Positions 1 through 44,341 of a DNA stretch of 44,341 nt are shown piece by piece. Each line of letters begins with the position of its first letter. Position 1 is the stretch's first letter. The stretch lies in contig CACXJE010000027.1 of the NCBI GenBank assembly GCA_902767915.1, forward strand, positions 1-44,341. Reading direction: 5' to 3'. Below the pieces are notes generated by a model. The model searched no databases and had not been told where the DNA came from. It worked only from the letters and a program-made list of their open reading frames with translations. The DNA is from Oscillospiraceae bacterium (GTDB lineage: Bacteria > Bacillota > Clostridia > Oscillospirales > Oscillospiraceae). The translations under genes and the position numbers were made by a program.

Positions 1-16
1 CCACAAGATATTGTGG
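1..16. promoter_or_regulatory. NrdR-box-like palindrome
   Basis: A 16-base near-palindrome, CCACAAGATATTGTGG, sits at the window edge upstream of the nrdG-nrdD genes. It resembles the NrdR repressor box (acaCwAtATaTwGtgt), which controls nrd operons in most bacteria. NrdR normally uses two boxes about one and a half to three helical turns apart. A partner would have to lie upstream of base 1, because none is evident downstream. The assignment rests on similarity and position only. Confidence 0.5.
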
Positions 17-21
17 TTTGT

Positions 22-74
22 GTTTCCACACATATCCACAGGCTATCCACAACTTATCCACAGAGATTTCCACA
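22..74 (+). promoter_or_regulatory. Phased array of five DnaA-box-like nonamers
   Basis: Five copies of a (T/A/C/G)T(A/T)TCCACA-type nonamer begin at 22, 32, 43, 54 and 66. The spacing of 10-12 bases puts all of them on one helical face. The copy at 54-62 is the perfect DnaA box TTATCCACA. The last copy abuts the nrdG ribosome site. DnaA is known to regulate ribonucleotide reductase genes directly in some bacteria such as E. coli nrdAB. No DnaA gene, AT-rich unwinding region or other origin landmark is visible, so a regulatory role is favoured over an origin. Confidence 0.6.
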
Positions 75-86
75 GGAGGGGCGCTT

Positions 87-782
87 ATGAAGCTGGGCGG
101 TCTGCAGAAAATGACCCTTTTGGACTTTCCCGGCCGGGTGGCCTGCACGGTCTTCACCGTGGGCTGCAATTTTCGCTGCCCCTTCTGTCACAACAGCAGC
201 CTGGTAGTTTCCCCGGAGGTTCCGGAGCTCGGCCAGGATGATTTTTTTGCCTTTCTGCGGAAGCGGCAGGGCCTGCTGGACGGGGTGGCCATCACCGGCG
301 GAGAGCCTCTGCTCCACCCGGATATGCCGGAGCTTTTAGAAAAGATCCGGGCGCTGGGCTACGCGGTCAAGCTGGACACCAACGGCGCCTTTCCGGACCG
401 GCTGCAGAAAATCCTCGAGGCCGGGCTGGCGGACTATGTGGCCATGGACGTCAAGAACAGCAAGGAAAAGTATGAGCTGACCGCCGGCGTGGCCGGGATC
501 CTGCCCAGGGTCGAGCAGAGCATGGCCCTGCTGCGGGAAGGGAAGACCCCCTTTGAGTTCCGCACCACCTTAGTGGACGAGCTCCACGAGCCCGCGGACT
601 TCGCCGCCATCGGCCAATGGATCGCCGGCACGGAGCGGTATTTCATCCAGGGCTTTGTGGATTCCGGCGACATCCTGGCCGGCTGCGACGCCTTCCATGC
701 CGCGTCCCCGGAGAAGGCCGCCGCCTGCCTGGAGGCCGTCCGGGCCTGGGTGCCGAAGGCGCAGCTGAGAGGCGTGGGATGA
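87..782 (+). CDS. nrdG: Anaerobic ribonucleotide reductase activating protein (radical SAM)
   Basis: This radical-SAM enzyme installs the glycyl radical on NrdD, using S-adenosylmethionine and a [4Fe-4S] cluster. The N-terminus carries the CxxxCxxC cluster motif as CNFRCPFC at about residues 28-35, followed by the GGEP motif at about 72-75. The product is 231 residues, matching the longer NrdG/PflA-like clostridial form. The ATG at 87 is chosen because AGGAGGGG lies just upstream and the conserved sequence begins there. The longer frame from 18 would translate the DnaA-box array. nrdG lies upstream of nrdD here, the reverse of the common order. They are separated by a repeat element, so they may not be one simple transcript. 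Confidence 0.93.
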   Translation: MKLGGLQKMTLLDFPGRVACTVFTVGCNFRCPFCHNSSLVVSPEVPELGQDDFFAFLRKRQGLLDGVAITGGEPLLHPDMPELLEKIRALGYAVKLDTNGAFPDRLQKILEAGLADYVAMDVKNSKEKYELTAGVAGILPRVEQSMALLREGKTPFEFRTTLVDELHEPADFAAIGQWIAGTERYFIQGFVDSGDILAGCDAFHAASPEKAAACLEAVRAWVPKAQLRGVG

Positions 783-783
783 A

Positions 784-1009
784 TTGACAGTTGAAAATTG
801 AAAATTGAAAATGAATGTGTTTGGCAAATTGCGATTTGCCAAACGGCAAAATTTTCAGCAAAGTCTGCGCTTTCCCGTTAACTGTCCCCAATATAGTCCA
901 TGTCAATTGATACAATCTGTCTGAGAGTTCGAGTTGATTTCTTTTCTGATTTCTCAAATGGCAATTTGAGAAATACCGACATTTTCAACTTTCAACTTTC
1001 AATTGTCAA
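784..1009. mobile_element. MITE-like 226-bp element with heptad inverted termini
   Basis: The termini are 30-base inverted repeats (784-813 and 980-1009) matching at 27 of 30 positions. Each consists of four tandem seven-base units (TTGAAAA type on the left, TTTCAAC type on the right). Just inside each end lies a perfect 11-bp hairpin, at 819-844 (loop TGCG) and at 949-974 (loop GGCA). The element is therefore symmetric and has no coding capacity. It fills the nrdG-nrdD gap. The non-autonomous mobile label is inferred from structure; no transposase partner is identified. Confidence 0.6.
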
Positions 1010-1042
1010 CTACAATCGAAACAGAGAATAAGGAGAAACATT

Positions 1043-1963
1043 ATGTACCAGGTCGTAAAGAGAAATGACAAGGTCGTTGATTTCGACATTTCCAAGATTT
1101 CCACCGCCATCAAGAAGGCGTTCAACGCCAAGCAGAAGCACTACAACGACGACACCATCGACTTCCTTGCCCTCAAGGTCACCGCCGACTTCCAGAGCAA
1201 GATCAAGGACGACAAGATCGCCGTGGAGGACATTCAGGACTCCGTGGAAGCAGTCCTGGGCCGGGCCGGCTACGAGGACGTGGCGAAGGCCTACATCCTC
1301 TACCGCCGTCAGCGGGAAAAGCTCCGCAACGTCTCCGAGACCATGCTGGACTACAAGTCCGTGGTGGACCAGTACCTGAAGGTCATGGACTGGCGGGTCA
1401 AGGAGAACTCCACCGTCACCTACTCCGTGGGCGGCCTGATCCTCTCCAACTCCGGCGCCATCACCGCCAACTACTGGCTCAGCGAGATCTACGACGACGA
1501 GATCGCCAACGCCCACCGGAACTGCGACTTCCACATCCACGATATGTCCATGCTCACCGGCTACTGCGCCGGCTGGAGCCTGAAGCAGCTGATCCAGGAG
1601 GGTCTCGGCGGCGTCCTTCGACACCTACCTGGCTCCCTTCGTCAAGGCGGACAACCTGCCCTACGACCAGGTCAAGAAGTGCGTGGAGTCCTTCATCTAC
1701 GGCGTCAACACCCCCTCCCGCTGGGGCACCCAGGCGCCCTTCTCCAACGTGACCCTGGACTGGACCGTTCCCAACGACCTGGCCGAGCTGCCCGCCATCG
1801 TGGGCGGCAAGGAGATGCCCTTCAAGTACAAGGACTGCAAGAAGGAAATGGACATGGTGAACCGGGCCTTCATCGAGGTCATGATCGAGGGCGACGCCAA
1901 CGGCCGCGGCTTCCAGTACCCCATCCCCACCTACTCCATCACCAAGGACTTCGACTGGTCTGA
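1043..1963 (+). pseudogene. nrdD: Anaerobic ribonucleoside-triphosphate reductase, N-terminal part (frame broken near 1613)
   Basis: Residues 1-95 form an ATP-cone, the allosteric activity-control domain of class III reductase. The start of the catalytic barrel follows, including HIHDMSMLTGYCAGWSL near residues 164-180, where the Cys belongs to a conserved active-site position. Genuine homology stops after GLGGV at about base 1615, and the remaining frame to 1963 is out-of-frame translation. About 35-40 expected residues (the stretch usually beginning PGKI and ending AQAFS) are absent, and the reading frame resumes two positions off. ATG 1043 follows AAGGAGAAAC. An anaerobe needs this enzyme, so a sequence or assembly error is as likely as a true lesion. 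Confidence 0.88.
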
Positions 1964-3416
1964 AACCGAGAACAACAAGCTCCTGTTCGAGATGACCTCC
2001 AAGTACGGCACCCCCTACTTCTCCAACTACGTGAACTCCGACATGGAGCCCTCCGACATTCGTTCCATGTGTTGCCGTCTGCGTCTGGACCTGCGGGAGC
2101 TGCGGAAGAAGTCCGGCGGCTTCTTCGGCTCCGGCGAATCCACCGGTTCCGTGGGCGTGGTCACCATCAACCTGCCCCGGATCGCCTACCAGGCCAAGGA
2201 CGAGGCCGACTTCTACCAGCGGCTGGATAAGCTGATGGACATCGCCGCCCGGTCTCTGAAGATCAAGCGGGACGTCATCACCAAGCTTCTCGAGGGCGGC
2301 CTGTATCCCTACACCAAGCGCTATCTGGGCACCTTTGCCAACCACTTCTCCACCATCGGCCTCATCGGCATGAACGAGATGGGTCTGAACGCCAAGTGGA
2401 TCCGCAAGGACATGACCCACACCGAGACCCAGGAGTTCTCCAAGCAGGTCCTGAACCACATGCGGGAGCGCCTGTCCGACTATCAGGAGATGTACGGCGA
2501 CCTCTACAACCTGGAGGCCACCCCTGCCGAGTCCACCACCTACCGCTTCGCCAAGCACGACAAGGCGGACTTCCCCAACATCATCACCGCCAACATGAAC
2601 GGCACCCCCTACTATACCAACTCCTCCCACCTGCCCGTGGGCTACACCGAGGACGTGTTCTCCGCCCTGGACATCCAGGACGAGCTGCAGACCCTCTACA
2701 CCTCCGGCACCGTCTTCCACGCCTTCCTGGGCGAGAAGCTGCCCGACTGGAAGGCCGCGGCCAACCTGGTCCGGAAGATCGCAGAGAACTACAAGCTGCC
2801 CTACTACACCCTGTCTCCCACCTACTCCGTCTGCCCGGATCACGGCTATCTGGCCGGCGAGCAGTACACCTGCCCCCACTGCGGCAAGAAGACCGAGGTC
2901 TACAGCCGTATCACCGGCTATTACCGCCCGGTGCAGAACTGGAACGACGGCAAGGCCCAGGAGTTCAAGGACCGGAAGGTCTATGACGTGAACACCTCTG
3001 TGTTCCGCCGCTTCCATGAGCCCCTGAGCGCCGCTGCGGCTCCCGCCGCTGCCCCCTCCGCCGTGGAGCTGGAGACGAAACCCGCCGCCGCCCCCGCAGG
3101 GGCCGGCGTCCCCGACGGCCCGCAGATCGCCGCCCCCGTAGGGGCCGATGCCCACATCGGCCCTGCCGCTGAGCAGGCTTCCGGCCTCCTCCTCTTCACC
3201 ACCTCCACCTGTCCCAAGTGCGTGATGGCCAAGAAATTCCTGGCCGACGCCGGCATCGCCTATGATACCGTGGTGGTAGATAAGGAGCCCGCCCTGGCCA
3301 AGCAGTACGGCGTCCGCCAGGCCCCGACCCTGCTGGTGCTGGAAGCGGGCAAGGAAGTGGACCGTGTGGAGAACCCCTCCAACATCCGCCGCTTCTGCGA
3401 GGAGCACAGCAAGTAA
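1683..3416 (+). pseudogene. nrdD: Anaerobic ribonucleoside-triphosphate reductase, C-terminal part with fused redoxin domain
   Basis: This is the continuation of the broken nrdD. In-frame homology begins at about 1611 (ASFDTYLAPF), upstream of the first ATG at 1683. It carries the active-site region SMCCRLRLDL, a zinc site (CPDHG and CPHCG) and the glycyl-radical loop RITGYYRPVQNWN. NrdD normally ends soon after this loop. Here a linker rich in Ala and Pro follows, then an approximately 75-residue glutaredoxin/NrdH-like domain with the CPKC redox motif (TSTCPKCVMAKKFL) and a cis-Pro motif APTL. Some NrdD classes take electrons from thioredoxin or NrdH, so the fused domain probably recycles the active-site disulfide. 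Part of the linker is encoded by copies of a dispersed repeat. Confidence 0.9.
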
Positions 3417-3447
3417 GAAACGAAATACAGCAAGTAAGAAACGAAAT
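3406..3447 (+). repeat. Tandem 21-bp duplication over the nrdD stop codon
   Basis: Bases 3406-3426 and 3427-3447 are identical 21-mers, read as ACAGCAAGTAAGAAACGAAA plus T. The first copy contains the nrdD stop codon and the second follows it directly. The 21-base length is three seven-base steps, in keeping with the period-seven arrays elsewhere in the window. Confidence 0.8.
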
Positions 3448-3449
3448 AC

Positions 3450-3492
3450 AAACAACACGAGGCGCCCGCCAGGGCGCCTCGTGTTGTTTGCG
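3450..3492 (+). terminator. Terminator after nrdD
   Basis: A perfect 17-bp stem (3450-3466 with 3473-3489) has a six-base loop and a GC-rich core GAGGCGCC. It ends in a short T-rich tail. It lies 34 bases past the nrdD stop and is the obvious intrinsic terminator. Confidence 0.85.
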
Positions 3493-3511
3493 GCAAATCA
3501 AGCGGTATCCC

Positions 3512-3760
3512 ACCCGTAGGGGCCGGCGTCCCCGACGGCCCGCGCTCCTCACCCGTAGGGGCCGGCGTCCCCGACGGCCCGCGATACCCCACCCGTAGGG
3601 GCCGGCGTCCCCGACGGCCCGCGTTTCCCACCCGCCGTATCATGCGTAGGGCGGCCTGACCCCAGGCCGCCGCACCCCATATCCGATCACACCGTCCGCC
3701 GTAGGGAGCGATTATGTCCGCGGAGCGGGACAATCGCTCTGATCGCCCGCAGGGCGATAA
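3512..3760. repeat. Cluster of GTAGGG-led hairpin repeats
   Basis: Three near-identical units start GTAGGGGCCGGCGTCCCCGA at 3516, 3555 and 3595. Two diverged members start at 3646 (stem GCGGCCTG) and 3701 (stem AGCGATT). Each has a constant GTAGGG head followed by its own self-complementary stem. A further hairpin, ATCGCC/GGGCGAT, ends the cluster. Bases 3417-3901 hold no gene that I can support, only the nrdD terminator and these repeats. Confidence 0.75.
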
Positions 3761-3870
3761 GGGCTCCCCGGAAGGTTTCCCCGCCCTAAGGGCCCCTGAA
3801 CCAAAAACCCAAACCCCAAAACCACAACAACCCGTCAGATTCCCAAACCAATCATACTCTTCACTAACAA

Positions 3871-3908
3871 CGAATGACGGAGGCACATGCTTGTGCCTCC
3901 GTCATTCG
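3871..3908 (-). terminator. Hairpin at the 3' end of the small XRE gene
   Basis: A perfect 16-bp stem (3871-3886 with 3893-3908) has a six-base loop and overlaps the last codons of the minus-strand XRE gene. No strong T-tract follows on that strand, so termination is inferred from the stem and position. Confidence 0.6.
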
Positions 3909-4099
3909 CGTTCTATTTCCACAATATCATTCGGTGTGCAGTCCAAAATCCGGCACAGCCGACTGAGCGTAATCATCGTGATGTTTCGTCCCTTTTTCAG
4001 GGAATCCAACGTCCGGTTGTCAATGCCACCCTTGAGCAGCTGATACTGGGTCACGCCCTTCTCTGCCATCGTCTTCCACAGCGGCCCATAGTTGAACAT
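3902..4099 (-). CDS. Small XRE-family DNA-binding protein
   Basis: This 65-residue protein is essentially one Cro/C1-type helix-turn-helix. The five helices cover about residues 5-60, and the recognition part includes NRTLDSLKKGRNI. Such minimal XRE proteins are common clostridial regulators, but the target is unknown. It is a clear paralogue of the 68-residue protein at 38171-38377: both share PLWxTMxxKG, TLDSLKxxRNI and a C-terminal CxPxDV segment. A purine-rich ribosome site precedes ATG 4099. It lies downstream of a second XRE gene on the same strand and may be cotranscribed with it. Confidence 0.85.
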   Translation of the reverse strand: MFNYGPLWKTMAEKGVTQYQLLKGGIDNRTLDSLKKGRNITMITLSRLCRILDCTPNDIVEIERE

Positions 4100-4140
4100 T
4101 GAAATTACCCCCCGTTGCTGAAGCTATCATTCATTTATTT

Positions 4141-4446
4141 CTATGAGTTGAAAACGTCAATCATTTTCTGTACTGCAGATTTTTGATCAGGAGTCAAGGA
4201 GATCCAGCCATCGAATAGATTTTTTAACTCCGGTGTCAGCTCTACCATGTCCGTTTCGGAAAAGAACTGAGAAAGCGTAATCCCAAAGGCTTTACAGATG
4301 ATTTCCAGTGTGTCAATTGACGGCGTAGTGTTCCGTCGGTAGATGTTCCCAATTGTGGATTGCGACAGACCGCATTCCTTGGAAAGACGGTATTCCGACC
4401 AGCCGCGATCCTTTAATAATTTCTGCAGGCGTTCCAGTGTGTTCAT
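4141..4446 (-). CDS. XRE-family transcriptional regulator
   Basis: The protein has 101 residues. An N-terminal Cro/C1 helix-turn-helix spans about residues 5-62 (YRLSKECGLSQSTIGNIYRR, then PSIDTLEIICKAFGITLSQFF). A short helical tail (residues 70-101) probably dimerises or binds a ligand. It is transcribed divergently from the small gene at 4570, and the shared gap contains a perfect inverted repeat over a -10 box, so autoregulation and control of the neighbour are likely. GGAAAGG precedes ATG 4446 at a normal distance. Target genes beyond this region cannot be told from sequence. Confidence 0.9.
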   Translation of the reverse strand: MNTLERLQKLLKDRGWSEYRLSKECGLSQSTIGNIYRRNTTPSIDTLEIICKAFGITLSQFFSETDMVELTPELKNLFDGWISLTPDQKSAVQKMIDVFNS

Positions 4447-4518
4447 CCCATCACAACCTTTCCTGCAACTATTTTATATGCAAGTTGAAAATCATTATAC
4501 ATCCCACTTGTAATGCAG

Positions 4519-4543
4519 ATACATCTATGTTAAGATGTATAAT
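4519..4543 (+). promoter_or_regulatory. Operator-like inverted repeat over a -10 box
   Basis: ATACATCT (4519-4526) and AGATGTAT (4533-4540) form a perfect 8-bp inverted repeat with a six-base gap. It overlaps the -10 hexamer TATAAT at 4538-4543 for the gene at 4570. No good -35 is seen, as expected for a regulated promoter. On the minus strand another TATAAT lies at 4499-4494 and could serve the XRE gene. The XRE regulator at 4141-4446 is the natural candidate to bind here. Confidence 0.45.
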
Positions 4544-4569
4544 AGGTTTAAATACGGAGGGAGAGCGGC

Positions 4570-4803
4570 ATGGATAGGAAAAAAGAACTCTTGATCAAAA
4601 GCGGTGCGCGGCTCTACAGTCTTGGCATCGATCTGGAAGGAGCCCGAGCGCATATACGCAAATTGCTTGAAAATGGCGCAGGCTATGACGCCCCGGAAAT
4701 GATTCGGGCGGTGAAGGATTATACCGAACTAAAAAAGCAGTGGGACAATCTCGAAGCAGAACATTTGAAAACAAGAAGTGAAATACTGACCGGAAAGGAT
4801 TGA
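4570..4803 (+). CDS. Small hypothetical protein
   Basis: This 77-residue, highly charged, probably all-helical protein is not recognised. It starts MDRKKELLIKSG and ends in a Lys/Glu-rich helix, without membrane segment or Cys motif. CGGAGGGAG precedes ATG 4570. It is read divergently from the XRE regulator and is the first gene before the serine recombinase. The gene at 38481 has the same arrangement (a small helical protein divergent from an XRE gene), though sequence similarity between the two is not obvious. Confidence 0.65.
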   Translation: MDRKKELLIKSGARLYSLGIDLEGARAHIRKLLENGAGYDAPEMIRAVKDYTELKKQWDNLEAEHLKTRSEILTGKD

Positions 4804-4900
4804 TGTTAGGCAGCGGAAAGAACGCAAAACGTCTTTGATACTGGCAGCAAACCGGCTTACAATTTATCCACCGAAACTGATGGATTGGAGGCTGGTAAAA

Positions 4901-5488
4901 ATGATTTACGGCTATGTACGCGTTTCCACAAAGGAGCAGAACGAGGACCGGCAGCTTGTGGCCATGCGGGAGTTCGGGGTGGATCGGATCTACACCGACA
5001 AGCAGTCCGGCAAGGACTTCGAGCGGCCGCAGTATCAGAAGCTGCTCCGAAAACTGAAAAAGGCCGATACCCTTGTCGTCAAGAGCATCGACCGCCTGGG
5101 GCGCAACTATGAGGAAATCCTGGAGCAATGGCGCGTCATCACAAAGGAGAAGGGCGCGGCAATTGTGGTTTTGGATATGCCGCTGCTGGACACGAGGCAG
5201 AACCGGGATCTGACCGGCACGCTGATCGCGGACATCGTCTTGCAGCTGCTGTCCTACGTGGCGCAGACGGAGCGGGAATTCATCCGCCAGCGGCAGAAGG
5301 AGTGCATCGCCGCAGCCAAGGCCAGAGGCGTCAAATTCGGACGGGAGCCCAAAACCCCGCCGCCGGAATTTTACTCCCTGCTGGCCCGATGGCAATCCGG
5401 CGCCCTATCTGCCCGCACCGCGGCAAAACAGCTCCACGTGAGTCATAACACGTTTATAAAATGGACGCATTTGTTGAATCATGGATAA
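4901..5488 (+). CDS. Serine recombinase (resolvase/invertase family)
   Basis: This is a site-specific recombinase of the small serine type, 195 residues. The catalytic domain begins MIYGYVRVSTKEQ with the nucleophile Ser in RVST, followed by the conserved DRLGRNY segment near residues 65-71 and a long helix E region (QTEREFIRQRQKE). The C-terminal 45 residues form a helix-turn-helix (SARTAAKQLHVSHNTFIKW) that binds the crossover site. ATG 4901 is chosen because the family sequence begins there and GGAG lies upstream. An earlier in-frame start at 4835 adds unrelated residues. It may have moved the island or may invert a nearby segment; no crossover repeats are identified. Confidence 0.92.
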   Translation: MIYGYVRVSTKEQNEDRQLVAMREFGVDRIYTDKQSGKDFERPQYQKLLRKLKKADTLVVKSIDRLGRNYEEILEQWRVITKEKGAAIVVLDMPLLDTRQNRDLTGTLIADIVLQLLSYVAQTEREFIRQRQKECIAAAKARGVKFGREPKTPPPEFYSLLARWQSGALSARTAAKQLHVSHNTFIKWTHLLNHG

Positions 5489-5516
5489 AAAAGTAGACGA
5501 TTTTGACCGGATGCCC

Positions 5517-5545
5517 TTGAAATAGAAATTGCTTTCGATTATACT
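5517..5545 (+). promoter_or_regulatory. Promoter of the SPFH-TIR operon
   Basis: TTGAAA (5517-5522) and TATACT (5540-5545) are separated by exactly 17 bases, a good sigma-A-type promoter. It lies in the 158-base gap after the recombinase and about 100 bases before the SPFH gene, the first gene of the operon. Confidence 0.65.
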
Positions 5546-5646
5546 ATATTCGTCATTGTTCGGTTAAAAATACAGGAAACAACCACTGACATACAAACTC
5601 TGCTTTTCTGGCCGACAACGAGTATTCAATGGAACGGAGGCGGATT

Positions 5647-6936
5647 ATGGCAGCCATAGCAGAAGTATTGAAATACGAGGGTGATAACAGCACCTTCATT
5701 TGGAAGCATCCCAGCGAGGATTTCAACAGTTTGACCCAACTGATCGTCCACGAATCCCAGGAGGCCGTTTTCTTTATGAACGGCCAGGCGCTGGACCTGT
5801 TCGGGCCGGGCCGCTACACCCTGGAAACGCAGAACATCCCGAAGATCGGCAAGGTCCTGAACCGGTCGACGGACGGAGTCACGCCCTTCCACTGCGAGGT
5901 CTATTTCATCAATCAGACCGTCCAGATGGGCTTGAAATGGGGCACGGATTCGAAGGTCCGTTACATTGACCCGGATTTCGGAATCCCCATCGAGCTTGGC
6001 GCCTCGGGAGAGATGAGCCTGCGCGTGTCCGACAGCCGCAGGCTGCTGATCAATCTGGTGGGCACCATGCGGGGGATCGCCTGGGAGGAGCGCGGCGCCG
6101 GGTTCACCAAGTCTCTGCAAAATTCGTTCCGGCCGCTGATCTCCACGGCGGTGAAGTCGAACCTCTCCCCGGCGATCAAGGCCGGTCAGTTCGATATCCT
6201 GGAGATCGACGAGCACCTGGAGGAACTATCCGCCGTACTGCGGGAACGGATCCTGGGCGGCTTTGAGGAATACGGCCTGACCATCCCCCAGTTTTATCTG
6301 ACCACCGTGGTCTTGCCGGAGGGCGATCCCAGCTTCAAGCGTCTGCGGGAGCTCCATACCATCTCCCTGCAAACCCGCATGATCCGGGCGGAGGCCACGG
6401 TCCGCACAGCCCGCGCCCAGGCGGAGGCGGAGGTCACCGCCGCGGAGCGGGTCACCGAGCTGGAACGGCAGACCACGAAAACGGAGGTTGCCCGGCGCGA
6501 GGCGGAACGCAGAATCATCGAGGCCCAGGCCGAAGCGGAGGCTACCCGGCAGGCGGGCTATGCCGAGGCGCAGGTCATGCAGGCCCAGGGCATCACGAAG
6601 AAGGACTACGTGGCCGCCGAGGTGCAGAAGGCCTACGCCGAGGGCATGGGCAATATGAGCGGCAGCGGCGGCTCCGCCATGGGCGACGTGATCGGGCTGG
6701 GCGTCGGGCTGAAGGCGGCGGGCGTCATGGCCGGTCAATTCGGCGGCCTGTTCGATGCGGCGGGCGTCCAGCCTGCGCAGCCCCCGGCAGCCCAGCCGGC
6801 AGCGGCACAGCCTGTGGATGAAATGGCGGCGTTCAAGGCGAAGGTCGAAAAGCTGTCCGTTATGAAGGAGGCCGGACTCATCGGCGAAGAGGAGTTTGCC
6901 CAGATGAAGGCGAAGCTCCTTGCGGATATTCTGTAA
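5647..6936 (+). CDS. SPFH (band 7) domain protein with C-terminal SHOCT domain
   Basis: This 429-residue protein resembles the YdjI-type SPFH family, membrane-associated scaffolds that assemble in microdomains. Residues about 15-240 form the SPFH core (FNSLTQLIVHESQEAVFF near the start). Residues 240-300 are a long charged coiled coil rich in Ala, Glu and Arg. A Gly-rich, then Ala/Pro/Gln-rich linker follows. The last 35 residues are a SHOCT motif (KLSVMKEAGLIGEEEFAQMK), usually an oligomerisation tag. ATG 5647 follows GGAGG; the ATG at 5629 lies upstream of that site. It heads an operon with a membrane protein and a TIR receptor-like protein, suggesting that it organises them at the membrane. 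Confidence 0.88.
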   Translation: MAAIAEVLKYEGDNSTFIWKHPSEDFNSLTQLIVHESQEAVFFMNGQALDLFGPGRYTLETQNIPKIGKVLNRSTDGVTPFHCEVYFINQTVQMGLKWGTDSKVRYIDPDFGIPIELGASGEMSLRVSDSRRLLINLVGTMRGIAWEERGAGFTKSLQNSFRPLISTAVKSNLSPAIKAGQFDILEIDEHLEELSAVLRERILGGFEEYGLTIPQFYLTTVVLPEGDPSFKRLRELHTISLQTRMIRAEATVRTARAQAEAEVTAAERVTELERQTTKTEVARREAERRIIEAQAEAEATRQAGYAEAQVMQAQGITKKDYVAAEVQKAYAEGMGNMSGSGGSAMGDVIGLGVGLKAAGVMAGQFGGLFDAAGVQPAQPPAAQPAAAQPVDEMAAFKAKVEKLSVMKEAGLIGEEEFAQMKAKLLADIL

Positions 6937-6952
6937 AGCGGAGGATAGACAG

Positions 6953-7669
6953 ATGAAACAGAGATTTCAGAGATACGCCGTGATCTGGGCGGTGCTACTG
7001 GGGGCCTTCCTGGCCGTGGTGTTCCTGGCGCGGCCGCTGATCCCGGGCCTCCGGATCGCCTATGACGGACGGTTCTGGATCGCGCTGGTCTGCGTTCTGA
7101 TCGCCTTCCTCGGCAACCTGGTCTGCGCCCGGCTGGCGCTCCGGGAGGAGAACAACCAAAGGCTGTTCTACAAGCTGCCCCTGCTCACGGTGAGCCGATC
7201 CGCGCTGATCGCAACCATTGTGCTCGGCGCCGCGCTGATGCTGATCCCCGACTGTCCTGCCTGGATCGCGGCCATCGTCTGCGTCCTGCTCCTTGCCTTC
7301 CAGGTCATTGCCCTGATCAAGGCGTCCTGGGCTGCGGACGAGGTCGCCCGGATCGACGAGAAGGTCAAGACGCAAACGTCGTTTATCCGGACGCTAACCG
7401 TAGAGGCGGAGAGCCTGGTTGCCCGGGCCAGTAGCGAGGCCGTGCGGAAGGAGTGCCAAAAGGTCTATGAGGCGGTGCGGTATTCCGATCCGATGTCCAA
7501 CGAGGCGCTGGCCGGGATTGAGGCGAAGATTACCGCGAAAATGGTTGAGATGACTAATGTGATTGGCACTGATGATGTAATGAAAGCAAAAGAGCTTGCG
7601 GCTGAGTTAGTAGTTCTTGTCGGGGATAGAAACAGAAGTTGTAAAGGGTTGAAATACAATGGCAAATGA
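6953..7669 (+). CDS. Conserved membrane protein of the SPFH operon
   Basis: This 238-residue protein has no named function that I can support. Four hydrophobic segments lie at about residues 8-30, 40-60, 80-97 and 101-121. They are followed by a cytoplasmic helical tail (DEKVKTQTSFIRTL, then VRKECQKVYEAVRYSDPMS). GCGGAGGAT precedes ATG 6953, 16 bases after the SPFH stop, so the two are cotranscribed. The last approximately 40 codons are visibly AT-rich compared with the rest, as if the 3' end came from different DNA. The stop overlaps the start of the next gene by 11 bases. Confidence 0.8.
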   Translation: MKQRFQRYAVIWAVLLGAFLAVVFLARPLIPGLRIAYDGRFWIALVCVLIAFLGNLVCARLALREENNQRLFYKLPLLTVSRSALIATIVLGAALMLIPDCPAWIAAIVCVLLLAFQVIALIKASWAADEVARIDEKVKTQTSFIRTLTVEAESLVARASSEAVRKECQKVYEAVRYSDPMSNEALAGIEAKITAKMVEMTNVIGTDDVMKAKELAAELVVLVGDRNRSCKGLKYNGK

Positions 7670-8267
7670 TGTTGATATATACAAAGAGAGTAACTATTGC
7701 TCAATTCTTCTGCAGTGTAAATTGGACAATGATTTAGTAGAAATATGTGATTTTTTCCAATATAGAACAGCAAATGAGCATGACTGCCCCCTTTCTTTCA
7801 AAATAGATAGCATTTTTACTGACGCTCAAAAAGACGAACTGTATAATATGCTTCTTGACGCAGCCGATATCTATAAAGAAGATTTTCTGTTCAATTCATT
7901 GCTTCGAAACAGAATAAAAGATATTAGGATGCTAGAGTTGAGCGATTCAACCTTGAAGTGCGACAGAATAAAGGGTTTTTTTCACCAAAACAATCCTTCT
8001 AAAAATGGAAGATCGCAGCATCAAATCGATTCTGTTTTCAAGCACATACGTAATGCATTTGCGCATGGCAGGATATGTTTTAACAATGAGTACATCATAA
8101 TGGAAGACAAACAGAATGAACTTACTGCGAGGCTAATTATTTCTTTATCCGCATTACGCAAATGGAAGCAAACCATTGAAGAATATGTAAAGGAAAGGAA
8201 TAGTAAGTATGGCACGAGTCAGAGAGATGCAAGGAACACCGGCGCAGATTGTAACTCTGAAATCTGA
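7659..8267 (+). CDS. Hypothetical protein with HEPN-type RxxxxH motif
   Basis: The protein has 202 residues, helical, and is encoded by AT-rich DNA unlike the flanking GC-rich genes. Residues 129-139 read HIRNAFAHGRI, where R131-x4-H136 matches the Rx4-6H signature of HEPN domains. Many HEPN proteins are RNases in toxin-antitoxin and abortive-infection systems. The family call rests on this motif and the helical context only. No nucleotidyltransferase (MNT) partner is adjacent. The start overlaps the previous stop by 11 bases, and its own 3' end overlaps the next gene by 59 bases, so the genes are translationally linked. Confidence 0.6.
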   Translation: MANDVDIYKESNYCSILLQCKLDNDLVEICDFFQYRTANEHDCPLSFKIDSIFTDAQKDELYNMLLDAADIYKEDFLFNSLLRNRIKDIRMLELSDSTLKCDRIKGFFHQNNPSKNGRSQHQIDSVFKHIRNAFAHGRICFNNEYIIMEDKQNELTARLIISLSALRKWKQTIEEYVKERNSKYGTSQRDARNTGADCNSEI

Positions 8268-8409
8268 TGGAAAGCGAAGACATCCTTCCCATTGCATTTT
8301 TGCAGAAGGAAAAGGTGCAAATAGGAAATGTTCCAATGCAATAAGTCCCATGAATAATGAACATTGTAATAGCGCAAAAAGATGTGAGTACTATGAAGAA
8401 AGGGAGTAA
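8209..8409 (+). CDS. Small Cys/His-rich protein
   Basis: The 66-residue product contains four cysteines and two histidines in a compact core (HPSHC, KC, HC, KRCEYYEE), suggesting a small zinc-binding fold. A ribosome site AAAGGA lies at a usable distance before ATG 8209. The first 59 bases overlap the end of the HEPN-motif gene in another frame. I do not recognise a named family. Its place between the HEPN-like gene and a tiny winged-helix-like gene makes it part of the AT-rich cassette. Confidence 0.55.
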   Translation: MARVREMQGTPAQIVTLKSDGKRRHPSHCIFAEGKGANRKCSNAISPMNNEHCNSAKRCEYYEERE

Positions 8410-8412
8410 AAC

Positions 8413-8610
8413 ATGGATGAGCTTTATAGGCTGTTAGTTCATTTTTCAAGCGGTGTTCCAATTACGAGAAACAGGCTTTTACGCATACGCGGAATCACGG
8501 AATCCCTGATCGAACAAGCAGTTAATGAAGGATGTATTGTTGAAACCACGCCTTCGGATATTGGAGAAGTAAGATATCTAATCACAATAAAAGGTCAAAG
8601 AAGATTGTAA
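8413..8610 (+). CDS. Small winged-helix-like protein
   Basis: The 65-residue product looks like a minimal winged helix. Helices at about residues 3-12 and 17-42 (ITRNRLLRIRGITESLIEQA) are followed by a hairpin wing ending RYLITIKGQRRL, the typical YxIT-KG ending of such folds. AAAGGGAG precedes ATG 8413, three bases after the previous stop. It may bind DNA or act as an adaptor; the sequence does not decide. It is the last gene of the AT-rich stretch before the GC-rich TIR gene. Confidence 0.6.
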   Translation: MDELYRLLVHFSSGVPITRNRLLRIRGITESLIEQAVNEGCIVETTPSDIGEVRYLITIKGQRRL

Positions 8611-8628
8611 AAGAAACAGGAGAAAACT

Positions 8629-11289
8629 ATGTCCATCTTCAAATGTAAAATGTGCGGCGGCACGATTGAGTTTGAGCCGGGGGCTTCTGTCGGCGTGTGC
8701 GAATACTGCGGCTCCAAACAGACCCTGCCGCGGCTGGACGACGACCGGCGGGCGAATCTGTACGACCGCGCCAACCATTTCCGCCGCAATAACGAATTCG
8801 ACAAGGCCGCGGGGATCTACGAGCAGATCCTGAACGAGGATACCTCCGACGCCGAGGCCTACTGGTCCCTGGTGCTCTGCCGCTACGGCATCGAGTACGT
8901 GGAGGACCCGGCCACCCATAAGCGCGTGCCCACGGTGAACCGGGCGCAGTTCACCTCGATCTTCGACGACGACAACTACAAGTCCGCCCTCCAATACGCC
9001 GACGGTTTCCAGCGGAGCATCTATCAGGAGGAGGCCGCGGCAATCAACGAAATCCAAAAGGGCATCCTGGCCATCTCCCAGAAGGAGGAGCCCTTCGACG
9101 TCTTCATCTGCTACAAGGAGACCGACAACAGCGGCCGCAGGACGAGAGATTCGGTGCTCGCCAACGACCTGTACCACCAGCTTACGCAGGAGGGCTTCAT
9201 GGTCTTCTTCTCCCGGATCACGCTGGAGGACAAGCTGGGCACGGCCTACGAGCCTTATATCTTTGCCGCCCTGAACTCCGCCAAGGTCATGGTGGTCCTG
9301 GGAACGAAGCCGGAGTATTTCAACGCGGTATGGGTCAAGAACGAGTGGAGCCGCTATCTGGCGCTGGTGAAGCAGAGCGGAGGCAAAAAGGTCCTGATCC
9401 CGGCCTATCGGGACATGGACCCCTACGATCTGCCGGAGGAGTTCTCCCATCTGCAGGCCCAGGATATGTCCAAGCTGGGCTTCATGCAGGACCTGATCCG
9501 GGGCGTCAAGAAGATTGTCCGGGCGGACGAGGCAAAGCCGGCGGTCAGGGAAACGGTGGTCGTGAACGCACCCGCAAACGCCAACACCGCGCCTCTGCTC
9601 AAGCGCGCGTTCATGTTCCTGGAGGATGGCGAGTGGGCAAAAGCAGATGATTTCTGTGAACAGGTGCTAAACCTTGACCCGGAGAATGCGCAGGCTTATC
9701 TGGGCAAGCTGATGGCGGAGCTGCACGTCCGCAGGCAGGAGGATCTGCCGAACTGCGAGCGGCCCTTCGACCGGAGCAGCAGCTGCCAAAAGGCCCTGCG
9801 CTTCGGCGATGAAAAGCTGGCCGGGACCCTGCGAGGCTATATCACCCATATCAAAGAACGCAACGAAAACGATCGGCTGACCGGAATCTATACCCGTGCT
9901 ACGGAAGCCATGAACGCGGCGAACAGCGAAGCAGCGTATCAGTATGCGGCTTCGACGTTCAAATCGATCTCCGGCTTCAAGGACGCCGATGCGCGTGCAG
10001 CGCAGTGCCTTGCGCAAGCGGAGGTCTGCAGCAAAGACGCCGTCTACGCTTTCGCAAGGTCGCAGATGACAGGTAACGTTGTCAGCAAATATGAGGCGGC
10101 GATCAGTAACTTCCGCACGATCTCCGGCTGGAAGGATGCAGACGAGCAGATTGACATTTGCCGGAGAAAGATCGAGGAGATCAAGGCAAAGGAGGAGGCC
10201 GACCGTCTCGAGCGTGAACGTCAGGAGGAACAAAGACGCGTTGCCGCCGAAAAAGCCGCAAAAAAACGCAAAAAGATTGCGGCCATCGTAATACCCATCG
10301 TCGTTGCGTGTATCGCGTTTGTCATTGTGCTGACGAAGGTGATCATTCCAAACAGCAAGTATAATAAAGCGGTGAAGCTGTACGAGGCCGGCAAATACGA
10401 GGAAGCGATCACGGCCTTTGAAGCGCTGGACGGGTATAAGGACAGTGCGGAAAAGCTGAGCGAAAGCAAGTATAACAAAGCGGTGAAGCTGTACGAGGCC
10501 GGAAAGTACGAGGAAGCAATCGCTGCCTTTGAAGCGCTGGACGGCTATAAGGACAGCAAGGAGCAAATCGAGCGCTGTGAAACGGCGATTCTGAATTTGC
10601 GGTATGACGATGCGGTGAAGCTGTACGAGGCCAGGAAGTACGAGGAAGCATTTGCAGCGTTTGAAGCACTAGACGGATATAAGGACAGCGCGGAAAAGCT
10701 GAGCGAAATCCGACACTCCTCAGAATGGATGAAGCTGAGCCCTGTCGGGGAATCTGTTTTCTTCGGAAACTATGAACAGGACAACAACACCTCCAACGGA
10801 AAAGAAGAGATCGAATGGGTTGTGTTGGCAAAAGAAAGCAGCCGAATCCTTGTTATCAGCAAATACGCGCTGGACAGCAAGCCGTACAACACAACCGGGA
10901 CAGACGTCACCTGGGAGACCTGCTCTCTTCGGAAATGGCTGAATAACGAGTTCCTGAACACGGCGTTCACAGCGGAGGAGCGGAAGCGGATCCCGACGGT
11001 GACGGTCTCGGCAGACAAGAACCCGAGCTACAGAACTAATCCTGGCAACTCTACGCAGGATAAGGTTTTCCTGCTGAGCATTCCGGAAGCCAACAAATAC
11101 TTCAAATCGGACGAAGCGAGAAAATATGCGCGGGCCACCTGCTGGTGGTGGCTGCGGTCCCCCGGCTTCAGTTCCGACCGCGCTGCTTTCGTCGAATCCA
11201 ACGGCTCCGTCAGCGTCAGCATCGGCAACGGTGTCGGCCTCGACTACGGCGCCGTTCGCCCCGCTTTGTGGATCAATCAGGAACCTTAA
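8629..11289 (+). CDS. Zinc ribbon-TIR-TPR-transmembrane-DUF6273 receptor-like protein
   Basis: The protein has 886 residues. Domains in order: zinc ribbon (C6, C9, C24, C27); TPR-like helices (44-90); TIR domain (about 155-300, starting PFDVFICYKETD); TPR-like helices (322-520) with two GFKDAD/GWKDAD units; a Glu/Lys/Arg coiled coil; one transmembrane helix (about 549-571) preceded by KKRKK; three near-identical TPR-like repeats (576-692); and a DUF6273/formylglycine-enzyme-like fold (about 706-886) ending WWLRSPG...VRPALWI. In the TIR, W235-V-K-N-E239 aligns with SARM1 WVHKE, so E239 is the expected NADase Glu. The positive-inside rule puts the TIR in the cytosol and the C-terminal fold outside. 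AGGAG precedes the ATG. The role is inferred to be sensing or immunity. Confidence 0.88.
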   Translation: MSIFKCKMCGGTIEFEPGASVGVCEYCGSKQTLPRLDDDRRANLYDRANHFRRNNEFDKAAGIYEQILNEDTSDAEAYWSLVLCRYGIEYVEDPATHKRVPTVNRAQFTSIFDDDNYKSALQYADGFQRSIYQEEAAAINEIQKGILAISQKEEPFDVFICYKETDNSGRRTRDSVLANDLYHQLTQEGFMVFFSRITLEDKLGTAYEPYIFAALNSAKVMVVLGTKPEYFNAVWVKNEWSRYLALVKQSGGKKVLIPAYRDMDPYDLPEEFSHLQAQDMSKLGFMQDLIRGVKKIVRADEAKPAVRETVVVNAPANANTAPLLKRAFMFLEDGEWAKADDFCEQVLNLDPENAQAYLGKLMAELHVRRQEDLPNCERPFDRSSSCQKALRFGDEKLAGTLRGYITHIKERNENDRLTGIYTRATEAMNAANSEAAYQYAASTFKSISGFKDADARAAQCLAQAEVCSKDAVYAFARSQMTGNVVSKYEAAISNFRTISGWKDADEQIDICRRKIEEIKAKEEADRLERERQEEQRRVAAEKAAKKRKKIAAIVIPIVVACIAFVIVLTKVIIPNSKYNKAVKLYEAGKYEEAITAFEALDGYKDSAEKLSESKYNKAVKLYEAGKYEEAIAAFEALDGYKDSKEQIERCETAILNLRYDDAVKLYEARKYEEAFAAFEALDGYKDSAEKLSEIRHSSEWMKLSPVGESVFFGNYEQDNNTSNGKEEIEWVVLAKESSRILVISKYALDSKPYNTTGTDVTWETCSLRKWLNNEFLNTAFTAEERKRIPTVTVSADKNPSYRTNPGNSTQDKVFLLSIPEANKYFKSDEARKYARATCWWWLRSPGFSSDRAAFVESNGSVSVSIGNGVGLDYGAVRPALWINQEP
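10354..10710 (+). repeat. Tandem 111-bp coding repeats in the TIR gene
   Basis: Two nearly identical units start at 10354 and 10465 (each SKYNKAVKLYEAGKYEEA in protein). A third, slightly diverged unit starts near 10600. The DNA identity is high enough to suggest recent duplication and possible copy-number change. They encode TPR-like helical pairs just outside the membrane. Confidence 0.85.
11161..11289 (+). other. Candidate variable region of a diversity-generating retroelement target
   Basis: This 3' end encodes the ligand face of the lectin-like fold after WWLRSP. Invariant positions (AA, V, G, V, G, V, G, VRPAL) alternate with 20 freely varying ones. Seventeen of those 20 codons end in C (for example TTC, TCC, GAC, CGC, ATC, CTC, TAC), as expected from adenine mutagenesis of AAC template codons. 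A GC-rich stretch GGCGCCGTTCGCCCC ends the region, and a small hairpin (TGCGCC/GGCGCA, 11314-11328) follows the stop. The gene generally favours C-ending codons, which weakens the argument. No template repeat or reverse transcriptase is in the window. Confidence 0.45.
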
Positions 11290-11434
11290 TTCTTCAACTC
11301 TGAAATCATCCACTGCGCCGCAGGCGCAAATCCCAGCGGGAGAAGAACGGTGGCACTCCGAATAAATAATCCAAAGATTATAATCGGAGCTCAGTATGAG
11401 ACGATTTCTCCGAAAATCAGCGAACAAAACCCGG

Positions 11435-11467
11435 CGGGCGGCGTCTAAACAGACGCCGCCCGCGTTT
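11435..11467 (+). terminator. Terminator of the SPFH-TIR operon
   Basis: A perfect 12-bp stem CGGGCGGCGTCT (11435-11446) pairs with 11451-11462 around loop AAAC, followed by GTTTTGCATTTT. It lies 146 bases after the TIR gene stop. Bases 11290-11434 hold only a small hairpin and no gene. Confidence 0.88.
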
Positions 11468-11479
11468 TGCATTTTGTTA

Positions 11480-11507
11480 TGGACAATTTCGAAAAAACGG
11501 GTATAAT
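11480..11507 (+). promoter_or_regulatory. Promoter of a truncated gene
   Basis: TGGACA (11480-11485) and TATAAT (11502-11507) are spaced by 16 bases. A ribosome site AAGGAG and an ATG at 11553 follow. The gene it once served is cut off by the transposase remnant. Confidence 0.5.
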
Positions 11508-11552
11508 AGGAGAAAACCGAAAACAGGAGGAAACCGAAAAAGGAGAATTCCG

Positions 11553-11672
11553 ATGAACGATACCGAAGATCGCGTTTCCATCTCGGAAACCGAAAAGAGG
11601 AAGCACTCGCCGGCTTCCGTCCAGTGTCCGAATACGCTCTGTACAGGGGTTCCAGATTCATCTCCTCTATGA
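11553..11672 (+). pseudogene. Start of a gene interrupted by a transposase remnant
   Basis: An ATG with promoter and ribosome site opens a 39-codon frame. The first 17 residues or so (MNDTEDRVSISETEKRK) look like a genuine acidic, then basic, N-terminus. Beyond about 11610 the frame runs antisense through the transposase fragment and soon stops. It is probably the stump of a gene destroyed by insertion or deletion. Its original identity cannot be recognised. Confidence 0.35.
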
Positions 11673-11796
11673 CTTGATCTAAGAGCCGTACACTGTCATC
11701 CGCAGGAATTTCCTTTTCTGCAAAAACTTCGTCAATTTTTACTTGCACATTCCGCGCGCATGTGCCATAATAGTTCTGCGGTAATGTTTTGTTCAC
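11620..11796 (-). pseudogene. IS1182-type transposase, N-terminal fragment
   Basis: From a GTG at 11796 the first 58 codons resemble the N-terminus of IS1182-family transposases (VKIDEVFAEKEIP, VRLLDQVIEEMN, YRAYSDTGRKPA). Sequence after GRKPA is unrelated, so the DDE catalytic part is missing. It marks past insertion-element activity at the right edge of the accessory island. Family assignment is by recalled sequence pattern. Confidence 0.6.
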
Positions 11797-11812
11797 ACCA
11801 ACATTTTACCAC

Positions 11813-11860
11813 AAAAAAGACGCCGAGGATACTGCTTTTGCAGCCCTCGGCGTTCTTTTT
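11813..11860 (-). terminator. Bidirectional terminator after ispE
   Basis: The stem ACGCCGAGG (11820-11828) pairs with 11845-11853, with an inner CTGC-TTTT-GCAG hairpin. T-runs lie on both sides: TTCTTTTTTTT on the plus strand and TCTTTTTTG on the minus strand. It should stop ispE transcription and anything arriving from the island. Confidence 0.85.
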
Positions 11861-11909
11861 TTTGTGACTGTTTTGCTACAGCCCCTTCGCTTTTGCGAAT
11901 AGAGTCGGA

Positions 11910-12860
11910 TCAATTATCAACGGGAGCGACGGTCCAGGCTTGGGGGCAGAGGGGCGCCAGCGCCGCGGCGGCGGCCCGGGCAGCGTCCTCGTCGTCGAAC
12001 AAACCGAAGACCACCGAGCCGGTGCCGGTGAGGCGGGCGCCCAGGGCTCCCTTGGCAAGCAGGACCCGGCGGATCTGCTCTACCACGGGATAATCCGCAG
12101 CGACCGCCGGCTCAAAGGCGTTGGCCAGCTGCCTGCCGATTTCGGCGGCGTTTCCGGCCTCCAGAGCCCGGAGCATGGCGGGGGTGTCCGGCCGCTGGGT
12201 GACGCCCACGGCGTCCAGCTGCCGGAACAGGGCCGGGGTGGACACGGAAAACTCCGGCTTTGCCAGCACAAAACAGAGCCCCTTCGGCAGCGCCGGCAGC
12301 CGGGACAGGAGCTCCCCCCGGCCCCGGGCCAGGGCCATACCGCCGAAGAGGCAGTAGGGCACGTCGCTGCCCACCCGGAGACCGATTTCCCGGAGGGCTT
12401 CCGGAGAGAACAAGCCGTAGTGCCGGTTCAAAGCCCGGAGGACAGCCGCCGCGTCTGCGCTGCCGCCGGCCATCCCCGCCTGGGCGGGGATGGCTTTCCG
12501 GAGGGCAATACGCAGACCGGCGGGGTCAAGCCCCGCGGCGTCGAAGTAGGCCCGGGCGGCCTTCCAGCAGAGGTTGCCCTCGTTCTGCGGCAGATCCATC
12601 CGGTCACAGACCACGGACCAGGCCTCCCCGGTCCCCAGGGTCAGCTCCAGCTCGTCGCTGAGGGCGACGGAGCACATGACCATTTCCAGGTCGTGATACC
12701 CGTCGGGCCGTTTTCCAAGCACGTCCAGGGTCAGATTCAGCTTGCCGTAAGCAGTCTCACGGAGGATAACCGGGACGGGAGCCTCGGGCGGGCGCACAAT
12801 GTGCGCCCCTACGGGTGGGTCTGTTGACTGATGCCTGTTGCCTGTTGCCTGATTGCTCAC
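11910..12860 (-). CDS. ispE: 4-diphosphocytidyl-2-C-methyl-D-erythritol kinase
   Basis: IspE phosphorylates CDP-methylerythritol in the MEP isoprenoid pathway. It is a GHMP-family kinase: AYGKLNLTLDVLGKRPDGYH opens the conserved part, and the ATP loop is PAQAGMAGGSADAAA. The usual protein begins within a few residues of RETAYGKLN. Here the frame extends about 30 residues upstream to a GTG at 12860 that overlaps the TGA of the DUF1015 gene (GTGA). That extension is encoded by a seven-base tandem array and a GTAGGGG hairpin. No ATG, GTG or TTG lies between the repeat and the conserved core; the only nearer candidates are GTG or ATT inside the hairpin itself. Confidence 0.93.
   Translation of the reverse strand: MSNQATGNRHQSTDPPVGAHIVRPPEAPVPVILRETAYGKLNLTLDVLGKRPDGYHDLEMVMCSVALSDELELTLGTGEAWSVVCDRMDLPQNEGNLCWKAARAYFDAAGLDPAGLRIALRKAIPAQAGMAGGSADAAAVLRALNRHYGLFSPEALREIGLRVGSDVPYCLFGGMALARGRGELLSRLPALPKGLCFVLAKPEFSVSTPALFRQLDAVGVTQRPDTPAMLRALEAGNAAEIGRQLANAFEPAVAADYPVVEQIRRVLLAKGALGARLTGTGSVVFGLFDDEDAARAAAAALAPLCPQAWTVAPVDN
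12788..12860 (-). repeat. Repeat-derived 5' end of ispE: hairpin plus heptad array
   Basis: On the minus strand, five period-seven units (GAGCAAT, CAGGCAA, CAGGCAA, CAGGCAT, CAGTCAA) run from about 12858 to 12824. They are followed by a GTAGGGGCGCACATTGTGCG hairpin of the dispersed GTAGGG family (about 12813-12790). The arrangement of heptads beside a GTAGGG hairpin recurs near 3406-3540 and 37829-37979. Confidence 0.75.
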
Positions 12861-14098
12861 TTGATCTTGCGGGCTTCCAGATAGTAGCGCTTTTCCCGGG
12901 CGTGGCCCATGGAGAAGGTCTTTCTGGGCAGGATGCCGTCGGCGATGACGCCGCGGAAAAGCTGGCTCTTTTCCATGGCGGGCAGCAGGAAGCCGATGGC
13001 GTTGTCCTGCTTGGCCAGGTCGATGAGCACGTCGTCGTCATGGATGTAGTCGATCTCGCCGGGATGCTCCTTGAGGTACTTGTCCAGGAAGGTCTGCAGA
13101 GCGCCCACAGCCAGCTGGCTCTTGGCCTTGTCCAGGTAAACCACGCCGGACTTCTCGCCGATGAACCACTTGACGGGGAAGCCGCCCTCGGCGCACCAGG
13201 TTTCCTGCAGCTCCTTGAGCAGGGCCTCGGGATCGGTCTTGAAGATGACCCGGTGGATGGGCTCGAAGACCTGGGCGGGATCATGGATGTTCTCCAGCTC
13301 CACCAGCGCGAAGCGGGCGGGGTGGTTGGACAGATCCACACCGGGGTTCTTGGCCTTCAGCTCCTCGTAGCAGCTCTTGGCGGTGGCCAGGCTGTGGTTG
13401 CCGTCGCCCACGGCGAAGACCATGGGCACGCCGGGCAGACCCTCATACTTCTTGCCCACGTTGGCGGAGTAGTCGGCCAGGCGCTGCTCGAAGGCCTTGA
13501 CCTCCTCGCCTTCCACCAGCCAGCCGGTGATATGACCGCCGCCCTCCATGAGGTCGAAGTCATAGAGCTTCTTCAGGCTGTCCTTCTTGGCGTCGATGGG
13601 CTCGATCAGGACCTTGTCGTGGTCGTCGGCCAGCATCAGGATATGGGGCAGCTCCACGGGAGCGTCCCGGCGGACTCTCTGGCGGGGCGGGATCCGCTCC
13701 ACAACGGTCTTTTCGGTGGCACGGATGGCGGAGGTGGAGCCGGTGGAGTAGTCATAGGCGTCCAGGTCCACCATGCCCACCAGACCCACACGGACAGAGC
13801 CGTTCTCCAGGGTACGCTCCACCAGCACCAGGCTGTGGGGGTAGACCGTGAAGACGCCGTTCTGCAGGTACTCGGCCATGGTCTTGTTAATGAGGGCGGT
13901 GTGGGAGGCCTCAGAGGGGGTGCCCAGCTCCGCCTCAGGAAGGATCAGATTGATGGTGGAAGGGCTGCCCTCCGCATTCTTGCGGACCCGGTCCCAGTAA
14001 GCCTGGTCGGAGGTAAACTGGTCGCAGGCGATGACGGCCCATTTTTCCATTTTGGCGTTCTTCGGCAGAAGAATGTCAGCGGGTAAGAAAGCGTTCAT
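12857..14098 (-). CDS. DUF1015 family protein
   Basis: This 413-residue protein belongs to the DUF1015 family, widespread in anaerobes, with no established biochemical role. It opens with MNAFLPADILLPKN and WAVIACDQFTSDQAYW, and has a conserved VGDGNHSLATAKS segment near residue 235. ATG 14098 is chosen because AAAGGGG lies upstream and the family sequence starts there. The longer frame to 14161 runs through the promoter region. Its TGA overlaps the putative GTG of ispE by four bases, so the two are probably translationally coupled. Confidence 0.88.
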   Translation of the reverse strand: MNAFLPADILLPKNAKMEKWAVIACDQFTSDQAYWDRVRKNAEGSPSTINLILPEAELGTPSEASHTALINKTMAEYLQNGVFTVYPHSLVLVERTLENGSVRVGLVGMVDLDAYDYSTGSTSAIRATEKTVVERIPPRQRVRRDAPVELPHILMLADDHDKVLIEPIDAKKDSLKKLYDFDLMEGGGHITGWLVEGEEVKAFEQRLADYSANVGKKYEGLPGVPMVFAVGDGNHSLATAKSCYEELKAKNPGVDLSNHPARFALVELENIHDPAQVFEPIHRVIFKTDPEALLKELQETWCAEGGFPVKWFIGEKSGVVYLDKAKSQLAVGALQTFLDKYLKEHPGEIDYIHDDDVLIDLAKQDNAIGFLLPAMEKSQLFRGVIADGILPRKTFSMGHAREKRYYLEARKIK

Positions 14099-14183
14099 AA
14101 GTTGAATCCCCTTTCTGGAATAGGTGTATTCAATTATACCAAAATCGGACCCGCTTTGCAAGACACTTTTGTATTATTTTATA

Positions 14184-14387
14184 GGGAACAGGGAACAGGG
14201 AACAGGGAATAGGGAACGGCCCTCTATGTCATTGCGAGGCCGCTTGCGGCCGTGGCAATCTCGGGCACCAGGGAACGGAGAATCATAAATAAGGAATAAG
14301 TAAGAAGCAACAGGGGATAAGTGACCGCATCGCCACGAACCCTGAAGAACTTCTTACTTATTCCTTTTTACCTATTCCTTGTTACCT
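14184..14387. mobile_element. MITE-like element with period-seven ends
   Basis: The left end is five GGGAACA/GGGAATA-type heptads (14184-14218). The right end (about 14352-14387), read on the minus strand, is GGTAACA, AGGAATA, GGTAAAA, AGGAATA, AGTAAGA, also of period seven and in inverted sense. Inside are a widely seen repeat type, GTCATTGCGAGG...GGCAATCTC (about 14228-14262), and a 17-base inverted repeat AAGGAATAAGTAAGAAG whose partner is part of the right end. It fills the gap between the DUF378 and DUF1015 genes and touches the DUF378 stop codon. Confidence 0.5.
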
Positions 14388-14590
14388 CAGTCCGTCAGCG
14401 CCACCCGGCGATCCCGGAAGAGCAGGGAAATGCACCAGATGCCGGCGATGGCCACGACGCCGTAGATGATACGGCTCAGGATGGCGCCCTGACCGCCGCC
14501 GATCCAGGCCACCAGATCGAACTGGAACAGGGAAACCAGGCCCCAGTTCAGCGCGCCGATGATGGTAATGAGTAACGCAGCTGTGTCCAT
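14387..14590 (-). CDS. DUF378 family membrane protein
   Basis: This 67-residue protein belongs to the small DUF378 (YuzA-like) family of integral membrane proteins of unknown role. Two hydrophobic segments lie at about residues 5-30 and 40-60, with the family hallmarks IIGALNWGLVSLFQFDLVAW and LSRIIYGVVAIAG. GAGAAGGAGG precedes ATG 14590. It is read away from gdpP, and its 3' end abuts a repeat element. Confidence 0.85.
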   Translation of the reverse strand: MDTAALLITIIGALNWGLVSLFQFDLVAWIGGGQGAILSRIIYGVVAIAGIWCISLLFRDRRVALTD

Positions 14591-14801
14591 AATACAGCCT
14601 CCTTCTCAGTTTGATTTGCGCTTTCAGTATGCCCGGTTTTTTCGCAAATATGCGCGGAGCGGTTCGGAGGCGCGAAATACAGGGAATCTCAAAAAAACCT
14701 GAAATAATGCAATTTTTTTGTAGCAATCTGGAGTATCATTTGATATAATATACGGTATGATATTATACCATTGTGCCGGACAGGCATCGGAGGGCGGTTC
14801 C

Positions 14802-16775
14802 ATGGATCACAAATTAAAACGTCTGCTTCGAAATGAGGCGTTTCTGTTCTGCTTTGTGCTGCTGATTTTTGCCGGCGTGGAGCTTTTTGAGCGCAGATAC
14901 TGGATCGCCATCTCCATGGCTGCTGCCGGACTGATCCTGCTGCTGCTGATGCTGTTCACCACCCGCCAGCGGGGAAAGAGCATCGCGGCCTATATCCAGA
15001 CCAGCGTGGATCAGCTGAGCCAGTCTGCGGCCTCCGGGGCCCCCTATCCCATGGCCACGGTACGGCTTTCCGACGGGGAGATCCTTTGGCACAATCGCCA
15101 GCTCCAGAAAGCCCTGGGGACGGCGGAGTCCAAGGTGGGCGAGCGGATCACCAGCCTGCTGCCCGGCTGCAAGCTGGATTGGGTCCAGGCCGGCAAGCTG
15201 GAGGCCCCCGATGATCAGCTGATCCGGGATCGGCGCTATCGCTGTCTGGGCTTTGTGCCCAGAACCAAGAGCAGCGACCAGGGCGTGGCCCTGCTGCAGT
15301 GGGTGGACTCCACGGACCTGCTGGACACCAAGGACGAATTCATCCGGTCCCGGCCGGTGGTTTCCATCATCCTCATCGACAACTACGACGAGCTGACCAA
15401 CAACCTGACCGACACCACTATCTCCACCCTGAACGCGGCCCTGAACAGCCGGATCAGCGACTGGGCGGAAAACATCGGCGGCCTGCTGCGAAAGCTGGAG
15501 CGGAACCGCTTCCTGTTCATCTTCGAGTCCAAGGATCTGTTCCGGATCACCGAAGGGAAGTTCTCCCTGCTGGACAGCGTCCGCCAGGTGACCAACCCCA
15601 ACGGCATCGCGGCCACCCTCTCCTTCGGCGTGGGCAAGGACGGCGTCGGCTTCCAGGAGAACTACGACTATGCGGCCCTGGCCCTGGAGATGGCCCTGTC
15701 CCGGGGCGGTGACCAGGCGGTCATCAAGGATAAATACGACTTCTCCTTCTACGGCGGCCGGGCAGTGGAAACCGAGCGCCGCAGCAAGGTCAAGTCCCGG
15801 GTCATGGCCTCGTCGCTGAAGGCCCTGATCGAGCAGTCCGGCCGGGTCTTCATCATGGGCCACCGGAACGCGGACGCCGACGCCATCGGCGCGGCCAGCG
15901 GCGTGACGGCCTTGTGCCGCAGCAAGGGCAAGCAGGTGAACATCGTGGCGGACGTGAACACCACCACGGCCCCGAAGCTGATCCGCCTGCTGCAGTCAGA
16001 CAGCCAATACCGCTCTGTATTCATTTCTGCGGAGGATGCCCTGCTCCAGGCGGACAACAACAGCCTGCTGGTGGTGGTGGACACCAACCGGCCCGAGCAG
16101 GTGGAGAGCAAGGCGCTTCTGGATTCCATCTCCCGGGTGGCGGTCATCGACCATCACCGCCGGGCGGCGGACTACATTGCCAACGCGGCGCTGAATCTCC
16201 ATGAGCCCTTTGCCTCCTCCGCCAGCGAGCTGGTGACGGAGCTTCTGACCTATACCATGGACGCCAAGCAGATTCTGCCCTGTGAGCTGGCGGCGCTGAT
16301 GGCGGGCATCGTGTTGGATACCAAGAATTTCACGGTCCGGGTCAACAGCCGGACCTTTGAGGCGGCGGCCTTCCTGCGCTACCAGGGCGCGGATCCCGTG
16401 GACATCAAAAAGCTCTTCAAGACCAACTTTGACGAGACCGTCCGCCGCTATCAGATCATTGAAAACGCCCGGGTCTACCGGGACAGCCTGGCGATCTCCT
16501 GCCAGGACACCGAAACGGACCGGGCCCTTGCCGGCCAGGCGGCGGACGAGCTGCTGAACATCGACGGCATCGAGACCTCCTTTGTCCTGTTCCGGAAGGG
16601 GGACTATGTGTTCATTTCTGCCCGCTCTGTGGGCAAGGTTAACGTCCAGGTGGTGCTGGAGCCCCTGGGGGGCGGCGGCAATGCCGCCACCGCCGGCGCC
16701 CAGCTGAAAAACGTCACCATGGAGGAGGCCAAGGCCAGCCTGGTGGCGGCCATCGACAAGTATTTTGCAGATTGA
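14802..16775 (+). CDS. gdpP: Cyclic-di-AMP phosphodiesterase GdpP
   Basis: GdpP hydrolyses c-di-AMP to pApA at the membrane. This 657-residue protein matches the family length. It has two transmembrane helices (about 12-28 and 33-52), a PAS-like segment (75-150) and a degenerate GGDEF-like domain (about 170-300). The DHH domain follows with GHRNADADAIGAA near 351, VVDTNRP and DHHRRA near 450. The C-terminal DHHA1 domain ends with GGGGNAATAG near 623. ATG 14802 follows GGAGGGCGG and starts at the usual MDHKLKRLL-type sequence. A TATAAT at 14744-14749 is the likely -10. It is followed 14 bases later by rplI, the conserved Firmicute order. Confidence 0.95.
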   Translation: MDHKLKRLLRNEAFLFCFVLLIFAGVELFERRYWIAISMAAAGLILLLLMLFTTRQRGKSIAAYIQTSVDQLSQSAASGAPYPMATVRLSDGEILWHNRQLQKALGTAESKVGERITSLLPGCKLDWVQAGKLEAPDDQLIRDRRYRCLGFVPRTKSSDQGVALLQWVDSTDLLDTKDEFIRSRPVVSIILIDNYDELTNNLTDTTISTLNAALNSRISDWAENIGGLLRKLERNRFLFIFESKDLFRITEGKFSLLDSVRQVTNPNGIAATLSFGVGKDGVGFQENYDYAALALEMALSRGGDQAVIKDKYDFSFYGGRAVETERRSKVKSRVMASSLKALIEQSGRVFIMGHRNADADAIGAASGVTALCRSKGKQVNIVADVNTTTAPKLIRLLQSDSQYRSVFISAEDALLQADNNSLLVVVDTNRPEQVESKALLDSISRVAVIDHHRRAADYIANAALNLHEPFASSASELVTELLTYTMDAKQILPCELAALMAGIVLDTKNFTVRVNSRTFEAAAFLRYQGADPVDIKKLFKTNFDETVRRYQIIENARVYRDSLAISCQDTETDRALAGQAADELLNIDGIETSFVLFRKGDYVFISARSVGKVNVQVVLEPLGGGGNAATAGAQLKNVTMEEAKASLVAAIDKYFAD

Positions 16776-16789
16776 AAGGAGCATCCGAT

Positions 16790-17236
16790 ATGAAGGTTAT
16801 TTTCTTACAGGACGTGCGGGGCCAGGGCAAGAAGGGCCAGATGGTCGAGGTTTCCGACGGCTACGCCCGGAACTTCCTCTTCCCGCGGAAGCTGGCCGTG
16901 GAGGCCAACGCGGACAACGTCAATACCATGCGCATGAATGACAAGGCCAGAAAGGAAAAGGAGCAGAAGGCCCGGGAGGAGGCTGCGGCCCTCTCCGCCA
17001 GGCTCCGGGACCTGACCCTGACCGTCTATGCCAAGGGCGGCGGCGCAGGCCGGCTGTTCGGCTCCGTTACCAGCCAGGAGATCTCCGACGCGCTGAAGGC
17101 CCAGGAGAATATCGACCTGGATAAGCGGAAGATCGTCATCGAGGAGGCCATCAAGACCGTGGGCCTCTACACCGTAAAGGTCAAGCTGGGCTTCAGCATT
17201 GACGCACCCTTGAAGGTGGACGTTAAGGAGAAATAA
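16790..17236 (+). CDS. rplI: 50S ribosomal protein L9
   Basis: L9 binds 23S rRNA near the L1 stalk and affects frame maintenance. The 148-residue protein has the N-terminal signature MKVIFLQDVRGQGKKGQMVE and YARNFLFPRKLA, the long central helix (residues 45-75), and the C-terminal domain with GGGAGRLFGSVT. GAAAGGAGC precedes ATG 16790. It sits between gdpP and dnaB as in B. subtilis and is probably cotranscribed with both. Confidence 0.97.
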   Translation: MKVIFLQDVRGQGKKGQMVEVSDGYARNFLFPRKLAVEANADNVNTMRMNDKARKEKEQKAREEAAALSARLRDLTLTVYAKGGGAGRLFGSVTSQEISDALKAQENIDLDKRKIVIEEAIKTVGLYTVKVKLGFSIDAPLKVDVKEK

Positions 17237-17247
17237 GGAGATACTTC

Positions 17248-17292
17248 GTATGCCATCAGGCATACTTCATATCACCCGAGGGTGATACTTCA
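17248..17292. repeat. Two mini-hairpins with a shared CTTCA linker
   Basis: The rplI-dnaB gap holds GTATGCC-ATCA-GGCATAC (17248-17265) and TATCACC-CGAG-GGTGATA (17270-17287). Each is preceded or followed by the same short linker ending CTTCA. The stems are unrelated but the linkers are constant, as in an assembled array. They could tune rplI-dnaB read-through. Confidence 0.6.
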
Positions 17293-17313
17293 TTCGACGT
17301 AGGGAGGCCTAAT

Positions 17314-18669
17314 ATGCCTGAATCGATTGACTATACAGATCTGACCGCCCGACAGGCGCCCCAGTCTCTGGAGGCGGAGCAGTCGGTGCTGGGCGCCATG
17401 CTGATCGACAGCCGCTGCGTCAGCGAGGTGATCGGCATCCTGAAGCCCGAGGACTTCTATCTGCGGCAGAACCAGGAGCTCTACGAGACCATCTACCGGA
17501 TGTTCAACTTCTCCCAGGCCATCGACCTGGTGACAGTCCTGGACAAGCTCAAGGAAAACGGCTACTATGACGAGGCCACCACCCCCGGCTATATCCGGCA
17601 GCTGATGGAGATTACCCCCACCGCGGCCAACGTCAAATACTATGCCAATATCGTCCGGGACAAGTCCATTCTCCGGAGCCTGTCCAAGGCCGCCACGGAT
17701 ATCAACGAGGACGTCTACCGGGGCGAGGGCACCACGGCGGACATACTGACCAACGCCGAGCGGAAGGTGTTTTCCATCCGCCGGGGCAGCGCCGACGACG
17801 CCCTGGAGCGGATCGGCACCATCATGGTCAAGCTGTTCTCCCATCTCAACGAGCTGTCCAATTCCGACAGCGAGTTCCCCGGCCACTCCACCGGCCTGCG
17901 GGATCTGGACCGGAAGATCAACGGTCTGAACAACTCCGACCTGATCATCATTGCGGCCCGTCCCGGCATGGGCAAAACCTCCCTGGCGCTGAATCTGTTG
18001 TCCAATGTGGCCAAGAGCACCCGGAAGACCGTGGCCTTTTTCAGCCTGGAAATGTCCCGGGAGCAGCTGGCCACCCGCCTTTTGTCCAACGAAAGCTTTG
18101 TGGAGAACCAGAAGCTGATCACCGGCAAGCTGAATGTGGAGGACTGGGAAAAAATCGGTGTGGCCTCCGCTGCCCTGGCCCAGACCGACATCCGGGTGGA
18201 CGACAACCCGGCCATCACCGTGACGGAGATGAACGCCCTCTGCCGCCGGCTGGACAATCTGGGCCTTGTGGTCATCGACTATCTGCAGTTGATGACCTCC
18301 TCCGGCACCGGGGCGGGCAGGTCGGAAAACCGGGTCCAGGTGGTCAGCGAGATTTCCCGTTCTCTGAAAATCATGGCCAAGGAGCTGAACGTTCCGGTGA
18401 TCTGCCTGAGTCAGCTTTCCCGTGCCGCCGAGAGCCGGACCGACAAGCGGCCCCAGCTGGCGGACCTGCGGGAATCCGGCGCCATCGAGCAGGACGCGGA
18501 CCAGGTCATCCTCCTGTACCGGGACGATTACTACAACCCGGACACCACCGAGAAGAATATCTGCGAGTGCATCGTGGCCAAAAACCGCCACGGCGAGTCC
18601 GGCACCGTCAAGGTCCAGTGGCTGCCCCAGTTCTTCACGTTCTCGGACCTTTCCGGCAGGACGGAATAA
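17314..18669 (+). CDS. dnaB: Replicative DNA helicase DnaB
   Basis: DnaB (DnaC in B. subtilis naming) is the hexameric 5'-3' helicase of the replication fork. The 451-residue protein has the N-terminal helical domain starting QAPQSLEAEQSVLGAML, a linker helix, and a RecA-like domain with Walker A ARPGMGKTSLA near residue 216, Walker B region VVIDYLQLM, and the C-terminal motif near LRESGAIEQDADQV. No intein is present. AGGGAGG precedes ATG 17314. Confidence 0.97.
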   Translation: MPESIDYTDLTARQAPQSLEAEQSVLGAMLIDSRCVSEVIGILKPEDFYLRQNQELYETIYRMFNFSQAIDLVTVLDKLKENGYYDEATTPGYIRQLMEITPTAANVKYYANIVRDKSILRSLSKAATDINEDVYRGEGTTADILTNAERKVFSIRRGSADDALERIGTIMVKLFSHLNELSNSDSEFPGHSTGLRDLDRKINGLNNSDLIIIAARPGMGKTSLALNLLSNVAKSTRKTVAFFSLEMSREQLATRLLSNESFVENQKLITGKLNVEDWEKIGVASAALAQTDIRVDDNPAITVTEMNALCRRLDNLGLVVIDYLQLMTSSGTGAGRSENRVQVVSEISRSLKIMAKELNVPVICLSQLSRAAESRTDKRPQLADLRESGAIEQDADQVILLYRDDYYNPDTTEKNICECIVAKNRHGESGTVKVQWLPQFFTFSDLSGRTE

Positions 18670-18728
18670 AACCGCCGAGGCTGCGGTATACGCATAATAT
18701 ACCGTGAAAACGATTAAAATAGGATGCT

Positions 18729-20084
18729 ATGAAATTGGAAGAAACCTTTCTCCGCCGGGCCCGGGAGCTGATCCCTCCCGGAAGCGGCGTCACCGTGGCC
18801 CTGTCCGGCGGGGCGGATTCCGTGGCCCTGCTGGCCCTGCTGCGCGCCTGCTCCGATACCCTGGGGCTGCGGCTGTCGGCCGCCCACTTCCACCACGGCC
18901 TTCGGGGCCCGGAGGCGGACCGGGACGAGGCATTCTGCCGAAGCCTCTGCGCCGACTGGGGAATTCCCCTGACGGTGGGCCGGGGGGACACCGGGGCCCA
19001 CGCCGCCGCAACCGGCCAAAGCCTGGAAACCGCGGCCCGGGACCTGCGCTACGCCTTCCTGGAGCGGACGGCCCCGGAGCTGATCGCCACGGCTCACAAC
19101 GCCGACGACAACGCGGAGACGGTGCTCCTGCACCTGATCCGGGGCACAGGCCCCCGGGGCCTGGGCGGCATTCCCCCCAAGCGGGGCCGGATCGTCCGGC
19201 CGCTTTTGGGGGTGACCCGGGCGGAGCTGCTGGACTGGCTGACCCTGCAGGGGATCCCCCATGTGGAGGACAGCACCAACGGAGCGGACGACTGCCTTCG
19301 CAACCGGGTCCGGCACCGGCTGATGCCCCTGATCCGGGCAGAAAACCCGCGGTTCACCGAGGCTGTCGGCAGAGCTGCTGCCCTGATCCGGTCGGAGGAC
19401 GCCTATCTGAGCCGTTTGGCGGCCCGGGCGGCGGAGGACTGCCGGGATGGGGCGGGCTGGTCCTGCCGGGGGCTTTTGGCCCTGGAGCCGGTGCTGCGCC
19501 GGCGGATCCTGCTGTCCATGCTGGAGGAGCTGGGCCTGCAAAGCCCCACAGAGGGCTGCGTGCGGGATCTGGAGACCCTGATTGCCGCCCAGAAGCCCTC
19601 CGCCGAGCTGACCCTGCCAGACGGCGTCCGGGTACATCGCAGCTATGATCGGCTGCTGCTCTCGGCGCCGGAGCCGGCGCCGAACCTGCCGGAGACGGTC
19701 CTGCAGGTGCCGGGAACCACGGTACTGCCCGGCGGACTGGGAAAAATCACCTGTTTGGTCACAAAAAATTTATATTTCGGACAAAATAATCCTAACACTT
19801 TTGCATTGAAGTATGATATGATATGCGGGCATGAGCTCCATGCCCGGGGCAGAAGACCCGGCGATCGGCTGCGCCTGTCCGGCGGCAGCAAGTCTGTGAA
19901 GGCCTTGATGATTGACCGGAAGCTGCCTGCCCGAAGCCGGGACGGCATCCCGGTTGTTACCCTGGAGGGAACCCCTGTCATCGTGTTCGGCGTGGGAGCC
20001 GATCCGGCCTATGCCGCCGGTCCCGACGAAGAAGCACTGATGATTTCTTTTGAGGCACCTGTCTCCTGTGTCCCCGGCACTTAG
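18729..20084 (+). CDS. tilS: tRNA(Ile)-lysidine synthase
   Basis: TilS modifies C34 of the CAU-anticodon tRNA-Ile to lysidine, using ATP. The PP-loop SGGADS is at residues 26-31, followed by HFHHGLRGPEADRDEAFC and HNADDNAETVLLHLIRGTG. The C-terminal TilS domain ends the 451-residue protein. The start at 18729 has only a weak AGGATG ribosome site. A 7-bp hairpin (CGGTATA/TATACCG) lies just upstream at 18683-18703. Codons about 338-370 are strikingly AT-rich in an otherwise GC-rich gene. It is followed by ftsH, a conserved Firmicute pairing. Confidence 0.95.
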   Translation: MKLEETFLRRARELIPPGSGVTVALSGGADSVALLALLRACSDTLGLRLSAAHFHHGLRGPEADRDEAFCRSLCADWGIPLTVGRGDTGAHAAATGQSLETAARDLRYAFLERTAPELIATAHNADDNAETVLLHLIRGTGPRGLGGIPPKRGRIVRPLLGVTRAELLDWLTLQGIPHVEDSTNGADDCLRNRVRHRLMPLIRAENPRFTEAVGRAAALIRSEDAYLSRLAARAAEDCRDGAGWSCRGLLALEPVLRRRILLSMLEELGLQSPTEGCVRDLETLIAAQKPSAELTLPDGVRVHRSYDRLLLSAPEPAPNLPETVLQVPGTTVLPGGLGKITCLVTKNLYFGQNNPNTFALKYDMICGHELHARGRRPGDRLRLSGGSKSVKALMIDRKLPARSRDGIPVVTLEGTPVIVFGVGADPAYAAGPDEEALMISFEAPVSCVPGT

Positions 20085-20109
20085 TTCCTATAAAGAGAGG
20101 AAGAAGCGA

Positions 20110-22068
20110 ATGACTAAAAAACCACGTCGCCGCGGCGCGCTGATCATTTACGCGATCCTGCTTGCCGCCATGCTGTTTGCCCTGTATAAGCTGTTTGACG
20201 CCTCCAACAAGGTGGATCTGAAATACTCCGATGTGCGGAATCTGTTCCGGGAGGAGCAGGTGGAGTCCTTCTCCATCAAGGATGGAGAGCTCACCATGAA
20301 GCTCCGGGAGGAGTACAAGGACACGGGCCGGAAGGAGCTGACCTACAAGTTAGCGGACTTTGGCCTGTTCTACGAGGACCTGGGAGACACCATCACCGAG
20401 CAGCTGGAAAACAAAACCCTGACAGAATATGACGTGCTGCCGGCCTCCGAGAGCTCCTGGCTGCTGACGAGCCTGCTTCCCATGCTGATCGTGGGCGTCA
20501 TCTTCATTGTGGTGATGATGTTCCTGATGAACCGGATGGGCGGCGGCAACTCCGCCATGAAGTTCAGCCGGGCCAACGCCAAGGTGGGAAAATCCAATCG
20601 GAAGGTCACCTTTGCGGACGTGGCCGGCGCCGAGGAGGAGAAGGCGGAGCTCCAGGAGATCGTGGAGTTCCTGAAGGATCCCGCCAAATACACCCGCCTG
20701 GGGGCCAAGGTGCCCAAGGGCGTGCTGCTGGTGGGCCCTCCGGGCACCGGCAAAACCCTGCTGGCCAAGGCTGTGGCCGGCGAGGCGGACGTTCAGTTCC
20801 TGTCCATCTCCGGCTCCGACTTTGTGGAGCTCTACGTGGGCGTGGGCGCCGGCCGTGTCCGGGACCTGTTTGACCAGGCCAAGAAGATGGCCCCGGCCAT
20901 CATCTTCATCGACGAGATCGACGCCGTGGGCCGCCACAGAGGCGCGGGCCTGGGCGGCGGTCACGACGAGCGGGAGCAGACCCTGAACCAGCTGCTGGTG
21001 GAAATGGACGGCTTTACCGGCAACACCGGCGTCATTGTGATGGCGGCCACCAACCGGAAGGACATCCTGGATCCCGCCCTGCTGCGTCCCGGCCGCTTCG
21101 ACCGCCAGGTCTATATCGGCAAGCCCGACTGCGACGGCCGTGAGGCCATTCTGAAGGTCCATGCCCGGGGCAAGCCCCTGGCCGACACGGTGGATCTGCA
21201 CATTGTGGCCCGGGCCACGGTGGGCTTCACCGGCGCGGACCTGGAAAACCTGCTGAACGAGGCGGCCCTGCTGGCTGCCCGGGCCAATCGGCCCTGCATC
21301 CTGATGGAGGATCTGGAGGAAGGCCTGCTGAAGGTCATCGCCGGTCCCCAGAAGAAGAGCCACAAGGTCTCCGAGCGGACCCGCAAGCTCACGGCCTATC
21401 ACGAGGCCGGCCACGCGGTGGCCGCATGGTATCTGCCCCATCACGCGCCGGTCCAGATGGTCACCATTATTCCCCGGGGACCCACAGGCGGCCTGACCAT
21501 GTACCTGCCTGAGGAGGACCAGGACGACACCAGCCGCAGCGAGATGTTTGAATCCATTGTCTCCGCCCTGGGCGGCCGGATCGCCGAGAGCCTGAAGATG
21601 GACGATATCTCCACCGGCGCCTCCGCCGATATCCAGCACGCCACCGCCATTGCCCACGATATGGTGACCCGCTACGGCATGTCCGACGCCCTGGGCACCG
21701 TCCGCTACGGCACCGACGATGAGGTCTTTGTGGGCATGAGCTACGGCCGCACCAAGCCCTATTCCGAGCAGACCGCCGGCAAGATCGACGACGAGGTCCG
21801 CCGGATCATCGACGAGGCCTATGCCCGCTGCCGCACCATCCTGACCGACCACGACGACCGGCTGGAGGACGTGGCCCGCTATCTGCTGGCCCACGACACC
21901 ATGACCCGGACCCAGTTCACCGCCTGCATGCGGGGGGAGGAGATCCCCGAGGCCGAGTCCGAATCCATCTTCGACCGGTTCTCCGAGCTGGAGAAGCAGG
22001 AGCAGGCCCAGAAGGCGGAACAGAGCCCCGAAGCCCCGGAGACCCCTGCGGAGGATCCCGAGGCATAA
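20110..22068 (+). CDS. ftsH: ATP-dependent zinc metalloprotease FtsH
   Basis: FtsH degrades misassembled membrane proteins and unstable regulators. The 652-residue protein has two N-terminal transmembrane helices (about 10-30 and 118-140) around an external domain. The AAA module has Walker [19 protein letters not shown] near 208, Walker [10 protein letters not shown] and the second region of homology (RPGRFDRQ). The zinc site is HEAGH near 431. The tail is Glu/Gln/Pro-rich. ATG 20110 follows AGAGAGGAAGAAG, 25 bases after tilS; an upstream in-frame start overlaps tilS and lacks a good ribosome site. Confidence 0.97.
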
Positions 22069-22096
22069 TCCCCGGAAAACGGAATCAGACACAAAC

Positions 22097-22128
22097 GCGC
22101 CGGAGAGGCTTCTCTCCGGCGCTTTTCT
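22097..22128 (+). terminator. Terminator after ftsH
   Basis: An 11-bp perfect stem GCGCCGGAGAG (22097-22107) pairs with 22112-22122 around loop GCTT, followed by TTTTCTG. It lies 28 bases past the ftsH stop. Confidence 0.9.
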
Positions 22129-22184
22129 GCATAATGAGAATGGGAAAAAACCGAATCGTGAAATCGGGATTTGACGAGGCATCC

Positions 22185-22259
22185 GTAGGGGACGGGTTCC
22201 CCGTCCCGCGGTTCGTTTTTCATTGTCGTAACGTGCGGGCCGGGAGACCCGGCCCCTAC
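22185..22259. repeat. Pair of inverted GTAGGGG hairpins
   Basis: A plus-strand unit GTAGGGGACGGG-TTCC-CCGTCC (22185-22207) faces a minus-strand unit whose plus-strand form is GGCCGGG-AGA-CCCGGCC-CCTAC (22238-22259). The pair is bounded by GTAGGGG and CCCCTAC, like the larger composite at 37954-38109. The two stems differ completely in sequence. Confidence 0.65.
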
Positions 22260-22290
22260 GGGCGCAGCCCGCCTTTGGTGCTTTGATCGA

Positions 22291-22857
22291 TCAGTCCTTG
22301 ACGTAGAACTGGAAGCCGAAGGCATCCTCGTTCACCCGATCGTCACTGGTGCAGTAGCCGGACAGCTTGATCGTGCCGTTCTTGTCATAGAACTCCAGCC
22401 AGACCTTGCCGTAGTTCCCGGTGAAGGTCTTGTGGTAGATGTAGAAGAGGCTGCTGTCCTCATTGGCGGACTGGAGTCTCCACTCCTTGACGGCGTTGGC
22501 GTAGCCAATCTTGTTCGTGAGCTCGTAATAGGTCTTATCACCGACGACAGAGACCCAGCAGGTGATGGCGTTCTCGGTGCCCTGGGTGAAGTAGTAGGCG
22601 CCGTCCTCGTCCACGTGGACCGTCCATACCAGATTCTCCTCGGGGTTGACGATGTGATTTTCCTCCGGGGTGATCTGGGTGCCCAGCAGGTACCAGTCGT
22701 TGTCGGTCTCGTTCCGGATGGCCAGCTGGTTGCCCGGGTTGTAGATCACGACCTCGTCGCCGTCCTGAATCTGGGAAGCCAGGGTGAAGGTGCCCTCGAC
22801 GGGGAGCAGCTTCAAGCCGGCAATGGCGGAGCGCAGGGCGGCGGCAGCCGCATCCAC
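22291..22857 (-). pseudogene. C-terminal repeat domain of the giant S-layer protein, split off by a frameshift
   Basis: This frame encodes a domain of about 160 residues (DGDEVVIYNPGNQLAIRNET, NDWYLLGTQITPEE, YGKVWLEFYDKNGTIKLSGY). It repeats the domain encoded at about 23400-23880 of the large gene. The reading frame continues upstream of the first ATG to about 22900 as a helical linker (AKAVLANDSATQAEVDAAA), exactly where the large gene drops out of frame. The two are therefore one gene with a one- or two-base indel near 22895-22905, or a sequencing error there. As drawn, this part has no ribosome site of its own. Confidence 0.8.
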
Positions 22858-22858
22858 C

Positions 22859-25800
22859 TCAGCCTGGGTGGCGCTGTCGTTGGCCAGGACCGCCTTGGCC
22901 TGCGATCACGCTCTGGAGACCGACCTTGATCACGTCGTTTCCGGTGGTGTGGAGCCCCAGCACATAGAGCTGGAACAGGAAGAAGTTGTTGTTCTTCAGG
23001 GTTCCGGTGGTAAAGCCGCTGCTGTACTGCAGGGCCTTGCCGGAGGCGTTGGTGCTGAGCAGGTTGATCTTGCCGACCTCAGCGTCCCTCACGTCCAGAT
23101 ACCAGAGACTGTAGTCATTGGGCTCGGCCTCGTGGGTCAGGGTGCCGCCGGAGGCGGTGGTGGTCAGGTAGGTGCCGTCGTTCAGCATCAGGTAGAAGTT
23201 GGTGTTGTCACCCTCGGGGTAAACCACGGTGTAGATGGCGGTCTTGCCGTTCTGATCCGGGGTCAGCACATCCTCGTTCACCGTGACGCTCACACCGGAG
23301 AGCTTGGTGCCGGTGGCCTCGGTGCTGATGGCTCTCTTATTGGTGGGGTTGTAGATGGCCACCTTGTCGTAGTCCTTCAGCTCTGTGGACAGGTTGTAGG
23401 TGGGTTCGGCCTTCACATAGAACTGGAAGCCGAAGGCGGCCTCGTTCAGCTTGTCATAGCTGGCGCTGTAGCCGGACAGCTTGATCACATCGCCCTTCGG
23501 GAAGAACTCCAGCCAGACCTTGCCGTAGGAGCCGGTGAGGGCGGAGTTGTAGATGTAGAAGAACTTGGAGTCAGCGTTGGCCAGCTCCAGCCCCCAGGTC
23601 TTGCTCCCGTTGGGGTAGTCGGCCTTGTTGGTCAGCTCGAAGTAGGAGCCGGAGACCCAGCAGTTGATGGCGTTGCTTTCGCCCTGGGTGAAGGTGTAGC
23701 TGCCGCTTTCATCCACGTGGACGGTCCACACCAGATCCGCGGCCGGGTTGGTCAGGAGGCCGTTCTCCGGCGTGACCTGGGTACCCAGCAGATACCAGTC
23801 GCCGTCAGACTCGTTCTTGATGGCCAGCTTGTTGCCGGGGTTGTAGATCACGACCTGGTCGCCCTCCTTCAGGTTGGAGGTCAGCACGAAGGCGTCCTGA
23901 AGGCCGGCAGCGGGCGCTGCCTTGGAGGACAGGGTGATCCGGGCGGAACCGCCGTCCCAGGCGTTGTACATGCCCTCGTCCAGACGCTGCCGGAAGAGAT
24001 CGGAGTTGAAGTAGTTGATCAGAACCTCGTTGTCCAGCATGCCGCCGTCCCGGATGATCTTGCAGCCGGCGAACATATTCAGACCGTCGCCGCCCTGCTT
24101 GAGCATGTAGTTGTGAGAGGCCAGGGTGTAGGTCTTTTCGGGGTTGATGGGCTCATACTTGCCGGTGGCCTTGTTCAGCACCTGCACGCTGCCCACACGG
24201 CGGGCACCGGTGACCCCGGCGTACATGCCGGCGGAGTCGGTGGTGACGGTGGAGGCGGTGCCGGTGTAGATGGTGTACTTCAGGCCGGAGACCTGGAGGA
24301 AGCCGCCGCACTCATTTTCGGGCAGGCCCTGCGCATTGAGCGTGGTGCTGCGGGAGGACATCTCCAGCGCGTCCAGGATCTGCTGGCCGGTGACCTCCAT
24401 CACGCAGAGCTCGTTGCCGAAGGGATGGACGTCGATAATCTGTCCGAAAGTCACGTTGCCGGCAGGGATGGATTTCCGGATGCCGCCGCCGTTGACAAAG
24501 CCGATGTCGGCGCCGGAGGCATAGACGTAGGCGTCGGCGCAGACGTCACCCAGGTTGGTCTCCTGGTAACGGACCGCGCGGACGGGCTTGCCGGTATCGT
24601 CCAGCCGGTCGGGGTTGCTGTCGGTCAGAGCCACGGGCAGGCCTTCCACCACAACCTGGTTCAGCAGCTCTGCAAATTCACCGTTGATCTCGTCGATCAG
24701 GCTCTTGGTATCCGGATCCACGTTGGAGAAGCTGTCCCGGGAGACCAGCTCGGTTTTCAGGGAGCCGTCGCGGCCGATGGTCAGCTTGCCCACGTTGGCC
24801 AGCTTGGTGCCGGTGGAGGTCAGCAGGACCTCCTTGCCGTCCATGTTGAACACCCGCTCGCAGGGAATCACGGAGTGGGAGTGGCCGTCCAGCACCACGT
24901 CGATGCCGTAGGTGTTGAGGATCACGTCGGTGGAGCGCCAGGGAGAGGAGCTGGCGTCGGTGCCCAGGTGGGAAAGGGCGATGACGTAGTCTGCGCCCTC
25001 GGCTCTTGCCGCGTCAACCGCGTTCTGCACAGCCTGGTAGAGGGCGAAGCCGTCCTCGTCGTTGCAGAAGTCGTAGATCCAGTTGCCGTTTTCATCCTGG
25101 AAGTAAGTGGGGGTGGACTTGACCAGGGACTCGGGAGTGGTGATGCCCACATAGGCCACCTTCACTTCGCCGTAATCCTTGATCACGTAGGCAGGAAGAT
25201 CCACCGCGTCGGCGGCGCCTGCAGGCCCGATGTAGTTCCAGTTGCAGGTGACGAAGTCGAAGTCCGCAGTCTTCGTCAGCTCGAGGATGTTGTCTACGCC
25301 GTAGTCGAACTCATGGTTGCCCAGGGTAACGACCTCATAACCCGCCTTGCTCATGATGGGGATGATCTTGGCGCCCTTGGTCAGAGAGCCGATGGGGCCG
25401 CCCTGGATGAAGTCGCCGGCGTCCACCAGGCCCACGTAATCGTGCTTGGTTTCCATGTCCTTCTTAAAGGCTGCCAGACCGGCGTAGCCGAAGGAATCGT
25501 TCGCGTTGTCGATGGCGCAGTGGACGTCGTTGGTGTAGAGAATGACGATGTCGTTCTTGTTATCCGCGTCCATCTGATCGAAGCGCATCAGAATGACCGC
25601 CACCTGGGCGCGGGTGGTGTTGCCCTTGGGCTTGAGATAGGTAACGCCGTTGGAGGCGGTGCCGCTGATCAGGCCGGAGGCCACAGCCCACTGCATGGCG
25701 GAGGTGGCCCAGCTGCTCATATCCTTCAGATCCGGGAAGACGGAGAGATCTGCCTTGGCGGAAACGTCGAAGCCCTGAAGCTGGGCGAATTTGTACAGGA

Positions 25801-28800
25801 AGACTGCCAGCTGCTGCCGGGTCACCGTGCCGCTGGGGTTGAAGAGGGTTTCGGTGGAGCCGGAGGAGATGTTGTTCTCCACGGCCCAAAGCACGGCCTT
25901 TTCATACCAGCTGCCGGCCTTCACGTCGGTGAAGCGGTTGCTTGTGCTCTGGGGAGCGGGCTTGCCGGCCATGCTGTGGAGGATGGTGACGATCTGGGCC
26001 CGGGTCAGCGTCTTGGAGGGGGAGAAGCGGGTTTCGGAAGCGCCGCTCATATAGCCCTGCTCCAGGACGTAGTCCACGCCGGCATGATACCAGCTGTCCC
26101 GGTTCACGTCGGTGAACTGGACGCAGGGATCGTAGTAGCAGTAGATCTCGTCACGGGCGCGGACACGCAGACGCTTGATGAAGAGGGAGGGATCGTCTGT
26201 GCCCTGGCCGTCGGCGCCGCCGCTGCTCTCGTCCACGTCACGGGAGCCGATGCCGATGCCCTCGCACATCATGCCGATCTCCGCCTTGTCCAGCTCGGTG
26301 TCTTCCTTCTGGATGTAGGCGTTGATGAAGAGGGTGCCGATCTCGCCGGAGCCGTCGTCCACGTAGATGTAGTCCACCACGCCGGCGGTTCTGTGGATGT
26401 CCACAATGGTGCCCTTGATCTTCATCAGGTTGCCGATGTTGTCGTCGCTCATGGCCTGCTTGCAGGTGACCTTCTTGGGGGCAAGCTCATTGAGCTCGTT
26501 GGAGATGACCTCGATGGAGCCGTTGTAGTCGGGGCTCAGATTCAGTTCGATCTCGCCGCAGTAGTAGGTGACGCCGCCGTGAACCCGGACCTTCTCGCCG
26601 ATGTAGTAGTAACCGGAAACGGGGAAGCAGTTGATGCCCCGGGTGTTGTCCTGCACGTAGATGCAGTCGAAGAAGGCGGTGTCCTTGTCATAGTCGGAGG
26701 CGTTGGAGGTGACCCAGCCCTCCACGGTGAATTCCTGTCCCACCTGGCCCTTGTGGACGTCCTTGATGGGGGTGATTTCGCCGGTATATGCGCCGTCCTT
26801 GACGTAGTCGAGAATGTTGCAGACCAGCGCGTAGTTCTCATACTGCTCGTTGGAGGGCGTGCCGGCCTTCAGGTCGTAGTTGGAGATGAAGCAGGCGCCG
26901 GCGCAGACCAGGAAGCCGCCGCCGGACAGGGTTTCCGCGGTGACCAGGGAGAAGGTGCCCTTCTCGGCCATAACGGTTGCCTTCAGGTCGTAGTCCGGCA
27001 TAAAGGCGGAGCCGGTGAAGTAGTCGGCGGGGTGTCCGGGATAGCCCTTGTAGCAGGTGATCCAGGAGGTCTCGTAGGGAGCCACCAGGGTGGTGACGTT
27101 CTTGGCGCCCGCCTCAATGGTGATGCCGGTGCCGTTGTAGAACTGGTACTGACCGTTGGTGGAGGTGAAGACACCCTGGGTGAAGGGGTGGTCGCCCAGC
27201 AGATCCTTGCCGTTGAAATTGATCCGGTAGGCCTCGTTGGACTTCCGCTCGGTGTCCACCACGATGCCGCGGACGAACCGGGTCTTGGCGCCCACAGCCT
27301 CGTTGATCATGTTGGACAGGGTGGCGGAGGCGTAGTTGTAGGTGTCAAAGGTGCTTCCGCTGCCCTTTTCGGAGTAGTCGTAGCGGTCGGACTTGGACAG
27401 GTTGATGATGTTGCCGCCGTTCGCCGCGTAATCGGCAATGGCTTCCAGCTCGGCAGCAGTCCAGACCGGAGGCTTGGTGGACTCGTTGATTCTGGGCACG
27501 GTCAGCACAATGGCCTTGTACTTCTTCAGGTTCTCCTTGGTCATCTTGCCGGCGTCGATGTACTGGCAGATGATGCCCCGCTCGGCGCAGATCTCGATGA
27601 AGGAGGCGTCGTTGTTGGCGTAGTCGCCGGAGACGTAGAAGTTGGAATGGCCCCGGTCAAGGCCGATGTAGGTCATCAGGGAGGCGGGGTAGGAGGTCTC
27701 CTGCATCGTCTTGATGATGGTAGCGGTCTTGCCCTTGAAGGTGTAGGTGAACTCCGCCGTGATCTCATAGGTCTTCTTGGAGGGAGGATTGGTGTCAGCG
27801 GGGGTAAAGGGGAGCTCGATCTTCTTCTCCTGGCCGGGGGTCAGGGTTTCGGAAAGATCCTTCTTTTCCTCCAGCAGCCCGCCCTCGGCGGTGATCTTGT
27901 AGGACAGGAGGGTCAGAGCGTCATTCTCGGAGCCGTTGGTCAGAGTGGCGGTGACGGTTTCCTGTTCTCCCTGGGCCGCCACGGCGGCGGAGGTGGACAG
28001 GTCGGCAGCCACGGGAACAGCGGTTCTGGTCCAGACGGGGGCGGTCACGGCGATGTCGCCGTCGCCCTGGACGATCTTGATGTAATAGTAGCCGCTGGTG
28101 TTGGAGAGCTCGATCTCGCCGCTCCAGGCGGAGCCGGATACGGGGACCTCATAGAGGACCGTTGGGCCCTCGCCGATGACCTGGATCCTGCCGATGGTGT
28201 CGGTGGCGTCGGGATCCTCCACCGTGAGGATGGCCTTGACGGTGTCGGGCTGATTGTCCTCATCCAGCGGAGCAATGTCGCCCAGCTTGTAGACGGCGCC
28301 GGCGATTTCCATCTCGTAGTAGATTTCCAGGTTCTGGTCCTCGGTGGAGTAGATCCGGCGCTGGTCCAGGGCCCGGTAGATGCCGATCTCGGAGAAGTCG
28401 TCGGTGAGAACCACGTCGCGGCAGGTGTTGGAGGAGCCCCAGTTGCCCTTGTGGTTGTCCTGGTTGTTGGTGGGACCCACGTGCCAGCCCATGGACAGGC
28501 AGAGGTCATACTGCTCATAGGAGGGGAAGTAAGAGGAGCCGCCCACCAGGCCTTCGCCGTTGCCGACCTCAACCAGGTTCAGCACGTCGTCCCGCTTGGC
28601 GGTGTAGCCGGCGAAGTTGTCAAAGTTGCCGAAGGTCTTGCCCGGGTGGTTGAACTGGGAGACCACAGGCACGGCAGCGCCGTTGGCGTCGAAGGGGATG
28701 TACTTGGTGGCGTAGACGCCGGTGACCTCCGCGCCGTCGCGGGTAGTTTTGGCCTCTTTGCCCTCAATATCCAGGCCCCGGTCGGCGTTGGACATCAGGT

Positions 28801-30910
28801 CGTTGTACCGATGCATGCCGGCGTAGAGAGCCTTGTTGTTCAGCTCGGAGTTGTTTCTGGAAACCACGCCGTAGGTGTTGAAGGTGTTGGTGTGGCCGGG
28901 GCCGCCGGACCAGGTCATCTCATAGCCGTACATGCAGATGAAGTCGTCCCACTGGTCGTTGTATTCCTTGGCGGTGGCACGGGCCTCCTCCCACTTGGTG
29001 GTGGTGCCTTCCTTGTTCTGGGACAGGGAGGCCAGATCGTAGTAGCTGGAGGTGGTGGCGGTGGCGGTGGAATCGAAGTAGTTGGAGTGGTCGGTGATGA
29101 TGATGTAGTCCAGATTGTCTACACCGTGGGCATGCTCATAGGCCTCCTCCAGGGTGCCGGCGCCGTCGGAGTATTCGGCGGTGTGGGCGTGGATCTGGCC
29201 GAAGTAGAGCATCTCGCCCACTTCGCCGATGAAGAAGGACCAGTTCTTGGAGGCGGTTTTGCCGTCGGCCCGCGTCACGCTGAAAACCACGGAGTGCTTG
29301 CCCTGGGCAAGATCCTGGGCGGGCATATAGGAAATCCGCTCGTCGGTAATGGTGCCGTTCACGGCTTCGCCGTCCAGCCGCAGGGTAACGGTGGGATTGG
29401 CGCCTGCGTTGGCATAGCGCACGGAGATCTCAGGCCGCAGCTCCTCGCCGGTACCGGAGTAGGGAGCGGGGGTGACCGCCAGAATCTGCGGCGTATCCAC
29501 GATCTCCACGGAGGTGGTGGCGCTGTAGGTCTTGTTCCAGGTGTCGGTGCAGGTGACCTTCAGATTCAGGACCGTGTGGCCGGCCAGATCCGCAGAGGGC
29601 ACGATGTAGGTGCCGATCTTGTTGTTGTAGGTGACCTCGGCGGTCTTCGCGCCGGAGCTGTTGCCGTCGAACCAGTATTCCGCCGTGGTGGCGGTGACGT
29701 CGCTGACGTCGTTGGCGGTGAACTTGATTTCGGCGTCTCTGCCGATGGCGGCAAAGAGGCCGGAGTCAAAGATGACGGAGGGGTTCACCACGTAGCCCAC
29801 GTTGTAGCGGTCCGAAATCCGGTAGAACCGCATGGCGTACTTGTCGGGCTGGTCGGAGTAGTAGGAGTAGCCGCAGAACACGGAGCCGAAGAACTCGGCC
29901 ACCACGGAGCTGGAGCCCCACTTGGCGGTCTTGTTGGCGATCTTATAGCCGCCGGAAATGGCCTCCAGGGTCCACTTGGTGTACTCGCTTTCCGCGTCCA
30001 CCAGGATCAGACATTCGTCGTTGGTGGTTCTGCCGTCGGAGCCCACGTAGTTCTCGGAGCAGGCCAGATACTTGGAGCCGGTCTGGAAGGTGTAGTAGCC
30101 GTCGGAGATGCTGACCTTGAAGATCAGGCCGCCGTCGCCGATGTCGTTGTAGCTCAGACTGTCGTTGCGGAGCTTGGCAGCGGCGGGCAGCAGATTGGGC
30201 TTGGGCTGATCCGGGCCGGTGGGCTGGCCGAAGACGGCCTTGCCGACCTTGTTGTAGATGACGACCTTGTCGCCTGCCACGGGCATGTAGCCGGGGTCGC
30301 CGGCGGCGCGGACGGCGCTGTCGGCCTCGGCGGCGGCCACGATCCGGAGCTGGAAGCTGCCGGACTCCATGGCGGAGTAGGCGTCACAGGTGAAGCCGCC
30401 CTCGGCGATGCGAAGGTAGGCGTCCTTGCCCCCCAGAAGGCGGGCGTTGCGAAGATTGACGGCGCCTGCCATGCCGGCCTTGTCGGCTTCCGCCAGCCAT
30501 TTTGTTCCGGCGTCGGAAATCGAGTCGACCAGGGTGAGAGAGCCGTCCTTGTCCTGCATGGCCAGGTACTTGCCCTGGACCATCAGATAGTAGGAGCCGT
30601 CGCTGAGACCGGTTTTGAGGAACCGGAACACCACGGCCTCTTCGGGCAGCTGCTTCAGACCGACGCCGTCGGCGGCGGGTTCCGCGACGGCAGCCGTCGC
30701 AAACTCGTCAGACAGCAGGTTCTGACTCAGAACCGCCTCGTAGCCCCGGCCGCAGGCGTAGATCACGCCATAGCTGTCATCCTCCGGCATCCGGTCCAGG
30801 AAGCCCTCGCCGTCGGGCTTTTCGGCGGCGATGGACATGGTCGGAAGCATGGAGAGCACCATGACGAGCGCCAGAAGCAGCGCAAGGGCCTTTGAGAAGT
30901 GCTTCTTCAT
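22859..30910 (-). CDS. Giant secreted S-layer-homology protein with PHP and 5'-nucleotidase domains
   Basis: The frame encodes 2683 residues. A signal peptide (MKKHFSKALALLLALVMVLS) is followed by beta-rich repeat domains, a PHP/CehA-like metallohydrolase (about 565-930, with HAHTAEYSDG, TDHSNY and FNHPG), and a region near 1077 similar to GATase-like folds. An OB-fold (about 1383-1460) comes next, then three SLH cell-wall-binding motifs (about 1594-1780). A calcineurin-like 5'-nucleotidase follows (from 1785: TNDVHC, DAGDFIQGG, GNHEFDYG, GHSHS) and then lectin-like repeats. OB-fold plus nucleotidase recalls B. subtilis YhcR. It probably scavenges phosphate or nucleosides from extracellular nucleotides at the surface. 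AGGAGG precedes ATG 30910. The C-terminus is frameshifted near 22900. Confidence 0.9.
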   Translation of the reverse strand: MKKHFSKALALLLALVMVLSMLPTMSIAAEKPDGEGFLDRMPEDDSYGVIYACGRGYEAVLSQNLLSDEFATAAVAEPAADGVGLKQLPEEAVVFRFLKTGLSDGSYYLMVQGKYLAMQDKDGSLTLVDSISDAGTKWLAEADKAGMAGAVNLRNARLLGGKDAYLRIAEGGFTCDAYSAMESGSFQLRIVAAAEADSAVRAAGDPGYMPVAGDKVVIYNKVGKAVFGQPTGPDQPKPNLLPAAAKLRNDSLSYNDIGDGGLIFKVSISDGYYTFQTGSKYLACSENYVGSDGRTTNDECLILVDAESEYTKWTLEAISGGYKIANKTAKWGSSSVVAEFFGSVFCGYSYYSDQPDKYAMRFYRISDRYNVGYVVNPSVIFDSGLFAAIGRDAEIKFTANDVSDVTATTAEYWFDGNSSGAKTAEVTYNNKIGTYIVPSADLAGHTVLNLKVTCTDTWNKTYSATTSVEIVDTPQILAVTPAPYSGTGEELRPEISVRYANAGANPTVTLRLDGEAVNGTITDERISYMPAQDLAQGKHSVVFSVTRADGKTASKNWSFFIGEVGEMLYFGQIHAHTAEYSDGAGTLEEAYEHAHGVDNLDYIIITDHSNYFDSTATATTSSYYDLASLSQNKEGTTTKWEEARATAKEYNDQWDDFICMYGYEMTWSGGPGHTNTFNTYGVVSRNNSELNNKALYAGMHRYNDLMSNADRGLDIEGKEAKTTRDGAEVTGVYATKYIPFDANGAAVPVVSQFNHPGKTFGNFDNFAGYTAKRDDVLNLVEVGNGEGLVGGSSYFPSYEQYDLCLSMGWHVGPTNNQDNHKGNWGSSNTCRDVVLTDDFSEIGIYRALDQRRIYSTEDQNLEIYYEMEIAGAVYKLGDIAPLDEDNQPDTVKAILTVEDPDATDTIGRIQVIGEGPTVLYEVPVSGSAWSGEIELSNTSGYYYIKIVQGDGDIAVTAPVWTRTAVPVAADLSTSAAVAAQGEQETVTATLTNGSENDALTLLSYKITAEGGLLEEKKDLSETLTPGQEKKIELPFTPADTNPPSKKTYEITAEFTYTFKGKTATIIKTMQETSYPASLMTYIGLDRGHSNFYVSGDYANNDASFIEICAERGIICQYIDAGKMTKENLKKYKAIVLTVPRINESTKPPVWTAAELEAIADYAANGGNIINLSKSDRYDYSEKGSGSTFDTYNYASATLSNMINEAVGAKTRFVRGIVVDTERKSNEAYRINFNGKDLLGDHPFTQGVFTSTNGQYQFYNGTGITIEAGAKNVTTLVAPYETSWITCYKGYPGHPADYFTGSAFMPDYDLKATVMAEKGTFSLVTAETLSGGGFLVCAGACFISNYDLKAGTPSNEQYENYALVCNILDYVKDGAYTGEITPIKDVHKGQVGQEFTVEGWVTSNASDYDKDTAFFDCIYVQDNTRGINCFPVSGYYYIGEKVRVHGGVTYYCGEIELNLSPDYNGSIEVISNELNELAPKKVTCKQAMSDDNIGNLMKIKGTIVDIHRTAGVVDYIYVDDGSGEIGTLFINAYIQKEDTELDKAEIGMMCEGIGIGSRDVDESSGGADGQGTDDPSLFIKRLRVRARDEIYCYYDPCVQFTDVNRDSWYHAGVDYVLEQGYMSGASETRFSPSKTLTRAQIVTILHSMAGKPAPQSTSNRFTDVKAGSWYEKAVLWAVENNISSGSTETLFNPSGTVTRQQLAVFLYKFAQLQGFDVSAKADLSVFPDLKDMSSWATSAMQWAVASGLISGTASNGVTYLKPKGNTTRAQVAVILMRFDQMDADNKNDIVILYTNDVHCAIDNANDSFGYAGLAAFKKDMETKHDYVGLVDAGDFIQGGPIGSLTKGAKIIPIMSKAGYEVVTLGNHEFDYGVDNILELTKTADFDFVTCNWNYIGPAGAADAVDLPAYVIKDYGEVKVAYVGITTPESLVKSTPTYFQDENGNWIYDFCNDEDGFALYQAVQNAVDAARAEGADYVIALSHLGTDASSSPWRSTDVILNTYGIDVVLDGHSHSVIPCERVFNMDGKEVLLTSTGTKLANVGKLTIGRDGSLKTELVSRDSFSNVDPDTKSLIDEINGEFAELLNQVVVEGLPVALTDSNPDRLDDTGKPVRAVRYQETNLGDVCADAYVYASGADIGFVNGGGIRKSIPAGNVTFGQIIDVHPFGNELCVMEVTGQQILDALEMSSRSTTLNAQGLPENECGGFLQVSGLKYTIYTGTASTVTTDSAGMYAGVTGARRVGSVQVLNKATGKYEPINPEKTYTLASHNYMLKQGGDGLNMFAGCKIIRDGGMLDNEVLINYFNSDLFRQRLDEGMYNAWDGGSARITLSSKAAPAAGLQDAFVLTSNLKEGDQVVIYNPGNKLAIKNESDGDWYLLGTQVTPENGLLTNPAADLVWTVHVDESGSYTFTQGESNAINCWVSGSYFELTNKADYPNGSKTWGLELANADSKFFYIYNSALTGSYGKVWLEFFPKGDVIKLSGYSASYDKLNEAAFGFQFYVKAEPTYNLSTELKDYDKVAIYNPTNKRAISTEATGTKLSGVSVTVNEDVLTPDQNGKTAIYTVVYPEGDNTNFYLMLNDGTYLTTTASGGTLTHEAEPNDYSLWYLDVRDAEVGKINLLSTNASGKALQYSSGFTTGTLKNNNFFLFQLYVLGLHTTGNDVIKVGLQSVIAGQGGPGQRQRHPG

Positions 30911-31068
30911 AAGTACATCCTCCTGTTGTATTCTCTACAGGCGGCCTCTGCCCAAAAAAGGGTACAAACCCACCTATATCAATACTTGTATCATACCATA
31001 GATTCGACAGGATTTCCACCATGTTTTTTTGCATTTTTAGAGAAGACGGAGTTTTCCGAGGTTTCCTC

Positions 31069-31096
31069 TTGACTTTTGCCGAAAAACGGCTATAAT
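31069..31096 (+). promoter_or_regulatory. metK promoter
   Basis: TTGACT (31069-31074) and TATAAT (31091-31096) with a 16-base spacer lie just upstream of the SAM riboswitch. Confidence 0.85.
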
Positions 31097-31114
31097 AGCA
31101 CCACAATCAAATAC

Positions 31115-31210
31115 CCCTTATCAAGAGTGGTGGAGGGACCGGCCCTGTGAAACCCGGCAACCTGCGTTCGTAAGGTGCCAATTCCGGCGAGTAAATCGGC
31201 AGATGAGGAT
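31115..31210 (+). promoter_or_regulatory. SAM-I riboswitch (S-box)
   Basis: The conserved core is present in order: CTTATCAAGAGTGGTGGAGG, GACCGGCCCTGTGAAACCCG, GCAACC, AAGGTGCCAATTCC, and GGCAGATGAGG. This is the SAM-I aptamer. Binding of S-adenosylmethionine favours the downstream terminator and lowers metK expression. It acts on the enzyme that makes its own ligand. Confidence 0.95.
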
Positions 31211-31223
31211 GCTTCGCACACCC

Positions 31224-31258
31224 CGCCCTGCCGCATACCGGCAAGGCGATTTTCTTTT
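31224..31258 (+). terminator. Riboswitch-controlled intrinsic terminator
   Basis: The stem CGCCCTGCCG (31224-31233) pairs with CGGCAAGGCG (31239-31248) with one mismatch and a five-base loop, followed by ATTTTCTTTT. It lies between the aptamer and metK and is the expected expression platform. Confidence 0.82.
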
Positions 31259-31309
31259 CCCTGCTCCACCCCGAATCTCGAATATCGAATCTCGAAAGGA
31301 TCTGAATAT

Positions 31310-32470
31310 ATGCTGAAACGAATTTTTACCTCCGAATCCGTCACCGAAGGCCATCCCGACAAGGTCTGCGACCAGATCTCCGACGGCGTGCTGGACGCGA
31401 TTCTTTCCCGGGACCCCATGGCCCGGGTGGCCTGCGAGACCCTTGCCACCACTGGCATGGTGCTGGTGACCGGCGAGATCTCCACCAACTGCTATGTGGA
31501 CATTGCCCGGATCGCCCGGGAGACGCTGAACCGGATCGGCTACAACTCCCCCGAGGCGGGCTTCAACGGCAATACCTGCGCCGTGCTCACCACCATCCAT
31601 GAGCAGTCCGCCGACATCGCCATGGGCGTGAACAACTCCTACGACGACGACAGCACCAACGGCGCCGGCGACCAGGGCATGATGTTCGGCTTTGCCTGCG
31701 ACGAAACCAAGGAGCTGATGCCGGCCCCCATCAGCTATGCCCACAACCTGTCCAAGGCCCTGAGCGTCCTGCGGAAGGACGGGACCCTGCCCTGGCTGCG
31801 GCCCGACGGCAAGAGCCAGGTTTCCGTCCAGTATGACGACGAAGGCAACCCCGAGCGAATCGACACCGTGGTGGTCTCCACCCAGCACGCAGAGGACATC
31901 GACATCCGCACCCTCCGGGAGGCGGTCATTGAGACCGTGATCCGGCCCAACCTGCCCAAGCGGCTTCTGGACGGGGACACGAAATTCTATGTGAACCCCA
32001 CCGGACGCTTTGTCCTGGGCGGCCCCGCTGCCGACGTGGGCCTCACCGGCAGAAAGATCATTGTGGACACCTACGGCGGCTATGCGGCCCACGGCGGCGG
32101 CGCCTTCTCCGGCAAGGACCCCACCAAGGTGGACCGGTCCGCCGCCTATATGGCCCGCTATATTGCCAAGAACGTCGTGGCTGCCGGCCTGGCCCGGAGG
32201 TGCCAGATTGAGCTGGCCTATGCCATCGGCGTGGCCCAGCCGGTCTCTGTCCTGGTGGACAGCTTCGGCACCGGCCGCCTGTCCGACGGGGCGCTGTCCG
32301 AGCTGGTGCGCCGCTGCTTCGACCTGCGGCCCGCCGCCATCATTGAGACCCTGAACCTGCGCCGGCCCATCTATCAGCCCACCGCGGCCTACGGCCACTT
32401 CGGCCGCACGGATCTGAATCTCCCCTGGGAGCAGACCAACGCTGTGGACAAGCTGCTGAGCCTGGCATAA
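31310..32470 (+). CDS. metK: S-adenosylmethionine synthetase
   Basis: MetK joins methionine and ATP to make SAM. The 386-residue protein carries [20 protein letters not shown] at the N-terminus, [15 protein letters not shown] (signature 1) near residue 117, and [14 protein letters not shown]...[19 protein letters not shown] (signature 2 region). AAAGGA precedes ATG 31310. An in-frame upstream start at 31175 would translate the riboswitch and is rejected. Three period-seven units (GAATCTC, GAATATC, GAATCTC) lie at 31273-31293, directly before the ribosome site. Confidence 0.97.
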
Positions 32471-32473
32471 TCC

Positions 32474-32526
32474 AAGGGGCGCGAATGCAAGCTTCAATTG
32501 CCTTCGCGCCTCTTGCTATTTTTTCG
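32474..32526 (+). terminator. Terminator after metK
   Basis: AAGGGGCGCGAA (32474-32485) pairs with TTCGCGCCTCTT (32503-32514), with a wobble and a 17-base loop that itself has a short stem. GCTATTTTTT follows. Confidence 0.82.
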
Positions 32527-32541
32527 GTACTCTGATATAAT
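32513..32541 (+). promoter_or_regulatory. Promoter of the mrnC-rqcH operon
   Basis: TTGCTA (32513-32518) and TATAAT (32536-32541) are spaced by 17 bases. The -35 overlaps the tail of the metK terminator. Confidence 0.6.
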
Positions 32542-32568
32542 AATATAAAAGAAACGGAAGGAGTGCCT

Positions 32569-32820
32569 ATGGAGCGCAAACAATCCAACCCCGATCTCCG
32601 TTCCGGGGAAGCTTCCCCGGCTGCCGAGGAACGGAAGGCCAGGCGGATCGCCCGGCTGGAGGCAGTCCGCCGCTGGATGCTGATCCTGGCCGCGATTTTG
32701 ATGATCGGCGGCTACGCAGCCTCCCTGAAGCCGATTCTGTGGGGCGCCGTTCTGCCCCTGACGGCAGCGCTGATCGTGACCTATCTGATAAAATATATCG
32801 AGGAGGGCCGTGCCCGATGA
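32569..32820 (+). CDS. Small membrane protein
   Basis: This 83-residue protein has a charged N-terminal half (residues 1-38, rich in Arg, Glu and Ala). Two adjacent hydrophobic segments follow at about 38-52 and 54-74. I do not recognise a family. GGAAGGAG precedes ATG 32569. Its last codons overlap the mrnC start by four bases (ATGA), so the two are translationally coupled; a functional link is not known. Confidence 0.7.
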   Translation: MERKQSNPDLRSGEASPAAEERKARRIARLEAVRRWMLILAAILMIGGYAASLKPILWGAVLPLTAALIVTYLIKYIEEGRAR

Positions 32821-33233
32821 CCGACCATATCCACCGCACCCTGACCGCCGACCAGCTGCGGGGCGTATCCGAGCTGGCCCTGGCCCATGTGGGGGACGCG
32901 GTGTTCGAATTGCTGGTGCGCCAGGAGCTGTGCTGTGCCGGCAGCGCCCAGATGAAGGACCTCCATCTGCGGACCGTGGCCCGGGTGACGGCTGCGGCCC
33001 AGGCGGATCTGGTGGAGCGGCTGCTGCCCCATCTGACCCAGGAGGAGCTGACAGTCTATAAACGGGGCCGCAACGCCCACACCCACCAGCCGCCCAAATC
33101 CGTGACCCCGGGCCAGTACGCCCGGGCCACCGGTCTGGAGACGCTGTTCGGCTGGCTCTGGCTGACCAACCGGTTCGACCGGATCAACGCCCTGTATGAG
33201 CTGGGGAAGGAGACAAGCCCGGAATGCCGTTAG
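32817..33233 (+). CDS. mrnC: Mini-ribonuclease III
   Basis: Mini-III is an RNase III catalytic domain without the double-stranded RNA-binding domain. It trims 23S rRNA ends in Firmicutes. The 138-residue protein has the core LALAHVGDAVFELLVRQEL with the catalytic-region Asp, and a second acidic helix GLETLFGWLWLTNRFDRINAL ending in the conserved pattern of the family. Its start overlaps the preceding gene (ATGA) and its end overlaps rqcH by ten bases. Confidence 0.93.
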   Translation: MTDHIHRTLTADQLRGVSELALAHVGDAVFELLVRQELCCAGSAQMKDLHLRTVARVTAAAQADLVERLLPHLTQEELTVYKRGRNAHTHQPPKSVTPGQYARATGLETLFGWLWLTNRFDRINALYELGKETSPECR

Positions 33234-34975
33234 ATGCCATTTTTCTCACCGCCCTGACGGCGGAGCTGAACGAAACCCTCCCCGGCGCCCGGATCGACCG
33301 GATCCAGCAGCCGGAGCGGGACGCGGTGGTGCTGAGCCTGCGGACTCCGGCCTCCGGCAACCGGAAGCTGCTGCTTTCCGCCTCCTCCAACCATCCCCGA
33401 CTCCACTACACCGAGGAGAAATATGAAAATCCCGCCCAGCCCCCCATGTTCTGCATGCTGCTGCGGAAGCACCTGGCCGGCGGCCGGATCCTGTCTCTGA
33501 CCCAGCTGCCCATGGAGCGGGCGGTGGACCTGTGCGTAGAGAGCACCGACGAGCTGGGGATCTTAAGCCAGAAGCATCTGCTTCTGGAGCTGATGGGCCG
33601 GAACTCCAATCTGATCCTCACGGGCCCGGACGGCCGGATCATCGACTGCATGCGCCGGGTGGACTTTGAAATGTCCGAAAAACGGCAGGTGCTGCCCGGC
33701 CTGTTTTACCGTGAGCCCCCGGCCCAGGGGAAGCTGGATCTGCGGCAGGAGACCGAGGAAGGCATTCGCTCCGACCTGGCTCTGGTCCGGCAGTCCGTGA
33801 CCCTGGATGTCTGGCTCATGGACCGGTACGCAGGGATCTCCCCGCTGATTGCCCGGGAGCTCAGCTATGCCGCCGCGGGACGGATCGACCCGGATCTGAC
33901 AGCCTGTGATCCGGCGGCCCTGGCCCCCGCCCTGTACCGGCAGCTGAGGGGGCTTCTGACGGGCTTTGTTCCCACGGTGCTGTACCGGGGAGACACGCCG
34001 AAGGACTACACCTTCCGCCCCATCGCCCAATATGAGGGCTATATGACCTGCCGGACTGCCCGGAGCTTTTCCGCCCTGCTGGACGACTACTATTTGAGCC
34101 GGGACCGGGAGCAGCGGACCCGGGCCAGGACCCAAAGCCTGACCAAGACCCTGACCACCCTCCGCAGCCGGACCCTGCGAAAGCTGGCGGCCCAGCGCAA
34201 GGAGCTGGAGGCCACCTATGACCGGGAGCGGGTCCGGCAGCTGGGGGACATCGTCACCGCCAATCTGCATCAGATCGCCCGGGGCCAGACCCGTCTGCGG
34301 GCGGTGGACTTCTACGACCCGGAGATGCGGGAGATCGAGATCCCCCTGAACGGGGCCGTCTCCCCCCAGCAGAACGCGGCGAAATATTATAAGGATTACA
34401 ACAAGGCCAAGAACGCCGAAAAGATCCTGACCGAACAGATCGCCCTGGCGGAAACCGAGGCGGACTATCTGGCCGGGGTGCTGGAGGCCCTGTCCCGGGC
34501 CCGGGGCGAGCAGGACGTGGCGGAGATCCGGGCCGAGCTGGTGGAGGGGGGCTATCTCCGGAACAACGACCGGAAGAAGCAGATGAAAACCAAGCCCGCC
34601 CGGCCCCTGGAGTACCGCTCCTCCGACGGGATCCCCATCTACGTGGGCCGGAACAATCGGCAGAACGACCTTCTGACCTGCAAGCTTGCCTATAAGACCG
34701 ATCTTTGGCTCCATGTGCAGAAGGCCCACGGCAGCCACGTGATCATCGCCTGCGGCGGCGTCACGCCCCCGGACCAGACCGTCACCGAGGCGGCCATGCT
34801 GGCGGCCCTCTACTCCGAGGTCAGCCAGGGCCAGAACGTGCCCGTGGACCTGTGCCCGGTCCGGCAGGTAAAGAAGCCCGCCGGGGCCAAGCCCGGCATG
34901 GTGGTCTATGAAAACTACCGGACCGTCTACGTGACCCCGGATCCAAAGCTGCCGGAGCAGCTGATACCCGAATGA
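33224..34975 (+). CDS. rqcH: Rqc2 homologue RqcH (NFACT protein)
   Basis: RqcH binds stalled 50S-peptidyl-tRNA complexes and adds C-terminal Ala tails that mark nascent chains for degradation. The 583-residue protein has the NFACT-N region (MPLDAIFLTALTAELNETLP, later HLLLELMGRNSNLIL), a central coiled coil (about 285-390), and the NFACT-R domain (IPIYVGRNNRQNDLLT...DLWLHVQKAHGSHVI). Older databases call it a fibronectin-binding protein. It starts inside the end of mrnC; GGGGAAGGAG lies upstream of ATG 33224. Confidence 0.93.
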   Translation: MPLDAIFLTALTAELNETLPGARIDRIQQPERDAVVLSLRTPASGNRKLLLSASSNHPRLHYTEEKYENPAQPPMFCMLLRKHLAGGRILSLTQLPMERAVDLCVESTDELGILSQKHLLLELMGRNSNLILTGPDGRIIDCMRRVDFEMSEKRQVLPGLFYREPPAQGKLDLRQETEEGIRSDLALVRQSVTLDVWLMDRYAGISPLIARELSYAAAGRIDPDLTACDPAALAPALYRQLRGLLTGFVPTVLYRGDTPKDYTFRPIAQYEGYMTCRTARSFSALLDDYYLSRDREQRTRARTQSLTKTLTTLRSRTLRKLAAQRKELEATYDRERVRQLGDIVTANLHQIARGQTRLRAVDFYDPEMREIEIPLNGAVSPQQNAAKYYKDYNKAKNAEKILTEQIALAETEADYLAGVLEALSRARGEQDVAEIRAELVEGGYLRNNDRKKQMKTKPARPLEYRSSDGIPIYVGRNNRQNDLLTCKLAYKTDLWLHVQKAHGSHVIIACGGVTPPDQTVTEAAMLAALYSEVSQGQNVPVDLCPVRQVKKPAGAKPGMVVYENYRTVYVTPDPKLPEQLIPE

Positions 34976-35027
34976 ACGACCTGGCGCACCCAGTGCGCCG
35001 CTGCAAAATAAGATAGGAGGAAACACC

Positions 35028-37763
35028 ATGAACGCATCGCTTTCTGCTTCCGTCTATGCCCTTTCCGGCGCAGGAAAAACCGTGCTTTTGGAGCTCCTGC
35101 CGGATACCCTTCGCCTGCCCGAGGACGTGTGCCTGTGTCTTGTGGACGCGGAACGTCTGGAGGACGGCGCCCAGAAGAACCTGGTGGCCCAGGTGGCCGC
35201 CCAAACCCGGGCCGGGGGCCCCGCACCCATTTTTGTGCTGACCAAGGCGGACCGGCTGTCGGGCCTGCGTTCCGGCATGGCCCGGTTCCTGGGCCAGCTG
35301 CGGGAGCTGGGCTTTGACCGGCCGGAGGTCTATCCGGTCTGCGCCGAGGCGGCCCTGCTGTTCCTGCTGCCCACCAAGGGCCGGGAGCTGACTGCCGAGG
35401 AGCAGTCCCGGCTGGCCAGCAGCTACGACCGGTTCGGTCCCGGGGAAAACTGCCTGGCCGGCTATGCCGTCACCGACAGCATGACCTGTCTGGTGGGCGG
35501 CCGGGAGGTCTCGCCCCAGCAACTGAATCTGGCCCTGGCGAACACCGGCGTTCCCGCGCTGATCGACCGGCTGGAGGAGTTGGCCGGGCAGCAGCCCGTC
35601 AGCGATTTCCGCCCTGCATCCGCGAAACCGGAGGCCTCTGCCGCCGAACCCCCGCTTCCCGCCGCACCGGTTGAGGTGACGGAGCTGAACATTCCGATGG
35701 AGGATCTGCCGGCCCAGCCGGAGGAGCCCCGGATCGACGTGCCGGCGGCGGAGCCGATCCCGGTGCAGACCGGAGCGGTGGATATCTCCGCCTGGATGGA
35801 CCGGATCGCCGGCGCGGAGCTCGGAGACCTGCCGGAGCTGGATTCTGCCATCCGCGGCCTGCCGGTGGACGAGACGGTCAGCGCCGAGCTGCGGGCTGCC
35901 CTGGCCCGCCGCCGCTGGACCCTCCAGTGCGAGCAGATGGACGCCCTGGTCAGCGGCTATGAGGAGATGGACTGCGCCTCCCTTCTGGGCCTGGCCCAGC
36001 AGGTCCGGGACTCCGAATTCCCGGAGGCCATCCGGAAGAAGACCCTGGAGGTCCTCCACGCCCAGTTCCAGACCCGGGAGCTGACCGAGCTGCGGGAGCT
36101 GACGCTGGACGCCGACACCCTGGATATTCCGGGCCTCTATGCCCTGAGCGACCGCATCAACGAGGGCCCCTACAGTGCCCAGAGCCGGGCTCCCTATCTG
36201 GATCTGATCAACCACCGGATCGACGAGCTGCATGTGCAGGCCATGGAGGCCGCCTGCGAAGGCCTGGAGGAGGCCGACGCGGAAAAGCTGGAGGAGCTGC
36301 GGGAAATGCTCGACCGGCGGGACTGCGCCGATGTGCTGAAGACGGAGTTCTACGCCCGCATCGAGCAGCGAAAGGATGAGCTGGAGCTGCAGCAGCTGGA
36401 CGCCCTCACCGAAAACGCCGAGCTGAAAACCGTCGAGGAGCTGGAGACCCTCCAACAGACCCTGGAGGAGGGAAGCTGGAATCCCCGCTTCATCAACAAA
36501 TACCGCCACAAAATCGCCCTCTGCCTGGACGCCGCGGTCTGCCGTTCCCTCCGGGAGGAGTCCGCGGAGCTGGACAACATGAGCCGCCGGGCGGTTCTGG
36601 AGCTGAAGGGCCGGGTGGAGGCCAGAGGGCTGCCGGACCGGCTGTCCGAGCAGCTGCTGGACCGGATCGACGAGCGGATCTACCGGCTGGATCTGCTGCG
36701 GCTCACCACCCTCGGCAACGACTTTGACGCCATGGGCTTTGATGAGATCGACCTGATGCGGAACCAGATCTCCATGGAGGAGGTCTGCCCCCGGAGCAGA
36801 CAGGCCTATCTGGACAAGCTCGCCCAGCGGGAGCACAACCTGGTCTATGAAAACGCCGCCTCCCACGCCGCTCTGGCCCAGCAGATCGCGGCCCAGTTCA
36901 AGCTGCGGCTGGTGGACTTCGACATCTCCTCCACGGATCCGAAGTATGATGCCAAGCTCAAGCAGTTCTGGGGCGGCACCGGCATGGAGCAGCCCCGGGA
37001 TATCCCGGCCTTCCTGCTGGCCAATGCCTGCACCATCGGCCTGTCCAACCAGCGGTTCTGGTATAAGAACGGCCGGGATCTGGCCTTCCTGCCGCTGGCG
37101 GAGATCGAAAAGTTCCAGGTGCTGAAGCAGCGGCTTTCCCTGAACCTGCAGATCGTCCGGAAGGACAGCACCTACCTGCTGACCGAGGCCAAGCTGTTCC
37201 GGAACAACGCGGCCCAGGTGCTGGGCTTCCTGAATGAGTGCGTCCGCCGCTGGGACGAGCAGAGCCTCCCGGACAGCCATCCCGCCGAGCGGATCCGAAC
37301 CAGGAGCTTCGACGTGGACGAGCTGGCCGCCAGGATTCCGGAGCAGCCCCTCACCGAGGAGACCGCCCTGGAGATTCTGCGCCGGCAGTATGAGCGGAAG
37401 AAGCTCAGAGCCGGCAGTCTGGCGGATGCGGATCCGGAGACCTGGGCAGGCAAGACCCGGAAGGTCCTGCAGGCCATGTCCCTGCCGGAGAAGACCAAGC
37501 TGGTCTGGTTCGATACCTCGGGCCTTCTGGGCAGCATCAAGGACGCGGTGGCGGTGGGCCCCGCCGGCTTCTATCTGCTGGAGAACAAGCAGACCGTCAA
37601 GACGGTGCCCATGGAGGATATATATAATGTAGGCCGCTCCGGCAAGCGTGCCGTTGTGACCACCCTCCAGAACCAGACCTATAACCCGGATCTGCCCCAG
37701 GACATGATCCCCCTGCTGGACGAATACGTCAAGGCTGTCCAGCTGGCCCGGCAAATGGGATAG
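35028..37763 (+). CDS. Unrecognised GTPase-like protein with helical repeats and PH-like ends
   Basis: The protein has 911 residues and belongs to no family that I can name. The N-terminus has a P-loop (A11LSGAGKT18), a G4-like TKAD (72-75) and a G5-like CAE (105-107), in a domain shorter than usual because the switch region is nearly absent. A Pro/Ala/Glu linker follows (about 190-250). Residues about 270-630 consist of five or more 45-50-residue helical repeats with a YLDLI..RI.EL-type core. Two C-terminal beta-rich domains (about 665-750 and 815-911) resemble bacterial PH/GRAM folds. A dynamin-like ancestry is possible but unproven. GGAGGAAAC precedes ATG 35028. Confidence 0.75.
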   Translation: MNASLSASVYALSGAGKTVLLELLPDTLRLPEDVCLCLVDAERLEDGAQKNLVAQVAAQTRAGGPAPIFVLTKADRLSGLRSGMARFLGQLRELGFDRPEVYPVCAEAALLFLLPTKGRELTAEEQSRLASSYDRFGPGENCLAGYAVTDSMTCLVGGREVSPQQLNLALANTGVPALIDRLEELAGQQPVSDFRPASAKPEASAAEPPLPAAPVEVTELNIPMEDLPAQPEEPRIDVPAAEPIPVQTGAVDISAWMDRIAGAELGDLPELDSAIRGLPVDETVSAELRAALARRRWTLQCEQMDALVSGYEEMDCASLLGLAQQVRDSEFPEAIRKKTLEVLHAQFQTRELTELRELTLDADTLDIPGLYALSDRINEGPYSAQSRAPYLDLINHRIDELHVQAMEAACEGLEEADAEKLEELREMLDRRDCADVLKTEFYARIEQRKDELELQQLDALTENAELKTVEELETLQQTLEEGSWNPRFINKYRHKIALCLDAAVCRSLREESAELDNMSRRAVLELKGRVEARGLPDRLSEQLLDRIDERIYRLDLLRLTTLGNDFDAMGFDEIDLMRNQISMEEVCPRSRQAYLDKLAQREHNLVYENAASHAALAQQIAAQFKLRLVDFDISSTDPKYDAKLKQFWGGTGMEQPRDIPAFLLANACTIGLSNQRFWYKNGRDLAFLPLAEIEKFQVLKQRLSLNLQIVRKDSTYLLTEAKLFRNNAAQVLGFLNECVRRWDEQSLPDSHPAERIRTRSFDVDELAARIPEQPLTEETALEILRRQYERKKLRAGSLADADPETWAGKTRKVLQAMSLPEKTKLVWFDTSGLLGSIKDAVAVGPAGFYLLENKQTVKTVPMEDIYNVGRSGKRAVVTTLQNQTYNPDLPQDMIPLLDEYVKAVQLARQMG

Positions 37764-37785
37764 GATCAGGGCCCAGCCACCAGGA

Positions 37786-37828
37786 ACCCCTCCACCGGCC
37801 TCAAGGCCGGTGGAGGGGTGCTGTTAAA
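37786..37828 (+). terminator. Terminator after the GTPase-like gene
   Basis: A perfect 15-bp stem ACCCCTCCACCGGCC (37786-37800) pairs with 37805-37819 around loop TCAA. Only a weak T-rich tail follows (GCTGTTAAA). It lies 22 bases past the stop. Confidence 0.75.
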
Positions 37829-37900
37829 GTGAATAGTGAATAATGAATAGTGAATAATTGTGGAGTTTTGCAGATTGCAATCTGCAAAACACAATAATTG
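37829..37900. repeat. GTGAATA heptad array and 26-base palindrome
   Basis: Four seven-base units GTGAATA, GTGAATA, ATGAATA, GTGAATA occupy 37829-37856. A perfect 26-base palindrome follows at 37865-37890 (GTTTTGCAGATTG and its complement), flanked by inverted AATAATTG/CAATAATT. The layout mirrors one half of the element at 784-1009. Confidence 0.7.
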
Positions 37901-37953
37901 TCCATCTGGTTATCGGCTTAAGTCAGCATAGATGCCGGACCGTTCGATCGAAG

Positions 37954-38109
37954 CCGTAGGGACGAGCAGTGCTCGTCCGGTCCGCCACAGGCGGACAATT
38001 TGCCGGAGGCAAATCCGGCACGGCTGCCATAATATCAGCGTTTGAATCGTTTGCTCCCGCAAACGATGCTTGCTCCGCAAGCGCGGACGAGCAGTGCTCG
38101 TCCCTACGG
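37954..38109. mobile_element. Composite inverted-repeat element built from GTAGGG hairpins
   Basis: The 26-base termini (37954-37979 and 38084-38109) are inverted copies with one mismatch. Each is itself a hairpin (GACGAG-CAGTG-CTCGTC) headed by CCGTAGG. Between them lie further short hairpins: ATTTGCC/GGCAAAT, CGTTTGC/GCAAACG and GCTTGC/GCAAGC. Bases 37764-38170 contain no gene, only the terminator and these repeats. Mobility is inferred from the terminal inverted repeats. Confidence 0.6.
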
Positions 38110-38134
38110 TGTATTTGTTGAAAACATTGAAAAA

Positions 38135-38176
38135 ACTGACAGCGGCAGACCGGAATCCGGTTTACCGCTGTCAGTC
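38135..38176 (-). terminator. Terminator of the second small XRE gene
   Basis: A long stem ACTGACAGCGG...CCGCTGTCAGT spans 38135-38176 and overlaps the gene's last codons. On the minus strand it is followed by GTTTTTTCAATGTTTT. It is equivalent in position to the hairpin at the first XRE gene (3871-3908). Confidence 0.75.
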
Positions 38177-38377
38177 TTTATCGGGTATAAATGCGATCAC
38201 GTCGGAGGGCTCGCATTGCAGGATGGTGCAAATGTCGTTCAGAGTCGCCGTGGAGATGTTCCGATTGTGCTTCAGAGAATCCAGCGTCCCCTTGCTGAAG
38301 GAATAATCCTTGATTAGCCGATAGGTCGATATTCCCTTCCGCTTCATTGTCTCCCAGAGTGGGTCAAAGGTTATCAT
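38171..38377 (-). CDS. Small XRE-family DNA-binding protein, paralogue of the 3902 gene
   Basis: This 68-residue protein consists of one Cro/C1-type helix-turn-helix (YRLIKDYSFSKGTLDSLKHN). It shares PLWxTM, TLDSLK, RNI and CxPxDV with the protein at 3902-4099. GGAGGTGG precedes ATG 38377. It is divergent from a 65-residue protein whose promoter contains a palindrome, the probable operator. The target range is unknown. Confidence 0.85.
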   Translation of the reverse strand: MITFDPLWETMKRKGISTYRLIKDYSFSKGTLDSLKHNRNISTATLNDICTILQCEPSDVIAFIPDKD

Positions 38378-38419
38378 AGCACCACCTCCATGCTGATATT
38401 ATATTTTGCTTGCCGGTTC

Positions 38420-38448
38420 TTGACTATGCCCGGAATTTCGGGTATAAT
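38420..38448 (+). promoter_or_regulatory. Promoter with internal palindrome
   Basis: TTGACT (38420-38425) and TATAAT (38443-38448) have a perfect 17-base spacer. Within the spacer CCCGGAATTTCGGG is a near-perfect palindrome, well placed for repression by the divergent XRE protein. Confidence 0.75.
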
Positions 38449-38480
38449 TTCGGTATCATTTTTGATGGGAGGCAGACAGC

Positions 38481-38678
38481 ATGGAGGAGCAGCTGTATAA
38501 AGATCTGTATCACACGATATTCAACGCCGCGACGGACGCGATCCGCGCCTTGGATAGGGGAGAGGCCGCGAACGCCGCATCAATCCTGATCCGCGCCCAG
38601 CAGGAAGCGGAGGAGCGGTATCTCAGCCGGCCGGAGCAAGAGAAATCTGACGGATCCCCCGCGGGCCCAAGTCTATAA
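38481..38678 (+). CDS. Small hypothetical protein
   Basis: This 65-residue protein is helical for residues 1-50 (MEEQLYKDLYHTIFNAATDA, then an Ala/Glu/Gln helix), with a polar tail. It has no membrane or Cys motif and I do not recognise a function. GGGAGGC precedes ATG 38481. It has its own strong promoter and is divergent from a small XRE gene, an arrangement also seen at 4141-4803. It could be the regulated partner of that XRE protein. Confidence 0.7.
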   Translation: MEEQLYKDLYHTIFNAATDAIRALDRGEAANAASILIRAQQEAEERYLSRPEQEKSDGSPAGPSL

Positions 38679-38773
38679 TTTGTGGTTTGCGGACTGATGA
38701 TTACCATATTTAGGCCCCCGGAAAACTGTACAAATTTTCAGAAAAAGATTTATAAAAAACGCCAAAAAAGTTC

Positions 38774-38802
38774 TTGACATTCCGCCGTGTGTGTAGTATT
38801 AT
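38774..38802 (+). promoter_or_regulatory. S10 operon promoter
   Basis: TTGACA (38774-38779) and TATTAT (38797-38802) are spaced by 17 bases, a near-consensus promoter about 250 bases upstream of rpsJ. Confidence 0.88.
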
Positions 38803-38807
38803 ATCGG

Positions 38808-39050
38808 AGCGCGCGAACGGGATACCTGCGTGCGCACTGCGATGAAGCGGGAGATTGCGTGAAAACGGTAACTTCCGCAGAGTATGTCCGGTCATCGGGC
38901 GGCTGAGAAGGGACTGAACGCGGCGTATATCGCCACGTAAGGCAACTTGGCCGGCACAAAGTCCGCACGGCAAAGCGGTCAGAAAACTTCTCGACCGTAC
39001 CCAGCGAAGACAACGCCAAACTGAGTACGATTATTTAGGAGGAAACAAAA
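38808..39050 (+). promoter_or_regulatory. Long structured leader of the S10 operon
   Basis: About 240 bases of untranslated RNA precede rpsJ, GC-rich and full of complementary segments (for example GCGTGCGC near the start, GCCGGCACAAAG and GTCCGCACGGC further on). No open frame with a ribosome site is evident. The rpsJ ribosome site is AGGAGG at the end. Ribosomal protein operons often carry autoregulatory leaders. I do not recognise this one, and the regulator is unknown. Confidence 0.5.
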
Positions 39051-39362
39051 ATGGCAAACCAGAACATGATCAGAATCCGCCTCAAGGCTTATGATCACCA
39101 GCTCATCGATTCCAGTGCAGAGAAGATCGTCGAGACCGCCAAGCGCAACGGCGCCGCCGTGTCCGGCCCCATCCCCCTGCCCACCAAGAAGGAGATCGTC
39201 ACGATCCTCCGGGCTGTTCACAAGTACAAGGACTCCCGTGAGCAGTTCGAGCGCAGAACCCACAAGAGACTGATCGATATTCTCAACCCCAACCAGAAGA
39301 CCGTCGAGGCTCTCATGAGCCTGGATCTTCCCGCCGGCGTTGAGATTGAGATAAAGCTGTAA
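39051..39362 (+). CDS. rpsJ: 30S ribosomal protein S10
   Basis: S10 is an assembly protein of the 30S head and also the NusE transcription factor. The 103-residue protein has the family sequence [17 protein letters not shown] near the start and [16 protein letters not shown] in the loop region. TTAGGAGGAAAC precedes ATG 39051. It opens the S10 operon behind a strong promoter and a long leader. Confidence 0.97.
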
Positions 39363-39524
39363 TACATTATTATATGGCAGTCGGCACGCCGTATCGTCCG
39401 GCTCCGAAAAAATGAATTGCAGCAACCGCTGTCCGTCGCAAGGGCGGACAGGTCAAGTTGGCAGACCAACGGCGCCCAATGGCCGCGTATGTCAACCAAT
39501 AACCTAAAGAAGGAGTAAAAAAAC
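39363..39524 (+). promoter_or_regulatory. Structured rpsJ-rplC intergenic RNA
   Basis: The 162-base gap is unusually long within an S10 operon. It contains a 9-bp stem CTGTCCGTC closed by a GCAA tetraloop (about 39430-39453), a GTTGG-CAGA-CCAAC hairpin (about 39458-39471), and other pairings, followed by the rplC ribosome site GAAGGAG. It is a candidate cis-regulatory leader for rplC and downstream genes, but unproven. Confidence 0.45.
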
Positions 39525-40247
39525 ATGCAGAAAGCAATCATCGGCAAGAAAGTGGGCATGACCCAGATCTTCGATGAGACCGGCCACGTGATCCCCGTAA
39601 CTGTGATTGAAGCGGGTCCCTGCGTCGTGACTCAGCTGAAGACCACCGAAAACGACGGCTACTCTGCCGTCCAGCTGGGCTTCGAGGACATCAAAGAGAA
39701 GAAGCTCTCCAAGCCTGAGAAGGGCCACCTGGCCAAGGCCGGCGTCGCCTTCAAGAAGCACCTCAAGGAATTCAAGCTCGAAAAGGCCAACGAGATGAAG
39801 GTCGGCGACCAGGTCAAGGCTGACGTCTTCGCCAAGGGCGACCACATCGACGTCACCGGCACCTCCAAGGGCCACGGCTACCAGGGCGCCATCAAGCGCT
39901 TCGGCGCGCAGCGCACCCCCACCAGCCACGGCGGCGGTCCCGTTCACCGTCACGCCGGCTCCATGGGCTCCACCTCCAGCCCCTCCCGCATCTTCAAGGG
40001 CCACATCGGCGCCGGCCAGATGGGTGTGGAGCAGACCACCGTTCAGAACCTGATCGTGGTCAAGGTTGATCCCGAGCTGAACATGATCGTTGTTCGCGGC
40101 GCGATTCCCGGCCCCAAGGGCGGCATCGTGTATCTGAAGAACACCGTCAAGACCATCCACGTCGCCAAGGGCGCCGCTGGCATCAGCACCAACCCGCAGA
40201 AGGCTTCCGCTCGTGTCAACCCGCAGAAGGCTTCCGCCAGAGGCTAA
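39525..40247 (+). CDS. rplC: 50S ribosomal protein L3
   Basis: L3 organises the 23S rRNA near the peptidyl-transferase centre. The 240-residue protein shows MQKAIIGKKVGMTQIFDE, the loop GHGYQGAIKRFGAQRTPTSHG and HRHAGSMGSTSSPSRIFKG. The usual protein is about 205-215 residues. Here the C-terminus carries a tail with a tandem duplication (NPQKASAR twice, near-identical in DNA at about 40191-40244). AGAAGGAG precedes ATG 39525. Confidence 0.97.
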   Translation: MQKAIIGKKVGMTQIFDETGHVIPVTVIEAGPCVVTQLKTTENDGYSAVQLGFEDIKEKKLSKPEKGHLAKAGVAFKKHLKEFKLEKANEMKVGDQVKADVFAKGDHIDVTGTSKGHGYQGAIKRFGAQRTPTSHGGGPVHRHAGSMGSTSSPSRIFKGHIGAGQMGVEQTTVQNLIVVKVDPELNMIVVRGAIPGPKGGIVYLKNTVKTIHVAKGAAGISTNPQKASARVNPQKASARG

Positions 40248-40265
40248 TGAAAGGAGAGAAAAACC

Positions 40266-40886
40266 ATGACTACCAACGTTTATGATATGACCGGCAAGAA
40301 GGTCGGCGAAGTGGTCCTCTCCGATGGCATCTTCGGCATCGAGCCCAACGTCAGCGTCATGCACGACGTGGTGAAGAACCACCTGGCCAACTGCCGTCAG
40401 GGCACACAGTCCGCTCTGACCCGCGCCGAGGTTTCCGGCGGCGGCAAGAAGCCCTGGAGACAGAAGGGCACCGGCCGCGCCCGTCAGGGCAGCACCCGGG
40501 CTCCCCAGTGGACCCACGGCGGTATCGTCTTTGCTCCCAAGCCCCGGGACTACAGCTACCGTCTGAACAAGAAGGTTCGTCGTCTGGCCCTCAAGAGCGC
40601 CCTGAGCGCCAAGGCCCAGGCCGAAGAGATCGTCGTGATCGACGAGATCAAGATGAACGAGATCAAGACCAAGACCTTTAAGAAGTTCCTCGACGCCGTC
40701 AAGGTGGAGAAGAAGGCCCTGGTCATCACCGCCGAGGCCAACGAGCTGGTGATCAAGTCCGCCCGCAACATCGCCGGCGTCAAGACCACCTTCGCCAACC
40801 TGATCAACGTGTACGACATTCTGAATGCCAACAAGCTGGTTATGGACAAGGCTGCTCTGGCCAAGATCGAGGAGGTATTCGCATAA
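40266..40886 (+). CDS. rplD: 50S ribosomal protein L4
   Basis: L4 lines the exit tunnel. The 206-residue protein has the conserved extended loop GGGKKPWRQKGTGRARQGST and APQWTHGGIVFAPKPRDYSY. GAAAGGAG precedes ATG 40266. Its TAA overlaps the rplW ATG by one base, so the two are translationally coupled. L4 autoregulates this operon in E. coli; whether it binds the leader here is unknown. Confidence 0.97.
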   Translation: MTTNVYDMTGKKVGEVVLSDGIFGIEPNVSVMHDVVKNHLANCRQGTQSALTRAEVSGGGKKPWRQKGTGRARQGSTRAPQWTHGGIVFAPKPRDYSYRLNKKVRRLALKSALSAKAQAEEIVVIDEIKMNEIKTKTFKKFLDAVKVEKKALVITAEANELVIKSARNIAGVKTTFANLINVYDILNANKLVMDKAALAKIEEVFA

Positions 40887-41182
40887 TGAAGAGTGCATAC
40901 GATATCATCCTGAGACCGGTTATCACCGAGCAGTCCATGGAGGCTGTGGAAGAGAAGCGGTACGTGTTCTACGTTCTGCCCACCGCCACCAAGACTGAAA
41001 TCAAGGCCGCTGTGGAAGAGATCTTCGGCGTCAAGGTCGAGAAGGTCAACACCATCCGCATGGACGGCAAGGTCAAGCAGCAGGGCCGCTACCCCGCGGG
41101 CCGCACCGCCTCCTACAAGAAGGCGATGGTCAAGCTGACCGAGGATTCCAAGACCATCGAGTTCTTCGAAGGCATGGTCTAA
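40886..41182 (+). CDS. rplW: 50S ribosomal protein L23
   Basis: L23 sits at the tunnel exit and docks trigger factor and SRP. The 98-residue protein has AYDIILRPVITEQSMEAVEE and the loop KVNTIRMDGKVKQQGRYPAG. Its start overlaps the rplD stop. Its order in the operon (after L4, before L2) is standard. Confidence 0.97.
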   Translation: MKSAYDIILRPVITEQSMEAVEEKRYVFYVLPTATKTEIKAAVEEIFGVKVEKVNTIRMDGKVKQQGRYPAGRTASYKKAMVKLTEDSKTIEFFEGMV

Positions 41183-41212
41183 TTCAAATCTCAAAAAGGA
41201 GCGTAACGCAAG

Positions 41213-42049
41213 ATGGCACTGAAAACGTTTAAGCCTTATACCCCTGCCAGAAGAAACATGACCGTTTCTGCTTTCGAGGGCGTAGATAAGAAGGCAAAGC
41301 CCGAGCGCGGCCTGGTTGAGACTTTGAAGAAGCATTCCGGTCGCAACAGCTATGGCCACATCACCGTCCGTCATCACGGCGGCGGCAACAAGCGCAAGTA
41401 CCGCATCGTCGACTTCCGCAGAGACAAGCTGGATATGCCGGCTACCGTTCTCCGCCTGGAGTACGACCCCAACCGCACCGCTTATATCGCCCTGGTGGAA
41501 TATGAAGACGGCGAGCGCCGCTACATCCTGGCCCCTGTGGGTCTGAAGGAAGGCGACAAGGTCGTTTCCTCCGCCGCTGCCGATATCAAGCCCGGCAACA
41601 CCCTTCCCATTGCCAACATCCCTGTTGGTACTGTGATTCACAACATCGAGCTTCAGCCCGGCCGCGGCGGCCAGCTGGTCCGGTCCGCCGGCGCAGCTGC
41701 CCAGCTGATGGCCAAGGAAGGCGATCTGGCCCAGGTCAGAATGCCCTCCGGCGAGTTCCGTTATGTGCGGATGAACTGCATGGCCTCCATTGGCCAGGTT
41801 GGCAACCTCGAGAACGCCAACATCCACATCGGTAAGGCCGGCCGTACCCGTCACATGGGTATCCGTCCCACCGTCCGCGGCTCTGTCATGAACCCCAACG
41901 ACCACCCCCACGGCGGTGGCGAGGGCCGCGCACCTGTTGGCCGTCCCGGCCCTGTGACTCCTTGGGGCAAGCCCGCCATGGGCCTGAAGACCCGGAAGGC
42001 TAAGAACCGGACCAACAAGTTCATCATCAAGCGCAGAAACAGCAAGTAA
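41213..42049 (+). CDS. rplB: 50S ribosomal protein L2
   Basis: L2 is needed for subunit joining and peptidyl-transferase assembly. The 278-residue protein has [20 protein letters not shown] at the start, [18 protein letters not shown], and the signature [15 protein letters not shown] near the end, with the conserved His. AAAAAGGAGCG precedes ATG 41213. Confidence 0.98.
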
Positions 42050-42063
42050 GGAGGAAATGATTC

Positions 42064-42342
42064 ATGAGCAGAAGCATTAAAAAAGGCCCGTTTGTTGCTC
42101 CCGAGCTGTTCAAGCGCATCGAAGAGCTCAACAAAACCGGCGAAAAGAAAGTCTTGAAGACATGGTCCAGAGCTTCCACCATTTTCCCCTCCTTCGTTGG
42201 ACACACCATCGCTGTGCATGACGGCCGCAAGCATGTGCCCGTCTACGTCACCGAGGATATGGTCGGCCATAAGCTTGGCGAGTTCGTTCCCACCCGGACG
42301 TTCCGCGGCCACTCTGGCTCCAAGACCAGCAATAGCAAGTAA
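42064..42342 (+). CDS. rpsS: 30S ribosomal protein S19
   Basis: S19 binds 16S rRNA in the head with S13. The 92-residue protein starts [20 protein letters not shown] and has the family signature around [20 protein letters not shown] and [23 protein letters not shown] precedes ATG 42064, 14 bases after rplB. Confidence 0.98.
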
Positions 42343-42356
42343 GGAGGAGAGAAACA

Positions 42357-42692
42357 ATGGAAGCAAGAGCATATCTGAAATTTTTGCGGATCTCTCCCCG
42401 GAAGGTGAAGATCGTCTGCGACCTCATCCGCGGTCAGGACGTCAACACCGCCAGAGCATACCTGCTCCACACTCCCAAGGCGGCCTCTGAGACCATGCTC
42501 AAGGTCCTCAACAGCGCTGTGGCCAACGCCGAGACCAATCACGGTATGGACCGTGAGAAGCTCTACGTTTCCACCGCCGTTGCCGATCCCGGCCCCACGC
42601 TGAAGCGCGGCATGCCGAGAGCCAAGGGCAGCTATAACCGCATTCTCAAGAGAACCACCCACCTCACCATCGGCGTGAGCGAGCGGGAATAA
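42357..42692 (+). CDS. rplV: 50S ribosomal protein L22
   Basis: L22 contributes the beta-hairpin of the exit-tunnel constriction. The 111-residue protein has YLKFLRISPRKVKIVCDLIR near the start and the hairpin with LKRGMPRAKGSYNRILKRTT, then HLTIGV. TAAGGAGGAGAG precedes ATG 42357. Confidence 0.98.
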   Translation: MEARAYLKFLRISPRKVKIVCDLIRGQDVNTARAYLLHTPKAASETMLKVLNSAVANAETNHGMDREKLYVSTAVADPGPTLKRGMPRAKGSYNRILKRTTHLTIGVSERE

Positions 42693-42707
42693 GGCAGGAG
42701 GTACAAT

Positions 42708-43541
42708 ATGGGACAGAAAGTTAACCCCCACGGAGGATTGCGCGTTGGCGTGATCAAGGATTGGGATTCTCGTTGGTACGCCCGCGAGGATAAGGTCGGC
42801 GATCTTCTGGTTGAGGACTACAACATCCGGAAGTACCTGAAGACCAGCCTCTATTCCGCCGGTATCGCCAAGATCGAGATCGAAAGAGACAACACCAAGG
42901 TGAAGATCAACCTGCACTGCTCCCGTCCCGGCGTCGTGATCGGCAAGGGCGGCCAGGAGATCGAGAAGCTCCGCCAGAAGGTGGAGGATATGATCGGCAA
43001 GAAGGTTGCCCTGAATATCATCGAGATCCGCAGCCCCGACCTGAACGCGCAGCTGGTGGCCGAGAACATCGCCGCCCAGCTGGAGAAGAGAATCTCCTTC
43101 CGCCGCGCCATGAAGCAGGCCATGCAGAGAGCGACCCGTCTGGGCGCCAAGGGCATCAAGTGCACCTGCGCCGGCCGTCTCGGCGGCGCTGAGATCGCCC
43201 GCAGCGAGTCCTACCACGAAGGCACCATCCCCCTGCAGACCCTGAGAGCCGACATCGAGTACGGCTTCGCCGAGGCCAACACCACCTACGGCAAGGTCGG
43301 CTGCAAGGTTTGGATCTACAAGGGCGAGGTCCTGAACTCCACCCTGCGTTCCACCACGGTCGAGCAGCCTGCCCGCCGCGACCGCCGCGATGGCGACCGC
43401 CGCGACCGCAGAGACCGCAGACCCTTCAACGGCGAGCGCCGCGACGGCGAGCGTCGTGATCGCAGACCCTTTAACGGCGAGCGCCGCGAGAACAACGGCG
43501 AGCGTCGTCCCTACAACCGTCCGGAAGGAGGCAACCGCTAA
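42708..43541 (+). CDS. rpsC: 30S ribosomal protein S3 with Arg-rich C-terminal extension
   Basis: S3 lines the mRNA entry channel. Residues 1-215 are the normal protein: [20 protein letters not shown], the KH loop [13 protein letters not shown], and [12 protein letters not shown] at the end of the core. The 277-residue product has about 55 extra residues, a disordered tail of repeated blocks such as [10 protein letters not shown] and [10 protein letters not shown]. The tail is encoded by tandem near-repeats (about 43371-43535). Arg/Asp-rich S3 tails occur in some anaerobes; the role is unknown. GCAGGAGG precedes ATG 42708. Confidence 0.96.
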
Positions 43542-43975
43542 TGTTGATGCCCAAGAGAACCAAGTTCCGCAGAGTTCAGCGCGGCCGCATGAAGGGCGCT
43601 GCCTCCCGCGGCAATAAGGTTGCCTACGGTGAATTCGGCATCCAGGCTCTGGAGCCCGGCTGGATCACCGGCAATCAGATCGAAGCAGCCCGTGTCGCCA
43701 TGACCCGTTACACCAAGCGTGGCGGTAAGGTTTGGATCAAGATTTTCCCCGACAAGCCCGTCTCCAAGAAGGCGCTCGGCGTTCGTATGGGTTCCGGTAA
43801 AGGCGCCCCCGAATACTGGGTTGCAGTCGTGAAGAACCAGAAGGTTATGTTTGAGATCGGCGGCGTAAGCGAGGATGTGGCCCGTGAGGCTCTGCGTCTT
43901 GCGCAGCACAAGCTTCCCATCCGCACCCGGATCATCAAGCGGGAAGAAGCAGAATCTGAGAATGGTGGTGAATAA
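43541..43975 (+). CDS. rplP: 50S ribosomal protein L16
   Basis: L16 helps shape the A-site of the 50S subunit. The 144-residue protein has [20 protein letters not shown] near the start and [22 protein letters not shown] later. Its ATG overlaps the rpsC TAA (TAATG), with GAAGGAGG upstream, so translation is coupled. A second in-frame ATG two codons on is possible. Confidence 0.97.
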
Positions 43976-43977
43976 CG

Positions 43978-44172
43978 ATGAAGGCAAAAGAATTAAGAGA
44001 AATGACCACCGCTGAGCTGGAAGCCAAGCTGGCCGACCTCAAGAAGGATCTGTTCTTCCTGCGGATGCAGCACGCGACCAATCAGCTTGACAACCCCCTG
44101 AAGATCAACGTTGTCAAGAAGGATATTGCCCGCATCAAGACAGTTATTCGCGAGAAAGAGACCACAATCTGA
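43978..44172 (+). CDS. rpmC: 50S ribosomal protein L29
   Basis: L29 is a small two-helix protein at the tunnel exit. The 64-residue protein starts MKAKELREMTTAELEAKLAD and contains LRMQHATNQLDNPLKIN. It begins three bases after rplP ends, so it is probably read by coupled translation. Confidence 0.97.
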   Translation: MKAKELREMTTAELEAKLADLKKDLFFLRMQHATNQLDNPLKINVVKKDIARIKTVIREKETTI

Positions 44173-44186
44173 GGAGGTAAAGCAAA

Positions 44187-44341
44187 ATGAGTGAAAATAC
44201 AAGAGCTTTCCGCAAGACCAGAGTTGGTAAGGTCCTTTCCGACAAGATGGACAAGACCATCGTAGTGGCTGTGGAAGACAGCGTGGCACATCCGCTGTAC
44301 AAGAAAATCGTTAAGAGAACTTATAAGCTGAAGGCCCACGA
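44187..44341 (+). CDS. rpsQ: 30S ribosomal protein S17, partial
   Basis: The window ends inside this gene. The visible 51 residues start [20 protein letters not shown] and continue [20 protein letters not shown], the standard S17 N-terminal half. GAGGAGGT precedes ATG 44187, 14 bases after rpmC. This is the usual L16-L29-S17 order. Confidence 0.96.

Follow-up and report, generated by a model that had tools for sequence, protein, structure and literature searches.

The locus studied here raised the question of whether a bacterial gene can encode a receptor laid out like an animal Toll-like receptor and, if so, what the outer part of such a receptor would bind and what its TIR domain would do. 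The gene lies within a stretch of 44,341 nucleotides from an Oscillospiraceae bacterium, analysed in full and called the window below. A reading made from the letters alone had described a TIR domain, a KKRKK stretch with a membrane helix, TPR-like repeats and a DUF6273 fold, and this architecture was confirmed by the intact ORF, by Pfam and by hydropathy (Table 1). The explanation favored here, to which we give a probability of about 0.6, is that the protein spans the membrane once and acts as a receptor within a modular bacterial system for signalling or defence.

From the N to the C terminus, the order of domains was zinc ribbon, TPR, TIR, TPR, KKRKK with one membrane helix, TPR-like repeats, and DUF6273. 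The zinc-ribbon cysteines were invariant in 60/60 aligned sequences, the window included, and no Pfam match to this N-terminal region was obtained. Pfam TPR matches were located at approximately residues 48 to 75, 323 to 352, and 579 to 637. DUF6273 itself was recovered by the profile search that the sequence-only reading had suggested; the zinc ribbon had been overlooked there, as had the resemblance of the last ∼40 residues to a variable repeat. The ectodomain was modeled with a pLDDT of 92.7, and the top fold match of the model was the T. ramosa IgA peptidase (9qa6), the N-terminal domain of which is a DUF6273 domain according to the available part of PMC12402451. DUF6273 is likened to a C-type lectin domain in the accessible text of PMC10743442. 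No second DUF6273 protein was found in the window's own MAG.

Table 1. Positions of the receptor gene, its parts, and neighboring features in the window
Feature	Position	Strand	Basis
SPFH/Band 7 protein, C-terminal SHOCT, first gene of operon	5629..6936	+	Pfam Band_7_1 2.2e-36, SHOCT 2.8e-6
∼4-TM protein, C-terminal helical tail, likely ATG 6953	6920..7669	+	Hydropathy, by eye from overlapping peaks
HEPN-like protein, variable slot	7659..8267	+	Pfam pEK499_p136 HEPN 6e-4, under curated cut-off
Small ORF, 65 aa	8413..8610	+	DUF4258 0.007, under cut-off
TIR membrane receptor, 886 aa, intact	8629..11289	+	ATG start, ORF, Pfam, relatives
Zinc ribbon, C6 C9 C24 C27	8629..8730	+	Cysteine pattern gives name
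TIR domain	9091..9519	+	Pfam TIR_2 and model
W235; E239	9331-9333; 9343-9345	+	Read from ORF
KKRKK stop-transfer signal (545-549) and single membrane helix (550-571)	10261..10341	+	Hydropathy, relatives
TPR-like helical repeats, predicted extracellular	10354..10728	+	Pfam TPR
DUF6273 domain	10843..11277	+	Pfam, residues 739-883, E 6e-29
Variable-repeat-like segment, residues 840-879	11146..11265	+	13/14 codons aligned to L061 template AAY are NNY
6-bp hairpin, GCA loop, 25 bases past stop	11314..11328		Palindrome scan

Relatives of the receptor were encoded in at least 557 of the 594 candidate genome-contig stretches listed, so the family is more than a chance find. For comparison, 79 related loci were selected by similarity of the first 310 receptor residues; because the loci were chosen in this way, the uniformity of the core is partly a selection effect. 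Of 105 ORFs with any core match, 88 were kept after exclusion of those that were shorter than 450 aa, were incomplete at the 3' end, or scored below 300 bits. Beyond residue 400, the relatives were found to carry exchanged regions: among 68 of the 88 tails, the window included, DUF6273 was the type in 42, RCC1 in 7, leucine-rich repeats in 5, and Listeria-type repeats in 4. The same exchange was seen between paralogues of one locus, a comparison that covered all but the last locus and in which the cores were 47 to 98% identical. Thus, the L066 pair (7328/11231) was 89% identical in the core and 24% in the ectodomain, and the L062 pair (14712/9998) was 91% and 46% identical, whereas the L110 paralogues were alike in both parts (97 to 98% and 67 to 75%). 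The core was absent from two genomes of the same genus (G096 and G164). A mobile-element carrier or phage origin was considered and is unsupported, since no match was found in phage or plasmid records, and the 95 candidate stretches from IMG/VR included a single relative (L132), on an 18-kb contig that may be host DNA.

The TIR domain was assigned by both sequence profile and fold, which place it within the TIR superfamily. TIR_2 (PF13676) matched residues 158 to 282 with an E value of 1.9e-12, exceeding the curated cut-off, and the model (pLDDT, 85.5) had the TIR domains of SARM1, RUN1, and MyD88 as its top PDB folds. W235 and E239 had been correctly placed by the earlier reading, and their motif was present in 102/103 related ORFs, the window included: a script found 93, nine of its ten printed misses were W-V-x-N-E with a different residue preceding W, and the tenth was an ORF without the TIR region. 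The TIR glutamate was gone from two L045 paralogues and from the own-MAG protein in L003. In alignments, E239 coincided with the glutamates of WTEYE (7uxr) and WPARE (TcpB), which are catalytic. A glutamate within W-x-x-x-E, a feature of TIR NADases, is thus present in the window; a TLR TIR has it too. Indeed, when the TIR profile was compared with PDB sequences, a TLR15/TLR2 TIR ranked first (8e-7), with identical spacing of W and E, so the motif is insufficient by itself to indicate NADase activity. SARM1 and RUN1 are NADases, and the TIRs of TLRs are signalling scaffolds that act by assembly. NADase activity, ligand binding, and a role in phage defence are putative for the receptor.

The neighboring genes were frequently shared as well. 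A homologue of the SPFH protein was found in 51/79 related loci and in 29 of the 35 that were flanked by 4 kb or more on each side (not found in 6/35); the ∼4-TM protein, for which no family exceeded the cut-off in Pfam or NCBIfam, had homologues in 50/79. Both genes occurred together in 47/79 loci and in 25 of those 35. Between them and the receptor is a slot of variable content, occupied in the window by the HEPN-like protein, which contains an RNAFAH motif recognized by eye and has a weak homologue in the equivalent slot of L089. The slot was empty (gap of <200 bases) in 24/45 operons. Of 25 slot ORFs listed, 10 were scanned against Pfam; five gave a match over the cut-off (HEPN, DUF2971 twice, DUF4365, and TIR), and five gave none. 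On these matches, the slot sometimes carries conflict-type genes (HEPN, ThsB-like TIR, DUF4365, DUF2971).

These data bear on the strongest alternative, in which the protein would be a membrane receptor serving no defence but sensing the surface or envelope (self or kin, host glycan, mucin, or attachment), with its TIR as a scaffold that steers the SPFH and 4-TM proteins without cleaving NAD+. The match to the TLR15/TLR2 TIR would suit such a sensor, as would partner genes that are membrane-organising rather than toxic and three other DUF6273 DGR targets of the same bacterial family (two in G412, one in G176), two of them lipoprotein-like, in none of which a TIR match was found. The conflict-type slot genes argue against it, as do the near-universal retention of W235 and E239 and the presence of SARM1 and RUN1 among the best folds, and we regard it as unlikely, albeit a serious competitor.

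The position of the receptor in the membrane was assessed by hydropathy. The sole stretch of the receptor over the threshold was at residues 550 to 568, with a mean of 3.3 across the 19 residues. Exactly one helix past residue 300 was predicted in 66/88 related ORFs, and in 63 of these 66, K and R were richer before the helix than after it, as expected from the positive-inside rule. In some relatives, the region beyond the helix matched Listeria-type repeats (Flg_new), BspA-type LRR, or a C-type lectin domain (Lectin_C). Because of this charge bias and these surface-type tail domains, the C terminus is predicted to lie outside. The layout of a Toll-like receptor, with one helix, a cytosolic TIR, and a ligand domain outside, is therefore found in the window at the level of prediction, and with it the earlier proposal of TIR inside and binding fold outside gains support. 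No helix was predicted in 11/88 related ORFs, some of them with DUF6273 tails, so soluble forms of the family appear to exist. These ORFs, which keep the core, would fit an alternative in which the protein does not cross the membrane: the hydrophobic segment would be buried or serve as an anchor on the cytosolic side, and the DUF6273 end would stay within the cell. The same holds for L163, a zinc ribbon-DUF6273 protein that is linked to a DGR in the same bacterial family and shows no obvious membrane helix by eye, and for the cyanobacterial DGR targets, most of which, some with TIR, are predicted to be cytosolic in the accessible portion of PMC7517822. Against the strength of the helix with KKRKK ahead of it, the 63/66 charge bias, and the surface-type matches in relatives, such an arrangement seems very improbable.

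The sequence-only reading had also called the binding fold variable, and this was borne out in two relatives. In L061, Avd, a template repeat, and a reverse transcriptase (RT) come directly after the receptor gene, and 21/21 differences between template and variable repeat fell at template adenines. The RT matched PF00078 (5e-20), and the Avd matched PF22296 (9e-9) and NCBIfam DivGenRetAVD (1.3e-13), both under the curated cut-off. In a second genome (G219, locus L086), 16/17 such differences were at template adenines, with the RT and the Avd match on two contigs, the latter close to where the L086 contig ends. From these adenine-specific differences, RT, and Avd, the DUF6273 tail is judged to be a DGR target in both relatives. 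The interpretation offered earlier thus held in part, for the predicted topology and for variability in relatives. DGR remnants were detected in L060 and L092. The RT search covered 50/79 loci (48 genomes), picked mainly for DUF6273 tails; matches to the L061 RT were present in 12/48 genomes, with at least 70% identity in two only, and the template pattern was found in just 2 of these 48 genomes. Across 400 genomes of the bacterial family, the pattern with at most one mismatch was found in five, and a backward control pattern matched in 3/400, so single one-mismatch matches mean little. RT and Avd adjoined the match in two of the five genomes (G412 twice, G176) and were not found at the loci of the other three. 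Among 394 genomes of the order, there were no exact matches.

A signature consistent with diversification extended beyond the loci with a detectable DGR. The analysis used the 31 tails, from 24 loci, that ended in a match to a WLRSPG...RPA-type expression; for the column statistics, L061 was removed, leaving 30. The third base was least variable in 13/14 template-Asn columns, compared with 5/124 upstream columns and 5/44 variable upstream columns, and the 13/14 persisted when four DGR-linked loci were removed (25 rows). In 8/8 same-locus pairs, the third base differed least in the template-Asn columns and most upstream. Ordinary diversifying selection on the DUF6273 tail, with a merely superficial resemblance to a variable repeat, scarcely merits credence and is largely refuted already for the receptor family, since the lack of a detected RT or template in the window's own MAG and the presence of the template pattern in only 2/48 genomes are outweighed by the complete, adenine-only L061 cassette, by the second genome, and by a third-base constancy opposite both to its expectation and to the upstream part of the domain.

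In the window itself, the frequency of NNY codons in the segment was above the gene-wide 0.52 (binomial probability, 0.0016), giving the C-terminal NNY region in a C-type-lectin-type domain (the type according to Pfam and to print) that is a trait of DGR targets. Since 3 to 9 of the 14 third bases in the template-Asn columns differed from the nearest relatives, this NNY bias is the only signature of the window's own. A DGR in its genome was sought and not found: the MAG gave 0 RVT_1 matches and no second, template-like copy of the segment (sought with one guessed degenerate template, ≤3 mismatches), and no trace of Avd or RT was detected within the 44-kb window; with a MAG 78% complete, this absence is not final. 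The hardware is absent or unassembled, and the tail is therefore probably a fixed allele from a diversified lineage. The hairpin behind the gene, which L061 shares with its 6-bp stem and GCA loop, was discounted as a DGR-type cruciform; the palindrome recurs elsewhere in the genome (blastn), and most relatives showed none under the criteria of the scan.

Among known systems, weak TIR likeness to Thoeris was observed (PADLOC ThsB, 0.0021; NCBIfam type III ThcB4, 6e-7, far under the cut-off). No ThsA-type effector was found among five operon proteins scanned, and the operon thus shows neither a ThsB over the model cut-off nor a ThsA partner. The ThsB and ThcB4 TIR proteins are soluble, and to our knowledge the TIR proteins of bacterial defence sense infection from within the cell. 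Closer parallels are the DGR proteins of cyanobacteria and Thiohalocapsa, described in the accessible parts of PMC7517822 and PMC10907252 as C-type lectin domains joined to signalling or effector domains, some of them TIR, and proposed as antigen sensors; in two relatives, the receptor likewise combines a DGR-diversified sensor, of putative C-type-lectin fold, with a TIR. As described in those parts, however, most cyanobacterial targets and the Thiohalocapsa TIR target (DGR 2, CHAT plus TIR) are cytosolic or cytoplasmic, a few targets (Thiohalocapsa DGR 3 and DGR 9) being predicted to contain membrane segments or to place the lectin domain in the periplasm, whereas here the TIR and the lectin-like domain are predicted to lie across a membrane from each other. 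Several ectodomain types on a single kind of core, the SPFH and 4-TM neighbors, and the occurrence in Clostridia are further differences from the targets so described. DUF6273 DGR targets are also reported, in the available text of PMC11792537 and PMC10743442, from Faecalibacterium prophages and the gut phages nd4 and nd12; the prophage targets have, as here, the variable region at the C terminus of DUF6273, but all of these are phage proteins with a proposed receptor-binding role, unlike a TIR protein on bacterial contigs. Animal Toll-like receptors, as outlined in the accessible part of PMC7075850, share the ectodomain, single helix, and cytosolic TIR. Their LRR ectodomain is replaced by DUF6273 in the window, although two of the relatives, L066 and L127, combine TIR and helix with LRR_5; unlike in the animal receptors so outlined, the order is reversed, with TIR on the N-terminal side, and zinc ribbon, TPR, bacterial neighbors, and DGR are added. 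The resemblance is likely a convergent assembly. The literature searched, which was of partial coverage, contained no account of a comparable membrane TIR receptor or of an SPFH-TIR operon.

In the membrane-receptor reading favored here, a well-conserved module, predicted to be cytosolic (zinc ribbon, TPR, and TIR), is tied by the stop-transfer signal and helix to an exchangeable ectodomain. Binding of a phage tail, a competing cell, or a component of the envelope would cluster receptors in an SPFH-organised membrane patch, and the clustering would bring about assembly of the cytosolic TIR domains. These would then cleave NAD+ at the W235/E239 site or derive from NAD+ a signal that acts on the slot effector and/or the 4-TM protein, and DGR hypermutation would supply new binding specificities. 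More tentatively, and at somewhat less than even odds, Clostridia of the gut and rumen could possess a hypermutable Toll-like-receptor system in which the outer lectin domain can be rewritten by a retroelement or swapped for an ectodomain of leucine-rich repeats, RCC1, or surface repeats while the cytosolic core is conserved. Such receptors, coupled to a flotillin-like platform and to death effectors that are themselves exchangeable, would form a diversifying surface repertoire against phages or rivals. If true, bacteria would have built surface immune-type receptors of constant and variable layout, with a binding domain that is exchangeable and partly diversified by a retroelement, and the ligand and output of a DGR-diversified cellular receptor would become directly testable. 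Judging from these genes, certain bacteria may possess surface receptors that diversify.

The window ORF at 8629-11289 was intact and encoded 886 residues comprising, in order, a zinc ribbon, TPR-like helices, a TIR domain, further TPR-like helices, a charged stretch with KKRKK at its end, a membrane helix, TPR-like repeats, and DUF6273. The TIR domain, the single helix following KKRKK, and the TPR-like repeats with DUF6273 beyond it had all been proposed in the sequence-only reading and were recovered here. AlphaFold2 models, with alignments of relatives as input, had a pLDDT of 85.5 for the N-terminal 310 residues (the core) and 92.7 for the ectodomain, the part beyond the helix. The top fold matches of the core model were the TIR domains of SARM1, RUN1, and MyD88 (five matches, E up to 0.001), and that of the ectodomain was T. 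ramosa IgA peptidase (2e-8), the remainder being mainly TPR-type proteins. The N-terminal domain of this peptidase is described as DUF6273 (PMC12402451), and a likeness of DUF6273 to C-type lectin domains has been published (PMC10743442). At 11291-11349, 42 to 61 bases 3' of the receptor stop were 77 to 85% identical to stretches directly 3' of the receptor genes of L058, L064, and L071, three related loci, and to stretches near those of L060 and L082.

Features of the window receptor (residues) and of the cassette at the related locus L061 (bases)
Feature	Position	Evidence or remark
Zinc ribbon	C6, C9, C24, C27	named from the cysteines alone
TIR (Pfam TIR_2)	158-282	E 1.9e-12
KKRKK	545-549	closes the charged stretch
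Single membrane helix	550-571	
DUF6273 (Pfam)	739-883	E 6e-29
L061 receptor gene	334-2823	TIR, one helix, DUF6273
L061 variable repeat	2683-2799	end of the receptor gene
L061 Avd-like gene	2958-3347	bAvd 9e-9, NCBIfam DivGenRetAVD 1.3e-13, both below curated cut-offs
L061 template	3390-3506	
L061 reverse transcriptase	3667-4761	RVT_1 5e-20

Relatives were sought with the N-terminal 310 residues in genome contigs, one genome per species, and at least 557 were found in at least 594 candidate stretches. The best, at 72 to 89% identity, were kept as 78 loci, to which one locus from viral contigs was added; the record titles of the 78 were mostly Clostridia, Clostridiales, Lachnospiraceae, Oscillospiraceae, or Ruminococcaceae, and many were ruminant derived. 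More distant cores (24 to 72%) occurred in L043 to L045. Of 200 sampled genomes of the window's family, 44, its own included, had a match to at least part of the receptor. The distribution there appears patchy, since the full core was found only in the window's own genome, G185, G001, and G062, with a contig-end fragment in G060; it was not found in two same-genus genomes of this sample. Several divergent forms were also seen. The window's own MAG encodes on contig C16 a 511-residue protein (L003, 1507-3042) with an N-terminal degenerate TIR relative, retaining YKETD and FSRITL and lacking WVxNE, followed by repeats that by eye resemble RCC1. L045 (2374-10243, G062) holds a tandem array of three paralogues. 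The full TIR motif is kept in one of them; the other two, possible decoy or adaptor forms, have lost the Glu of W-x-x-x-E, and one of these two has an RCC1-like end by eye. In L046 (G092:C103, the same as L008), a zinc ribbon, TPR-like parts, a helix, and a DUF6273-like end occur without a TIR (by eye and sequence match).

Exactly one helix past residue 300 was predicted in 66 of 88 related ORFs and none in 11, the others having more than one hydropathy peak, often overlapping. In 63 of the 66 single-helix ORFs, Lys and Arg were more numerous in the 15 residues before the helix than in the 15 after it (means, 6.5 versus 1.8). Surface-type domains past the helix in some relatives independently support a predicted outside C terminus. 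The earlier placement of the TIR inside and the binding fold outside thus stands as a prediction.

The ectodomain was exchangeable. Among 68 tails (everything past residue 400, window included), Pfam identified DUF6273 in 42, RCC1 in 7, BspA-type leucine-rich repeats in 5, and Listeria-type Flg_new in 4, with some overlap. The order was TIR, helix, Flg_new repeats, and leucine-rich repeats in L066:7328-11089 and TIR, helix, and leucine-rich repeats in L127, while the C-terminal end in L129 matched Lectin_C at the cut-off. Some paralogues within one locus shared 89% of the core versus 24% of the ectodomain (L066), 91% versus 46% (L062), and, for two helix-less proteins in L063, 94% of the core versus 23% of the tail. 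This contrast was not seen in other pairs: core and ectodomain were each about 60% identical in pairs from L066, L071, and L089, and 97 to 98% versus 67 to 75% identical in L110. Core and ectodomain evolve independently, the near-constant look of the core being due in part to selection of the loci by core similarity. Receptors at L103 (9959-11671), L059 (4532-6172), and L131 (12301-13944) stop just past the helix and have no ectodomain.

The binding fold had earlier been called variable, and this was borne out by diversity-generating retroelements (DGRs), of which the DUF6273 tail is a hypermutation target in two relatives. Among the listed DUF6273 tails, a short ORF of L061 reading WWLRSPGNNQNNAANVNNDGSVNYNGNNVNNDNDAVRPA had the look of a DGR template. 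Across 117 compared bases, 34 of them adenine in the template, all 21 differences between template and variable repeat fell at template adenines (chance, 1e-14 under random placement). In the L086 genome, 17 of 125 positions differed, 16 of them adenines. Its reverse transcriptase, 72% identical to that of L061, lay on a different contig from the receptor; because an Avd match lay close to the L086 contig end and the template began 161 bases from the start of the reverse transcriptase contig, this is probably one locus broken apart by assembly. Two further loci look like decayed cassettes: in L060 a reverse transcriptase end, by eye apparently fused to an Avd start, lies immediately 3' of a receptor, and in L092 Avd and reverse transcriptase fragments lie 1.4 to 2.2 kb 3' of the receptor.

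A corresponding codon signature was found in 30 aligned tails, L061 excluded. At the columns of the 14 Asn (AAY) codons of the L061 template, mean amino acid entropy was 3.2 bits and base entropy at codon positions 1, 2, and 3 was 1.83, 1.64, and 1.17, position 3 being least variable in 13 of 14. For 124 columns farther upstream in this domain the values were 0.89, 0.77, and 1.50, and for the 44 of them with the highest variability 1.32, 1.36, and 1.65; position 3 varied least in 5 columns of either set. Removal of the four DGR-linked loci (25 rows) left 13 of 14. In all eight same-locus pairs, from six loci, position 3 differed least in template-Asn columns (0 to 7 of 13 to 14) and most upstream; in the clearest, two L060 receptors, 10, 10, and 0 of 14 differed at positions 1, 2, and 3, versus 30, 29, and 64 of 118 upstream. 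The window tail had NNY in 13 of 14 codons (binomial, 0.0016 against a gene-wide 0.52). Third bases differed from those of its eight nearest relatives at 3 to 9 of 14, as would be expected from separate templates, and on their own these differences lend no support.

Live DGR cassettes beside such receptors were uncommon among the genomes examined, as the template pattern and a close reverse transcriptase were so seldom found. The window's MAG (2.2 Mb, 78% complete) gave no RVT_1 match, and a degenerate pattern search did not find the variable segment there a second time; the receptor was its only DUF6273 protein. Among the 48 genomes behind the loci, the pattern occurred in 2 and matches to the L061 reverse transcriptase in 12, at 70% identity or more only in G203 and G219. 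It occurred in 5 of 400 family genomes, with Avd and reverse transcriptase beside it in two of the five, and a backward control pattern occurred in 3 of 400; exact matches numbered 0 in 394 genomes of the order. Either cassettes are frequently lost, leaving fixed alleles, or they were lost during assembly. The cassettes of Avd, template, and reverse transcriptase in those two family genomes (L163, 4311-6398 in G412; L164; L165) have DUF6273 targets without a TIR, namely one zinc ribbon protein of about 690 residues and two lipoprotein-like proteins.

Homologues of the window's SPFH gene were present at 51 of 79 loci, of its approximately 4-TM gene at 50, and of both at 47; where at least 4 kb was available on both sides (n = 35), SPFH was found at 29 and both partners at 25. 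By eye, SPFH genes also adjoin receptor genes in G185, G001, G062, and G060. In 24 of 45 operons the first gap between the 4-TM and receptor genes was shorter than 200 bases, and 20 of the other 21 held at least one ORF of 60 or more residues in this slot, some unconvincing as genes. Ten of 25 listed slot ORFs were scanned with Pfam. Matches above the cut-off were HEPN RiboL-PSP in L055 (with a homologue in L071), DUF2971 in L064 and L068, DUF4365 in L070, and a TIR in L082, on a soluble protein that also matched PDC-S66 and ThsB strongly. L132 had a subthreshold HEPN match, and the remaining four ORFs gave nothing above the cut-off. The window's slot gene likewise matched HEPN below the cut-off. 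A resolvase gene (4835-5488; Pfam Resolvase, 1.9e-32) lies directly 5' of the window's SPFH gene and may hint at operon mobility. Elsewhere in the window, an anaerobic ribonucleotide reductase-like gene (by eye) spans two overlapping frames (1043-1963 and 1683-3416), as a frameshift or an error in the sequence would produce, and opposite-strand frames of about 2,700 codons each cover the same stretch (22784-30895, forward; 22859-30910, reverse), one of them presumably a very large gene.

Related architectures have been reported. In cyanobacteria, TIR-like domains are among those joined to DGR-diversified C-type lectin domains, most such proteins being predicted to be cytosolic (PMC7517822). 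A CHAT-TIR target in Thiohalocapsa is predicted to be cytoplasmic, and for some other targets there membrane segments or a lectin domain in the periplasm are predicted (PMC10907252). DGRs of Faecalibacterium prophages and other gut phages are described as targeting DUF6273 itself (PMC11792537, PMC10743442). Since the literature searched yielded no description of a membrane-bound TIR receptor built from such parts, the window receptor would be a combination of known kinds that is new as a combination.

The lean towards a receptor acting in defence, to which we give a probability of about 60%, stems mainly from the conflict-type genes in the slot; other slot genes look unlike defence genes by eye, among them a dehydrogenase-like protein in L109. 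A recognition receptor outside defence, with the TIR as a scaffold, is less likely. E239 aligns with a Glu in both 7uxr and TcpB, and because a TLR TIR has the same spacing, the TIR here is at most a putative enzyme. For a receptor acting in defence, the anatomy, family, neighbours, and DGR link in two relatives are the observed part of the mechanism. A ligand would be bound by the ectodomain outside the cell, the SPFH protein may help receptors to cluster, and TIR domains would then assemble on the inner side and cleave NAD+ or yield an NAD+-derived signal, the effect passing through the slot gene product or the 4-TM protein.
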